Shown piece after piece: positions 1 to 49,048 of a stretch of DNA of 49,048 nucleotides. How positions within the stretch are numbered: the stretch's first letter is position 1; every line of letters begins with the position of its first letter. Position numbers and translations under genes: made by a program. This stretch comes from Anaerolineales bacterium (GTDB lineage: Bacteria; Chloroflexota; Anaerolineae; Anaerolineales; Villigracilaceae): NCBI GenBank assembly GCA_919902735.1, contig CAKKRM010000092.1, positions 1-49,048 on the forward strand, given 5' to 3'. The notes beneath the pieces were generated by a model that was not told the origin of the DNA, made no database searches, and saw nothing but the letters and a program-made list of their open reading frames with translations.

Positions 1-1812
1 GCCGACCCTATATGGGTCGTTTAATTTCCGCGCCAAAACCAAGCTTTCTTCAAGGTAAATGCTCGCCTGTTTTCGATGACCTGTATCATGTTCCATTTTT
101 CCCAGAGCAGATAGAACATCGGCAACATCTTCCTCGCGGAGCGTTGATCGAGCGAGCCGCAGTGCCAAAAGTAAATTCTCCCGTGCGTTTTTGTTGTCGC
201 CCAACCCGATTTGTATAAGGGAAAGTTCTTTAAGCAAATAAAAGTCCGCTTTATGATCGCCCAGTGCCTGCGCTGCCTCGCGCGCCTGCTGCAAGACAAT
301 GTTTCCCAGCGAAAACCATGCGCCATTGTACAATGTCGGATAGATTGCCCGAGCCGTTTCAAGGAGTGACCGATGTAGTTTTAATTGGCTGGCCTGGTCC
401 AGGGCGAAACGAACATTGGGAATTTCAGAATCCAGGGATCGGGTGAACATCCATTCTTTCCGAGCAGCCTGTCGGTACATCAGTAATGTCTTTTTCACCA
501 CATGGGCGATTCGGTGTGTGGCTTCCATTTTTTCGCGCGCATAATCCCGCAGTAAAGGATGCAAGCGCCAGCGGTCGGCGTGATTTTTCTGTACAAGGCT
601 TAACTTCTGTAAAAAAATTAGTTCCGTCTCGGCCATATCAAGAGTTATGTCGTTTAGGTAGGCTACCAAATCTGAACCAAAATCTTCGCCACTAAAAATT
701 CCCAACGTGGCGAATAGACTCTGTTGAGCGGAAGAAAGCCCAACATAGCTCACCTCAAATGAGGCGCGCACCCCCATATCATCACGTGTTAGTGCATCCA
801 GGTGCGCGTAGGATTTGTGCAAGTCATTAAGCAGGGTCGTGATTACATGTCCATTTGGGCTGGGCATGCTGCCTGCTAATCGCCCGGCAATGATAGTCAA
901 TGCCAGCGGGAGATACCCTAGCAAATCCGCAATTTCCCGAAAGGCGGTATGATGCGAATGGACAAAATCCTGCCCAAGGTAATGCTTGAAAAGCTGAATG
1001 GCATCATCAGAGGCAGCATCAAACGGCTCCAAAGCCACTTGCTTTCGTCCATCCAGTACAGAAAGATCGTAGCGTGTGGTTATGAGTACAGCATTGGAAC
1101 CAGTACTTGGTGGTAAGAGGGTACGTACCTGGGCGCTGCTCTCGGCGTTATCCAAAATGATGAGGGTACGCTTCTCGGCAAGTATGTTTCTTACTACGGA
1201 AGACCTGCTTGCCAAATCTTTGTATTGACTCACATCCCTGCCGTATGCTTCGGCAAATGTACCCAGGATGGAACGAGAGTCCGAAGCGCCCAAGTGTGCC
1301 CACAATACTCCATCGGGAAATTTTTCTCGAAGTTGATATGCCAGATGGGCCGCCAGTGAGGTTTTACCAACTCCGCCCATACCGCGAATACCGCAAATAG
1401 CCGGCCGGTCCTTATCAAGAAGCGCATCCTTGAGTTCTTCGAGCTCAATAGACCGCCCAACAAAAATTGGAATATCTGTGATGACTTGAAAGGGAGCGGG
1501 AGCTGGATCGGAATTAGAAGAATAATAAGAGCTTAGAATTTTGCGATCAACTGGGCTTGTCGTGTTGGAGTACAGGTCGGGCAAAGAAGGGTAACCGGCG
1601 CTGCGAAGCAATTTACTGGCTTCAGGCCCGGTAAGGTGCAGGGCCGCAGCGACTTTAACAATAGCCTGCCATTGATGGGGCTTGCGTATATAGCCGTTAA
1701 GCCAGTTCGCGATGGTTCTCTGCGGCACGCCGCAAAGGCTCGCCAGCCGGTTGACGCTGGTGTGTGTGCGTTGAAGGTGACTGCCCAATAAGTCCGCAAA
1801 GGGGGATGACAT
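1..1812 (-). CDS. STAND-family regulator (HTH, NB-ARC, TPR), C-terminus outside window
   Basis: The reading frame is open from an ATG at 1812 to the left edge, so at least 604 codons are present and the C-terminus is missing. A GGAAGAG Shine-Dalgarno lies just upstream of the ATG. Residues about 1-75 form a helix-turn-helix (VPQRTIANWLNG). Residues 144-151 are a Walker A motif (GMGGVGKT), followed by a Walker B-like TLIILDN, an ITTR motif and a GYLPLAL (GLPL) motif, which together identify an NB-ARC ATPase. The last visible 200 residues are helical pairs resembling TPR repeats. Such STAND proteins are ATP-dependent switches, in this architecture usually transcriptional regulators related to AfsR/SARP proteins. 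The ligand and targets are unknown. A fragment of the same 5' region recurs at 3117-3259. Confidence 0.85.
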   Translation of the reverse strand, partial: MSSPFADLLGSHLQRTHTSVNRLASLCGVPQRTIANWLNGYIRKPHQWQAIVKVAAALHLTGPEASKLLRSAGYPSLPDLYSNTTSPVDRKILSSYYSSNSDPAPAPFQVITDIPIFVGRSIELEELKDALLDKDRPAICGIRGMGGVGKTSLAAHLAYQLREKFPDGVLWAHLGASDSRSILGTFAEAYGRDVSQYKDLASRSSVVRNILAEKRTLIILDNAESSAQVRTLLPPSTGSNAVLITTRYDLSVLDGRKQVALEPFDAASDDAIQLFKHYLGQDFVHSHHTAFREIADLLGYLPLALTIIAGRLAGSMPSPNGHVITTLLNDLHKSYAHLDALTRDDMGVRASFEVSYVGLSSAQQSLFATLGIFSGEDFGSDLVAYLNDITLDMAETELIFLQKLSLVQKNHADRWRLHPLLRDYAREKMEATHRIAHVVKKTLLMYRQAARKEWMFTRSLDSEIPNVRFALDQASQLKLHRSLLETARAIYPTLYNGAWFSLGNIVLQQAREAAQALGDHKADFYLLKELSLIQIGLGDNKNARENLLLALRLARSTLREEDVADVLSALGKMEHDTGHRKQASIYLEESLVLARKLNDPYRVG

Positions 1813-1930
1813 GCTTCTCTTCCCACGTTCCAAAATTGGCTAAAAACGATACCAGATTTTTTGAGTATACAGCACTATTATTTGATTTGGATAATAATTC
1901 CTCCAAATATCTAATTTTAAGTAGAGCAAG
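1787..1930. repeat. Copy 1 of a duplicated regulator 5' end/promoter segment
   Basis: This stretch covers the first codons of the STAND gene and its upstream region. It is nearly identical to 3117-3259 on the same strand, with an offset of 1330 that shifts by one base in the AT-rich part. The longest identical run spans the SD region and the sequence ending in TTGAGTATAC. Confidence 0.85.
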
Positions 1931-2161
1931 ATGTTGGATGACTCGGAAAGTGTTTTTTTATATCCGAATCCGTTGCAGGAAATGAGCATTAACCACAAAG
2001 TATTCATAAAAGGGATTTCACCCCGAAGGCTTATCCTGAGCCTGTCGAAGGGATGAAAATACTATCCTGAGGTTGCCGCGCAGGACTCGTGGGATTCCAA
2101 GAATCCTTCGGGATGTTTTTGCCTATTTTCATATCAGAACACGGAGACTAAGGAGAATATC
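1931..2161. other. Intergenic region with a degenerate dispersed repeat
   Basis: No gene seen. Positions 2031-2055 hold a copy of the dispersed repeat of the form CCTGAGCCTGTCGAAGG. A related pair of CCTGAGG and ATCCTTCGGGAT segments follows up to about 2113. An AAGGAGAATATC SD for the next gene ends at 2161. Confidence 0.6.
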
Positions 2162-2926
2162 ATGAAAGTTCACCGCCCCATTTTGATGCTCATCGCCCTG
2201 GTGTTGTTCGTCAGTCTGGCATGTACGACCTTGCTTGGCACACCAGAAACAGAAACTTCTACGGAAACAAACCCGTTCCAAGTCGAAGCATTGCCAACTC
2301 AAACAAAGCAGGCGACAGAAGCCGTACCAACAGAAACTCCCCTTCCTCCCAATCCCTATTTCACCGAAGAATTCGATACCGACCCGCAATGGGATCTTGT
2401 GATCGTCCCAGATAATGCGAATAATAGCCAGACCCAATCCGATCCAAAAAGCGTCACAACCACTTTTTCAGACAGCCGCATGATATTCCATATCCCAGAA
2501 GACTGGCTTTCAGCCTTTTACACTTACACTGAAGAGACCTATAAGGATGTGCGCCTGGATATTGAGTTCGACAACCAGGGCGTGAATTCTCAGCAGGTCA
2601 GTCTGGTATGTCGCTCAGATGGTGATGACAAATCGTATGAATTGGAAGTGGGCAACGATGGAAAATGGGTCTTTAAAGTAAATAGGCGCCCGGTCAGCAA
2701 TGGCGCCTCGATTGCGATCAAGACAGGCAAGGGCATCAATCAATATACGATGTTCTGCATAGGGAATGAGATCTCATTCTTATTTAACGGAGTAGAGCCC
2801 AAGGGCAGTCCGTACGTAGATCGTCAAGCTGGTTTGGGTGCAGGCAATGTCGGTTTCGTCGTCACTGCCAAACGAGCAATCCCAGTCGATGTGCAAATAG
2901 ACTGGTTCCAAGTTTCTGAACCATAA
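2162..2926 (+). CDS. Secreted lipoprotein with concanavalin/LamG-like domain
   Basis: 254 residues, starting at an ATG behind AAGGAG. The N-terminus is a lipoprotein signal with lipobox FVSLAC; Cys21 would be lipidated. A Thr/Pro/Glu-rich linker (about residues 25-65) leads to a globular beta-rich region that starts YFTEEFDTDPQWD and ends DWFQVSEP, the pattern of LamG or DUF1080-type jelly-roll domains in which the protein 'fills' a carbohydrate-binding-like fold. No catalytic residues are evident. It lies first in a run of three plus-strand exported proteins but is separated from the next by a 350-bp gap. The function is unknown; carbohydrate or surface binding is an inference from fold resemblance only. 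Confidence 0.7.
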   Translation: MKVHRPILMLIALVLFVSLACTTLLGTPETETSTETNPFQVEALPTQTKQATEAVPTETPLPPNPYFTEEFDTDPQWDLVIVPDNANNSQTQSDPKSVTTTFSDSRMIFHIPEDWLSAFYTYTEETYKDVRLDIEFDNQGVNSQQVSLVCRSDGDDKSYELEVGNDGKWVFKVNRRPVSNGASIAIKTGKGINQYTMFCIGNEISFLFNGVEPKGSPYVDRQAGLGAGNVGFVVTAKRAIPVDVQIDWFQVSEP

Positions 2927-3116
2927 ACCAAAAGAAAATGTACTCGAGAAATCGAGGATATTCTCTTTTAGGTGATTGACGCTCATTTTACTTATGCCAC
3001 ATTCCTTTTTTAGCCACGAATGCTTCGACAGGCTCAGTACAAGTTTCACGGATTTACACGAATCTTATCCATCAAGCGTTAAACCTTTTGTGATTTCACA
3101 GCACTGCACCGAACGC
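2927..3116. other. Intergenic region with nested dispersed repeats
   Basis: No gene seen. An inverted copy of the CTGAGCCTGTCGAAG repeat (3023-3046) sits inside a longer repeat of the TTAGCCACGAA...CACGGATTTACACGAAT type, as if one repeat had inserted into another. Confidence 0.5.
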
Positions 3117-3259
3117 AATAAGTCCACAAAGGAAGATGACTTGCTTCTCTTCCCACGTTCCAAAATTGGCTAAAAACGATACCAGATTTTTTGAGTATAC
3201 AACACTATTATTTAATTTGATAATATTACTTTTGTATATCTGGTTTTAAGCAACGCATT
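3117..3259 (-). pseudogene. Fossil 5' end of a second STAND regulator gene
   Basis: Matches 1787-1930, including the first codons of the regulator on the minus strand, its SD and upstream AT-rich region. The start codon complement CAT at 1810-1812 reads CTT here (3140-3142), so the initiation codon is lost, and coding homology stops at about 3117. It reads as a remnant of a duplicated regulator gene, now directly upstream of the beta-helix gene at 3277. Confidence 0.7.
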
Positions 3260-3276
3260 TTCCAAGGAGAAAAGAT

Positions 3277-5394
3277 ATGTCCACTCGTCACTGGAAACGG
3301 TCCAAAGCGCCTGCAAGCCCAACTGCACGAAGTAAGGAGCGTTTCTTGCGCGTTTTCTACCATCTCACTTTACTAATTTTGTTGGCTGCGCTGACGTTCG
3401 GCGCTTTTGGGGTTTCACCAGCACGCGCAGCGACAACCTGGATCGTAACAAATCTAGCGGATGGGGCTGCGAGTCCCACAAATTGCCCTAATGCCATAAA
3501 TTGCAGATTGCGGGATGCGCTTGCCGCCGCTTCAACTGGAGATACGATAACCTTTGCCGGAAGCCTTTCCGCACAAACGATTTATCTTTCATCTACTCTA
3601 ACTCTTTCTCAGGACATAACAATTGACGGATCGTTATTGCTGGACAAGATAACGATAAGCGGTGATACAAACAACGATGGAACAGGGGATGTGCGCGTGT
3701 TTAGCATTGACAGTGGTGTGACTGCCACGCTGGATAGTCTCGTCATTACAAAAGGGAAATCCCCCGCTTTTGGCGGCGGAGGGATTCTGAACAACGGCAC
3801 TTTGACGATTCAAAACAGCACTATTTCGGACGGTAGCGCAACTGGCAATGGCGGTGGGGGAATTCTTAACTGGGGCGGCACCTTAACCGTATCAAATTCC
3901 AGCATCATAAATAATTCGATGGGCAGCGGCATTCTCAACTATAACGGTACGGCAACGATAACGGGCAGTACCTTTTCGGAGAATTCTGATACCTTTTATG
4001 GCGGCGGTTTGTGGAACGACGGTACGATGACTATATTAAATAGCGCCATTTCCAACAATACTTCTACTTCCGGTTCGGGTGGAGGAATATACAATAATGG
4101 CGGGGCGCTGACGATAACGAATAGTGTCATCTCCAATAATAGCGCGGGAAACCCTGGCGGCGGCATATACAATATTGGCGATTTGACAGTAACAAATACA
4201 ACCATCTCAGGAAATTCAGGCACAAACGGCGGAGGCATTAATACCACGGCAAGCGGCACGCTTGCCATTACAAACAGTACTTTCTCAGGCAATTCCGCCT
4301 CTCAATCTGGTGGCGGCGTTTACTCGCAAAGTAATGGCGCATCTATAACGAACAGCACCTTCTCCGGTAATTCCGCTCTGACAAAGGGCGGCGGTATCTA
4401 TAATCCCTTTGCCTATACATTGACCGTCACGAACAGCACCATTTCCGGAAACTCGGCCCCGGCGTCAAAAGGTGGCGGGTTGTACACTGAAGGCACATTG
4501 AATTACTCTAATACCATCATTGCCAACTCGGCTTCCGGGGGCGACTGTACAACAGGTGCTCTAGGCGCGATTGGGACCAATACCAATAACCTGGTGGAAG
4601 ATGGTTCCTGTTCTTCCACACGGAGCGGAGACCCTGCCTTGCAAGCACTTGCAAATAATGGCGGTCCTACCAATACCATGGCTTTATTACCAGGATCTCC
4701 TGCTGTTGACACAGGGGATGACGCCACATGCGCCGCCTCTCCTGTCAATAACCTGGATCAGCGCGGCGTTACTCGTCCGGTTGAGACGCATTGTGATATT
4801 GGGGCATATGAGGGAACTGTTCCAACTACCAGTGTCACGTTTAATTCTTCGCCGGCGCAGGATGGCTGGATTCTTGAGTCTTCCGAGACCAGCAATCAGG
4901 GTGGCACAATGAATCCCAGCTCAACCATCTTCCAGCTTGGAGATGATGCGTCTGATCGTCAGTATCGTGTAATCCTTTCCTTCAAAACGGCCAACCTTCC
5001 TGATAATGCTGTGATTACGTCAGCTGTCATCAAGATCAAGCAGAACGGGCCGCCAACCGGGAGCAATCCGTTCAATGTACTTGGGGGCTTGTTGGTGGAT
5101 ATTCGTAAACCATATTTTGGTTCTGCGGCTGGCCTGCAATTGGCAGATTTCAATGCTGGCGTCTCCAGCGCAAAAGTGGGCACATTCAATAAAACGCCCA
5201 CGAGCGGTTGGTATCGGGTATCCCTGACCGCCAATGGCCGCAATAACATCAATAAGACCAACCTGACGCAATTCCGTCTGTATTTCACCAAGGACGATAA
5301 CAATGATATGGGAGCGGACTATATGAAATTCTTGAGCGGAAACGCTCCTCTTGCCAATCGTCCGATTTTGGTTGTGACATATTATCTGCCTTAG
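3277..5394 (+). CDS. Secreted CSLREA/right-handed beta-helix surface protein
   Basis: 705 residues, starting at an ATG behind CAAGGAGAAAAG. An N-terminal signal peptide (hydrophobic about 28-48, cleavage near ARAA) precedes a CSLREA-like segment (TWIVTNLADG, then CRLRDALAAA). Residues about 130-430 are repeated beta-helix coils with GGGI(Y/L)N, NSTISGNS and NSTFSGNS motifs, the signature of polymorphic outer-membrane/parallel beta-helix proteins. A closing segment (NNGGPTNTMALLPGSPAVDTGD, DQRGVTR, CDIGAYEG) is the usual end of this family. The last 190 residues form a separate domain shared with the protein at 44891-46753. Probably cell-surface or extracellular; the ligand is unknown. Confidence 0.85.
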   Translation: MSTRHWKRSKAPASPTARSKERFLRVFYHLTLLILLAALTFGAFGVSPARAATTWIVTNLADGAASPTNCPNAINCRLRDALAAASTGDTITFAGSLSAQTIYLSSTLTLSQDITIDGSLLLDKITISGDTNNDGTGDVRVFSIDSGVTATLDSLVITKGKSPAFGGGGILNNGTLTIQNSTISDGSATGNGGGGILNWGGTLTVSNSSIINNSMGSGILNYNGTATITGSTFSENSDTFYGGGLWNDGTMTILNSAISNNTSTSGSGGGIYNNGGALTITNSVISNNSAGNPGGGIYNIGDLTVTNTTISGNSGTNGGGINTTASGTLAITNSTFSGNSASQSGGGVYSQSNGASITNSTFSGNSALTKGGGIYNPFAYTLTVTNSTISGNSAPASKGGGLYTEGTLNYSNTIIANSASGGDCTTGALGAIGTNTNNLVEDGSCSSTRSGDPALQALANNGGPTNTMALLPGSPAVDTGDDATCAASPVNNLDQRGVTRPVETHCDIGAYEGTVPTTSVTFNSSPAQDGWILESSETSNQGGTMNPSSTIFQLGDDASDRQYRVILSFKTANLPDNAVITSAVIKIKQNGPPTGSNPFNVLGGLLVDIRKPYFGSAAGLQLADFNAGVSSAKVGTFNKTPTSGWYRVSLTANGRNNINKTNLTQFRLYFTKDDNNDMGADYMKFLSGNAPLANRPILVVTYYLP

Positions 5395-5410
5395 CATAAG
5401 AGAGAGCACT

Positions 5411-7033
5411 ATGAATAATAAGATGAGATTCCTAATCGTCGCCATTTTATTTGCATCCATTGCATGTCAGGCGCTGACAGGGCCGTTTGCCACGGATGAT
5501 TCCATTTCCACAGCGACACCCGAAGAAATAACCCCGCAAGCGACCCCTACATTGGAGCCAATCACAGAGAAATCTTTGGCTGGGTTGATGATCTATAGCC
5601 CCGCGCTGGGTATTGCGCCGGGACCCTATATGGGTGACGTTCCCATAAAAGGGTTTGGCGTCATCAATAAAAACGGGAACCTGATTAAGATCACTGAAGC
5701 GGGGTTGTTCAAAGGGCACTCGCCTTCCGGTCCGTATATCGTCTTTCAGTTTTATGAGGCAAACTCTCCTGCGAATGACAGATTGCGCTCCTTTAACGTC
5801 AATACCGGCGAAACTGTCGAAATCGTTAATGAGCTTGAAGGCGAAAAAACACTGCTTGGCTGGCATTCTTCCTCCCCTTCGAAATTTATTTACGAGAACA
5901 ATCTTGAGTGGTATCTTTTCGAAGCGTATGGATATTTTGAGGGCAGGGAGATTATTCTGGCGGATGCGGAGACCGGGGAGGCAACCCTGCTCCTTGAGCA
6001 CACGTTTCAATCCGACCTGAGTCCGGATCGGACTCAACTGGCATATACTACGGGACAGATCATCGAAACCCCCGGCGAGCATATGCAGGAAGGGGCGGGG
6101 TGTTTTCAGCCGCACATTTACCGCATGGATGATTCCTCAAGCTCCGCATTTGATACAAGTCAATTATCTGAGGCGCCGTTATGCCTGGCCTATCCAAACT
6201 GGTCTCCCGACGGAGAAAGGATCGCATGGATTGGCTACTTTGTGGATGACACGTTTCGCGCAGTAGTATTCAATACCTCAGACGGCACAGGGACAATCCA
6301 TGGTGAAATGGAGGTGTACGCAAGCTCCCAATTTCGATCCGGCTGGAATATTGGCGAAACCATGTGGATCGATAACTCCACTTTTTGGACGAAAGATTAT
6401 GAATTAAACGTTGAAACTGGCGAGACAATACCGCCCAGGGAAAACCCCATCCCATTTGAGCGCCCTGTTAATCGCTATTTTTCTGATTTTGCAACCAGAC
6501 CAGATGGTTTACTTGTGGCAACTCTCGGAGAGTCTGACGGAAAGTTAACCCTGTCTAACGCTCAGGGAAATCAATTGGCTGTTTATTCGTTGGATCAGCT
6601 TTATCAGGGCGAAAGGAATGATTATGGGTTTGACCAGACAGAACTTATGACCACCTATATCACTGGCTGGCTGCCCTTCGCGCCGGAAGCGGGGATTGAA
6701 GGCGTCGTTCAAGCACACGTGCCAACAGTGGATAATTTTGCCTGTGCCAACGCCCCGCATCCTCGTGTTTCAGTAGGAGACACTGCCCGCATCACTTTTA
6801 CAGATGGTACATCCACATTTTTGCGTTCCCAACCCGAAGGTGGAGATAATGTCGTTGACAAATTACCAGAAGGGACTGAATTCGAAATTATCGGCGGGCC
6901 AATCTGTTACCCACGACCGGGACGCAATGATGCTTATGTGTACTGGGAGATCCGTGTGCCATCAAGGAACAATAGAACAGGATGGGTGGCGGAAGGAGAT
7001 GCTGATGGCTACTACATTGAGCCATTACCTTGA
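5411..7033 (+). CDS. Lipoprotein with beta-propeller-like repeats and C-terminal SH3-like domain
   Basis: 540 residues. The signal ends in lipobox FASIAC (Cys19), followed by a Thr/Pro-rich linker. The middle contains TolB/WD40-like blade motifs (LSPDRTQLAYTTG, WSPDGERIAWIG), so a beta-propeller is likely. The last 85 residues (SVGDTARITFTDG, TFLRSQP, GWVAEGDADGYYIEPLP) look like a bacterial SH3 domain, often used for binding cell wall or polymer. The start lies 16 bases after the preceding stop, behind AAGAGAGAG, so it is probably cotranscribed with the beta-helix protein. Function unknown. Confidence 0.7.
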   Translation: MNNKMRFLIVAILFASIACQALTGPFATDDSISTATPEEITPQATPTLEPITEKSLAGLMIYSPALGIAPGPYMGDVPIKGFGVINKNGNLIKITEAGLFKGHSPSGPYIVFQFYEANSPANDRLRSFNVNTGETVEIVNELEGEKTLLGWHSSSPSKFIYENNLEWYLFEAYGYFEGREIILADAETGEATLLLEHTFQSDLSPDRTQLAYTTGQIIETPGEHMQEGAGCFQPHIYRMDDSSSSAFDTSQLSEAPLCLAYPNWSPDGERIAWIGYFVDDTFRAVVFNTSDGTGTIHGEMEVYASSQFRSGWNIGETMWIDNSTFWTKDYELNVETGETIPPRENPIPFERPVNRYFSDFATRPDGLLVATLGESDGKLTLSNAQGNQLAVYSLDQLYQGERNDYGFDQTELMTTYITGWLPFAPEAGIEGVVQAHVPTVDNFACANAPHPRVSVGDTARITFTDGTSTFLRSQPEGGDNVVDKLPEGTEFEIIGGPICYPRPGRNDAYVYWEIRVPSRNNRTGWVAEGDADGYYIEPLP

Positions 7034-7112
7034 TCATAATTTAATAATGACCACATCCCAAATAATTCGATCAGGGTATGGTCATCTCTCGTCTACTTAG
7101 CATCCACAAACC

Positions 7113-7143
7113 AGTGACGGTCACTTCGCGGGTGACCGTCACT
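7113..7143. terminator. Hairpin between convergent genes
   Basis: Arms AGTGACGGTCAC (7113-7124) and GTGACCGTCACT (7132-7143) pair perfectly over 12 bp with a 7-nt loop. It sits between the convergent genes ending at 7033 and 7189. There is no clear T-tract. The arm sequence resembles the dispersed GTAGGTCACGT-type repeats at 10161 and 19182. Confidence 0.55.
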
Positions 7144-7188
7144 TGCACTCCCATTTTACAGCAAATATTTATACAAGAGACCTGATAT

Positions 7189-8724
7189 TTACCTGCTTTC
7201 ATCAAACGCATACTTCACTTTAAACAGATTCCGCACAGTGGACACATAGGCAATTCCCTGTTCCACATCCAGTGCAATCGTGCGGATCCACGGGCCGATG
7301 TAAAAACTGGCGACAGGCTCGAAGGTATTTAAGTCGATCACTTGCACGCGGTTGTTGATGAAGTTGCCAACCAGCAATAAATTTCTTTGGGAATCAATCG
7401 TCAACGTGCGGCCGCCGAAGCTGGTGTTGACCTTGCCTTTGAATTCCAGCGTCTCCGCATCGTAGCGCAGGATGGCTCCTTCCAATGGCGATGCCACCAG
7501 CGCTTCGGATGCGCCAGGCCAGAAAATCAACCTGTCTGTGCGCGGGCTGGTTTCCATACGTTGCACGATTTCATGCGAATCCATATCCCACGAGATCAAG
7601 TACGTGTCTCGAAACGAATTGAAATACAAAATATTTTTTTCAGAATGAAAGGTGACGTTGGTTGGAATCAACGGCAACGGCATGGATGCGATGGTTTCGC
7701 CGCTCGCGTGGTCGATCATCACGAAGGGCGTACCAGTTTCCAGGTCCGCTTCAGAGGCGATGGTAATGGCGTTGGTTCCGCCGTGCCAGTTCACCCACAC
7801 GTCGCCCGGTGAAATATTCGTAACAGGTACGGAGCGGAAGGTTTCCAGAGTCACTGCGTCGATGTAATCCAATTGTTTCGCGTCAGCCTCGTAGGCGTAG
7901 ATTTCCTGCCGCTCGGGGTTGAATGCAAAGCTCTGCGTTTTTCCAATATCGGTCTTCGACCTGCGCGGCGGCACGTCAAGATTTTCCGTGTCAAAGGCCA
8001 GCAGAAAATTCGTCCCGCGCCCAACCGCATAAAGCAGGTTGTGCGCGGGGTTGAATTCGATCCAGTTGTAATCCCCTTCCGCAAATTTTTCCACCGCTGG
8101 GCTGGCGTGCAGTGTTTCACCCAGCGTAAGAACTCTCTGGTTGTCATAAGGCGTCAGCAAAAAAATCCAGAAGAGCGGGGCAATGACTACGCCGCTTAAC
8201 CACGACCATTTTTTGATGGAAGCGCCCGACCGCATTTTTTCCGCAGGCATCAACCAGAAAACATATGCCTGCGATAAAAACGCCTCGCTCAACCCGACGC
8301 CTGCCACGAAAACAAGATTCATGATCCTGCCCCTGGGAATCCACTTCTCTGGCAGGGTGTTGACCGCCAGAATTAAAACCACGATGGAAGTTTTCAGCAA
8401 AGCCGCGAATGCAAGCAATAAAAATGCAAATGAAAAATAAACAATAATGAACGCGCCGAAAAGTGAAAGAATGTAACTCCAAAGCTCGGAGGTTATCCAT
8501 TTTTTTGCCAGCCAAATTCCCAGCCCCAGAGCGGCCACGCAGGCAAGATACAGCATGAGCCTCGTCCCAAACGTGCTCGCCGAATAAACCGCAAAATCCA
8601 TCGCCGCTCCCAGCCCATATTTTTCCTCGATGAAAGCGGCAATCGGAAAACGGAATAAATACACGCCTGCCGCAAAAATCGGCAGGCGTAGAAGCGCCCA
8701 AATAATCAGACCTGTTTTTTTCAT
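7189..8724 (-). CDS. Multi-pass membrane protein with YncE-like beta-propeller
   Basis: 511 residues from the ATG at 8724; a TTG at 8742 in frame is also possible but would overlap the amidase. About the first 185 residues contain five or so hydrophobic segments (starting LIIWALLRLPIFAAGVYLF). The rest has seven-bladed-propeller-like repeats with motifs such as LLYAVGRGTNFLLAFD, LLVGNFINNRVQVIDL and GIAYVSTVRNLFKV, typical of YncE/NHL-like proteins. The propeller would face outside, anchored by the membrane part. It follows the amidase by only 4 bases, so the two are probably cotranscribed. No enzymatic motif is visible. Confidence 0.65.
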   Translation of the reverse strand: MKKTGLIIWALLRLPIFAAGVYLFRFPIAAFIEEKYGLGAAMDFAVYSASTFGTRLMLYLACVAALGLGIWLAKKWITSELWSYILSLFGAFIIVYFSFAFLLLAFAALLKTSIVVLILAVNTLPEKWIPRGRIMNLVFVAGVGLSEAFLSQAYVFWLMPAEKMRSGASIKKWSWLSGVVIAPLFWIFLLTPYDNQRVLTLGETLHASPAVEKFAEGDYNWIEFNPAHNLLYAVGRGTNFLLAFDTENLDVPPRRSKTDIGKTQSFAFNPERQEIYAYEADAKQLDYIDAVTLETFRSVPVTNISPGDVWVNWHGGTNAITIASEADLETGTPFVMIDHASGETIASMPLPLIPTNVTFHSEKNILYFNSFRDTYLISWDMDSHEIVQRMETSPRTDRLIFWPGASEALVASPLEGAILRYDAETLEFKGKVNTSFGGRTLTIDSQRNLLLVGNFINNRVQVIDLNTFEPVASFYIGPWIRTIALDVEQGIAYVSTVRNLFKVKYAFDESR

Positions 8725-8728
8725 AAAT

Positions 8729-10105
8729 TTACAACGAAGCAATTTGAGGTTTTAGGGTATGCCATTCGGTGGCTTGCTGGTAGGCGTAGCCAGCCCTCAA
8801 TGCGCCCGATTCATTCCACGGGCGCGCGACAATTTGCAAGCCAATCGGCAGGCCGTCCTTTGTGAAACCGCAGGGGACGGAGAGCGCGGGCAGGCCGGTC
8901 AAGTTGAAGGGCGCGGTGAAGCGCGTCAACTGGCGGGCGCGCTCCACGGCATTTTCTCCTTCCAAAAAGGGCGCGGGGATGGGTGTGGTAGGGAGGATCA
9001 GCACATCATATTGATCGAAGAGATTCTCGCATCTGCGCCGCGCCTCAACCTGGGTGCGCCTCGCAAGCGCATACTCGCTGGAGGTGAATGCCGCTCCCGT
9101 TTCCAGCCGCTGACGTACATCCGCGCCGAACCAGTCTGGGTGTTCCTTCAATCTTTCGCGGTGGAAGGCTGCGCCATCGGCTTGAGTCATCACGGCATTG
9201 GCAAGCGCGGCTTCTTTCAGAAAGTCCACGTTCACTTCGGTGATGATCATGCCCTGCTCCTCCAAAATTTTCGCCGCCTTGCAGATGGCTTCCAGAATTT
9301 CCGCGTCCGCCGCCTCTTCGATAAAACTTCCAATGGCGAAGGCCGCCTTGCGGCCCTGCATCGAATCTATTAAATGACTGGAATAATCTCCGGGCAATGT
9401 TTTTACGCAAGCGGGGTCCTGCTCGTCGTAGCCGCCCATCACTTGCAGCATTAACGCTGCATCTTCCACTTTACGCGTGATGGGGCCCGCGTGGTCGAGA
9501 TTCCACGAAAGCGGCAGGATGCCGCGCAGACTGACGCGCCCATAAGTGGGCTTGAGTCCTACCACGCCGCACAACGCAGCAGGGATGCGGATGGAGCCAC
9601 CCGTGTCTGTGCCTATCGCCGCCATAGCCATGCCTGTGGCAACCGCCACCGCGCTGCCGCCAGAGGAGCCGCCGGGCGTGCGGGTAATATCCCATGGATT
9701 TCTGCACGCTCCGAAATGCGGGTTGTTGTTGGTTACGCCGAGTGCGATCTCGTGCGTGTTCGTTTTGCCGATGATCTGCCCTCCCGCTCTTTTTATTTTA
9801 TGCACAACGAAGGCGTCTTCTGTGGGGATGTTGTCCGCGAAGAATTTCGATCCGCCGGTGGTGCGGATGCCTTTCGTATCGTATAAGTCTTTTACCGCAA
9901 TGGGGATTCCATAAAGCGGCACGCTTTGCGTCCCGGATGGCGGGAGTGCATTTTTTTCAGGCTCCACCACCGTGATAAAAGCATTAAGCGTCGGGTTGAG
10001 TCTTTCAATTTGACGGTAGCAGGCCGAGGCGAGGTCAGATGCGCTTACTTCGCTGCTTTTTACCAGGTCACGCTGGTTGGTCAGGGATAATGTGTCAAGT
10101 TTCAT
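8729..10105 (-). CDS. Amidase (amidase-signature family, GatA-like)
   Basis: 458 residues. The amidase-signature core is complete: catalytic Lys72 (AVKDLYDTKG), cis-Ser147 in TPGGSSGGSA and nucleophile Ser171 in DTGGSIRIPA. The spacings of 75 and 24 residues match those of GatA. Members hydrolyse carboxamides; GatA is the ammonia-producing subunit of Glu-tRNA(Gln)/Asp-tRNA(Asn) amidotransferase. No gatB or gatC lies nearby and the protein is slightly shorter than typical GatA, so a stand-alone amidase is at least as likely. It precedes the membrane propeller gene on the same strand. Confidence 0.88.
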   Translation of the reverse strand: MKLDTLSLTNQRDLVKSSEVSASDLASACYRQIERLNPTLNAFITVVEPEKNALPPSGTQSVPLYGIPIAVKDLYDTKGIRTTGGSKFFADNIPTEDAFVVHKIKRAGGQIIGKTNTHEIALGVTNNNPHFGACRNPWDITRTPGGSSGGSAVAVATGMAMAAIGTDTGGSIRIPAALCGVVGLKPTYGRVSLRGILPLSWNLDHAGPITRKVEDAALMLQVMGGYDEQDPACVKTLPGDYSSHLIDSMQGRKAAFAIGSFIEEAADAEILEAICKAAKILEEQGMIITEVNVDFLKEAALANAVMTQADGAAFHRERLKEHPDWFGADVRQRLETGAAFTSSEYALARRTQVEARRRCENLFDQYDVLILPTTPIPAPFLEGENAVERARQLTRFTAPFNLTGLPALSVPCGFTKDGLPIGLQIVARPWNESGALRAGYAYQQATEWHTLKPQIASL

Positions 10106-10156
10106 ACATCGAAATTATATCCAAAGAAGTTCGTTTTCCCATAGCCTGTCGGTACT

Positions 10157-10193
10157 GAAAAAGTAGGCCACGTTTTAACGTGACCTACAAACT
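10157..10193 (-). terminator. Probable intrinsic terminator of fhs
   Basis: A GTAGGCCACGT/ACGTGACCTAC hairpin is followed, in the minus-strand reading, by a U-run (AAAAA at 10157-10161 on the plus strand). It lies 24 bases past the fhs stop. The stem belongs to the same repeat family as 19182-19236. Confidence 0.65.
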
Positions 10194-10216
10194 TGTTTGG
10201 AATGTCTGAATATAGG

Positions 10217-12184
10217 TTAGAACAACCCAACCACTTTGCCTGTTTTCAAATCCAGGTCAACATCGTAAAAGACGGGGCGGGTGGGCAGGCCGGGCATCGT
10301 GCGCATATCCCCGAGGATCGGGTACAAAAAGCCTGCGCCAGCCGAAGCGCGGATTTCGCGCACGCTGATGCGGAAGCCAGTGGGTGCGCCTTTCTTTGAT
10401 GCATCGGTGGTGAAGGAAAGATGCGTCTTTGCCATGCAGATCGGAAGTTGATCAAAGCCGAGGCGGGTGTAGCGCTCGATCTGTTCCTCGGCTTCGGGGG
10501 AGTAGTCCACACCGTCGGCGCGGTAAATGGCTGTTGCGATCTTCTCGATCTTTTCCTTGATGCTGGTTGTATCCAACGGATACAGAAATTCAAACTTGCT
10601 GGGCTTCTCAGCCGCTTTGATAACCGCTTCGGCCAGCTTCTTCGCGCCCGCGCCGCCATCCGCCCAGTGAGTAGAGACGACTGCATCCATGGCGCCCATC
10701 TTCATTGCGGCTTCGCAGATGATTTCGACTTCGGCTTTGGTATCGGTTGCAAAGGAGTTGACAGCCACGACCACATTCACACCGAATAGCAACGCGTTCT
10801 GAATATGGCGTTCAAGGTTGGGCAGACCTGCGCGAAGCAGTTCGAGATTCTCATCGGTGTATTCGGCGGCAAGCGGTTTGCCAGCGACGACCTTGGGTCC
10901 GCCGCCGTGCATCTTCAAAGCACGGACGGTGGCAACCATCACCACCACCTGCGGGATCAAGCCTGAATAGCGGCATTTGATGTCGAAGAATTTTTCCATG
11001 CCGATGTCTGCGCCGAAACCTGATTCGGTCACAACATAATCGGCCAGTTTGAGCGCGATCTTGTCAGCGATGATGGAAGATTGTCCGTGGGCGATGTTGG
11101 CGAACGGTCCCGCATGAACGGTGGCGGGAGTGCCTTCCAACGTCTGCATCAAGTTTGGCTTGATGGCATCCTTCATCAAGACCGTCACTGCGCCAGCCAC
11201 GCCGAGGTCTTCCGCAGTGACGGCTTCGCCGCGTTTGTTGGTGGCTACCACCATGCGCCCGAATCGGTCACGCATATCTTCGAGCGAAGTGGTGAGCGCC
11301 AGGATCGCCATGATCTCGGAAGCGACGGTGATGTCGTAGCCAGACATGTGCTCATGGCCTGCTTCATCCTTGCCGCGGCCAACTTGCACTTCGCGCAGGA
11401 AACGATCGTTGATGTCGATCACGCGCCGCCAGGTGATGGTCGCTTCGTCAATGTCGAGGCGGGCAAAGAGGGTACGTTCTTCGGGCGTCAAATCGTTGGG
11501 GTTGGCTTTGTTGATTCCCAATTTCTGCAAACGGCGCAGCATGGTGGGGGAGAATCTACGGTTGCCTTTTTTATCCAACGGGCAGAGCGCGTTGAACAGC
11601 TTTTCATCATCCTGCATTTTTTCGTGCATCACGCGCGCATCCAACGCAGCCGCCACGAGGTTGTGCGAGGCAGTGATGGCGTGAATGTCACCCGTCAGAT
11701 GCAGGTTGAAATCTTCCATCGGGATGATCTGCGAATATCCGCCGCCCGCCGCACCGCCTTTGATGCCAAAGGTTGGGCCTTGCGATGGCTGGCGAATCGC
11801 CGTGATAACCTTCTTGCCGAGCAGTGCGCCGAGCGCCTGAGAAAGACCAACGGTGGTTGTCGTCTTGCCTTCGCCGAGCGGCGTGGGGGTGATCGCGGTC
11901 ACATCCACATATTTGCCGTTCTTGCGGTTCTTCAAACGATCCAAAATTTCAAGTTTGATCTTGGCTTTGTATGGGCCATACAATTCAAGTTCGTTTTCAC
12001 GAATGCCAAGTTCCTGCGCGATCTGCAAAATCGGTTTGAGCTTTGCCGCCTGCGCGATATCAATATCCGAAGGCACAGGGCGGACGAGTTTTAACTTCGT
12101 CGGCTTGAAGGCCGTTTTTGCTGCTGCTTTTTTCGGCGCAGCTTTCTTCGCGCTTTTCTTTGCGGGCTTTGTTTTGGGTGCCAT
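10217..12184 (-). CDS. fhs: Formate--tetrahydrofolate ligase with basic N-terminal tail
   Basis: 655 residues. This is 10-formyl-THF synthetase, which joins formate to tetrahydrofolate using ATP, in cytoplasmic one-carbon metabolism. The core starts at [15 protein letters not shown], has the P-loop region [14 protein letters not shown] (residues 102-115), and the folate-site stretch [19 protein letters not shown]. Most bacterial FTHFS proteins are near 555-560 residues; this one is longer, and its first 30 residues are a Lys/Ala/Pro tail ([15 protein letters not shown]) resembling histone H1 tails. The start has a strong AAGGAGAG SD seven bases upstream, so the tail is likely translated. Monocistronic, with its own terminator. 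Confidence 0.95.
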
Positions 12185-12275
12185 GATCTCTCCTTGATAT
12201 TATATATAATTCACTTACCCAATTATCTTAATTAACGATAAAAAAGCAAGAGTTTTTCGTCATCTTTTTGTCACG

Positions 12276-13109
12276 TCAGGCGGTTAATAGTGTGCCGACA
12301 TTTTCGCCGCGCAATGCGCGTTCCAGAAATCCGTTTTCTTCCGCTGAAAAAATTTGTGCAGTCAACCCATTCGTTCTTTGGATTAATGCAAGCATTTCCT
12401 CCACTTTGGCTTTCATCCCGCCAGTGACATCGGTACTCGCCGAGCCGCCGATACCTGCCCGCATCTTTTCATAATCTGACAGTTGAATCTCTTTCACCAG
12501 CCTTGTCCTCGCTGGGAAATCCTCCCACACCCCGGCTTCCATTCCCGCCAGCAAAATGCGTGAAGGGGAGAACTGCTCCACTAAAAACATAAAGACATCC
12601 TCCGTCGAAAGGATGGTGCCGCCGAGTTTCTCGTCAAAGGCCACATCGCCATACACCACGGGCAGCAGGTGGACACCTAATGCTTTGCGTATAGTCAGTA
12701 TATTGTGATGGATGACTTTTCGATCATTTGAAACCATCGAAGAGGAGGGCGGGAAGGAGATGGCAGGCACGCCCGCATTGAATAGTGACTCCATCACATA
12801 GCGGTTCAACTCTGCCGCCTGAAAACGGACTTCAGCGAAACCTTTCCAATATTCGGCATCAGACCCTAAAGGTCTCTTAAGACCTTTAGGGTCTATCAAC
12901 CCATCCCGCGTGCCGTACTTCTTCGCAGCCACGTGGCCGAATGAGCCAGAGCCATGTCCCAGAATCAGGAGCAGTTCCGGGCGCAAGTCCAGAACCGTTT
13001 TTATTTCCTGTGTCAGTTCTTTTAATTTATTCAGTCTTGGGGTGTAGGGGATATCTTTGTCGGTGATGAGCGATCCGCCCAGTTTGAGGAGAACGATTTC
13101 TTTTTTCAT
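12276..13109 (-). CDS. ipk: Isopentenyl phosphate kinase
   Basis: 277 residues from the ATG at 13109; the frame is open to 13187, but that extension is encoded by an AACGTT palindromic repeat and is unlikely to be translated. An amino-acid-kinase fold protein: KLGGSLITDK at the N-terminus, GHGSGSFGH (His59, the residue IPK uses to bind the substrate phosphate), and a C-terminal TDVTGGMKAKVEE nucleotide-binding stretch. IPK phosphorylates isopentenyl phosphate to IPP in the alternative mevalonate pathway, known in archaea and some Chloroflexota. Residues about 72-83 (DPKGLKRPLGSD) are encoded by a perfect inverted repeat that looks like an in-frame insertion. Divergent from 13191. Confidence 0.88.
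   Translation of the reverse strand: MKKEIVLLKLGGSLITDKDIPYTPRLNKLKELTQEIKTVLDLRPELLLILGHGSGSFGHVAAKKYGTRDGLIDPKGLKRPLGSDAEYWKGFAEVRFQAAELNRYVMESLFNAGVPAISFPPSSSMVSNDRKVIHHNILTIRKALGVHLLPVVYGDVAFDEKLGGTILSTEDVFMFLVEQFSPSRILLAGMEAGVWEDFPARTRLVKEIQLSDYEKMRAGIGGSASTDVTGGMKAKVEEMLALIQRTNGLTAQIFSAEENGFLERALRGENVGTLLTA
12861..12894. repeat. Palindromic element inside the ipk coding sequence
   Basis: Two 15-bp arms, AGACCCTAAAGGTCT (12861-12875) and AGACCTTTAGGGTCT (12880-12894), are perfect reverse complements around a 4-base spacer. The element keeps the ipk frame open. Confidence 0.9.
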
Positions 13110-13127
13110 AATGCAAGTTTTACCACA

Positions 13128-13165
13128 CTTGACGTTGAACGTTAAACGTTCAACGTTCAACGTCA
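13128..13165. repeat. AACGTT-rich palindromic repeat
   Basis: Overlapping GTTGAACGTT, AACGTT and ACGTTCAACGTT units form an extended imperfect palindrome between the divergent ipk and 13191 genes. Confidence 0.7.
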
Positions 13166-13184
13166 CTTTTCCACATGCTATAAT
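13156..13184 (+). promoter_or_regulatory. Promoter giving a possible leaderless mRNA
   Basis: TATAAT at 13179-13184 ends only 6 bases before the ATG at 13191, so the expected transcription start is at or next to the A of the start codon. The -35 (TTCAAC, 17-bp spacer) is weak. No SD can fit. Confidence 0.55.
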
Positions 13185-13190
13185 CACTTT

Positions 13191-14006
13191 ATGGATATTC
13201 GCGCAGGCGTGATTGCATTTGCTTTTTTTGCGGTGGTTGCCGCCTATTTTTCGATACGGGCGGCCATCAAAACGATGCAGACCGCGCGCAAGTTGTCTTT
13301 TTATAGTTTGCGGAAACGGCAGAATGCCACGGCCTGGAGATTATTTTTTCTTGCCATATTTTTAGCGGGGTTTGCCTACTGGCTTCCATTTTATGGCGAG
13401 CCGCTGATCTACGTGTATTTCCCGCCATCTGCCACGCCATCCCTAACCCCGACGATTACATTGACGCCCACTATCACGTTGACTCCTTCGATCACCGTCC
13501 AGCCGACACTTACTTTAACTCCATCCGTTTCGGATACCCCCACGCTAACCCTCACGCCATTTTTGCCGGTTGCCATCGAAGCTCTCTTCGAGGGACCCGT
13601 AACCCCGAACCCCGAAGCATTATTCACCGCCATTCAATTCTCTACCAAATTTGACGGACTCAACCCAGTGGACCCGAAAACTGTTTTCGAGCTTCCCATC
13701 CAAACCATGTATGGCGGCTTCGATTACAACAACACCATCCCCGGCGTGCAATGGACTGCGCTCTGGTATCGCAACGCTCAGTTGGTGTGCTACGAAACCA
13801 AACCCTGGGACGGCGGCACAGGCGGCATCGGCGGCTACACCGAATGTTCCAATCCCATCGGCGGCTGGCAGGCTGGCGAATACGAGGTTCAAATTTTCAT
13901 GGGCTACGAGTGGAAGGTGGTTGGGCGCTTTCGTGTGTTGGAAAGCCTCGTCACACCGACTGCCACAGGCACGCCCATATTGATAACAGAGACACCAACA
14001 CCGTAA
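13191..14006 (+). CDS. Membrane-anchored protein with Thr/Pro linker and extracellular domain
   Basis: 271 residues. Two hydrophobic segments (about residues 5-25 and 48-66) are followed by a low-complexity linker of TLTPTITLTP units (about 80-120) and a C-terminal domain of about 130 residues with an aromatic/Cys pattern (VQWTALWYRNAQLVCYE, EYEVQIFMGYEWKVVGRFRV). The last part looks like an Ig-like beta sandwich. Probably anchored with its C-terminal domain outside the cell. The ATG appears to be read from a leaderless transcript. The protein ends in another Thr/Pro stretch. Function unknown. Confidence 0.6.
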   Translation: MDIRAGVIAFAFFAVVAAYFSIRAAIKTMQTARKLSFYSLRKRQNATAWRLFFLAIFLAGFAYWLPFYGEPLIYVYFPPSATPSLTPTITLTPTITLTPSITVQPTLTLTPSVSDTPTLTLTPFLPVAIEALFEGPVTPNPEALFTAIQFSTKFDGLNPVDPKTVFELPIQTMYGGFDYNNTIPGVQWTALWYRNAQLVCYETKPWDGGTGGIGGYTECSNPIGGWQAGEYEVQIFMGYEWKVVGRFRVLESLVTPTATGTPILITETPTP

Positions 14007-14015
14007 TTTCTTCAC

Positions 14016-14080
14016 CACAAAGGAACAAAGTGTCACAAAGGAAAAGCCCTCTTTGTGTACCTTTGTGACACTTCGTGGTT
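14016..14080. repeat. Inverted repeat of the CACAAAGG family
   Basis: CACCACAAAGG...GTGTCACAAAGG pairs with CCTTTGTGACAC...CGTGGTTAA across a short loop. It fills most of the gap between 14006 and 14104 and could form a terminator-like hairpin. Confidence 0.65.
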
Positions 14081-14103
14081 AATTCTTTCATAGGTGATTC
14101 ATC

Positions 14104-14592
14104 ATGACCGAAAAAGCATTCCAGGATTACTACCCCGATCACATGGCGCATTGTTACGGCTGTGGAAGTTTGAACGAACTGGGACACCAGATCAAAAGCC
14201 ATTGGGATGGGGAGGAGTCTGTTGCGTATTTTCAACCCAAGCTGCATCACACATCCCTACCTGGTTATGTGTATGGCGGCTTGCTGGCCTCGTTGATCGA
14301 TTGCCACGGCACGGGCACCGCGGCCGCGGCAGGCTACCGCGCCGAAAACCGCGCCATGGACACGGAGCCGCCTCTGCGCTATCTTACTGCTTCCTTGCAT
14401 GTGGATTATCTCAAGCCCACGCCGCTTGGCCCGAAGTTGGAAATCCGCGGGAGGGTGAAGGAAGTAAAGGGGCGTAAGGTTGTGATTGAAGAATGGATCG
14501 TGGTGAATGGGGTCATCACCGTGCGCGGAGAGTTGGTGGCGGTGCAGGTGCCGGATGCGTTGGTGTTGGAGTTGTTGAACGATGAAGGATAA
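14104..14592 (+). CDS. PaaI-type thioesterase (hotdog fold)
   Basis: 162 residues. The pattern YCYGCG-like HCYGCGSLNELG, then HHTSLPGYVYGGLLASLIDCHG and a strand ending LHVDYLKPTPLGPKLEIRGRVKEVKGRKVVIEE is that of the 4HBT/PaaI hotdog superfamily, which hydrolyses acyl-CoA thioesters. The usual HGG motif is YGG here, with the Asp in LIDCHG retained. Substrate not predictable. The ATG follows TAGGTGATTCATC. It is monocistronic, with a strong hairpin 15 bases past the stop. Confidence 0.78.
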   Translation: MTEKAFQDYYPDHMAHCYGCGSLNELGHQIKSHWDGEESVAYFQPKLHHTSLPGYVYGGLLASLIDCHGTGTAAAAGYRAENRAMDTEPPLRYLTASLHVDYLKPTPLGPKLEIRGRVKEVKGRKVVIEEWIVVNGVITVRGELVAVQVPDALVLELLNDEG

Positions 14593-14606
14593 AAGATGAA
14601 AGAAGT

Positions 14607-14649
14607 AAGAAGTCTCGCATTCCCTTTGTGGGATGTGCGAGACTTCTTT
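14607..14649 (+). terminator. Intrinsic terminator
   Basis: Arms AAGAAGTCTCGCA (14607-14619) and TGCGAGACTTCTT (14636-14648) pair perfectly over 13 bp just downstream of the thioesterase. The symmetric A/T flanks mean it could also act for the minus-strand gene ending at 14690. Confidence 0.8.
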
Positions 14650-14689
14650 ATTAAACTTGTTTACCTGTTTAAGTGTCTACCTATTTGCT

Positions 14690-15115
14690 TTATCCAAAAA
14701 ACTCCCTCATTGGCTTGAAGTAAAAATCCTCCCAGCCTGTTTTGTAGCCTTCGGCCTGCCCTTCGGGGATGTTTGTGTGTTTCAATGTTATGGTGGTCGA
14801 GTAGCCCCGTGCCTTTCGGGGCGTATCGAGACCCGTTTCAATCTCTTCCAATAAAATTTCAACGCGCGAGTCTTCGGCATCTTCGGGGAATTCACTCGTG
14901 CGCCAGGCTTGCACGATCTTTTTATTCTTTTCCAATTCCAAAAACGTGCCCCAGATGTAACCGTCCCAGGCGGTGAATTTGCCATTCACGTGCCCGTCCA
15001 CTTTGGCGGGGCTGCCGGTCATGCGGGTGTGTCCCTGCGTGGAGAGAAACGCCTTGTAAATTTCCTCCGCGCTTGTGTGGAACTCAACCGTGAGTGTAAA
15101 TTCATCATTCATCAT
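14690..15115 (-). CDS. SRPBCC/AHSA1-like protein
   Basis: 141 residues. The order of motifs (FTLTVEFHTSAEEIYKAFLS, GHVNGKFTAWDGYIWGTFLELEKNKKIVQAWR, STTITLKHTNIPEGQ, GWEDFYFKPMREFF) is that of the Aha1 C-terminal/SRPBCC domain, a helix-grip fold that binds small hydrophobic ligands or, in eukaryotes, stimulates Hsp90. Bacterial members are mostly uncharacterised. The start ATG at 15115 has GAAGG upstream; a second ATG follows immediately. It lies downstream of psuG on the same strand with a 19-base gap and may be cotranscribed. Confidence 0.8.
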   Translation of the reverse strand: MMNDEFTLTVEFHTSAEEIYKAFLSTQGHTRMTGSPAKVDGHVNGKFTAWDGYIWGTFLELEKNKKIVQAWRTSEFPEDAEDSRVEILLEEIETGLDTPRKARGYSTTITLKHTNIPEGQAEGYKTGWEDFYFKPMREFFG

Positions 15116-15134
15116 TCAGCCTTCATCCTTTTCC

Positions 15135-16061
15135 CTAAATCGCCCACACTTTCTTTTTCGCGTTCATCTCTTTTGCGATCTCGGCGGCGAGGCGGGCGTT
15201 GTTGAGGAGCAGGGCTATGTTGGCTTTGAGGGATTTGCCTTTGGTCAACTCGTTGATGCGACTTAATAAAAATGGAGTCAACGCCTGCCCGTGGATTCCC
15301 TGCTCGATGGCTTCAGCCGACGCTTTGGCAATCATCGGCTCCAGCCTGGACTTTGAAATTGATTCTTTTTCTGGAATAGGATTTGCCACGAGGACACCGC
15401 CCTTCATGCCCAAATTCCAATGGACTTTGGCAAACTCTGCGATCTCTGCGGGAGAGTCGAGGCGGGCGCTGACGTTCAGTCCGCTTTCGCGGGAATAGAA
15501 GGCGGGAAATTCATCCGTTTGGTAGCCGACGACGGGTACGCCCAGAGTTTCGAGAACTTCAAGCGTGGCGGGCAGATCCAAAATCGCTTTCGCGCCCGCG
15601 CACACAACGAGGGTGGGAATCTCTGAGAGGGAACGCAAGTCGGTGGAAATGTCGAAGGCTGATTCCTTGTGAACGCCGCCGATGCCGCCCGTGGCAAAGA
15701 CCTTGATGCCCGCCATGTTCGCGGCGTACATGGTCCCTGCAACAGTGGCGCCGCCGTCCGCTTTTTTGACGATGGCGGTGGCGAAATCGCGATGGCTCAC
15801 TTTCAGCGTGGACTTTGATTCAGAAAGCCGGACCAGTTCCTCGTCCGAAAGACCGATGCGGATCTTTCCATCCAGTAGTGCAATGGTGGCGGGAGTCGCG
15901 CCGTTGTCGCGCACCTGCTTTTCCATCGCCCTTGCAAGTTCTAGGTTTTGCGGGCGGGGCAGGCCGTGGGTGATGACGGTTGATTCGAGCGCAACAATCG
16001 GCGCGCCCAGGTTGAGCGCGCGTGTGATTTCGGGAGAGAGTTGAAAGTTGGGATGTTTCAT
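15135..16061 (-). CDS. psuG: Pseudouridine-5'-phosphate glycosidase
   Basis: 308 residues, full length. PsuG reversibly splits pseudouridine 5'-phosphate into uracil and ribose 5-phosphate. Visible active-site segments: ALESTVITHGLP with Glu26, SHRDFATAIVKKADGGATVAGTM, DISTDL with Asp141, and CAGAKAILDLPATLE with Lys158. The C-terminus HGQALTPFLLSRINELTKGKSL is also diagnostic. The usual partner, the kinase PsuK, is not next to it; instead its ATG overlaps the stop of an SPFH-like gene by 4 bases (ATGA), which implies translational coupling to that membrane pair. Confidence 0.95.
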   Translation of the reverse strand: MKHPNFQLSPEITRALNLGAPIVALESTVITHGLPRPQNLELARAMEKQVRDNGATPATIALLDGKIRIGLSDEELVRLSESKSTLKVSHRDFATAIVKKADGGATVAGTMYAANMAGIKVFATGGIGGVHKESAFDISTDLRSLSEIPTLVVCAGAKAILDLPATLEVLETLGVPVVGYQTDEFPAFYSRESGLNVSARLDSPAEIAEFAKVHWNLGMKGGVLVANPIPEKESISKSRLEPMIAKASAEAIEQGIHGQALTPFLLSRINELTKGKSLKANIALLLNNARLAAEIAKEMNAKKKVWAI

Positions 16062-17656
16062 GGGGTGTGTTTTACGTAGTGGTAGGTGAGGTGAGAGACG
16101 TCGTGCAGGGCTTTTTCGATGCGTTCAAGGTCGATCTGTTTTTCGAATTCAGGTTTGTTTTCGTTTTGGATCAGGAGCCTGGCGGCGAGCAGTTCTTTGT
16201 GGAAGGCTTTTAGGATTTCGACCGCAATGGTGCGCGCGTCTTTTTTATTTGTGGCGTGTTCGGTGATGAGCTGGTAGGCAAAGAGCGGGTCTACCACGTC
16301 CGGGCTGGCGGCAATCATTTGTTCCAGTTCCTTTTTCTCCTTGTTGCTGAGTTTGGAGATTGAGGTCGTTTTTTCATAATTAGCGATGATGATATCGCCG
16401 ATCAGTTGCAGCAGTTCTTCCATTTCGTGTTTTTTCTTCGAGCGTTCGAAGGCGCCGCGTTTCTTTGCGTTTTCGCGCGCAAGGTTCCACGCCTCTTTGT
16501 GATTGTCGAGGATCAGGTCGTTCGGCAAATACCAGGCGCCGATATCGATCCAGTCTATGGCCACGCCGATGCTGGCGGCTTTTTTCTTGAATTCCGGGCT
16601 GAAGAATTGGGCGGTGATCTTCGAGCGGGATTCGAAATTGGGCGGACGGGCTTCCTTTTTGTCGCTGGCCTGGGTTTGCGCGCCGGTCATTTCCACGCGC
16701 ATCTGGGCGATGGTCTCTTCGTTGTTCGCGATCTGGTCCGTTTCCTTTTGGCTGATGCTGGCAAGGATTTCATTTAAGGTGTGGGAGGTGATCAGGTTTT
16801 CCAGCTCCGAAACCACGAGCGGCACCACGGTCGTATCCCAGGGGAAGGGGATGCCAATTGCGCCGGAAGGTTCCGGGGTGATCAAGGCCTGGTTATAGAC
16901 CAGCGCCCGCACGGCTTTTTCATCGAAGAGATAGGCGTCGTTTTCATCCTGGTCGCTTTCGTTATCCTGCCTGCGCAGAATGCTGAAGATGATCTTGATG
17001 CCTTGCGCCTCCAGCGGGATGCCGTCTTTGGTGCGGGATTTGACAGGCAGGCCGCTGACGAACTGGTCGCGCAGGTTGATGATGGCGTATTCGCGTTTGC
17101 CGACTTCATCGTGCCTGCCGATCTCACGGATGCGCTCGAACCTGCCAAGTTTCCACGGCTCGTTGCGCGGATGGATGATCTCCGGTTCGCCATCCACTTT
17201 TTCGAGCAGGGCCACGTTATCCAGATTGACCTGGATCGAACCCGGCCCGCCGATGAGGATGATGGAAGACCTTTCATCCCCTGCGGGGATTTTGCCTTCG
17301 CGGATGGTGATGCGCTCGTGTCCGTAGCCGAAGGTGACTTCTTCCAGAAAATCAGACGCGAGGTCTTCATCGTGCAGTTCGTAAATATCGTCGAGATATT
17401 GGGCCGCCATTTTCCGCGCAAGGTTGTAGACGACGATCAGCAGGGGAATATATTTAATGAAGCTCATGCCGATGACGATGAACTTGTGCATGTTTTCCTG
17501 GGCAAAGAAAACATTCAGGATCATGGCCGCGCCGCTCAGAAGGAACCAGGTTAAAACAATGGCGATACTGCGCCATTTATTCCTGAATTCCACATTCTTG
17601 TCTGTCAGGCCAAAGAGCAGGGAGGCAAGCTTGTCGCGCCGGTCGTTTCTGCTCAT
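16058..17656 (-). CDS. SPFH/band-7-like membrane protein, second of a pair
   Basis: 532 residues. Two hydrophobic segments (about residues 29-48 and 56-76) are followed by a region with GGPGSIQVNLDNVALLEKVDG and LRDQFVSGLPVKSRTKDGIPLEAQGIKIIFSI, a pattern like the early strands of SPFH (stomatin/prohibitin/flotillin/HflK) domains. It then has a helical, charged C-terminal third. A good AGGAGCGGC SD precedes the ATG, which overlaps the stop of the upstream gene (17653-19056) by 4 bases; its own stop overlaps psuG. The two SPFH-like genes resemble the hflK/hflC arrangement, in which two paralogues build one membrane ring. Assignment to SPFH is by motif only. Confidence 0.6.
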   Translation of the reverse strand: MSRNDRRDKLASLLFGLTDKNVEFRNKWRSIAIVLTWFLLSGAAMILNVFFAQENMHKFIVIGMSFIKYIPLLIVVYNLARKMAAQYLDDIYELHDEDLASDFLEEVTFGYGHERITIREGKIPAGDERSSIILIGGPGSIQVNLDNVALLEKVDGEPEIIHPRNEPWKLGRFERIREIGRHDEVGKREYAIINLRDQFVSGLPVKSRTKDGIPLEAQGIKIIFSILRRQDNESDQDENDAYLFDEKAVRALVYNQALITPEPSGAIGIPFPWDTTVVPLVVSELENLITSHTLNEILASISQKETDQIANNEETIAQMRVEMTGAQTQASDKKEARPPNFESRSKITAQFFSPEFKKKAASIGVAIDWIDIGAWYLPNDLILDNHKEAWNLARENAKKRGAFERSKKKHEMEELLQLIGDIIIANYEKTTSISKLSNKEKKELEQMIAASPDVVDPLFAYQLITEHATNKKDARTIAVEILKAFHKELLAARLLIQNENKPEFEKQIDLERIEKALHDVSHLTYHYVKHTP

Positions 17657-19056
17657 TTGCCGCTCCTGTTGGCGTTATCGGCGCTGTGCTCGAGCAGCCA
17701 TTTCCAGATTTCATCCAGTTTCCTTAATTCCGCTTCCATGTCGCTGCTGGCATTGCTCTCTTTAAGGATGAATTCCTTGAGCGGCTGGATGAGCAATTGC
17801 AGGGTCTTGAATGGGTTTTGCTGGGGCAGGGTAACCTTGCCGCCAAATTTTTCGGAGGCGAGCCGCGCAAACCTTTTGCTGGCTTCATCGCGCGAGGCGG
17901 TTTCGATCAGCGACTCCTTTTCCTTGAGGAAATTTTCCTCCTTTTTGGCGGCGTTCATCCATTCCGCGCTCCATTGTTGGATCATTTGCTCTTCAACCGA
18001 CGGCTCGAACATTATGTTGTGGATGCGCACTTCCATGATCTCCAGCCCGCGCAATTCCAGTTGTCGGCGCTCGAGGCTTTCGACCCATTCACCGGTTGGC
18101 GAGCCGGTATCGTCCAACGCAACCACATGGCTTTCCCTCATGCGTTTATTGATCATGCCTTCGATGGTTTGCAGCCCGCTCACTTCGGCGCTGGTGAAGA
18201 GGTCTTCAAGTTTGAACTTTCGCACATATTCGCGCCAGAGATTCACAACCAGGTGCGCGGGCAGCTTGTTCCAATCCATGCGGGCTTTGGTGTTGTCTGC
18301 TGTGTTGAGACGCACCACCTCCCGCGTAATCGCATTGCGGACGGATAGCGCATCAAACCCGTACTGTGAATTGACTCCGCTTTCTGAGGCAGTTTTTTCC
18401 CTGGGGCGTTTGACGCTGAACTTAATGCTGATGGTGGGGAAGACTTCAAATCCGTCACGCGTCAACCCGGCGGTTTGCTGGCGGCGGCCATACGATTCAT
18501 TGTAGTTTTTTGGCGACCCAATCGGCACGGGATTTAGAAAAGGCTGGTCGCTCGCAAGCGGACCGATGAACTGCCACTGTGCCCGCAGGTCGACACTCCC
18601 TGCAATATATTCGTTCGCTCTTGTGAATTTGATGCCAGGGCCAACCGTATCTCGAATTTCGGTATCCGTCCGCAAGACGAGCGCGCTGGCAGTATCCAGC
18701 ACGACCACGCCCGCGCCGCGTTTGCCCGCTTCGCCCTCATGCTCGATCACACGTCCGTTCTTGACGAAGAGCGTAGGTCCGCGGCTGCCGGAATCGAATA
18801 TCTTTACCCGCGCGTAAATTTCCCGCCTATCCTTTGGGTTTTGGATGGGGAGCACGAATTGAGAAAAGAAATAGATGAGGCGGTCGAGCAAATAGGAAGC
18901 GACGGCAAGATCGATAAGAAATACAATGCCGCTGGCGAAGTAATTAAATCGAATCCCCAACCCCAGAAGAACGCCATGCCAGACGGCGGTTGCAGTAAGA
19001 ATGACGCCGACTGGCATTTGCAAAAACGAGCCGATTCCGCCAAAGATTTTTTTCAT
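17653..19056 (-). CDS. SPFH/band-7-like membrane protein, first of a pair
   Basis: 467 residues. Two transmembrane segments (about residues 12-34 and 38-70) precede an SPFH-like domain: GRVIEHEGEAGKRGAGVVVLDTASALVLRTD, then TRDGFEVFPTISIKFSVKRP, where 'domain' strands carry the typical alternating pattern, and a long helical region (RRQLELRGLEIMEVRIHNIMFEPSVEEQMIQQWSAEW is the stretch at about 325-360). The end is charged and probably coiled coil. No SD is obvious. First gene of the three-gene operon with overlapping ATGA junctions (this gene, 16058-17656, psuG). Likely to form a hetero-oligomeric membrane scaffold with its neighbour; the connection to psuG is unexplained. Confidence 0.62.
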   Translation of the reverse strand: MKKIFGGIGSFLQMPVGVILTATAVWHGVLLGLGIRFNYFASGIVFLIDLAVASYLLDRLIYFFSQFVLPIQNPKDRREIYARVKIFDSGSRGPTLFVKNGRVIEHEGEAGKRGAGVVVLDTASALVLRTDTEIRDTVGPGIKFTRANEYIAGSVDLRAQWQFIGPLASDQPFLNPVPIGSPKNYNESYGRRQQTAGLTRDGFEVFPTISIKFSVKRPREKTASESGVNSQYGFDALSVRNAITREVVRLNTADNTKARMDWNKLPAHLVVNLWREYVRKFKLEDLFTSAEVSGLQTIEGMINKRMRESHVVALDDTGSPTGEWVESLERRQLELRGLEIMEVRIHNIMFEPSVEEQMIQQWSAEWMNAAKKEENFLKEKESLIETASRDEASKRFARLASEKFGGKVTLPQQNPFKTLQLLIQPLKEFILKESNASSDMEAELRKLDEIWKWLLEHSADNANRSGK

Positions 19057-19316
19057 TCTGTGTGATTCTAAAGCAGAATCGGGCGAATTGCCAAATGAGA
19101 TTAACTCACCTTACGCGCCCATTCTTGATTCCCTTTCGAAGGACATTGAGACGATGTGAGCGGAGCCGAAGGGATTAAAAATGTAGGTCACGTTTGCAAC
19201 GTGACGGTCATGCTACAGGTGTGACCTACAAGCGGCTATTTTTATATCATTTCGAAGAGAATAAACTCAGAGAACTCTGTGCGCTTATTACCCTGTGGGC
19301 TGTGGCTAACTGCATT
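19057..19316. repeat. Intergenic cluster of dispersed repeats
   Basis: No gene seen. From left: a GATTCTAAAGCAGAATC palindrome (19064-19080), an ACTCACCTTACGC unit (19105), a TGAGCGGAGCCGAAGGG unit (about 19158-19174), a GTAGGTCACGTTTGCAACGTGAC hairpin with a second GTGACCTACA arm (19182-19231), and an AACTCTGTG...GTGGCTAACTG unit ending at 19313. Confidence 0.6.
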
Positions 19317-22300
19317 TTATTCCGGCAGTGTAAATCTCATCATGCGGTTGAACGCGCCGTCCGTTACCCAGATGCGGCCTTCTGAGTCCACGGCTATGCC
19401 GGAGGCAAGGCCGAAGTTCGAGAACGCATCGCCGTACTCACCCCAGGTGCGGACAACTTCACCGTTGCGGTCGAATTCCATCACGCGGTAGCCTTCGGGG
19501 TCTGTGACGAAAACGTGCAGTTGATCGTTCACGGCAATGAAGGGCTTGTTGTCCAGCGACTGCCCGAACCAGCCATACACATCCCATTGCCTGTCGGGGG
19601 TGAAGGTCAGGCTGCCTTCCACTTCAACAGGGATAAATGTCTGAATGCGCTGGTTCCATGTATCCACAACATAGACCGCGCCGTTTTTGTCGATGGTGAC
19701 GCCAACGGGCTCATCAAATTGACCGGGATCGAAACCTGCGCTGCCAAACTGGGTGATGAAGTTCCCGTTCGCGTCAAACACGACGATGCGCTTGTTCCCG
19801 GTATCTGTGACATATACCCGCCCTTCGGCATCCACCGCCAGCCCGCGCGGGCCGTAGAATGAATCGGGGGTTTCACCCTGCCCGAAGATGCCCCAGGCTT
19901 TGATGAATTTTCCGCTGGCGGTGAATTTTTGAACGCGGTGATTCCAGGTGTCGGTGACATAGACTGAGCCATCCGGTCCAACGGCGATGCCCCAGGGTTC
20001 GTTGAATGTTCCGTTGCCGATGGGGGTGGATACTCCGTCTGCGAAGGTGCCCCACTCGTGCAGGGTTTTTCCTTCCATATCGAGGTGCAGAACGCGATGG
20101 TTGCGGGAATCTGCCACGTAGACAGTGCCGTCTTTAGCGAAGGCTATTGAGCGCGGCGCATTCATAACTACCGGGTTTGCCTGGGCTGAATCGAAGGTCA
20201 AATCTGCAGAAAGCTGGATGAATTTGCCTTCGGTGGGGTCTTCGATCAGTTCGGAGGTTGTCGGCGCGACACCGTAATTCCAAATTTGCGAGGCAACATC
20301 CTGGCGGATGTAAAGCCTCATTTTGTCGGCTGGCTGCCAGGTGGAGACGGTTAAGTCGGTGCGCCCCAATGCCTGGGCGTACAGGGTGTAATCACGGTTG
20401 AGCCAGATCTGAACGATGCCTGCCCGGACATCAGGGTCGGTGAAGCCTTTGCAGAACATCGAATAATCTTTCGACTTGCGCAATTTCAGGAAGCTCATAA
20501 CACCGTTGCAGGCGTAATCTTCTGGGAACGGGGAATTGGGGTCACGATCATTAACCAGGCTGAAGTAATCCTGCATCGGCCACCACATGCGGATGTAGTC
20601 TACGCGGTAATAGCCGGGCCCGATGGCGGCTTCGATCTTGTCGAAGTTCTTTTCATCCACCACGATCACAACCGAATCGCGCAGGGAGCGGGTGGGCTGG
20701 TCGAAGGAGCGCTGGTTGGTGAAATCGCGCAAGTACCAGACGAAGGGCCAGGAGACGCCCGTATCCGGCGCGCTGGCGTCGTAGGCAATGGCTACGCCCA
20801 TGCCGCCTGTGGTGCGCTGGGAAATTTCCTCGGCCTGGTTGATGATGTCTTTGATGCCTGTTGCGCCATGGGCGTAGACGAGGAATTCTGTGGCCTCGTC
20901 ATACGTGATGTAGGATGCGCGGAATGAAGCGCGGGTTGTGAGAACTGCCAGCAAAGAGAAGAAGATCAGGATGAACACGCGGCCCATCTCTTTGAAGGTC
21001 CACTCTCTGAGGAGGTAGATAAGTCCGCCCGCGCTTAAGATGGTAACGATCAGCGGAAGAAGAAAGGCGCTGGTGGCTTGCAGTTGCGCAAGTTCCTGTC
21101 CCTGGAATGGTGGAGTGATCCCATTGAGAGAAAGCGCGATGCCTGCCGTGCTGGTGATGAAGACTGCCAGCGCTGAGACGGTGAGCAGGATGCGCTGTTC
21201 TTTCAATTTCTGCCAATCGGTGGCGTCAATCACATGCCCGATGGCCCAGCCTGTGATCAGGATCATGGGCCATGCCATGTGATAGGTAAGCCAGGGCATC
21301 CTTTCGCCTGCGTAGGAGAAGGCAACCACGCTGATTATGCTCCACCAGACCAAAAGGCTGAAAGTGTTGGGGAAGTTTCTTTCTTCGGTATTGGTCTCGT
21401 CTTCAAGCAGGGTGATGACTTCTTCAGCCTGCGCTTCGCTGGAGAGGCTGACGGCTTTATCCTGTTCTTCGTCAAGCTCAGGTTTGGGGGCGGGCTTTCT
21501 GCCCAGCCCGATCATGACCGCGAAGAGGAAACCCAGCGCGGGCAGGAATTCATAAATCGGGATTTGCACGAGCAGGTAGTAATACCAGGGCTGGCTGCCG
21601 CGTTGCACATCCTGCTGGACGATCCAATATCCGAGGGAGCCGATGGCGCCGGTGAAGAATCCGCTGCTGTTGGTGAAGACGGTGGTGTACAGGATGGTGA
21701 ATGGAACCCAGAAGATCAGGGCGGTCTTCCACCATTTTTCCCTGTTCCACAACAGGCCGATTGCGGCGGCGAGAATAAAGGTTAGGAGCAGGAAGCCGCC
21801 GATCACGAGAATGGAGCGCATGTCTGAACCTACGGCCTGCACTTCGGGCGCGGAGGTTGGTATGGTTACGTTAAGTGTTTTTTCGAATATTTTAATTAAG
21901 AAGGCGGATAGCTGCGGCAGAACGATTGTGCCTGTGACCATGAGCAGGTCGAACGAGCGTTCATTGCGGATGCGTTCCCAGCCATAGCCCCAAATGAGCA
22001 GGGTTGCTGTGGCAATGAGGGAGATCAAGGCGGCAACAGCGAGGATTACTGTCAAGGAAAGAGAACCAGCTTCGGGCGGGGCCAGAGGCGAGATTTCCTC
22101 GGTGGGGTTGCTCGGTATGGCGGTCTCCGTCCCCGAAATGGTCTGGGCGTCGCGGGTGTAAAGTCCATAGCCTGCGGCGGCGCTAACGAGCAGAACCGTC
22201 AGGCTGAGGGCGATGATGAAGGCGCGGTATGCGTTTTCGGCATTCTTCCATGAGCGGCGGGTAACTTGTGCGAGGAAGTAGATTGCAAGGAAGATCAGCG

Positions 22301-22883
22301 CCTGGGCGGTGTAGATGAAGGATGTTTCTTTTGCGGTAAAGTGAAGCGCGAGCGCGGCCGCCAGCATGAAGAGATATTTTTTGCCGCCGATTTCAAGATG
22401 GCGCAGGATGGCGTACAACATCAGGAGGCCCGAGAAGCCGACATACGATTCGTTGCGGACGTAACGCCCGTAATAAAGCATGTACGGTGAAATGACCAGC
22501 AAAAAGCCTGCGATGAGCGCGCCCCATTTGCCGAGGTAGCGACGCCAGTACCAGACCATCCAAACCGTGCCGATGCTGAAAAGTGCGGCAGGGATGCGCG
22601 ATGTGAAATCGCTTGCGCCAAAGAGGAAGTAGCTGAGCGCAATGGAGTGGAATTGAAATGGCCCGTGCATCATGGGCGAATGTTCGTAGCCCTGCCCGCG
22701 ATATAACAGCCATGAAAAGTAGGTGTGCAAACTTTCATCGTGACTCATCACGCGTGTCCCCAGATCGTAAAAGCGCGTGGCGATGGCAAGCAAAATAACG
22801 ATCGCAAAAATTGCGATCTCATTGGTCAGCGCAGGCAGCAGGGGATGGATGGGGCGTTCGAGCCAGTTTTGTTTTTGTTCCAT
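19317..22883 (-). CDS. GT-C glycosyltransferase (TIGR03663-like) fused to NHL beta-propeller
   Basis: 1188 residues. The first 680 or so residues contain about a dozen transmembrane helices with the GT-C hallmark Asp-Glu in the first outside loop (MSHDESLHTYF) and the EHSPMMHGPFQFH segment, as in TIGR03663/Agl23-like and dolichyl-phosphate-mannose transferase families. These use lipid-linked sugars to glycosylate on the outer face. A hydrophilic middle (about 690-890) follows. Residues about 905-1188 hold six NHL repeats (GTVYVADSRNHRVLHLD, GSVYVTDTWNHRVQKF, GRVYVTDTGNKRIVVFD and so on), a complete extracellular propeller. It has its own promoter (22918-22946). Substrate unknown; cell-surface glycosylation is inferred. 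Confidence 0.85.
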   Translation of the reverse strand: MEQKQNWLERPIHPLLPALTNEIAIFAIVILLAIATRFYDLGTRVMSHDESLHTYFSWLLYRGQGYEHSPMMHGPFQFHSIALSYFLFGASDFTSRIPAALFSIGTVWMVWYWRRYLGKWGALIAGFLLVISPYMLYYGRYVRNESYVGFSGLLMLYAILRHLEIGGKKYLFMLAAALALHFTAKETSFIYTAQALIFLAIYFLAQVTRRSWKNAENAYRAFIIALSLTVLLVSAAAGYGLYTRDAQTISGTETAIPSNPTEEISPLAPPEAGSLSLTVILAVAALISLIATATLLIWGYGWERIRNERSFDLLMVTGTIVLPQLSAFLIKIFEKTLNVTIPTSAPEVQAVGSDMRSILVIGGFLLLTFILAAAIGLLWNREKWWKTALIFWVPFTILYTTVFTNSSGFFTGAIGSLGYWIVQQDVQRGSQPWYYYLLVQIPIYEFLPALGFLFAVMIGLGRKPAPKPELDEEQDKAVSLSSEAQAEEVITLLEDETNTEERNFPNTFSLLVWWSIISVVAFSYAGERMPWLTYHMAWPMILITGWAIGHVIDATDWQKLKEQRILLTVSALAVFITSTAGIALSLNGITPPFQGQELAQLQATSAFLLPLIVTILSAGGLIYLLREWTFKEMGRVFILIFFSLLAVLTTRASFRASYITYDEATEFLVYAHGATGIKDIINQAEEISQRTTGGMGVAIAYDASAPDTGVSWPFVWYLRDFTNQRSFDQPTRSLRDSVVIVVDEKNFDKIEAAIGPGYYRVDYIRMWWPMQDYFSLVNDRDPNSPFPEDYACNGVMSFLKLRKSKDYSMFCKGFTDPDVRAGIVQIWLNRDYTLYAQALGRTDLTVSTWQPADKMRLYIRQDVASQIWNYGVAPTTSELIEDPTEGKFIQLSADLTFDSAQANPVVMNAPRSIAFAKDGTVYVADSRNHRVLHLDMEGKTLHEWGTFADGVSTPIGNGTFNEPWGIAVGPDGSVYVTDTWNHRVQKFTASGKFIKAWGIFGQGETPDSFYGPRGLAVDAEGRVYVTDTGNKRIVVFDANGNFITQFGSAGFDPGQFDEPVGVTIDKNGAVYVVDTWNQRIQTFIPVEVEGSLTFTPDRQWDVYGWFGQSLDNKPFIAVNDQLHVFVTDPEGYRVMEFDRNGEVVRTWGEYGDAFSNFGLASGIAVDSEGRIWVTDGAFNRMMRFTLPE

Positions 22884-22917
22884 TGAGTTTCACCTTTGAT
22901 AAATTAAGAGCAACCCT

Positions 22918-22946
22918 ACTATACTTTAATCAATTTCTTATTGCAA
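22918..22946 (-). promoter_or_regulatory. Sigma-70-type promoter of the glycosyltransferase gene
   Basis: Read on the minus strand: TTGCAA (22946-22941), 17-bp spacer, TATAGT (22923-22918), 35 bases upstream of the ATG at 22883. Confidence 0.65.
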
Positions 22947-23020
22947 ATGATATTCGCAAAAGTTTAATGCGATGTGAGAGGTATTATAACAAGAATGTCC
23001 CTGGTTTGCGTGTAGGCAGA

Positions 23021-23104
23021 TATGTCATTCTGAGCGTAGCGAAGAATCTCTGATGTGACAACCGAGATCCTTCGGTCGCGAAGAGCGCTCCCTCAGGATG
23101 ACAC
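23021..23104. repeat. Dispersed repeat overlapping the 3' end of rlmN
   Basis: TCATTCTGAGCGTAGCGAAG (23022 on) is followed by an inverted partner CTTCGGTCGCGAAGAGCG...TCAGGATGACA. The right end supplies the last codons and the stop codon of rlmN (23093). Confidence 0.8.
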
Positions 23105-24223
23105 AACCGCCCCCGCAAGCTGACCACAGCCTGCGTTGATATCGATCCCGCGACGCATTCGGATCGTGCAGGGTATCCCGGCCTGCTCCAGTGATTCTTT
23201 GAAGAGGGCGGCCCGCTGACGGTCTGTCGCTTCGCCGTCAAACCCTGCGGTGGGATTGAGCGGAATGGCGTTGACATGGCACATGAGTCCACGCAATTTG
23301 GAGGCGAGTTTTTTTGCAACTTCGGGGGTATCGTTCACGCCGTTGATTAAAGCCCATTCAAAAGTAACGCGGCGGCTGGTCTTTGCCACGTAATATTCAC
23401 AGGCTTCCAGAACTTCGTCAATTTTGTATCTTTTGTTGACGGGCATCATCGCCGCGCGGGCGTCATCATCCACGGCATGGAGGGAGACGGCTAGGTTGAC
23501 CTGTCTCTGCTCGTCGGCAAAACGCCTGATCTGCGGCGCCAGCCCCACGGTCGAGATCGTGAAGCGTCTTGCGCCGAAGTTGTAGCCTGCGGAGTCGTTC
23601 AACCTGTCAATCGCTGCCATGGTGTTTTCGTAATTATGGAAGGGTTCGCCCATGCCCATGAAAACGATGTTGCTGACCGTTTCATCTTGCTTCTTTAGCA
23701 TCTGCGCGTAATACATCACCTGCGCAACAATTTCTCCGCTTGAAAGATGACGTTTGAATCCCATTTGCCCCGTGGCGCAGAACACGCATCCCATGGCGCA
23801 GCCGGCCTGTGTGGAGATGCAGAGGGTGCGGCGGTGTTTAATACGTGATGCGTGATGCGTATTGCGTATGGCGGGGTCGTTTGTTACGAATTCCGCATTT
23901 CGCATTACGCGGTCATCCCCATCCTCCCTTTCATACTTCATCAAGACCGCTTCGATTAAATTAGTATCGGGCAGTTCAAATAACGTTTTCCGAGTGTGCC
24001 TGTCCGAAGAATCCTGATAGACCTTCACCGAGAAAGGTATGAAGGTTAGATGTTCGGTCATCTTTTTGCGCAGAGGCTTGGACAAATTCGTGAATTGCTC
24101 TGGCGAGTTGTAGAGATGCTGATATAGCCCCTGCCATATCTGCTTTGCGCGGTAGGCGGGTTCATTCCATTCTCTGAGGAGATTGGTTAATTCAGAAAAG
24201 GTTAGATCGTAAATGAGTTGCAT
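23093..24223 (-). CDS. rlmN: 23S rRNA (adenine2503-C2)-methyltransferase
   Basis: 376 residues from the ATG at 24223, two bases after the stop of the upstream HAD gene; an in-frame upstream ATG (24280) lies inside that gene and is less likely. A radical-SAM enzyme that methylates C2 of A2503 in 23S rRNA (and A37 of some tRNAs). The radical-SAM cluster motif is CAMGCVFC; GEPFHNYENT, SLHAVDDDAR and the C-terminal INAGCGQL with the methyl-accepting Cys are present. An insertion of about 25 residues before the cluster motif (VMRNAEFVTNDPAIRNTHHA) has a repeat-like DNA sequence (CGTGATGCGTGATGCGTATTG on the plus side) and is unusual. The last few residues and stop come from a dispersed repeat. Confidence 0.95.
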   Translation of the reverse strand: MQLIYDLTFSELTNLLREWNEPAYRAKQIWQGLYQHLYNSPEQFTNLSKPLRKKMTEHLTFIPFSVKVYQDSSDRHTRKTLFELPDTNLIEAVLMKYEREDGDDRVMRNAEFVTNDPAIRNTHHASRIKHRRTLCISTQAGCAMGCVFCATGQMGFKRHLSSGEIVAQVMYYAQMLKKQDETVSNIVFMGMGEPFHNYENTMAAIDRLNDSAGYNFGARRFTISTVGLAPQIRRFADEQRQVNLAVSLHAVDDDARAAMMPVNKRYKIDEVLEACEYYVAKTSRRVTFEWALINGVNDTPEVAKKLASKLRGLMCHVNAIPLNPTAGFDGEATDRQRAALFKESLEQAGIPCTIRMRRGIDINAGCGQLAGAVVSS

Positions 24224-24225
24224 GG

Positions 24226-25011
24226 TTATGAAACCAACTCCGCCAAACTCTCTGCTATCAAATCCATTTTCGGCGTCCACTCATCCGCCTGTTCTTGCGT
24301 AGAGACTCCGCTCAATACCAGCGCGGTCGGGCATCCCACAGACTGACCCGCCGCAATATCCGTCTCCAGCCTGTCGCCGACCACGAGAGTTTCCTCTTTC
24401 TTCGTCCCAAGCTTTTCGAGAGATAGTTCCATCAAATATGGAAACGGCTTGCCCGCCACAATCGGCTCCACCCCCGTCGCGGATGTGACAACCGAAAGCC
24501 ACGAACCCGACCCAGGAATTTCCCCGCGCGGGGTGGGGAAGGTTCTATCGGTGTTGGTGGTGTAAAACGGGATGCCCGCCCTAACGAGCAAGGTCGCTTC
24601 AACTACTTTTTGGAAAGTGATGCCGCGGTCAATGCCCATCACAACTGCTTCTGCTTCGGGAGCATTCTCCACGCTGAGGATTTCAAACCCCTTCTCTTCC
24701 AGCGCCAGGCGGATACCGTCTTCGCCGATCACGAAGATTTTTGTCCCACGCGGAAATCTTTGCGAAAGCATGAAGCCAATCCCCAGCGCAGATGTGACGA
24801 TTTGCGAAGCGTCGATCTCCACCCCAAGTTCGGCTAATTTCTGCCGATATTCTTCGGGAGTCTTCGTCCCGTTGTTTGTGGCGAATACAAATTTCAATCC
24901 GCGCTCGCGGATTCGTTTGAAGGTGGCTGGCAGGTCGCCGATTGGCGCATCGCCTTTCCAGATCACACCGTCCATATCGAGGATGAGGGCTTTTATGTTT
25001 GAAGGAAGCAT
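24226..25011 (-). CDS. HAD-IIA family sugar-phosphatase-like hydrolase
   Basis: 261 residues starting at MLPSNIKALILDMDGVIWKG; the frame continues upstream to 25101 through a dispersed repeat, which argues against the longer start. Motif I is DMDGV (Asp12 nucleophile, Asp14), motif II FATNNGTKTPEEY, motif III in IVAGKPFPYLME and motif IV VVGDRLETDIAAG, so all HAD catalytic motifs are intact. The C2A-type cap places it with NagD, 4-nitrophenylphosphatase and phosphoglycolate phosphatase-like enzymes. Substrate not predictable. Cotranscribed with rlmN (2-base gap). Confidence 0.85.
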   Translation of the reverse strand: MLPSNIKALILDMDGVIWKGDAPIGDLPATFKRIRERGLKFVFATNNGTKTPEEYRQKLAELGVEIDASQIVTSALGIGFMLSQRFPRGTKIFVIGEDGIRLALEEKGFEILSVENAPEAEAVVMGIDRGITFQKVVEATLLVRAGIPFYTTNTDRTFPTPRGEIPGSGSWLSVVTSATGVEPIVAGKPFPYLMELSLEKLGTKKEETLVVGDRLETDIAAGQSVGCPTALVLSGVSTQEQADEWTPKMDLIAESLAELVS

Positions 25012-25333
25012 ACGATTTACGATTTTTGATTTCCGATTTTGGATTTGGTGGTCGAGTAGTCCCGCATGGTCTTGCAGAAGTACCGAGATCACGCGCCCCA
25101 CATTATATACTGGGCGCGGTGATTAATTGCGGTTTTCCTTTTTTTAACGCAAAGCCGCAAAGATTTAAAGATTCAAGGGTTTTTCCTTCGCGCCTTCGCG
25201 CCTTGACGTTAAGAATTCCAATCGGCAAAAGCGTAATTTGTTCCCGCGTTCATTATAAACGCAAGACCCCGAAGATTTCTCTCCGAGGTCTTCACTGTTC
25301 ACTGATTACTGCCCACTGATTACTGCTCACTAC
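25012..25333. repeat. Intergenic cluster of dispersed repeats
   Basis: No gene seen. Contains an ACGATTTACGATTTTTGATT type AT-rich repeat (25013-25048), an AACGCAAAGCCGCAAAGATT...CGCGCCTTGACGTTAA inverted repeat (25147-25212), an AAGACCCCG/CGAGGTCTT hairpin (25262-25292) downstream of clpP, and short tandem CACTGATTACTGC units (25293-25330). Confidence 0.65.
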
Positions 25334-25969
25334 TTATTTCACTATCTTCTCCGGCGTCTCGATCACCTGATCCACCAAACCGTAATCCACAGCCTGATGC
25401 GCATCGAGGTAGAAGTCACGGTCAAGGTCGCGTTCGATTATTTCAAGCGGTTTACCCGTGTGCTTTGCCATCACGCCGTTGAGCAGAGCCTTCAGCCTCA
25501 AAATCTGCTTGGCTTGGATTTCGATATCAGTGGCCTGTCCCTGAGCGCCGCCGAGAGGCTGGTGCATGTGGATCGTGGCATGTGGCAGGGCGTAGCGGCT
25601 GCCCTTCGTGCCGGCAGTCAGCAGCACGGTCCCGAAGGAAGCGGTTACGCCAACGGCCACCGTGCTGATCGGGTTCGAGATGATCTGCATCGTATCGTAA
25701 ATTGCGAGTCCCGCGTAAATTTGTCCGCCAGGCGAGTTGATGTACATGCGAATTTCCTTTTCAGGATCTTCGTGGTTGAGGAACAACAATTGCGCAACGA
25801 TCACATTCGCAACCTGGTCGTCAATCGGCGTGCCGAGGAAGATAATGTTATTACGCAGCAACAGCGAATAAATATCATAAGCGCGCTCGCCGCGGCCCGT
25901 ATTTTCAACGACCATTGGAACTACATTTCGACTTTGCTCAATGCGTGCATTTTTGAAATCAGGAATCAT
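25334..25969 (-). CDS. clpP: ATP-dependent Clp protease proteolytic subunit
   Basis: 211 residues from the ATG at 25969, which has an AAGGAGA SD; an upstream in-frame ATG at 26005 lacks one. The serine-protease triad is visible: Ser111 in [11 protein letters not shown], His136 in [18 protein letters not shown], and Asp185 in [18 protein letters not shown]. ClpP forms a double heptameric barrel and degrades proteins fed by ClpX or ClpC. The order tig-clpP is a widely conserved gene pair; clpX does not follow here. The active-site loop is slightly unusual (ASFG where ASMA/ASMG is common). Confidence 0.96.
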
Positions 25970-26030
25970 ATTTGTCTCCTTTAAGATTGGGACAATGGTA
26001 CACAAGTTATGTTGGATTTTTATTAAAGTT

Positions 26031-26101
26031 TAATAGGCAATGTCAATGTGACGCGCGCTTCATTCTTAATCTGCTGCCTGCCAGCCATTAATAGACATTG
26101 C
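26031..26101. repeat. Inverted repeat between tig and clpP
   Basis: AATAGGCAATGTC (26032) and AGACATTGCCTA (26092-26103) are near-perfect complements 48 bases apart, bracketing most of the gap and touching the tig stop codon. Confidence 0.5.
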
Positions 26102-27493
26102 CTACTCTGGGGCTTTTTCCTCTTCACCTTCAGCAGGCGCGGCTTCTTCCTTCGTCTCTTCTTCTTTCAGTTCACTCACAGGCTTGTATTCGCCCATCGC
26201 AATCGACTTGATCATATCCAGCGCCATGCGGGTCATTACACGGCTCGCAGATTCCATGGCAATGGCTTCGCTCAATTGCTTCTGGCCTTTCTTGCCGCCG
26301 CGGACTTTGCTGAAATCCATGCCCTGCATGGCGAGACCGTTGATTGCGTTGTTATATTCGGCATCCAACGCTTCATTATCCAACTGGATTTTTTCCCTGC
26401 GGACAACTTCATCGATCAGCAAACTGCGTTCGAGGCGCTTCTTTGCAACGGGCTTCACTTCATCTTCAATGAATTGCTCGCGTGTGGTACTGCGAACTTT
26501 GAAATAGGTGTCGAGGTCCATACCTTGCTGGCTGAGGCGGTTGGACAAATCCGAAAGCACATGCTCGCCTTCGTGCTCGATGGTGTGCTCGTGATATTTG
26601 ATCGTCGCGCCTTCCTTGATCTTTTCGATCAATTCGACGAAATATTTATCATCGTATTCAGATTGCGAACGTGTTTCCACATCCTTCTTCACGGCTTCCA
26701 TCAGGGCTTCGAGGGTTTCACCAGCCCCGGTCGTCCTGGCGAAATCATCATCAAGGTCTGGCAGGGTCACGCCGCGCACGGTCTTGACGGTGGTTTCGAT
26801 CTCGACGCTTTTGCCTTTCAGTTCTTCCACTTCCCAAGTCTCTGGAAAGTCGTATTTGATGGTTTTGCTCTCGCCAGCCTTCAACCCGAGGAGTTCCTTC
26901 GCGAAACCGTTGTACGGCCATTCCGTGTCGCGGTCTTCACTGCGGACGAAAGTAGCAAAGCCTGTGCGGTTCAATTCGGCGGTTTCAGATTTCACATCCA
27001 CCAAAACGTAATCGCCGATCTCGATGGCGCGTTCCACGTTTTCGGTGGTGGCGTACATCTGGCGCAGTTCTTCGAGAGCCGTATCCACGGCTGCTTGATC
27101 AGGGGCTTGCCATTCATACGGCAGGCGGACGGAGTGATAATCGCCGAGTTCTACTTGCGGGGCAAGCGGCACGCGGAAGGTGAACTTGGGCGGCTCGAGG
27201 CTTTCGATGGATTCGAGTGAGCCAGCCGCGCCGGGGTTCACATCCGCTTCCTTGAGCACGTTGGAATATTCCTGATCGATGAACAGGTCAACGGCCTGCT
27301 CGGTCACTGCGCCTTCGCCATACGTGCGGATGACAACATCATACGGAGCTTTGCCCGGGCGAAACCCGGGGATGTTTCCGCGTGACGCGATTTTCGTCGC
27401 AGCGCGGCGCTTGTAGGTGGTCATTTTGTCTGGTTCCACTTCCACGATCAATTTGACGGAGTGGTCTTCCTGGTATTGTTTTTCGATGTTCAA
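26102..27493 (-). CDS. tig: Trigger factor, ribosome-associated chaperone
   Basis: 463 residues. The N-terminal ribosome-binding domain carries the signature ...NIPGFRPGKAPYDVV (residues about 38-54; the FRK-type GFRPGK motif). A central FKBP-like PPIase domain (about 155-245: IGDYVLVDVKSE, WEVEELKGKSVEIETTVKTVRGVTLPDLDDDF) and a helical C-terminal domain follow. The C-terminus ends in an acidic EEETKEEAAPAEGEEEKAPE stretch. An AAGGAAA SD precedes the ATG. It binds near the ribosome exit tunnel and shields nascent chains. Upstream of clpP on the same strand; tRNA-Leu starts about 105 bases upstream. Confidence 0.96.
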   Translation of the reverse strand: MNIEKQYQEDHSVKLIVEVEPDKMTTYKRRAATKIASRGNIPGFRPGKAPYDVVIRTYGEGAVTEQAVDLFIDQEYSNVLKEADVNPGAAGSLESIESLEPPKFTFRVPLAPQVELGDYHSVRLPYEWQAPDQAAVDTALEELRQMYATTENVERAIEIGDYVLVDVKSETAELNRTGFATFVRSEDRDTEWPYNGFAKELLGLKAGESKTIKYDFPETWEVEELKGKSVEIETTVKTVRGVTLPDLDDDFARTTGAGETLEALMEAVKKDVETRSQSEYDDKYFVELIEKIKEGATIKYHEHTIEHEGEHVLSDLSNRLSQQGMDLDTYFKVRSTTREQFIEDEVKPVAKKRLERSLLIDEVVRREKIQLDNEALDAEYNNAINGLAMQGMDFSKVRGGKKGQKQLSEAIAMESASRVMTRMALDMIKSIAMGEYKPVSELKEEETKEEAAPAEGEEEKAPE

Positions 27494-27598
27494 AGTAATT
27501 TCCTTTTTACGTCATTGCGAGGAGGTGATTTTCCGACGAAGCTACCTTGTTTTACAGGGATTACTGCGCGAAGTGCGCCCGCAATGACGGGGTTGTAG

Positions 27599-27680
27599 TG
27601 AGGATGGTGGGAGTCGAACCCACACGCCTTGCGGCACATGATCCTAAGTCATGCCTGTCTGCCAGTTCCAGCACATCCCC
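27599..27680 (-). tRNA. tRNA-Leu (anticodon UAG)
   Basis: 82 nt without an encoded CCA. The acceptor stem GGGGATG pairs with CATCCTC (one G-U), discriminator A at 27599. The anticodon stem CATGA/TCATG encloses the loop CTTAGGA, so the anticodon is TAG (27644-27646) and reads CUA. The long variable arm (TGCCGCAAGGCGT) and T-arm GTGGG-TTCGACT-CCCAC fit a class II leucine tRNA. The 5' 40 nt (27641-27680) lie inside the 100-bp att repeat, so this half probably came with the integrated element. The gene appears intact and functional. Confidence 0.95.
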
Positions 27681-27740
27681 GGTTTGTGTTTTGGGGTGCA
27701 GCGAGCGGCGAAATTATACCGTAAGGTATGCCGAATTTGT
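27641..27740. repeat. att repeat, tRNA-proximal copy
   Basis: Identical over all 100 bp to 38146-38245. It starts one base past the anticodon loop of the tRNA, covers the tRNA 5' half (27641-27680) and 60 bp upstream including the tRNA's -10 box. The bases directly outside differ (G at 27640 versus T at 38145; G at 27741 versus A at 38246). Confidence 0.95.
27713..27718 (-). promoter_or_regulatory. -10 box of tRNA-Leu promoter, inside the att repeat
   Basis: TATAAT on the minus strand, about 32 bases upstream of the tRNA 5' end. The -35 region falls at the outer boundary of the repeat: after integration the sequence there comes from the element (TTGCCACAAA), while at the other att copy, the presumed original upstream flank, it reads TTTACAAA. 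Confidence 0.6.
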
Positions 27741-27795
27741 GGCAAATGTGGAAAATTACGTCATGTTTGACCATGACAGAAAAGAATAGAAGCGC

Positions 27796-28698
27796 ATGAC
27801 TCGTGAAAAAATTGACGGGCTTGAAACATGGATGACCGCCTTTTTGCGTGACTGTAAAATGCGCGGGTTGTCGGCTTTTACTGTGGAATTTTATCGCGCA
27901 CAACTTCAAATTTTTACTGCCTATTGCAAAGGCGAAAGCGTGACCGAAGTCCTGGACTTGACGCCTGACTTATTGCGCGGCTTTATGCTTGCACTTGAAA
28001 CGAAGGGAAGAAACGCGGGCGGGCGTCATGCGGCTTTTCGTTCTGTGCGTGTCTTCCTGCGATGGTACGAAGCCGAAGCCGAACCCGAAGCCTGGGTGAA
28101 CCCTGTCCGCAAAGTGAAACCGCCAAAGGTGACACACGAAATAATAAAGGGCGTGCCGACCGAAGATATAAAGGCGATGCTTGCGACATGCGGGGATAAC
28201 TTTACGGGTGTGCGTGACCGCGCCTTGTTGCTGTGCTTGCTTGACGCCGGCGCAAGGGCAAGAGAATTTTTAGCGTTGAACCTGGGTGACGTTGACTTTG
28301 TAAGCGGCGCGGTGGACATTCGCAAAGGGAAAGGCGGCAAGAGTCGGACGGTATTTATAGGCAAGCGAAGCCGTAAAGCCTTACGCGCTTATATTCGTTT
28401 GCGAACTGACAACGATTCTGCCTTATGGGTGACAAAGAACGGCGGCCGGCGGCTGGCTGTCCCTTCACTTCGTCAACTGCTTGTAAGGCGTGCCGACCTT
28501 GCCCGCGTGCCTGTTCCATCCCCCCATGACTTCAGGCGAAGTTTTGCGCTTGCACTACTTCGGGCGCATGTGGACATATTCAGTATTCAAAAACTTTTGG
28601 GACATGCCGGGCTTGACGTTCTGCGGCTTTACCTTGCACAAAATACGGATGACATTCGAGAGGCACACGAACGCGCAAGTCCGGCGGATAACCTGTAA
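27796..28698 (+). CDS. Tyrosine recombinase (integrase), first copy
   Basis: 300 residues. N-terminal SAM-like core-binding domain (about 1-105) and a complete catalytic domain with Arg154 (AGARAREF), Lys182 in KGGKSRT, His244 and Arg247 (PHDFRR), His270 (LLGHAG) and the nucleophile Tyr279 nine residues later. XerC/D-like in length, with no separate N-terminal arm-binding domain. It starts 55 bp from the att repeat and points into the element. The ATG overlaps a GCGCATGACTCG motif that recurs near the other att site. It should cut and rejoin at the tRNA-Leu anticodon region or assist the second recombinase. It is different from the recombinase at 37076, not a duplicate. Confidence 0.9.
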   Translation: MTREKIDGLETWMTAFLRDCKMRGLSAFTVEFYRAQLQIFTAYCKGESVTEVLDLTPDLLRGFMLALETKGRNAGGRHAAFRSVRVFLRWYEAEAEPEAWVNPVRKVKPPKVTHEIIKGVPTEDIKAMLATCGDNFTGVRDRALLLCLLDAGARAREFLALNLGDVDFVSGAVDIRKGKGGKSRTVFIGKRSRKALRAYIRLRTDNDSALWVTKNGGRRLAVPSLRQLLVRRADLARVPVPSPHDFRRSFALALLRAHVDIFSIQKLLGHAGLDVLRLYLAQNTDDIREAHERASPADNL

Positions 28699-28780
28699 GA
28701 CTTGCGCGGATCGCATGAGAGAGGGAGTCCTGGGAATAATTTGACATGAATATTTTAAGGCAACCGCACGTCAAATTTAC

Positions 28781-28809
28781 TGGACATCTGTTCTAGTATA
28801 GCGTATAAT
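28781..28809 (+). promoter_or_regulatory. Promoter overlapped by a GGAC-N4-GTTC operator
   Basis: TGGACA (28781-28786), 17-bp spacer, TATAAT (28804-28809). The dyad GGACATCTGTTC (28782-28793, extended CTGGACATCTGTTCTAG) covers the -35 box. It precedes the RHH gene by about 190 bases. Confidence 0.6.
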
Positions 28810-28896
28810 GCAAGATATACAGGGGCAAGAACCACAATTGATATATCTGCTGTTAGCGATAACACAGACTCTTGGAGGAGTACCGCGTAAAAAAAA

Positions 28897-28935
28897 ACTC
28901 TGAAATTAGGACGAATGTTCTAATTCGAGTTTTGG
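28897..28935. promoter_or_regulatory. Second GGAC-N4-GTTC operator within an inverted repeat
   Basis: GGACGAATGTTC at 28909-28920 within ATTAGGACGAATGTTCTAAT. Outer arms AACTC (28896-28900 region) and GAGTT (28927-28931) extend the dyad. It shares GGAC-N4-GTTCTA with the site at 28782. In the untranslated leader of the RHH gene. Confidence 0.5.
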
Positions 28936-28999
28936 AAAATTGCGATTTCCAAGTGTCTGTGTTTTTATTTAACTTTTTTGAAACTTGAAAGGATAACCA

Positions 29000-29191
29000 A
29001 TGACCAAAAAAAGAATACAGAACTCCCCCACAATTGCCATGCGTTTCAATGACGCGGACAAGTCCGCATTACGTCAACTGTCCGCGCGGCTTGGCAAGTC
29101 ACAAACTGAAACCGTGCGCGTCCTGGTACGTGAACGGCTGGCGTCTTACTCACTGGCTGAAAAGTCAAAGACTGCGAGCGTGAAGCAGTAA
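29000..29191 (+). CDS. Small ribbon-helix-helix (CopG-like) DNA-binding protein
   Basis: 63 residues behind a GAAAGGATAACC SD. The pattern TIAMRFNDADKSALRQLSARLGKSQTETVRVLVRE is a ribbon-helix-helix domain: a short strand then two helices, binding DNA as a dimer. Such proteins in plasmids and phages repress their own promoters or control copy number. The long leader upstream (28810-28999) contains an inverted repeat that could be its target. The gene stands ahead of 29243 and the Prim-Pol gene, which it may control. Confidence 0.75.
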   Translation: MTKKRIQNSPTIAMRFNDADKSALRQLSARLGKSQTETVRVLVRERLASYSLAEKSKTASVKQ

Positions 29192-29242
29192 CTTAAATGC
29201 AAAATCCGCCGTGACGCGGACTTTGCGAAGGACAAATAACTA

Positions 29243-29773
29243 ATGGGTAAAAATATTGTAAGTCACAAAAGCAAGAAACGCAAGTATGAAATTCGTGAGG
29301 GTGAATATCCGCTTCGTGTGTTTGGGCGGACGGGGGATATTGTCGGGAAAATTGCAGACCATACGACACATAAAGACGTGTCGGCCAAAACCGCCTTTTT
29401 GAAATACCCCTACCCCGCCATAGCGCACACCATAGAGGCGTTGAAGTACATGCAAGAAATGGGCGTCGTTTATATTGACGTTCTGGACAAGGACAGCGGC
29501 ATACACTACAAAACGACTGTTCAAAAGTATTTTGACGAAGGCGAATATTTTTACGGTGGTGAGAAATGGGGCGAACAATTAAAACTTGCCTTGCCAAACT
29601 TTACACAGACGCGCGATCCTGAATTTATTACAAGCCACACGGACGCCCTGGCTTATTCTGCGACAAGTGACACGAATGACGTAATGCCTTTGAGTTATGT
29701 TAGCCGTGCGCCCGTTGGAGTGACGTACACAAAAGGCGTCAAGCAGCTGGGATTATTCGGGGATGGTGAATGA
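29243..29773 (+). CDS. Element protein of unknown function upstream of Prim-Pol
   Basis: 176 residues, ATG at 29243 with CGAAGGACAA upstream. Starts with a basic segment (KSKKRKYEIREG). No domain recognised; aromatic and charged residues are spread throughout and there is no membrane segment. Its stop overlaps the Prim-Pol start by 4 bases (ATGA), so the two are probably translationally coupled and the product may work in replication. Confidence 0.6.
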   Translation: MGKNIVSHKSKKRKYEIREGEYPLRVFGRTGDIVGKIADHTTHKDVSAKTAFLKYPYPAIAHTIEALKYMQEMGVVYIDVLDKDSGIHYKTTVQKYFDEGEYFYGGEKWGEQLKLALPNFTQTRDPEFITSHTDALAYSATSDTNDVMPLSYVSRAPVGVTYTKGVKQLGLFGDGE

Positions 29774-31503
29774 TGCAACGTGACCCGATAACCGACACAC
29801 GAAAAGCCTTTGAATTGCACGCGTCTATTATGGCGCGTGCAAGCGAACCTTTGACACATTTACAGGAAAGTGCCATAGACCTATACAGGCGCGGCTTTAA
29901 TACCTTTCCCATTCCACACGCAAGCAAAGAACCGTTTGAAGGAACGTCACTTAAGCGGCTTTATAACTCACGTCCGCATTTATGCGGTGACGGCGTTGAA
30001 CCGTGCCGACATGGTGCGGCTGTTGTGAACTTTGCGAGTCTATTCACGGGACGAAAAAACCTTGCTGTTATGTGCGGCAAGACTTCGGATAACTTGCTGG
30101 GCGTTGACTGTGACACACAAGCAGCTTATGAAACCATCGGCAAAGAACTTGACGCGCTAACCTTGCCATATTGGGCTTTTACTTCCCATCGTGGCGGCTG
30201 TTATTTGTTGCGTGTCATTGAAGACGAAGCGGCGAACGTCACGAAGGCAGCAAGTAAATTTGAAGGCGTTGAACTATGGGGCAATTCGCATTATGTTATT
30301 TTGCCGATGTCTATTCACCCATCGGGGACGGTGTACCGCTGGCGTGGTGACACAGAACCTTCATACCATTACGCAACTGCTTATGAAACCTTGCCCGCTG
30401 TCCGTGTGACCGCGTTGACCTGGCTGGGCGTGACTTTGCTGAAGGATGACAAGCCGAAGCTGTTTGAAATGTTTGGGCTGTCGGCTGAATATTCTGTATT
30501 GTCAAAGCGTGACCGTGAAACGCTGGGGAGCGGCGCAAGCAAGGGGCAACGGAATTCACGCTTGAATGCGGCGGCATGGCACATGAAGCAAAAAGGTTTT
30601 GACTATGGTTTTGTTGAATCCGCCATATTGAACGCGGCGGCAAAGTGTGAACCTGTTTATCGCCCGCGTGAAGCGTTGTCTATGCTGAAAAGCATATTCA
30701 CCACAAGCGAACGCAAGCACGGCGCAACCTTCGACCCTACGAACGAACCAGAGGTAAGAATTCAACGGCTGTATGCCTTCGTCAATTCGTATGACTGGAA
30801 GGCAACCTTCGGACGTAAAGCACGAACGCGGCGGCTTGTCTTCTCTGCTTGCGTTGACCGTTCGGCTATTGAAGGTGAAACTTTCAGAGCGGCTGTTCGT
30901 GAACTTGCTGAAACTGTGAACCGTAATTATTCTTATGTCGGTGTGTGTCTTCGTGACCTTGCGAATAAAGGACTCTTGCGGCTTGCTACTTCATGGACTG
31001 AATCGTCAAGCGGTGCGAATGTTTACGCCTTTGGTGACGCTTTCAAGCACTACTGCGAGAAAAATACAGTAACTACCACTTGCAATACTAATGTATTTTT
31101 CTCGCAGTACGAAAAAAACACGAATACAGACGCTTGGAAGGATGTCTTCGGGCTGAAAGGGCTGGGCGTTGTGGCTGTGGAAGTCCTGAAAGCATTACAG
31201 GCAAAGCAGTACAAAAGCATTTATGCCATAGCGAAGGACACAGGCGCGGCTTATAACAGTGTCAAAGATGCGGTGAAACGACTGATAAAACATAATCTTG
31301 CAATTCATAGCGAAGCCGAAGGGCTGTATTATGCCGAACCTGTGACCGAAGCGGCGTTACTTGCATTGTCCGTGAAGCTGCAAACAAACGGACGCGCTGA
31401 AATGCAACGGATCGCGCACGGCATAGACCGCGAAATATTTATAAACCGTAACTTGTCAGAAGCAATGCAACCGTTCAATGACGTTACAGGCGAAAGGCGG
31501 TGA
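29770..31503 (+). CDS. Prim-Pol (archaeo-eukaryotic primase) replication protein
   Basis: 577 residues. Residues about 30-210 are a bifunctional DNA primase/polymerase N-terminal domain: ESAIDLYRRGFNTFPIP, the metal-binding LLGVDCD, TSHRGG, and ELWGNSHYVILPMSIHPSG. Next comes a helical segment like primase C-terminal domains (GQRNSRLNAAAWHMKQKGF), and winged-helix-like parts in the last 200 residues (AIAKDTGAAYNSVKDAVKRLIKHN). It can make primers and perhaps extend them at a plasmid-type origin. Unlike many such proteins there is no P-loop helicase domain, so a host helicase would be needed. Iteron-like repeats start two bases past the stop. Confidence 0.82.
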   Translation: MMQRDPITDTRKAFELHASIMARASEPLTHLQESAIDLYRRGFNTFPIPHASKEPFEGTSLKRLYNSRPHLCGDGVEPCRHGAAVVNFASLFTGRKNLAVMCGKTSDNLLGVDCDTQAAYETIGKELDALTLPYWAFTSHRGGCYLLRVIEDEAANVTKAASKFEGVELWGNSHYVILPMSIHPSGTVYRWRGDTEPSYHYATAYETLPAVRVTALTWLGVTLLKDDKPKLFEMFGLSAEYSVLSKRDRETLGSGASKGQRNSRLNAAAWHMKQKGFDYGFVESAILNAAAKCEPVYRPREALSMLKSIFTTSERKHGATFDPTNEPEVRIQRLYAFVNSYDWKATFGRKARTRRLVFSACVDRSAIEGETFRAAVRELAETVNRNYSYVGVCLRDLANKGLLRLATSWTESSSGANVYAFGDAFKHYCEKNTVTTTCNTNVFFSQYEKNTNTDAWKDVFGLKGLGVVAVEVLKALQAKQYKSIYAIAKDTGAAYNSVKDAVKRLIKHNLAIHSEAEGLYYAEPVTEAALLALSVKLQTNGRAEMQRIAHGIDREIFINRNLSEAMQPFNDVTGERR

Positions 31504-31504
31504 A

Positions 31505-31605
31505 TTTGTTACGGCTCATGGTATCGCAGTCTCACGACTTTCGTAACAAAAAAACACAGTAACAAAGCGTAACAAACAAGCCGACTTGCCCCGTAACAAG
31601 TCGGC
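31505..31605. other. Iteron-like repeats and hairpin, putative replication origin
   Basis: Four direct copies of GTAACAA(A/G) at 31543, 31559, 31569 and 31593, plus one inverted copy (TTTGTTAC, 31505-31512), in 100 bp. A perfect 9-bp hairpin GCCGACTTG/CAAGTCGGC (31580-31588, 31597-31605) includes the last repeat in its loop. The position directly after the primase gene fits an origin; the hairpin could instead be a terminator. Confidence 0.55.
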
Positions 31606-31621
31606 AAAAGGAAAGGTGAAA

Positions 31622-32011
31622 ATGCAGGAAAATTCTGAAAAAGGCATTACTACAAAACAAGCGAAAGCCATAACCGCGCTGTTGTCAGAACGCACGGCAA
31701 AAGACGCGGCAAAGCGGGCGGGGTGTAGTGAACGGACGCTTTATACCTGGCTGGCTGACAAAGACTTTCGCGCGGCGTTGCGATCCGCTGAAGCTGACAT
31801 GTTAGACACGGTGACGCGGCGGCTGTCGGCTGGGCAAACTCTCGCCCTGGACACGCTCGAAAAACTTATACAGTCGGCGCGGCATGAAAGCACGAAGTTA
31901 ACCGCGTGCGTGTCCTGGCTGAATATGTTTATAAAATACCGTGACATGAAGGATATTGACGAACGCTTGACCGCGCTCGAGGAGGCAATAAATAATGGCA
32001 ACAAAAAATAA
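31622..32011 (+). CDS. Helix-turn-helix protein resembling phage terminase small subunits
   Basis: 129 residues from the ATG at 31622, with AAAGGAAAGGTGAAA upstream. The N-terminal pattern TTKQAKAITALLSERTAKDAAKRAGCSERTLYTWLADKDFRAALRSAE, then helices with TVTRRLSAGQTLALDTLEKLI, matches the HTH-oligomerisation layout of phBC6A51/terminase-small-subunit-like proteins. In phages TerS selects DNA for packaging; satellites carry their own TerS to redirect a helper's terminase. No large terminase subunit is present in the element. A transcription factor or replication accessory role is equally possible. Confidence 0.6.
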   Translation: MQENSEKGITTKQAKAITALLSERTAKDAAKRAGCSERTLYTWLADKDFRAALRSAEADMLDTVTRRLSAGQTLALDTLEKLIQSARHESTKLTACVSWLNMFIKYRDMKDIDERLTALEEAINNGNKK

Positions 32012-32198
32012 AAAGCCTGTGAACGTTATACAATTCTCTGCCAGTGTAGCAAGTATAAAAACGCTTGTTGACGGCGGCATACGAATAACGTTTGACATGC
32101 CCGAAGACGCCATAGCGCAAGCGGCGCAACTTATGGCTTGTAAAAAAGACATGATACCTTTGCGCGTTGAAGTCAAAGCGGATCCGGGGACGGTGTGA
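31995..32198 (+). CDS. Small element protein, unknown
   Basis: 67 residues behind a strong GAGGAGGCAATAAATA SD, overlapping the end of the HTH gene by 17 bases. Mixed alpha/beta pattern (NVIQFSASVASIKTLVDGGIRITFDMPEDAIAQAAQLMACKKDMIPLRVEV). No family recognised. The stop is one base before the next ATG. Confidence 0.6.
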   Translation: MATKNKKPVNVIQFSASVASIKTLVDGGIRITFDMPEDAIAQAAQLMACKKDMIPLRVEVKADPGTV

Positions 32199-32199
32199 C

Positions 32200-32481
32200 A
32201 TGGCAAATAAAAACAGACTTGCACAACTTGAAAGCGTGAAGCGTTTTGACCATGCTGGGGACGTTGCCAAATTGCCCGCGACCGTGCGTTCGTTGGATGA
32301 CGTTCTATCGGTGCTTGACTATTCACTTGTGGAAACCCTACCGCTTGAAAATTCAATTCAGCGTGGGCGTTTACTCGTTGCGATTGCGGGCGCGTTTACC
32401 GAAGCCATAAAGACGGGCGAACTGCAAGAGAGAATCGCGGCGCTTGAAAGCGCATTGAAAAGCAGAGAGGCGACGAAATGA
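32200..32481 (+). CDS. Small helical element protein, unknown
   Basis: 93 residues from the ATG at 32200 (SD GGGGACGG); an in-frame ATG at 32167 lies inside the previous gene. Predicted helical, with a C-terminal stretch ELQERIAALESALKSREATK that looks coiled-coil. The stop overlaps the next start (ATGA). Confidence 0.6.
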   Translation: MANKNRLAQLESVKRFDHAGDVAKLPATVRSLDDVLSVLDYSLVETLPLENSIQRGRLLVAIAGAFTEAIKTGELQERIAALESALKSREATK

Positions 32482-33017
32482 ATATAAATGCAATTCAAAA
32501 ACATTATGACAAACTGACAACCCGCGAACGCTTCGCGCTCATTGTCGCGGCTGGGATGCGCGGGGATGAAGCCGACCGCGCGGCGTTACTGCGAACCGCT
32601 CCCCGCAAGACCTGGAGTATTCCCACAACGAACGGACTGGCAGAGGCGTTCAACTTCCTTTCGATGTTTCATGTCATGGATACATTGAGACTTGAAACGA
32701 ATTTTTATTTTTTGTTGTCTATGGGCGATGAAGAAGACGGGATATTTGAAAAGATGGGAATAACGTCTATGGATGCGCTTGAAAATATCGCCCGTGCAAT
32801 TCTCGCAAACTGTGAAGCGTGGCGCGTGGTGTGTTCTGAATACGGCGTTGACCCCGTGAAAATTCTTGACCCGTTGCCTGGCGCGGATTGTTTAGAACTT
32901 TTGGAGTACATGGTAAAGCGGATGTATGAAAGCGACCCGCTCGAATTGTCCGACCTGCAAGAGACCATCGAAGGATACAGGCGGACAATTGAAACGAAAC
33001 GTAAGGAATGGGAATAA
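32478..33017 (+). CDS. Element protein of 179 residues, unknown
   Basis: The ATG overlaps the preceding stop by 4 bases. Largely helical, with a C-terminal charged helix (LSDLQETIEGYRRTIETKRKEWE). The N-terminus (KHYDKLTTRERFALIVAAGMRGDEADRAALLRTAP) resembles short phage-associated helical proteins found next to terminase or HTH genes. No catalytic motif seen. Last substantial gene before the terminator at 33108. Confidence 0.6.
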   Translation: MNINAIQKHYDKLTTRERFALIVAAGMRGDEADRAALLRTAPRKTWSIPTTNGLAEAFNFLSMFHVMDTLRLETNFYFLLSMGDEEDGIFEKMGITSMDALENIARAILANCEAWRVVCSEYGVDPVKILDPLPGADCLELLEYMVKRMYESDPLELSDLQETIEGYRRTIETKRKEWE

Positions 33018-33033
33018 TGCCGGCTGTGTGACA

Positions 33034-33108
33034 ATGGCAAAAAACATAGAAAAGCATAAACTTTCACACGCACTACGCCCGCACGCGCAAGGGGAGACCG
33101 CAAAATAA
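33034..33108 (+). CDS. Possible 24-residue peptide
   Basis: A short basic ORF (MAKNIEKHKLSHALRPHAQG...) ending at the edge of the terminator hairpin. No convincing SD. Reported because it fills the space between the 179-residue gene and the terminator. Confidence 0.2.
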   Translation: MAKNIEKHKLSHALRPHAQGETAK

Positions 33109-33134
33109 AAAGACGCCTATGACGGGCGTCTTTT
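33108..33134. terminator. Bidirectional intrinsic terminator
   Basis: AAAAGACGCC (33108-33117) pairs with GGCGTCTTTT (33125-33134), with A- and T-tracts on both sides, between the plus-strand operon and the minus-strand repressor gene. Confidence 0.85.
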
Positions 33135-33156
33135 GTTGTGGGTGAGCGGCGGCTGT

Positions 33157-33414
33157 TTACTTTTTCTTTTTGGCGGGCGGCGTTTCGTCTTCGATGTACT
33201 CAAACAAGTCACCTGGCTTGACGTTGAAGTATTGACATACGGCATTTATGACATGCACGTCAAAGCGCGTGACTGTGTTATTCGCCCATGCAAAAAGCGT
33301 CTTCGGCGGTATGCCTGTCTCTTGTGAAACTTCGGCAAGGGGAATATTACGCTTTTCTTGTGCGCGTTTTTCTGCTAACAAAACTCCAAAACGGTTATTG
33401 ACTGTCACGTCCAT
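33157..33414 (-). CDS. XRE/Cro-CI-type repressor
   Basis: 85 residues. NRFGVLLAEKRAQEKRNIPLAEVSQETGIPPKTLFAWANNTVTRFDVHVINAVCQYFNVKPGDLFEYIED is a five-helix Cro/CI-like HTH with the usual 'few residues of core, then DLFEY' ending. The tail is basic (PPAKKKK). The only minus-strand gene of the element. Four copies of an ACACTAA-type motif lie in the divergent control region just upstream, so it is likely to repress its own promoter and the rightward one, as in a lysogeny switch. There is no peptidase (LexA/CI cleavage) domain, so induction would need another mechanism. Confidence 0.82.
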   Translation of the reverse strand: MDVTVNNRFGVLLAEKRAQEKRNIPLAEVSQETGIPPKTLFAWANNTVTRFDVHVINAVCQYFNVKPGDLFEYIEDETPPAKKKK

Positions 33415-33430
33415 ATTTTACTCCATGCGT

Positions 33431-33540
33431 AACGTTAGTGTTACTTTTGTTTTGTAGAATTATACTCTAAAGTGCCTTATAAAACACTAAAGTTTTGTAA
33501 GAATTTACTTATTGCCTATATATTACACTAATGTTATAAT
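33431..33540. promoter_or_regulatory. Divergent promoters with four repressor-operator copies
   Basis: Operators with consensus ACwCTAAnGT: 33431-33442 (inverted, AACGTTAGTGTT), 33464-33473 (ACTCTAAAGT), 33483-33494 (AACACTAAAGTT) and 33524-33535 (TACACTAATGTT). Rightward promoter: TTGCCT (33512-33517), 17-bp spacer, TATAAT (33535-33540), overlapped by the fourth site. Leftward -10: TATAAT on the minus strand at 33464-33459, overlapped by the second site. Confidence 0.7.
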
Positions 33541-33702
33541 TCAGGCAGTAAAGTAATTCCGAACCTTACCAACCGAATAACCGTTCACCCCGTAACCCGC
33601 GTGACTTAAAGCGCGGCGATGGTGACACGGTGAGGGAAGCGCGGGGGCAATAGCGCAAAGACTAACAAAAACTAACATATTCAAAACTTGGAGGAAAAGA
33701 CC

Positions 33703-33984
33703 ATGAAACTCATTGTAGACGGCAAGCGGTACGACACTGGCAAAATGCAACAAGTCATTGACGAACAACGGAAGCAAGGACATTCAAACGGCGTTACTTT
33801 GCTGGGCGCGTTCTTGACCAAAGACAAGCGCGTTCTTGTGGTGACTGACAGCGTTTGGGAGTCGGGGCGCAATGACGGGACGTGCGTCGGCACTACGGGA
33901 CACTTTGCGGACGCGGATGAAATCGCGCGGCTGGCTGACAGGTACGGCGGCGAACTCGAAGACCTTGTACCAGAGGGCGAATAG
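33703..33984 (+). CDS. Small element protein, unknown
   Basis: 93 residues from the ATG at 33703 behind TTGGAGGAAAAGACC; a TTG at 33688 in frame overlaps the SD and is rejected. Acidic, with KLIVDGKRYDTGKMQQVIDEQ at the start and a later beta-rich part (KRVLVVTDSVWESG). No family recognised. It is the first gene after the operator-controlled rightward promoter, so it occupies the position a Cro or anti-repressor gene would hold, and it is followed by a terminator. Confidence 0.55.
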   Translation: MKLIVDGKRYDTGKMQQVIDEQRKQGHSNGVTLLGAFLTKDKRVLVVTDSVWESGRNDGTCVGTTGHFADADEIARLADRYGGELEDLVPEGE

Positions 33985-33993
33985 CACAAACAA

Positions 33994-34026
33994 AAAGCCG
34001 GCACGGTTATTCACTGTGCCGGCTTT
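33994..34026 (+). terminator. Intrinsic terminator
   Basis: AAAGCCGGCAC (33994-34004) pairs perfectly with GTGCCGGCTTT (34016-34026), preceded by AA and followed by only a short T-run. It separates the first rightward gene from the long operon at 34090-36587. Confidence 0.75.
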
Positions 34027-34089
34027 ACCGTGAACTCTGCGAAGAAAAACACGGTAAGTCAATTTTACCAAACAAAGGACGGTGACTCG

Positions 34090-34380
34090 ATGACAGTTTA
34101 TCTAATTCACTTCCAAACGAACCTACACCATGCGCGGCATTATGTCGGCTATGCTGACAAAGTAAATAAACGCCTGGCACATCACAGGGACGGGAGCGGG
34201 GCGCGTCTTCTGGCGGTGTGCAATGAGCGCGGCATTGAATACGACATAGCGCGGACATGGGAAGGGCAGGGGCGTAACTTTGAACGCAAGCTAAAGAACT
34301 GCAAGAACGCGGCGCGATATTGTCCAGTGTGCAAGCAGGGACCCGCACGCGAATATAAGCCAAAGGACAAAGAACCATGA
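34090..34380 (+). CDS. GIY-YIG superfamily nuclease-like protein
   Basis: 96 residues from the ATG at 34090 (SD AAAGGACGGTGA); a GTG at 34030 in frame lies inside the terminator region. TVYLIHF corresponds to the GIY strand and HYVGYADKVNKRLAHHRDG to the YIG strand and following Arg/His; the later FERKLKN holds the Glu expected for metal binding, followed by CPVC. Such single-domain nucleases occur in phages and mobile elements. It starts a chain of genes linked by ATGA overlaps. Confidence 0.7.
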   Translation: MTVYLIHFQTNLHHARHYVGYADKVNKRLAHHRDGSGARLLAVCNERGIEYDIARTWEGQGRNFERKLKNCKNAARYCPVCKQGPAREYKPKDKEP

Positions 34381-34634
34381 CAGACATAAACGTAATTCAA
34401 ACAAGTGACGGGTACGCAAAAATTAGACTTCACGACTTTGAAGCTCTGCAAGCCGAAGCCGAACGCCTGCGCGAAGAAGTCCGCGAATTGAAGCGCGAAA
34501 AGTTACGAATATTCAAGGCGTTTTGTTGCGCCGATTCTACGTTGCGGATTCACTACGCTGTTGACATGCGAAGCGAAGCCGACCAACAAGAAGCGAAAAT
34601 TTTACGGGCGTATATAGCGGGGGATGCGCCATGA
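34377..34634 (+). CDS. Small coiled-coil protein, unknown
   Basis: 85 residues, overlapping the genes on both sides by 4 bases. DFEALQAEAERLREEVRELKREKLRIFKAF is a clear amphipathic coiled coil in the middle. No known family. Confidence 0.6.
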   Translation: MTDINVIQTSDGYAKIRLHDFEALQAEAERLREEVRELKREKLRIFKAFCCADSTLRIHYAVDMRSEADQQEAKILRAYIAGDAP

Positions 34635-34972
34635 AGAAAAGAACTTTCGTCATGTTTGTTTTACTCGCCCTGGCTGTCGGCTTATACATGACTGCGAATG
34701 CGAAAGGGGACAGGATCGAGCCGACACAAACGGCGCAAGCGTCACGGACTTCAACAAGCACGGCGAAGCCTGACACATGCAAAGTTTATACAGGCGTTGA
34801 CGGCGGGACGGTGAACCTGCGAAGCTGTGCGGGGACTTCCTGCGGCGTCATGCAAGTATTGACTGAAGGCGAAAGCCTGACAATTCTCACGGCTGGCTTA
34901 TGGGTGAACGTCACAACTGAAAGCGGCGTCACTGGCTGGCTGTATTCAAAATACTGTGAGGTGAAAAGATGA
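34631..34972 (+). CDS. Exported SH3b-domain protein
   Basis: 113 residues. A signal peptide or anchor (KKRTFVMFVLLALAVGLYMTANA) is followed by a Thr/Ser linker and a bacterial SH3 domain (GGTVNLRSCAGTSCGVMQVLTEGESLTILTAGLWVNVTTESGVTGWLYSKYC, given here by its ends GGTVNLRSC and GWLYSKYC). SH3b domains bind peptidoglycan or surface polymer. The presence of an exported protein in a small integrated element suggests an envelope function, for example exclusion or attachment. Overlaps neighbours by ATGA on both sides. Confidence 0.7.
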   Translation: MKKRTFVMFVLLALAVGLYMTANAKGDRIEPTQTAQASRTSTSTAKPDTCKVYTGVDGGTVNLRSCAGTSCGVMQVLTEGESLTILTAGLWVNVTTESGVTGWLYSKYCEVKR

Positions 34973-35139
34973 AAAACTTTTTTACGCAACGTCCGCGAAC
35001 GGCGGCAATGGTTGTGATGGTGTTAGTTTTGTTTATCCGTTTAGTTTTGGTGGTGGTATCTAATCCGCAGTTGTTAGATGGATTACCACGCGGCGGCGGT
35101 GCGTGCGTTTGGCAAGATGGAATCCGTTATTGTAGATAA
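34969..35139 (+). CDS. Small single-pass membrane protein
   Basis: 56 residues; the ATG overlaps the SH3b stop (ATGA). One membrane helix (about residues 13-30, MVVMVLVLFIRLVLVVV) and a short tail with Cys residues (GGGACVWQDGIRYCR). No family recognised. Its overlapping start and lack of internal stops support it as a real gene despite its size. Confidence 0.6.
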   Translation: MKNFFTQRPRTAAMVVMVLVLFIRLVLVVVSNPQLLDGLPRGGGACVWQDGIRYCR

Positions 35140-35161
35140 AAACAAAAAGGAAAAATAAACC

Positions 35162-36031
35162 ATGTTAAAAAAAATAGGTATTCTACTTGTGACCCTCCTG
35201 GGCGGCGCGTTGCTTGTGTATAGTGCAACCCGAAGCCTGGACTTTATCGAATTGACCTTACCCGAAGACCGAAAAATTCTTGCTTACTTCGGGCTTGCGG
35301 CTCTTGACGGCGGGCTTGTTGCGTGGCTGTTATCCTACTTGAACGGATCGCGCGGCGGCTGGCAACGTGCAATAAGTATTATTATGGTTATTGTGGACAC
35401 GGGCGGGGCTATTGCAATGTTCACATTCGACACACTGTATAACACTGGCAAGAATGGCATGACGGCGGCAATGATGCCCGAAGAAATAACAAACGCGGTG
35501 CTTGGCTTATCGGGCATTATCGCGCTGAATATCATTGCCACAATTGCCCATCACATAACCGACGTTGACAAACTGCGGGAACAGGCCGAAGAAGAAGCCT
35601 TCGCAAAAGTTGAAGATGCAACCTTGAAACAAATTTCAAAGAACGCCGACACACTCGCGGCGCAACTTGCGCCCGTCATGGCGGCGGACTGGCAAGCACA
35701 AACACAGGCGCGGTATATGTCCTATATTGGCACGGGCAAACTTCCCACCATTGACGCGACCGCGCGGGATGTGACGCCTTCGCAAAATAGCGGCGTGCTT
35801 ATGCCCTTCCTTGCACAAGCACAACCGCAAGAACGCAAGGCGTTTGTCATGCCAAATTTCCACATGCCGAACCTGGGCGCGTTGTGGGCTGGCTTATTCA
35901 AAGCAGAGAATGACGGGCGGACGTTTCAAAGTGTCACGCCTATTGTGACCGAAGTGAAAGCCGAACCCGAAGCGAAGACCGAACCCAAAGCGGACGGCGA
36001 GTCTTTTACCGAAGCCGCGCCGAAGTCATAG
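35162..36031 (+). CDS. Multi-pass membrane protein with long cytoplasmic tail, unknown
   Basis: 289 residues; AAAAAGGAAAAATAAACC precedes the ATG. Four hydrophobic segments in the first 130 residues (GILLVTLLGGALLVYSA; ILAYFGLAALDGGLVAWLL; AISIIMVIVDTGGAIAMF; AVLGLSGIIALNIIATIAHHI), then a charged helical region and a Pro/Glu/Lys-rich C-terminus. Similar layouts occur in uncharacterised phage and plasmid membrane proteins. The stop TAG is embedded in ATAG, where the next ORF appears to begin. Confidence 0.65.
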   Translation: MLKKIGILLVTLLGGALLVYSATRSLDFIELTLPEDRKILAYFGLAALDGGLVAWLLSYLNGSRGGWQRAISIIMVIVDTGGAIAMFTFDTLYNTGKNGMTAAMMPEEITNAVLGLSGIIALNIIATIAHHITDVDKLREQAEEEAFAKVEDATLKQISKNADTLAAQLAPVMAADWQAQTQARYMSYIGTGKLPTIDATARDVTPSQNSGVLMPFLAQAQPQERKAFVMPNFHMPNLGALWAGLFKAENDGRTFQSVTPIVTEVKAEPEAKTEPKADGESFTEAAPKS

Positions 36032-36285
36032 CCGTTCGTACCTGTGCGCGGTGTGGCAATGTTTATGACGGCGCATTACATGGGCGTTACTGTGGGAACT
36101 CTTGCAAGCAAAAAAGTTACCGTGACCGTAAAAAATACGGGAACGCGCAAGCGTCAAAGGAACTTCGGACGTGTGCGCGGTGTGGTGTGCAATTCGCGGG
36201 CGCGTTGCATGGACGTTACCATTCGGGCGCATGTAAGCAAGCTGCATACCGCGAACGCAAAGCGCGAAAGGCGGTGACGGTGTGA
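36028..36285 (+). CDS. Hidden tandem zinc-finger protein without a standard start codon
   Basis: Up to 85 residues. Two homologous halves each read TCARCG...(Y/F)xGALHGRY...(C/S)G...CK: Cys-x2-Cys and a later Cys-x3-Cys in the first, Cys-x2-Cys plus a single Cys and a nearby His in the second. The sequence continues R-E-R-K-A-R-K at the end. The frame is open from 35914 but contains no ATG, GTG or TTG before the first finger. The only codon in the expected place is ATA at 36028, overlapping the upstream stop as ATAG. The stop overlaps the next gene's GTG (GTGA), as expected for a translated operon member. Possible explanations: ATA start, a -1 frameshift from 35162 (T-TTT at 36004-36007), or a point mutation. 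Confidence 0.6.
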   Translation: MAVRTCARCGNVYDGALHGRYCGNSCKQKSYRDRKKYGNAQASKELRTCARCGVQFAGALHGRYHSGACKQAAYRERKARKAVTV

Positions 36286-36587
36286 ATATTCAATTATTCG
36301 GAATGTGCGACTGTGGCAATACGATATGGGACGGCACGCTTTTATGTGACGCCTGCAAAGAACGCAACAAGGCGATTTTGAACATTTACAAAACAGACGA
36401 ATGGACGGCGCGTATTCTCACGGATGAATGCGGCGTTGTCCTGGACTGTGAAGTAACTTTCAAGCCGACTTCGGAATACGCGCGGCGGATAGCACAACGG
36501 GCAAAGCGTTATAAGTCACGTCCGCGCGTTGAATTGCCTGAAGACAAGCAAAGCAATACGGCGCACGAAGTCGGCGCATGGTTGTAA
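36282..36587 (+). CDS. Small zinc-ribbon-like protein
   Basis: 101 residues from a GTG that overlaps the zinc-finger stop by 4 bases, with GAAAGGCGGTGAC upstream. Cys pattern MCDCGN...LCDACK near the N-terminus would form a small zinc ribbon; the rest is mixed with basic stretches (RRIAQRAKRYKSRP). It closes the overlapping operon. Probably nucleic-acid or protein binding; function unknown. Confidence 0.6.
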   Translation: MNIQLFGMCDCGNTIWDGTLLCDACKERNKAILNIYKTDEWTARILTDECGVVLDCEVTFKPTSEYARRIAQRAKRYKSRPRVELPEDKQSNTAHEVGAWL

Positions 36588-36675
36588 TGGGACTCTGTAA
36601 GGCGTCTGTTTTGCGCGAGACGATAAAAGACACGGGGGCGGGGCGTAGCGTTTAACCTGGGGCGTTCTGGAGTCG

Positions 36676-36735
36676 TTTAGGGCGTGTCTAGCAATGGACA
36701 CGCCCTAAATTGTGCCTGTTATAGCTTCCTATAAT
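36676..36735 (+). promoter_or_regulatory. Large hairpin followed by a TATAAT box
   Basis: TTTAGGGCGTGTC (36676-36688) and GACACGCCCTAAA (36697-36709) form a perfect 13-bp stem with an 8-nt loop and no T-tract. TATAAT at 36730-36735 lies in a region with repeated GTTATAG units and precedes the gene at 36786. It may combine termination of the operon with a promoter for the last two genes. Confidence 0.5.
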
Positions 36736-36785
36736 GCCAGTTATAGAGACTTCTAAAGACCAATAACCGAAAGGACAAATAGACA

Positions 36786-37061
36786 GTGAACAAACGAAGA
36801 AAATACAGACAAGGTATTTTAATGGGACGTAACAAACGAACCGCCATTTTAGAAACGACCGTCACGGACAATTGCACAACCTTTGCCATAATGCAAAAAG
36901 GTAAAACCATTGCGACACGTTCAACGTCAAAGACGCAAGACGAAGAAACCGCAATAATGCGACTGTCTAAAGCCGTGTCGGGATTCTCTTACGTTTATGT
37001 TATTCCAGTCCCACAAGAAAAAGATAATGCTATAAAAAGATATTACAAGGTAAACAACTAA
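36786..37061 (+). CDS. Small basic protein upstream of the second recombinase
   Basis: 91 residues from GTG at 36786 (GAAAGGACAAATAGACA upstream), or 79 from an ATG at 36822. Strongly basic N-terminus (NKRRKYRQGILMGRNKR), then two strand-like segments and DEETAIMRLSKAVSGFSYVYVIPVP. No family recognised. It precedes the recombinase by 14 bases, a place often held by a directionality factor (excisionase) gene, but the sequence does not prove that. Confidence 0.5.
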   Translation: MNKRRKYRQGILMGRNKRTAILETTVTDNCTTFAIMQKGKTIATRSTSKTQDEETAIMRLSKAVSGFSYVYVIPVPQEKDNAIKRYYKVNN

Positions 37062-37075
37062 AAGGAAAATAAACC

Positions 37076-38026
37076 ATGAACAAAATAATTTTGAAAAATA
37101 AAGACCTGGCACGACTTGACCAAAACGCGGCGGCTGTTTATTTGACTTCGATGAATAGCAAAGTAGGACGGGTGTCCATGCGGCAAGCGTTGAACGTTTG
37201 CGCGGGCTTGCTTTCAGGCAATGCGGACGCGGCGTCATTCGCCTGGCATGAATTACGCTTTCAGCACGTGACCGCGATCCGTACACGTTTGAACGAAAAG
37301 TATAAACCTGCAAGCGTAAACAAAATGCTTGCAGCTGTGCGCGGCGTTTTGAAGGCAGCTTGGCAATTAGGGCAAATGTCCGCTGAAGACTATTACAAGG
37401 CGGCAAGCGTGAAGGGCGTCAAGAATGACACGTTACCCGCTGGGCGCGAATTGACACAAGGCGAAATAACCGCGCTTATGTCTGCATGTGAACACGATAC
37501 AACGAACGCGGGCGCAAGGGATGCGGCCATTGTAGGGCTTATGTATTCATGTGGTTTACGGCGTGAAGAAGTTGTGACGCTTGACCTGGCTGACTATGAA
37601 AGCGAAAGCGGGCGGCTTGTGGTGCGTGGCAAAGGCAACAAAGAACGCATAGCATGGTTAACAGGCGGCGCGGCGCGGGCTGTCGCTGACTGGCTGGCCG
37701 TGCGTGGTGAGGATACGGGCGCGTTGTTTGTTGCTGTCAATAAGTCGGGACGCATGGCGTCACAAAAGAATATGACGCCGAAGACTATATACAATATGCT
37801 GGCGAAGCGTGCGACCGAAGCGGGCGTGAAGTCGTTTAGTCCGCATGACATGCGCCGAACGTTTGTAAGTGACCTGCTTGACGCGGGCGCGGACATTACA
37901 ACCGTGTCAAAAATGGCGGGACATTCAAGCGTTACCACTACGTCACGCTATGACCGCCGACCCGAAGAAGCCAAAAGAAAAGCGGCGTCTTTGTTGCATG
38001 TGCCTTATGCTGGGCGCGGTGCGTGA
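37076..38026 (+). CDS. Tyrosine recombinase (XerC/D-like), second copy
   Basis: 316 residues, ATG behind AAAGGAAAATAAACC. Core-binding domain about 10-115, catalytic domain with Arg162 (CGLRREE), Lys189 (GKGNKER), His257/Arg260 (SPHDMRRTF), His283 (AGHSSVTTTSRY) and Tyr292. All catalytic residues are present. It differs clearly from the recombinase at 27796. It lies next to the distal att repeat (120 bp away), pointing toward it. Either recombinase may be the integrase; two in one element might act as a pair on a heterodimeric site, like XerC and XerD. Confidence 0.92.
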   Translation: MNKIILKNKDLARLDQNAAAVYLTSMNSKVGRVSMRQALNVCAGLLSGNADAASFAWHELRFQHVTAIRTRLNEKYKPASVNKMLAAVRGVLKAAWQLGQMSAEDYYKAASVKGVKNDTLPAGRELTQGEITALMSACEHDTTNAGARDAAIVGLMYSCGLRREEVVTLDLADYESESGRLVVRGKGNKERIAWLTGGAARAVADWLAVRGEDTGALFVAVNKSGRMASQKNMTPKTIYNMLAKRATEAGVKSFSPHDMRRTFVSDLLDAGADITTVSKMAGHSSVTTTSRYDRRPEEAKRKAASLLHVPYAGRGA

Positions 38027-38064
38027 AATAGGCGCATGACTCGCACAAATTCAATTATGAACAA

Positions 38065-38106
38065 AAAATAAAACGCCTTACCTGTGACGGTGAGGCGTTT
38101 TATTTT
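38065..38106 (+). terminator. Strong bidirectional intrinsic terminator
   Basis: An 18-bp stem (38065-38082 with 38089-38106, one G-U) with a 6-nt loop and A/T-rich ends, 39 bases past the second recombinase and before the att repeat. It would insulate the element from the chromosome. Confidence 0.85.
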
Positions 38107-38145
38107 GCCATATATAGCGGTGTATTCTTTGACGGCGTGGCTGTT

Positions 38146-38245
38146 ATCCTAAGTCATGCCTGTCTGCCAGTTCCAGCACATCCCCGGTTTGTGTTTTGGG
38201 GTGCAGCGAGCGGCGAAATTATACCGTAAGGTATGCCGAATTTGT
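38146..38245. repeat. att repeat, distal copy with orphan tRNA-Leu 5' half
   Basis: Identical to 27641-27740. Bases 38146-38185 are the 5' half of tRNA-Leu on the minus strand without a 3' half, and the -10 box follows. The right flank (38246 on) is presumed to be the original upstream sequence of the tRNA gene. Confidence 0.95.
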
Positions 38246-38587
38246 AAATTTTTGGGCGGGCGTTTTTATGCGTTCACCTTGCGCAGTTAGCCACAGAGAA
38301 CGCAGAGTTTTTGAGTTTTTCTCTCTGTGAACTCTGTGGCGATGCCTTTGCCTGCGTAAGGTGAGTTTTATGAACTCCGGATATAGCGCAAAAGTGTCGG
38401 TAAATTTCTGCAACAACCGTCTAACGCAAAGGCGCAGAGCCGCAAAGCATTAAATTCTTGGCGCTTTCGCGGCTTGGTGTTAAAGCTCCCGACAGTTTTG
38501 CGCCATACTCATGAACTCCCGCCAAAATTGAAGCCATTCAATTCCAGTTATAATAGCGCCTGCTTGCTCAAAAAGGAGAAATTTTAC
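38246..38587. repeat. Intergenic repeats before the peroxiredoxin gene
   Basis: No gene seen. TTCACCTTGCGCAGTTAGCCAC and an inverted partner GTGGCGATG...GCGTAAGGTGAGTT bracket 38273-38369, with AGAACGCAGAG/CTCTGTGAACTCTG arms inside. At 38419-38483 lies a copy of the AACGCAAAGGCGCAGAGCCG / CGGCTTGGTGTTAA inverted repeat. Confidence 0.6.
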
Positions 38588-39049
38588 ATGCCTATCTCGT
38601 TTGGAATTCCCGCGCCTGATTTTGAAATGTTGGACGACACTAACACACTTCGCAAACTTTCCGACTATCGCGGAAAAAATATAGTACTTTACTTTTACCC
38701 AAAGGATGATACCCCCGGCTGCACAAAGGAAGCCTGCAATTTCCGCGATGACTATTCCGCCTACGAACAGGCTGGCGTGGTCATTTTGGGCGTCAGCCCC
38801 GATTCTGTTGCATCGCATGGGAAATTCAAAAACAAGTTCCAGTTACAATTTCCCTTGCTTGCAGATGAGGATCACAAAGTCTGCGATATGTACGAAGTCT
38901 GGGGACCCAAAAAATTCATGGGCAAGGAATACGAAGGCGTCCTTCGCACCACCTTCCTGATTGACGTGAATGGAAACATCAAACGCGTATTCGAGAACGT
39001 GCGTCCATCCGAACATAGCGCCGAACTATTGAAAGAACTGCTGGGGTAA
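38588..39049 (+). CDS. bcp: Thioredoxin-dependent peroxiredoxin (PrxQ/BCP)
   Basis: 153 residues from the ATG at 38588 (SD AAAAAGGAGAAATTTTAC). An AhpC/TSA fold with the peroxidatic Cys45 and resolving Cys50 in DTPGCTKEAC, the five-residue spacing typical of the PrxQ subfamily. It reduces hydrogen peroxide and organic peroxides with electrons from thioredoxin. RTTFLID and FENVRPSEHS near the end also fit. Lone gene, 10 bases before the next lipoprotein gene. Confidence 0.95.
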   Translation: MPISFGIPAPDFEMLDDTNTLRKLSDYRGKNIVLYFYPKDDTPGCTKEACNFRDDYSAYEQAGVVILGVSPDSVASHGKFKNKFQLQFPLLADEDHKVCDMYEVWGPKKFMGKEYEGVLRTTFLIDVNGNIKRVFENVRPSEHSAELLKELLG

Positions 39050-39059
39050 AAAAGTAATC

Positions 39060-40244
39060 ATGCAAAATTCCCGCGTCGTTGGAATAAACATTATTCTGCT
39101 TGTTATTCTGGCATCCTGCTCAACTTCTGCATCGCCAACGCCTGCCTTGCAAAGTATGCATACCCAGCCCCAAACCAGTCCGCCTTCAGTAACCCTGACG
39201 GCAGTCACCAGCCCCGCCTGGGTTGCCCGCCTCACAGCCGCAGTAAACACCGCCCCGCTTCTCAGCGGCAACCTCGTTATCGTACCCACAGCGGATGGGG
39301 TCATTCATGCCGTCCGAGCCGAAACGGGCGAAATTGCCTGGGTCTATTCAGGCGGCTCAAAAGTTTGGGATGCCTCTGTCAATGCCGATGAAGCCAGGGT
39401 GTGCGCGGGCGCGGAGGGCAAACAGGTTTTCTGCCTGGATGCCAAAACCGGCAGCCTGCTTTGGACTGTCACCCTTGAACTTGAAGTTCAATCCCGTATT
39501 GCGCTCACTTCCAACCGCTTGTTTGCGCCGACCACTCACGCAGGCTCCAGCTTGGAAAATGATTTTAGTGGGCAAGCAGTTCTGGTCGCGTTGGATGCGT
39601 CGAATGGTCAAATCATCTGGCAGGCGCCCACCGAAAATTACATCCTGCGCCGGCCAGTGGTAAACGATAATATCGTCATCACAGGCGGCGCGTACCAATT
39701 GCCAGATAAATCTCCCGGCGAAATCGCCACGCGGGTCTATGCCTTCAATTTGGAAGACGGCTCATTGCTTTGGAAATACGAATCAAACGACGGCCTTCTG
39801 CGCTGGGTTGAATCGAGCGGGGATGTTGTCACTTTTTCGGCGGCCACCGAGATCGTGTACGCGCTCGGCCTGAAAGATGGACAACTCCTCTGGCAATCCA
39901 ACCCCGGTTATTGGATGCAATTTCCTGTGATGCAGGATGGGCGAATTTTCTTTGGCTCCGGCGACGAAATTTTCCGCGCCCTCCACGCCTCCACCGGACG
40001 GGAGGCTTGGTTGCGCAAAATTAACATCGCCTCGCTGAATCAGATTGGGCGGCCTGTGATTCGGGATAATGCCATTTGGTTCAATTCGGTCACCGGCGAA
40101 ATCTACGCCCTCGACATAAATAGCGGCGAGCGCCTGGCTTACATAAACACAGGGCGCTCCTCGCGGGTGGGTGGGACGATGAATGACGCCTATTATTTTA
40201 TGGGCGACCCGGACGGGAGTTTATATGCCTATGCCATCCAATAA
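39060..40244 (+). CDS. PQQ-like beta-propeller lipoprotein
   Basis: 394 residues. Lipoprotein signal with lipobox VILASC (Cys20). After a Thr/Ser/Pro linker come PQQ-enzyme repeats (VHAVRAETGEIAWVYSGG, VFCLDAKTGSLLWTV, LVALDASNGQIIWQA, VYAFNLEDGSLLWKY, IYALDINSGERLAYI), giving a seven- or eight-bladed propeller. No dehydrogenase residues or cofactor ligands are obvious, so it resembles BamB-like scaffold propellers rather than an enzyme. It overlaps by 20 bases a paralogue that follows. Confidence 0.75.
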   Translation: MQNSRVVGINIILLVILASCSTSASPTPALQSMHTQPQTSPPSVTLTAVTSPAWVARLTAAVNTAPLLSGNLVIVPTADGVIHAVRAETGEIAWVYSGGSKVWDASVNADEARVCAGAEGKQVFCLDAKTGSLLWTVTLELEVQSRIALTSNRLFAPTTHAGSSLENDFSGQAVLVALDASNGQIIWQAPTENYILRRPVVNDNIVITGGAYQLPDKSPGEIATRVYAFNLEDGSLLWKYESNDGLLRWVESSGDVVTFSAATEIVYALGLKDGQLLWQSNPGYWMQFPVMQDGRIFFGSGDEIFRALHASTGREAWLRKINIASLNQIGRPVIRDNAIWFNSVTGEIYALDINSGERLAYINTGRSSRVGGTMNDAYYFMGDPDGSLYAYAIQ

Positions 40245-41397
40245 AAAAAACTTTGCCCGGATTTTTCGCTTTATGGCGCTTGCTTTATTTTTTGTATTTG
40301 CAAGCTCTTGTCAACCCCGGCCGACTGTCGAAAACCGCCTGTTGAATGGGTCAACCCTCCACATGGTTTGGAGTCGGGATGTGGTTGAACCAATCAACCA
40401 TCCGCCATTGAGGATCGGGAATGTATTGATCGTTGCGCCGATTCGACAACCACTGCTTGGGTTGAATGTGAAAACTGGCAAAACGATTTGGACATTCGAC
40501 CCCGGAGTCCGAATTTGGGATCGCGCGTATGGGAGCGATGGCAGCCTGCTCTTTATCGGCCTTGAAGACGGCGGATATACGGCGCTGGACCCGTCCAATG
40601 GAAAAGTAGCCTGGAAGACGGAGTTGGGCATCAACTCACAAATGCCGCCATTCATTGCGGATGGAGTCGTTTACGTCCCCACCACATTTACAGGCCCCGG
40701 CATGATTGGCGACCCCCGTGGAAAGGCCGTATTGTTTGCGCTCGCGGCTGACGATGGGCATATCCTCTGGTCGTTTGAAAGCGGGAATTACATCCTGCAA
40801 ACGCCATTCAAACAGGGAGATACGATTTACCTGGCAGGCAGTTTCTCCGCGCCTGATGTTATAGATGAAGGCGGTCATATGCGCATCTATGCACTTAACG
40901 AGAATGATGGTTCGGTCAAGTGGGTATTTGAGTCGGAGGATGGATTCACCAAGCAAATCTACGCCACGAAGGATGTAGTTTCCTATGTTGCATATCAGGA
41001 TTTTCTAGTGGGGGTGGATGCCAGCGCTGGCGGGTTGTTGTGGCGAAAGGATACCGGAAATTGGGTGCCAACATTTTTAGGCGCGGGTGAAACAGTGTAT
41101 TACGGCTCCGCCAATACAAGGGTTCATGCCATTCAAGCCAATTCCGGCGACTCGAGATGGAACTACAATATCCCGGAAGGCACGTTTAATTATTTACTTG
41201 GCGCCCCCGTACTGGTTGCAGATGAATTGGTCTTTCTGACCCAGTTGGGAGAGATCATTTCCCTCGATGCGGCGACAGGCCAACTGCGCTGGCAGATCGC
41301 TACAGGGATTGTCGGTTCGAGAACTGGGTTAAGCGTCTCTGGCGGGTGGCTGTTCATTGGCGATGGAGAAGGTACGGTGTATGGTTTTTCGGATTGA
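40225..41397 (+). CDS. PQQ-like beta-propeller lipoprotein, tandem paralogue
   Basis: 390 residues from the ATG at 40225 (GGGAG seven bases upstream); an ATG at 40183 lies deeper in the previous gene. Lipobox FASSC with Cys29. Repeats such as LLGLNVKTGKTIWTF, YTALDPSNGKVAWKT, LFALAADDGHILWSF, IYALNENDGSVKWVF and IISLDAATGQLRWQI match those of the preceding gene (IWQAPTENYILRRP versus LWSFESGNYILQTP, for example), so the two arose by tandem duplication. Function unknown. A terminator lies near 41692-41724. Confidence 0.75.
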   Translation: MPMPSNKKNFARIFRFMALALFFVFASSCQPRPTVENRLLNGSTLHMVWSRDVVEPINHPPLRIGNVLIVAPIRQPLLGLNVKTGKTIWTFDPGVRIWDRAYGSDGSLLFIGLEDGGYTALDPSNGKVAWKTELGINSQMPPFIADGVVYVPTTFTGPGMIGDPRGKAVLFALAADDGHILWSFESGNYILQTPFKQGDTIYLAGSFSAPDVIDEGGHMRIYALNENDGSVKWVFESEDGFTKQIYATKDVVSYVAYQDFLVGVDASAGGLLWRKDTGNWVPTFLGAGETVYYGSANTRVHAIQANSGDSRWNYNIPEGTFNYLLGAPVLVADELVFLTQLGEIISLDAATGQLRWQIATGIVGSRTGLSVSGGWLFIGDGEGTVYGFSD

Positions 41398-41432
41398 TTA
41401 ATTCACCTTACGCAATTTTGTGTGTTTTAGGG

Positions 41433-41502
41433 TCATGTCGCCCTGAGCGGAGCGAAGGGTCTCTGGGATAGTCGTAGAGACCCTTCGCTCCGCTCAGGGA
41501 AT
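41433..41502. repeat. Inverted dispersed repeat (CTGAGCGGAGCGAAGGGTCTC)
   Basis: CGCCCTGAGCGGAGCGAAGG...CTCTGGG and a reverse-complement arm AGAGACCCTTCGCTCCGCTC form a long hairpin. Related copies: 2031, 3023, 19158, 23022, 47816. Confidence 0.8.
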
Positions 41503-41505
41503 CAT

Positions 41506-41550
41506 GCGGACTGCGTAAGGTGAGTTAGTAACTCACCTTACGCAGTCCGC
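41506..41550. repeat. Perfect 45-bp palindrome
   Basis: Left arm 41506-41527, single central G at 41528, right arm 41529-41550: all 22 positions are complementary. The arms contain the ACTCACCTTACGCA motif, which recurs at 19105, 38274, 38356 and 44291. Confidence 0.95.
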
Positions 41551-41579
41551 TCTGCAGGGTGGGATACTTGCCCAAAACA

Positions 41580-41645
41580 TCTAACGCAAAGACGCGAAGG
41601 CCCAAAGGGAAATAAAACTTCGCGTCTTTGCGGCTTGGCGTTAAA
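41580..41645. repeat. Inverted repeat (AACGCAAAGACGCGAAG family)
   Basis: CTAACGCAAAGACGCGAAG pairs with CTTCGCGTCTTTGCGG...GCGTTAA. The same family appears at 25147-25212 and 38419-38483. Confidence 0.8.
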
Positions 41646-41691
41646 ATTTTCGGCAAAGAGTTCTTCCGTGCGTAAGGTCACTTATTAATTG

Positions 41692-41724
41692 AAACTCACC
41701 CCGAAATACTATCGGGGTGAGTTT
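41692..41724. terminator. Bidirectional terminator between convergent genes
   Basis: AAACTCACCCCGA (41692-41704) pairs with TCGGGGTGAGTTT (41712-41724), a perfect 13-bp stem followed by TTTATA. It lies 20 bases past the cytochrome stop (41745, minus strand). Confidence 0.8.
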
Positions 41725-41744
41725 TTTATATCACTACTGTAGGT

Positions 41745-43781
41745 CTATTTTTTGACGCCAGCAAGCACCAAGGGGCCGTCGCGATTTTCTTCGGTGATGT
41801 CAAAGGCGATGCCGGGAGGCATACGGTTGTTTCTCATGCGTTCGCGAAGTTTGGAAGAACCCCAGTTGAAATCGGTTGCGCCCACCGCACTCGCACCGAG
41901 GATGGAAACACCGGGAGGCGCCGAGAGGGAATCCGCACCCGTGACGATGCCTTCGTAGCTGGTCAGGTCCATCTCGTGGTAGGAGTTCTCGGTATTGCCG
42001 AAGTGACAGCCCGTGCAGGCTTGTGAACCGTCGAACCACATGTCGGGTTGGGTGAAGAAGGGAAGCACATCCCGGTCAAAGGTGAGTTGCGCGCCGCCAT
42101 ATTCGAAGGCGTCCGTTTCAGGAGCGCCCGCCTCAACCCACGTTCCGATCAGGCCGACGCCGTTGAGGTCACAGCCATATTGATTGGGAAGGGTGGTCAC
42201 GCCGCTGTCGCCGACTTCGATGCAAAGACCGTCACGGTTGGTTTCGGTAATGTCGAAAGTCCAGCCTGGGGGCATACGGTTGTTTCTCATGCGTGCGCGG
42301 AGTTTGGAGTGGCTCCAATCGAAATCGGTTGCGCCCACCGCGCTTGCGCCGAGGATGGAAACGCCGGGAGGGGAGGAGAGGGAATCGGCGCCAGTGAGGA
42401 TGCCTTCGTAGGTGGTGAGGTCCATCTCATGGTACGAGTTTTCGGTATTGCCGAAGTGACAGCCTGTGCAGGCTTGAGAGCCTTCATACCAGACACCGTT
42501 TTGTGTGAACAACGGAAGAACATCCGCTTCAAAGGTGCCTTCGCAGGATGAACCGTCATCGGCGGCAAATGGGAACGCGTCTGTTTCAGGCGCGCCAGCA
42601 TTTACCCATTCGCCAATGAGGTTGACAGCTTTGACCTCGCATTCGCCTGTGCCAAATGTTATCTCTGCCGAGGCGTCAACTTCAATGGGCGCTCCATGAA
42701 GCACCAAGGGGCCATCGCGATTTTCTTCGGTGATGTCAAAGGCGATGCCGGGAGGCATACGGTTGTTTCTCATGCGTTCGCGAAGTTTGGAAGAACCCCA
42801 GTTGAAATCGGTTGCGCCCACCGCACTCGCACCGAGGATGGAAACACCGGGAGGCGCCGAGAGGGAATCCGCACCCGTGACGATGCCTTCGTAGCTGGTC
42901 AGGTCCATCTCGTGGTAGGAGTTCTCGGTATTGCCGAAGTGACAGCCCGTGCAGGCTTGTGAACCGTCGAACCACATGTCGGGTTGGGTGAAGAAGGGAA
43001 GCACATCCCGGTCAAAGGTGAGTTGCGCGCCGCCATATTCGAAGGCGTCCGTTTCAGGAGCGCCCGCCTCAACCCACGTTCCGATCAGGCCGACGCCGTT
43101 GAGGTCACAGCCATATTGATTGGGAAGGGTGGTCACGCCGCTGTCGCCGACTTCGATGCAAAGACCGTCACGGTTGGTTTCGGTAATGTCGAAAGTCCAG
43201 CCTGGGGGCATACGGTTGTTTCTCATGCGTGCGCGGAGTTTGGAGTGGCTCCAATCGAAATCGGTTGCGCCCACCGCGCTTGCGCCGAGGATGGAAACGC
43301 CGGGAGGGGAGGAGAGGGAATCGGCGCCAGTGAGGATGCCTTCGTAGGTGGTGAGGTCCATCTCATGGTACGAGTTTTCGGTATTGCCGAAATGACAGCC
43401 TGTGCAGGCTTGTGAGCCTTCATACCAGACACCGTTTTGTGTGAACAACGGAAGAACATCTGTTTGAAAGTCGCCTGTGTAGGTTTTGCCATCCACGCCA
43501 GTGTATTCGAATGTATCTGTTTCAGGCGCGCCAGCATTTACCCAGGCGCCGATCAGATCAACAGCTTTGGCTGCTGCGCCTGAAGTTGCATCCAGGGTAT
43601 GCGTTTCGATGGCTGGCGGTTCTGTTGACGTGGGCAAGGGGGGAGGCTCAGTTGGCGGGGCCGTGGGCAGGGCTCCGCTGGCGCAAGCGCCGATGAGCGC
43701 GCTTCCCATCAGGGTGGTTAGAAGCAGGATAACTCCTCTCTTCATCCCATGCGCCCTCTTGTGAAATATCGAGTTTAGCAT
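41745..43781 (-). CDS. Four-haem c-type cytochrome-like lipoprotein with duplicated modules
   Basis: 678 residues from the ATG at 43781 (SD AAGGAGAA). Lipobox LIGAC (Cys33) and a Thr/Pro linker. Four modules of about 155 residues follow, each with a CTGCH haem-binding site (Cys-x2-Cys-His starting near residues 126, 277, 438 and 589) and, about 60 residues later, RMRNNRMPPG, whose Met could be the sixth haem ligand. This layout resembles planctomycete-type cytochrome c domains. The order is A-B-A-B; the two halves (period 312 residues) are almost identical in DNA. Likely an outer-face electron carrier. Electron partners are not encoded nearby. Confidence 0.82.
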   Translation of the reverse strand: MLNSIFHKRAHGMKRGVILLLTTLMGSALIGACASGALPTAPPTEPPPLPTSTEPPAIETHTLDATSGAAAKAVDLIGAWVNAGAPETDTFEYTGVDGKTYTGDFQTDVLPLFTQNGVWYEGSQACTGCHFGNTENSYHEMDLTTYEGILTGADSLSSPPGVSILGASAVGATDFDWSHSKLRARMRNNRMPPGWTFDITETNRDGLCIEVGDSGVTTLPNQYGCDLNGVGLIGTWVEAGAPETDAFEYGGAQLTFDRDVLPFFTQPDMWFDGSQACTGCHFGNTENSYHEMDLTSYEGIVTGADSLSAPPGVSILGASAVGATDFNWGSSKLRERMRNNRMPPGIAFDITEENRDGPLVLHGAPIEVDASAEITFGTGECEVKAVNLIGEWVNAGAPETDAFPFAADDGSSCEGTFEADVLPLFTQNGVWYEGSQACTGCHFGNTENSYHEMDLTTYEGILTGADSLSSPPGVSILGASAVGATDFDWSHSKLRARMRNNRMPPGWTFDITETNRDGLCIEVGDSGVTTLPNQYGCDLNGVGLIGTWVEAGAPETDAFEYGGAQLTFDRDVLPFFTQPDMWFDGSQACTGCHFGNTENSYHEMDLTSYEGIVTGADSLSAPPGVSILGASAVGATDFNWGSSKLRERMRNNRMPPGIAFDITEENRDGPLVLAGVKK
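41765..42510. repeat. Tandem duplication copy 1 within the cytochrome gene
   Basis: Nearly identical to 42701-43446 (offset 936). I see only about three differing bases in some 745, for example G/A at 41779, G/A near 42463 and A/T near 42476. Confidence 0.92.
42701..43446. repeat. Tandem duplication copy 2 within the cytochrome gene
   Basis: Partner of 41765-42510. Between the copies lies about 190 bp of unique sequence (42511-42700), so the repeat unit is 936 bp with a diverged part. Confidence 0.92.
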
Positions 43782-43863
43782 TTCTATTCTCCTTCTCTAA
43801 GTGGGTGAAACAATATACAACAACCTTATGCTTTATTTTTTGCAGCGCACCTCCTGAGAATAA

Positions 43864-44000
43864 TAGACTTTATCGGTAATTAGAAAAAACGTCCCGAAGG
43901 TTGCCGCCAGGCGTTCAAATTCCTCGAAAAGAACCTCACCGCACTAGCGCGCGGCGCAAGTGTCGGGACGGTGCCTGTGTGTTGTTTCCGATAAAGTCTA
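43864..44000. mobile_element. MITE-like element, copy 1
   Basis: 137 bp with 13-bp perfect terminal inverted repeats TAGACTTTATCGG (43864-43876) and CCGATAAAGTCTA (43988-44000). Internal CGTCCCGAAGGTTGCC and GTCGGGACGGT segments match 46988-47096 in the opposite orientation. No coding capacity. Confidence 0.75.
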
Positions 44001-44358
44001 ATGTTTAGCCAACCAATAAGGCAGACATTATCTGTAATAAACACAAAAAATAAGATAACGTTACCGTTAATTGGAATTGTAAATTTGCCAATAGGATTTA
44101 CGAATAAAGAGTGGCCTGCCGTTTAAAAAAATTCCCGCACCAGATTAAATAGCGCTGCATTTTTTTGTTGTTAACAATGCTGCCTATAATAAGTGGCGCG
44201 CATTGTAGCATTATCAAGTAGTGAAGTCAAATCTTATATTTCACAATCAACAATGCGTACTTGCCCTGAAAATCCCGTCAAAATAATTGTTGACTCACCT
44301 TACCGTCCCATGGGAAAATTTGCATAAGGTGAGTCGTTAATTTGCCTTGCAATTAAAA
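44001..44358. other. AT-rich intergenic region
   Basis: No gene seen. Contains an inverted repeat with arms GACTCACCTTA (44292) and TAAGGTGAGTC (44324-44334), a member of the ACTCACCTTACG family. Confidence 0.6.
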
Positions 44359-44395
44359 AAAACAGTCTCGTTGACATCGCGTCCGAGACTGTTTT
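44359..44395 (-). terminator. Repeated terminator hairpin, copy a
   Basis: AAAACAGTCTCG (44359-44370) and CGAGACTGTTTT (44384-44395) form a perfect 12-bp stem, 16 bases past the CsbD-like stop. Confidence 0.8.
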
Positions 44396-44410
44396 GCGTT
44401 GAATGACCAG

Positions 44411-44644
44411 CTATTTCGTGCTCTTGTTTTTCGCTTCGCACTCCGACCAGAGAATTCCAATTTCCTCTCTGGCTTTCTGGCGGGTATACCCGTATTTGAC
44501 CTGAAGCATGGTGACAAATTTATCGAACTTCACATCTGCCTTGTCCACTTTGATCAAATCATACTCCACCATCAGGCTCCATTTGGCATTGATCTGCCCG
44601 CGGATCTGAGTCCATTTTTCCTCGAAAATAGCTTTATTCATCAT
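44411..44644 (-). CDS. CsbD-like stress protein
   Basis: 77 residues; AAGGAG lies six bases before the ATG at 44644. The pattern FEEKWTQIRGQINAKWSLMVEYDLIKVDKADVKFDKFVTMLQVKYGYTRQKAREEI follows the CsbD family (W-x-Q-I-[KR]-G ... W-G-x-L-T-x-x-D-L ... L-Q-x-x-Y-G-Y-[AT]-R-x-x-A). In other bacteria csbD genes are under general stress control and the protein's molecular role is unclear. An upstream two-box motif (44760-44802) is shared with the small gene at 47288. Confidence 0.75.
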   Translation of the reverse strand: MMNKAIFEEKWTQIRGQINAKWSLMVEYDLIKVDKADVKFDKFVTMLQVKYGYTRQKAREEIGILWSECEAKNKSTK

Positions 44645-44759
44645 GCGGTTCTCCTTGGGACAGCGCTTTTTCTATTGGGAGTTTTCGTGATTTCGTTTTC
44701 AAGCGACCATCCATTTCCCCCGTGAACAGGCAAAACAAAATTTTAAAACTCAAAATCGA

Positions 44760-44802
44760 ATTTCATTGTACTACGTACCAGCGATAATAGTGGGATTTTG
44801 CC
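44760..44802 (-). promoter_or_regulatory. Two-box promoter-like motif, copy 1
   Basis: Minus strand: GGCAAAATCCC (44802-44792), 16 bases, CGTAGTACAATGAAAT (44775-44760). Same two boxes and same 16-base gap as at 47644-47603. About 115 bases upstream of the CsbD-like start. Confidence 0.6.
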
Positions 44803-44833
44803 ATGGCAATTTTTATTTTCTGCCTTTGAATTG

Positions 44834-44872
44834 AAAAACGGCCCCGTTGAGATTGCCTTCCGAGATCGTTTT
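44834..44872 (-). terminator. Repeated terminator hairpin, copy b
   Basis: AAAACGGCCCCG...CCGAGATCGTTTT, an imperfect member of the family, 19 bases past the stop of 44891-46753. Confidence 0.7.
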
Positions 44873-44890
44873 GTTTGTGCATCGCTTATA

Positions 44891-46753
44891 TTAGGGCACA
44901 AAATAGCTGATGATTAATTTGGGAAGGTTTCCATTCACAGAGTTGCCCGAGAAGAATTTTATGTAATCGGCGCTCATATCATCATTATCATCCTTTGCGA
45001 AGAGCAGACGAAACTGTGTTATTCCGTACTTGTTGATGAATGTCAGGTTGGCGGAACTGAACTGGGTGGTGTACCAGCTCGAGGTTAAGGGAACGAAGCG
45101 TTCCTGGCTGGCGCCCGGCGCGCCCGCTGAGTTAAAGTCGCTTGTTTGCAAATTAAGATTGTTGCTAAATGTTCCGGTACGGATGTCTATTAAAAGATCG
45201 CCATGTGTCGTAAGGGGGTTGGCGCCGACAATGCCCTGCCTCTTTACATCCAAATGGGCTGACGTGATGATGGCGTTATCTGGAAGGGACGCGGTGTTGA
45301 AGGATAGGATGCCTCGATATTGTCTATCCCGCGCATCATCCCCGACGTTGAAGGTGGTTGCCAGTCTATTGAGCGACCCTCCACTGTTGCTATTCTCGCC
45401 TGCTTCGAGTACCCAGCCATCATGGACAGCTTTGGATCTGAAGGTGGTGGAAATCGTTTGATGATTGGAGACTTCCAAAATATAACGCGCCAGGAGCGCC
45501 CGCCCGTTGCTGGAGCCGGCCACGACAACCATTCCATCTGGCTGAATGGTAATTCCATTTCCAAGATCAGGCGCGTTTCCAAGGTCTTTTATTATTTTTC
45601 CGTTCTCACCGAAGGAGTTGTCGAGGGCGCCATCGCTGGTATAGCGAACAAGCAGGATATCGGAAAAATTGGATGCGTATATTGTTCCAACCAGGATTAT
45701 TTTTCCATCTGGCTGAATGACAAGGTCGGACCCTTTTTCATTGTTGCCGAGATCTGTTGTGACTATCCCAGTCCCTCCAAATGTGGTGTCCAGTGCGCCA
45801 TTGGTGTTGAAGCGCGCCAGGGCTAGGTTTTCGATGGTATTGCCGGCGTTGGTTACGGTTCCTGCCACAACGATCTTGCCGTTTTGCTGGAGGGCAAGGG
45901 CGCCGCTGCTGTGATTAAAATCAGGAAGCGCTGCGGTGATGGTTCCCTTTCCGTTTGTACCAAAGCTGGATGTGTCGAGTGAACCATCCTGATTGAGGCG
46001 CGCAAGAGAGATTTGTCCATTGGCATCATTATCCAGCATACCTCCTGACATGACAATTTTGCCGTCTGATTGAATGGCAACAGCGGCGCAGCTGTTAAAG
46101 CGGTTGTTCGGAAAATCGACCTTGTCAATTATTCTGAAGAAGTCCTGCGTGCCATCCGTGTTGAATCGAGCGATCGCGAAGTTGGTGAAATTACCTTGAT
46201 TACTATGAGTGCCAACCACGATGATCCTTTGATCGGGCTGGATGACAAGGTCGCTAATCCCGTAGCGGGAATCCCCAGAATCGGAAGGAATTTTCGCGAC
46301 TCCATTTACGCCAAAGCTACTATCAAGACTTGTGCCATTGCTCTCATAACGAGCAATGGCAAAGCTGCCATTGCTCGACCCTGCCACAATCAGTTTCCCA
46401 TCTGATTGGATGGCAATTCGGGAGCCTGAGAATGCGCCGATTGTGGGTGTGAGACTGCCATTTGTGCCGAAGGATGTGTCTACCATGCCGTTGTTGTTAT
46501 AACGCGCAATGAAAGGGAGTGAGTTTTGATAATTCCCCGCGATGATAATCTTGCCGTCTGTTTGCAGGATGACGCGGTTGGTGTAGTTATTAATGCCTTC
46601 GAAACCGGACATCACGATTCCGTTTGTCCCAAAATTCGGATCCAACATTTCGTCCGCGGCCAGTACGCTTGTGAACACAAGCAATGCAGTTATAATCGCC
46701 AGTGTAAAGGATATGCGGCGGCTCTTTTTGAAGATTGAAATTTTGTTTCTCAT
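44891..46753 (-). CDS. Secreted delta-60 repeat surface protein
   Basis: 620 residues. Signal peptide (basic start, hydrophobic about 14-31, cleavage near LAAD). Eight or so delta-60 repeats follow, each with LD(T/P)(S/N)FG-x-(N)G and LQ-x-DGKI(I/V)(I/V)AG motifs (LDPNFGTNGIVM, VILQTDGKIIIAG, IQSDGKLIVAGSS), probably a beta-propeller. Residues about 430-620 form a C-terminal domain homologous to that of the beta-helix protein at 3277 (HDGWVLEAGENSNSGGSLNR, GDDARDRQYRGILSFNTASLPDNAIITSA, TQFRLLFAKDDNDDMSADYIKFFSGN). Extracellular; ligand unknown. Confidence 0.82.
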   Translation of the reverse strand: MRNKISIFKKSRRISFTLAIITALLVFTSVLAADEMLDPNFGTNGIVMSGFEGINNYTNRVILQTDGKIIIAGNYQNSLPFIARYNNNGMVDTSFGTNGSLTPTIGAFSGSRIAIQSDGKLIVAGSSNGSFAIARYESNGTSLDSSFGVNGVAKIPSDSGDSRYGISDLVIQPDQRIIVVGTHSNQGNFTNFAIARFNTDGTQDFFRIIDKVDFPNNRFNSCAAVAIQSDGKIVMSGGMLDNDANGQISLARLNQDGSLDTSSFGTNGKGTITAALPDFNHSSGALALQQNGKIVVAGTVTNAGNTIENLALARFNTNGALDTTFGGTGIVTTDLGNNEKGSDLVIQPDGKIILVGTIYASNFSDILLVRYTSDGALDNSFGENGKIIKDLGNAPDLGNGITIQPDGMVVVAGSSNGRALLARYILEVSNHQTISTTFRSKAVHDGWVLEAGENSNSGGSLNRLATTFNVGDDARDRQYRGILSFNTASLPDNAIITSAHLDVKRQGIVGANPLTTHGDLLIDIRTGTFSNNLNLQTSDFNSAGAPGASQERFVPLTSSWYTTQFSSANLTFINKYGITQFRLLFAKDDNDDMSADYIKFFSGNSVNGNLPKLIISYFVP

Positions 46754-46987
46754 ATTTGTCTTCCTTTCAATTGACTCAACTATATTTTAAGAATTCGAGA
46801 GATGGAATTCAAGTAACAATATAATTGCAGTTCCTGGATTTCCAATGTTTAAGATGGTTTTCGTGGGGTTTCATAAAAACACAAAAACGGCCCGGTGGAC
46901 ATTAATCCGAGACCGTTTTTGTGTGGAATGATTTTCATGAATTTGTAGAACTCGACTTCTGCCTAATTGAAAATCAAAGGTCGATAT
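46754..46987. other. Upstream region of the delta-60 gene with hairpin copy c
   Basis: No gene seen. Positions 46881-46922 hold a full member of the repeated terminator family (ACAAAAACGG...CCGTTTTTGT), although no gene ends immediately beside it. Confidence 0.6.
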
Positions 46988-47096
46988 TAGACTTTGTCGA
47001 AAATAACATACGAACACCGTCCCGAAGGTTTATTTCGAGTAATTTGAGCGCATGATGGCAACCTTCGGGACGTTTTTCTAATTACCGATAAAGTCA
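46988..47096. mobile_element. MITE-like element, copy 2 (inverted)
   Basis: 109 bp. Termini TAGACTTTGTCG (46988) and CCGATAAAGTCA (47085-47096). Read on the minus strand it matches 43864-44000 over both ends and the CGTCCCGAAGGTTGCC core; copy 1 has about 28 extra bases in the middle. Confidence 0.75.
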
Positions 47097-47232
47097 ATTG
47101 TAAAATGATCGAGTCGTCAAACCATACAAGGAGTATTGCCGTGTTCAACAAAGAGCCAAAAATGAATCGGGTGTGTTTCAAATGAGTTGAAGGTTGGAAC
47201 GACCCGAAGGTTTTCTCCGAAAAAAGAAATAA

Positions 47233-47278
47233 ACAAAAACGGCCTCGGTGACATTACATCCGAGACCGTTTTTGTTTG
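47233..47278 (-). terminator. Repeated terminator hairpin, copy d
   Basis: AAACAAAAACGG-C-CTCGG and CCGAG-A-CCGTTTTTGTTT form the longest stem of the family, 10 bases past the stop of 47288-47431. A degenerate further copy starts at 47653. Confidence 0.8.
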
Positions 47279-47287
47279 TGGATCAAT

Positions 47288-47431
47288 TTACTTTGTTGCG
47301 GGGCGTTTGCTTTTTTTGACTATCGTGCCAGGGACGCTGTTTCTGCGGGCTTCCTGTTTTACCTGACGGATATGTTTGGCCATTCCTTTGGAAGGGCGTT
47401 TGGCTTTGACTTTGGTGGGGGTTGCGTTCAT
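47288..47431 (-). CDS. Small basic protein, unknown
   Basis: 47 residues from the ATG at 47431 with AAGGAGCAAGTCAA upstream; the frame is open further upstream but without an SD. Very basic (KVKAKRPSKGMAKHIRQVKQEARRNSVPG, shown by its start KVKAKRPSK), about a third Lys/Arg. Might bind nucleic acid. It shares promoter motif and terminator type with the CsbD-like gene and may belong to the same stress regulon. Confidence 0.55.
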   Translation of the reverse strand: MNATPTKVKAKRPSKGMAKHIRQVKQEARRNSVPGTIVKKSKRPATK

Positions 47432-47602
47432 TTGACTTGCTCCTTGGGCGCTGCTTAAATTTGATTCGGACTTAAATAACCAGATGCGCCTCCAACAAGG
47501 CGACAGCTGTTCAATGCTCCGATGATATAAGGTTTTCGTTGGGCTGCTTACAAGCAATGTTCCAATCCCCCGCACATAGGCAATTTACCATCAAGTGACC
47601 TG

Positions 47603-47644
47603 ATTTCATTGTACTACGGAGTTGGGAGAATGTCGGGATTTGCC
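47603..47644 (-). promoter_or_regulatory. Two-box promoter-like motif, copy 2
   Basis: Minus strand: GGCAAATCCC (47644-47635), 16 bases, CGTAGTACAATGAAAT (47618-47603). About 170 bases upstream of the small basic protein start. Confidence 0.6.
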
Positions 47645-47815
47645 TTGGGAAAACAAAATGTCTCCGTTGACATCACGTCGGCGTAGCCCAGACGTTAACG
47701 TCGGGGCGGGCCTCATTTGCAGAAAAATGCCTATCATAACGGCAGCGAGTTGATTAACGATTTTGGGCTAACACAGAAATACGGTCTTTGCAAAGTCGCT
47801 TGACAAAACTGAAAT

Positions 47816-47897
47816 ATGTCGCCCTGAGCGTAGCGAAGGGTCTCTACGACGGGTGAGAGACCCTTCGGTCGCGACGAACACGCTCCCTCAGAACAAC
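47816..47897. repeat. Dispersed repeat (CTGAGCGTAGCGAAGGGTCTC)
   Basis: CGCCCTGAGCGTAGCGAAGG...TCTCTACGA and inverted arm GAGAGACCCTTCGGTCGCG...TCAGAACAAC. Same family as 23021 and 41433. The rest of 47645-47942 shows no gene. Confidence 0.75.
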
Positions 47898-47942
47898 ATA
47901 AATTGGATTTTGCAAAAGCCATGAACAAGGAAAATACCACCC

Positions 47943-47970
47943 TTGACGGATTTCCGTTTCTGCCTATAAT
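47943..47970 (+). promoter_or_regulatory. Promoter of the ilvD leader
   Basis: TTGACG (47943-47948), 16-bp spacer, TATAAT (47965-47970). Transcription would start near 47977, about 13 bases before the leader ATG. Confidence 0.75.
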
Positions 47971-47989
47971 CGAACGAAATCACAAGCCC

Positions 47990-48094
47990 ATGAATCCATC
48001 TTTGTTCAACCTTTCCATTATTGTAGTCGTCCTTGCGGTCCTTATTATTAAGGATCAATTTTTGGTTAGGATGGCGACGGTGAGAACGAAGTAG
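47990..48094 (+). CDS. ilvD leader peptide (branched-chain amino acid attenuation)
   Basis: 34 residues. Residues 8-20 read LSIIVVVLAVLII: 11 of 13 are Ile, Val or Leu, the three products of the pathway that ilvD serves. Lack of charged residues there makes it look like a membrane helix, but position and composition match enterobacterial ilv leader peptides. It begins just past a good promoter and ends 17 bases before an intrinsic terminator that precedes ilvD. The SD is poor. A ribosome stalled in codons 10-20 would leave the antiterminator segment at 48064 free; one reaching the stop would cover it. Confidence 0.7.
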   Translation: MNPSLFNLSIIVVVLAVLIIKDQFLVRMATVRTK

Positions 48095-48146
48095 ATCACT
48101 GAGTAAGTGCAAAGAGCCGCCCTAACCACGGGCGGCTCTTTTTTTT
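48064..48146 (+). promoter_or_regulatory. ilvD attenuator: antiterminator and terminator
   Basis: Terminator: AAGAGCCGCCC (48112-48122) pairs perfectly with GGGCGGCTCTT (48130-48140), followed by a run of eight or more T. Antiterminator: GGTTAGG (48064-48070) is complementary to CCTAACC (48121-48127), with GCG/CGC extending it past a bulge. These two structures exclude each other. Confidence 0.72.
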
Positions 48147-48239
48147 TATCAATTAAGAATCGACCACCGACAATAGACCGCAGACGATCAAAATATCGTC
48201 AATTGTCCATCGTCCATGGTCTAAAACTAAAGGAGTACC
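48147..48239. other. Leader between attenuator and ilvD
   Basis: Contains a palindromic ACGATCAAAATATCGT and repeated GTCCATCGTCCATGGTC units of dispersed-repeat type, then the SD AAAGGAG five bases before the ilvD ATG. Confidence 0.5.
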
Positions 48240-49048
48240 ATGCGTTCAGACACAGTCAAAAAGGGTTATGAGAAAGCGCCGCATCGCGCGTTGTTGAGGG
48301 CCACAGGTTTGCAGGATGATGATTTCAAGAAGCCCTTTGTTGCAATCGTCAATTCGTATGTGGATATTGTCCCCGGGCATGTGCATTTGCAGGACTTCGG
48401 CAAACTGGTAAAGGATGCTGTCCGCGCGGCGGGCGGCGTGCCGTTCGAGTTCAACACCATCGGCGTGGATGACGGCATTGCGATGGGTCACGCGGGGATG
48501 AAGTACTCGCTTCCTTCTCGTGAACTAATTGCTGACTGCGTCGAGACCATGATCGAAGCTCATAGATTCGACGCGATGGTCTGCATCCCGAACTGCGACA
48601 AAATAGTCCCTGGCATGTTGCTGGCCGCCATGCGCGTGAATGTGCCGACCATTTTTGTTTCAGGCGGCGCGATGAAAGCGGGCATGACCCCCGACGGCGA
48701 GACGATTGACTTGATTTCTGTCTTTGAAGGCGTGGGCGCGTTTTCAGCGGGGAAGATTGATGAGAAGCGATTATCCATTTTGGAAAAATTTGCCTGTCCT
48801 TCGTGCGGATCATGCTCTGGCATGTTTACCGCCAACTCCATGAACTGTCTGATGGAAGTGCTCGGTCTCGCTCTGCCGTATAACGGTTCTGCCTTGGCGA
48901 AGACACCTGAACGTGAAGATATCGCAAGGCGTGCCGCCGCACAGGTGATGACTCTGATCGAGCGCGACATCAAGCCTCGCGACATTGTCACCGCCGAAGC
49001 AATTGATGATGCATTCGCGCTGGACATGGCAATGGGCGGCTCGTCGAA
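48240..49048 (+). CDS. ilvD: Dihydroxy-acid dehydratase, C-terminus outside window
   Basis: 269 codons are visible; the family is about 555-570 residues, so half is missing. The enzyme dehydrates 2,3-dihydroxy-isovalerate and -methylvalerate in valine, isoleucine and leucine synthesis. Diagnostic stretches: [45 protein letters not shown] (ends given), [14 protein letters not shown] with an iron-sulfur Cys, and [21 protein letters not shown] with the second cluster Cys. ATG at 48240 behind AAAGGAG. Controlled by the attenuator upstream. Other ilv genes may follow beyond the window. Confidence 0.95.

Follow-up and report, generated by a model that had tools for sequence, protein, structure and literature searches.

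Gene content of the element beside tRNA-Leu(TAG)

The window, a stretch of 49,048 nt from an uncultured Chloroflexota bacterium of the Anaerolineales, contains an intact tRNA-Leu(TAG) gene followed by a 10.5-kb element bounded by two copies of a 100-bp repeat and lying between a trigger factor gene and a peroxiredoxin gene of the host (Table 1). The two tyrosine recombinases, Prim-Pol, TerS-like HTH protein and divergent repressor listed in a preliminary description of the region were all present. That description had also reported neither virion nor conjugation genes, in agreement with scans of 18 window ORFs against Pfam and PHROGs (E <= 0.1), which gave no match to relaxase or conjugation families and no credible match to capsid, portal, tail or holin. 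The recombinases gave chance-level matches to a tail chaperone family (0.099) and a portal family (0.034), and a single lysis-class match, phrog_1794 (2e-4), fell on the SH3 protein. The presumed active-site residues of int1 were conserved in the family alignment. For Prim-Pol, no solved structure was matched at E <= 1, and relatives occurred in 2 of 57 genus genomes including the window's own (E <= 0.001). A fold search with the 176-aa protein returned nothing at E <= 0.001 (best match a fusellovirus nuclease, 7e-3); the end of its tail, QLGLF, is a candidate clamp-binding-like motif. No convincing defence gene was found with PADLOC among ten proteins, the best scores being those of the TerS-like (8e-5) and GIY-YIG-like (1e-4) proteins.

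Table 1. Features of the element and its host flanks (positions in the window).
Feature	Position	Strand	Remarks
Trigger factor, host flank	26102..27493	-	Adjoins tRNA-Leu at every one of 30 loci scanned, from the host itself and 29 relatives
Intact tRNA-Leu(TAG)	27598..27680	-	3' half (27598-27640) outside repeat, 5' half in tRNA-side repeat
100-bp repeat, tRNA-side copy (att site)	27641..27740	.	Spans tRNA nt 40..1 and the preceding 60 bp
TATAAT, likely -10 box of tRNA promoter	27713..27718	-	38-33 bp upstream of tRNA, inside repeat
12-bp repeat GCGCATGACTCG, copy 1	27792..27803	+	Overlaps int1 start; candidate regulatory/accessory site
int1, Xer-like simple tyrosine recombinase	27796..28698	+	Reads away from tRNA; Pfam/PHROGs, family alignment
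Small ribbon-helix-helix-like protein	29000..29191	+	Match under the Pfam threshold; may be a regulator or excision factor
176-aa conserved protein	29243..29773	+	Low-confidence tail, ends QLGLF
577-aa Prim-Pol	29770..31503	+	C-terminal winged-helix match
TerS-like HTH protein	31586..32011	+	Pfam, PHROGs
67-aa protein	31995..32198	+	Kept after TerS in L126 and G017
104-aa conserved protein	32167..32481	+	
179-aa protein	32478..33017	+	G075 homologue fused to tyrosine recombinase
Cro/CI-type repressor (HTH_26)	33157..33414	-	Strand opposite to other element genes
98-aa ORF	33688..33984	+	Matches no family
GIY-YIG-like protein	34030..34380	+	Below Pfam cut-off; kept in several relatives
85-aa ORF	34377..34634	+	Coiled-coil-type matches only
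SH3-domain protein	34631..34972	+	N terminus probably a signal or anchor, judged by eye
Membrane protein	35162..36031	+	Four helices at N terminus, then an extended helical tail; model of low confidence (mean pLDDT 46.7)
101-aa protein	36282..36587	+	Partial relative in L128
91-aa protein	36786..37061	+	Kept upstream of int2 in G017 and L126
int2, second Xer-like tyrosine recombinase	37076..38026	+	Identity of 68-86% among six elements, irrespective of tRNA targeted
12-bp repeat GCGCATGACTCG, copy 2	38032..38043	+	Just past int2 stop
Inverted repeat with T-rich end, terminator-like	38065..38106	.	After int2
100-bp repeat, distal copy	38146..38245	.	Displaced (orphan) 5' half of the tRNA with the DNA upstream of it
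bcp-like peroxiredoxin (name by eye), host flank	38474..39049	+	Adjoins tRNA at relatives' empty sites

Attachment site and empty sites

The two copies of the direct repeat are identical without a mismatch and comprise nt 1-40 of tRNA-Leu(TAG) with 60 bp of upstream DNA, exactly as first described for a perfect repeat starting at the anticodon stem-loop. A search of the whole host assembly (E <= 0.001) gave two matches, both at the element ends. With the anticodon TAG at nt 35, the repeat ends one base past the 7-nt anticodon loop (nt 33-39, counted by eye relative to the anticodon). The tRNA gene is single-copy in the assembly, where full-identity copies were limited to the intact gene and the orphan 40-nt 5' half, and the next-best match (80% over 65 nt) is probably another tRNA gene. 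The earlier proposal that the element must supply the tRNA 5' half was borne out by the repeat, which supplies the likely -10 promoter box as well; TATAAT was found within 60 nt upstream of tRNA-Leu in 29 of 29 relatives examined, two of which (G033 and G035) are filled sites.

The empty site anticipated in the preliminary description was found in relatives, with tRNA-Leu located beside bcp in 20 of the 32 same-genus genomes examined, including G029 with a partial bcp match only. In G016 the right flank (bcp-pqq1-pqq2-w678) follows tRNA-Leu completely and in the order of the window. An element occupies the same site in G077, in G033 and in two further genera; both ends of the filling element are known in G077, L126 and L128, and likewise in G033 but across two contigs. 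The locus thus has the features of a tRNA-targeting element, namely an intact tRNA at one end, a same-orientation fragment at the other, a tyrosine integrase inside and an empty site in relatives, and it belongs to the reversed class in that the element sits on the tRNA 5' side with the 5' fragment displaced.

A family of 5'-side elements at three tRNA genes

Eight elements with both ends known all lie on the tRNA 5' side, five at Leu-TAG, two at Arg-TCG and one at Met-CAT. Their att repeats (68-119 bp) end without exception at tRNA nt 38-40, 0-2 bases past the anticodon loop, and each contains a -10-like box (TATAAT, or TACTAT in G017). In G077 the element-side DNA directly upstream of the repeat matches, at 97% over 36 nt, the DNA that natively precedes tRNA-Leu in a different species, G001, and has a TTGACG -35 that is missing from the displaced host copy. 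For Met-CAT an empty site was evident, since 25 of 30 loci had tRNA-Met adjoining the gene that flanks the G017 element; for Arg-TCG none was found, the gene on the right flank of G016 having no tRNA around it in any of 30 loci.

The order int1, repressor, int2 is common to the window and five other elements (G077, L126, L128, G016 and G017) at three tRNA genes. Of the "envelope operon" suggested at the outset, the SH3 and membrane genes are conserved together (they are present in four of these five), but the envelope role is a guess. Each of the six single-contig elements that have an int2 homologue also encodes a Cro/CI-type repressor on the opposite strand. Apart from the one in the window, the 5'-side elements contained in a single contig measure 6.0-10.8 kb. 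Recognisable replication-type proteins are encoded by the window, L126, G017, G075, L132 and L133; L128 gave only a weak primase match, and the genes that correspond in G016 and G077 gave no match. The repeat, the empty sites and this recurrence, beside tRNA-Leu in G077, L126 and L128 and at other tRNAs too, support the integrative element originally proposed at 27641-38245, and its gene order is not core chromosome.

Insertion side within the integrase family

Members of the int1 family are found on both sides of tRNA genes, and at one tRNA-Met gene the side differs between species. The int1 alignment matched 27 IMG/VR loci in viral_contigs, and a related element of the family, L133, lies in an isolate, Bellilinea caldifistulae GOMI-1. 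The int1 tree included the window, 43 of 58 genome_contigs loci (L148 then being removed as too short), 5 of the 27 viral loci and 7 loci from the genome search; the other 15 genome_contigs loci had no nearby tRNA or were partial or distant. This was a quick tree with SH-aLRT support only, and it is unrooted, so that the ancestral insertion side cannot be told from it. On these data it is a tentative reading, somewhat more doubtful than probable, that this Anaerolineae Xer-type integrase family switched tRNA side repeatedly, even at one tRNA-Met gene, and that its promoter-side members carry the tRNA 5' half and promoter as an att module, whose insertion would replace the promoter of a single-copy tRNA by an element-borne one and could move tRNA promoters between species.

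Trees of int1 and int2 from six elements disagreed in the pattern expected from exchange of the int1 module between backbones. Concordance was not rejected for int2 (AU test, p 0.24) and barely rejected for int1 (p 0.0485), support too slight for module exchange to be claimed.

Packaging-type genes and proposed mode of life

The TerS-like protein of the window matches phrog_2538 (5e-10) and, at 27.9 bits, lies exactly at the cut-off of Pfam HTH_Tnp_1_2; relatives were found in G017, L126, G033 and L133. The G077 element encodes a large terminase (TerL; phrog_9, 2e-38) that was present in 1 of 152 family genomes. Terminase families were not matched among the scanned proteins of G016, L128, G075 and L132 (a subset of their ORFs), nor capsid, tail or relaxase families among the element proteins scanned from the window and its relatives. 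Single-sequence scans of viral_contigs gave no relative of the TerS-like protein or the G077 TerL, nor of Prim-Pol or int2; given the first two results and the rarity of TerL, no packaging partner was identified. Where the preliminary description recognised no named family, phage-satellite-like is the label that best fits function, given a TerS-like gene in several members and TerL in one.

The likeness of TerS-like HTH proteins to the HTH domains of transposases counts against a satellite reading.

Taken together, we favour, with a probability of about 0.7, an int1-driven insertion at the anticodon loop of tRNA-Leu(TAG) on its 5' side, with a carried 5' half and -10 box, by an element with a satellite life. 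The repeat, the empty and filled sites, the family-wide att geometry and the promoter box in every repeat are directly observed; mobility and helper dependence are inferred. int1 would be the most likely catalyst, recombining at the loop as crossover on the promoter side of the gene, possibly with the ribbon-helix-helix-like protein as helper. Since the att site holds the 5' half and the -10 box, the single-copy tRNA would be rebuilt with element-supplied upstream DNA and presumably transcribed from the carried promoter, with the original 5' half and promoter stranded at the distal end as an orphan copy; excision would restore the original gene. The Prim-Pol module may replicate the element and a helper phage may package it with the aid of the TerS-like protein. 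As a guess, the element itself is the probable substrate of int2, which might for instance resolve multimers.

An integrative plasmid-like element, replicating as a circle by means of its replication module and spreading by transformation, vesicles or mobilization instead of in phage particles, with "TerS" as a DNA-binding regulator, is a less likely but serious alternative. It would accommodate the replication-type proteins of the six elements named above, the presence of TerS-like genes in only some members and of TerL in one, and the transposase HTH match in Pfam, whereas the G077 large terminase and the repressor in six of six int2-bearing single-contig elements fit a phage-linked life better, and the 18 window ORFs gave no relaxase or conjugation match. 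Decay of a prophage with loss of its virion genes, to which the terminase-like genes, repressor and integrase and the integrase relatives in 27 IMG/VR loci might point, is very improbable, as independent decay would not yield the int1-repressor-int2 order that five other elements keep at three tRNA genes, in four cases along with the SH3 and membrane genes. Local duplication of the repeat around ordinary core chromosome, compatible with an element GC content like that of its surroundings, is refuted by the sites that stand empty in 20 of 32 relatives, and contradicted further by recurrence of the genes at other tRNAs and by att boundaries that agree among eight elements.

Comparison with known elements

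An early report on islands with a displaced 5' tDNA fragment is reportedly that of Zhao and Williams in 2002. The expectation that most tRNA-targeting elements carry the 3' half holds in that the 5' side is rare (159 of 3919 islands in Islander; PMC4383910), yet 5'-side insertion at tRNA genes is already known (PMC6563490, PMC8371274). Islander 5'-fragment islands, compared by count, share with the window the tRNA target, tyrosine integrase and flanking intact tRNA and orphan 5' fragment, whereas here a single family inserts at three tRNAs (Leu-TAG, Arg-TCG and Met-CAT), and all of its eight repeats hold a -10-like box. Archaeal pTN3-type elements likewise have att in the tRNA-Leu 5' half and part the rebuilt tRNA from its original promoter (PMC5495485, PMC8371274), but their integrase gene is disrupted on integration, while the int1 ORF of the window (300 aa) is uninterrupted and lies within the element, and their attP and attB share 41 bp, as against the longer, box-containing repeats here.

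Among satellites, PICIs similarly combine an integrase, a replication module, a master repressor and sometimes terS without structural genes (PMC6092414). The integrase/replication/regulator trio is complete in the window in a gene order differing from that source, with a recombinase at each end, a Xer-like int1 co-directional with the replication genes and the reversed tRNA side; PICIs are about 12-15 kb in size, the element here measuring 10.5 kb, their att sites are not known to be occupied by prophages, and they are induced and packaged by helper phages, a dependence that is putative for the window family. The minimalist PICMI satellites of Vibrionaceae resemble the window in reduced gene content without capsid-remodelling genes, a likeness by description (PMC10803314). 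Mycobacteriophages with tRNA-dependent lysogeny also compensate tRNA-gene integration with their own DNA (PMC10865867), but carry a whole tRNA gene with no rebuilding, whereas in the window the element brings a 5' half from which the tRNA is rebuilt. Tycheposons, as described in PMC10872708, are tRNA-linked with tyrosine recombinases, and are cargo-carrying elements of 4-200 kb. No description of satellite-like elements in Chloroflexota was among the literature matches listed, which cover subscription journals little.

Promoter-side integration at tRNA genes is rare and should sever the gene from its promoter. The present family shows one way to tolerate it, the promoter box moving along with the half gene, and points to satellite-like elements in Chloroflexota. 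With one integrase family on both sides of several tRNAs at filled and empty sites, it offers a natural series for testing how insertion side changes; if the side-switching reading is true, tRNA promoters can pass between species via element insertion.

Empty and occupied sites at tRNA-Leu(TAG)

The perfect 100-bp repeat described at the two ends of the element (27641–27740 and 38146–38245) proved exact, the two copies being the sole matches in the host assembly, and its content was as claimed, namely nt 1–40 of tRNA-Leu(TAG) plus 60 bp of upstream DNA; the tRNA gene is single-copy in this assembly (given as 96% complete). A trigger factor query was run against 61 genomes including the host's own, of which 58 gave a match, and tRNA-Leu adjoined trigger factor in all 30 loci scanned for tRNAs (own plus 29 relatives). 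The far side of the tRNA was inspected in 32 genus members. The empty site that the preliminary description had proposed seeking was found in 20 of them, where bcp, which flanks the element on the right in the window, came at most a few hundred bases past the tRNA (a partial bcp match only in genome G029), and G016 showed the window's order of tRNA, bcp, pqq1, pqq2 and 678-aa gene. It follows that the element was inserted with the tRNA on one side and bcp on the other. Relatives of int1, the Xer-like tyrosine recombinase next to the tRNA, lay past tRNA-Leu in two members (G033, 79%; G035, where the contig ends, 44% across 48 aa). Other genes adjoined the tRNA in eight, including G009 and G012 with weak recombinase matches (26–28%) 6–12 kb away, and the contig stopped too early in two.

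Protein searches for like elements at tRNA-Leu elsewhere, also proposed, recovered further filled sites. G077 carried an 8.5-kb element at the same tRNA (int1 86%; int2, the second recombinase at the far end, 82%) with bcp beyond. In G033 the element ends were on two contigs, the second containing int2, an orphan tRNA 5′ half, bcp, pqq1 and pqq2, and L126 and L128, loci from two other genera of the same family (G307 and G502), were likewise filled at the tRNA-Leu next to trigger factor. Directly before the full tRNA-Leu in L052 (G002) there was a tRNA-Leu 3′-half match (87% nt identity over 45 columns) stopping at a boundary identical to that of the window repeat, possibly the scar of a lost 3′-side element. 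Within the window, the 678-aa host protein (41745–43781) is built of internal near-repeats, and GC drops to 0.40 at 44001–45000, the neighbouring kilobases having 0.55 and 0.52.

The int1 family and its attachment sites

Relatives of int1 were present in 29 of 57 genus genomes (E ≤ 1e-20) and, by profile search, in 64 of 396 class genomes (E ≤ 1e-50), own included in both. The repeats were compared in eight elements on the 5′ (promoter) side of the tRNA gene with both ends known.

Terminal repeats of eight 5′-side elements
Element	tRNA	Repeat (bp upstream + tRNA nt)	Agreement of copies
window	Leu-TAG	60+40	exact
G077	Leu-TAG	39+40	exact
L126	Leu-TAG	80+39	exact
L128	Leu-TAG	77+40	exact
G033	Leu-TAG	56+40	two mismatches
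G016	Arg-TCG	30+38	exact
G075	Arg-TCG	55+39	94.7% identical
G017	Met-CAT	51+39	exact

With the anticodon at nt 35 in Leu-TAG, nt 34 in Arg-TCG and nt 33 in Met-CAT, all eight repeats stopped 0–2 bases past the 3′ end of the 7-nt anticodon loop. Judged from sequence, these boundaries fit a crossover at the loop, as stated for tyrosine integrases in PMC8371274. Six of the eight repeats were exact even in the fast-changing spacer, for which either a recent same-species origin or conversion between copies would do. Of 30 loci examined for the G017 site, 25 had tRNA-Met next to the flank gene seen there, and an empty site for this element is supported; none of 30 loci around the G016 right-flank gene, searched for an Arg-TCG empty site, had a tRNA. 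In four other int1-family elements (L132, L137, L148 and L175) the repeat spans almost the entire tRNA gene. The window also contains a 12-bp direct repeat at the int1 start (27792–27803) and past the int2 stop (38032–38043), with counterparts in G077 (12 bp), L128 (13 bp) and L126 (imperfect only, judged by eye), and none in G016, G017 or G075.

The best models for both int1 and int2 were XerA, XerC and XerD, every score falling under the curated cut-off, and the best solved structures for the int1 profile were XerC-like, XerA and XerD proteins. The Pfam domains of int1 were an N-terminal SAM-like and a catalytic domain, nothing else. A survey reports an additional arm-binding domain in most recombinases of mobile elements and counts 410 phages carrying such recombinases versus 27 with simple ones (PMC8138268), so that int1 seems to be a tRNA integrase of an uncommon kind. 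Across six elements int2 shared 68–86% identity regardless of target tRNA, and int1 shared 48–53% between Leu-type and Arg/Met-type elements. In L101 (8008–8967; G075) a second recombinase forms the rear part of a fusion whose front part is a homologue of the 179-aa protein encoded in the window.

Probable promoter carriage

All eight repeats included a −10-like box (TATAAT in seven, that of G033 being read off the alignment, and TACTAT in G017), and those of L126 and G017 an additional TTGAC-type −35, 23 bp before it. All 29 relatives examined, among them G033 and G035 with filled sites, had TATAAT ≤60 nt upstream of tRNA-Leu(TAG). In G077, TATAAT forms the start of the repeat, and the 36 nt of element-side DNA directly upstream share 97% identity with the native upstream region of G001, another species; this segment holds TTGACG 17 bp from TATAAT, and no TTGAC was present at that spacing in the displaced host copy. 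On the simplest reading of these sequences, the element would have brought its tRNA promoter from another lineage, which is only suggestive because the matching segment is short.

Side of the tRNA

Among 58 genome_contigs loci from an int1-alignment search, int1 was on the 5′ side in 18, on the 3′ side in 22 and without a nearby tRNA in 18, including L133 and L164 with a tRNA at the far end. A quick int1 tree of 55 rows, 51 labelled by side, gave at least six side changes (five if L133 is coded by direction) versus a mean of 16.0 with shuffled labels, and its starred branches force at least three. The G017 element is on the 5′ side of a tRNA-Met adjoining a GGDEF-type gene (named by eye); in G018, G028 and G030 the corresponding tRNA-Met, adjoined by the same gene, has its int1 relative on the 3′ side. 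No att repeats were found for these three copies, which are putative elements. In L133 (9814–17178; isolate Bellilinea caldifistulae GOMI-1) the layout of the window is reversed: the int1 relative adjoins an orphan tRNA-Leu 5′ half (46 bp), and the complete tRNA-Leu stands at the opposite end. Contig C66 of G073 (L110, L120) has features on both sides of tRNA-Leu(TAA): a usual 3′-side stretch of ~13 kb, bounded by identical 120-bp repeats that reach from tRNA nt 34 to 68 bp downstream, and an int1-family gene on the 5′ side.

Gene content and relation to known elements

The six single-contig elements (window, G077, L126, L128, G016 and G017) carried int1, a repressor on the opposite strand and int2, always in this order, and all except G077 encoded SH3 and membrane proteins. 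Replication genes differed: the window, L126 and G017 encoded Prim-Pol, G075 a D5-type helicase and a primase, L133 a D5-type primase, and L132 a primase and a helicase; L128 gave a weak primase match only, and none was recognized in G016 or G077. Small terminase (TerS)-like proteins were encoded in the window, G017, L126, L133 and G033, and a large terminase (TerL) in G077. Four further genomes had TerS relatives on contigs with weak int1-like genes (26–34%) and tRNA-Arg, -Pro or -Gly. Of eight copies inspected of the protein preceding the replication gene, five (window, L126, G016, G017 and G073) ended in Q[LM]xLF, a tail resembling clamp-binding peptides, and three (L128, L132 and G009) did not. 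We infer a satellite that relies on the replisome of its host and on a helper phage, the latter hypothetical.

Zhao and Williams (2002) is reportedly the source cited for an early bacterial case of 5′-side integration. Such integration is already known from several reports, with 159 of 3919 Islander islands on this side (PMC4383910), one of 39 tRNA-targeting thaumarchaeal elements (PMC6563490) and pTN3-like elements (PMC5495485; PMC8371274). Among the matches listed, the literature on Chloroflexota/Anaerolineae satellites and integrative elements reported no such elements there. What we regard as new is 5′-side tRNA integration, probably by an Xer-like integrase family, together with promoter carriage and apparent side switching.
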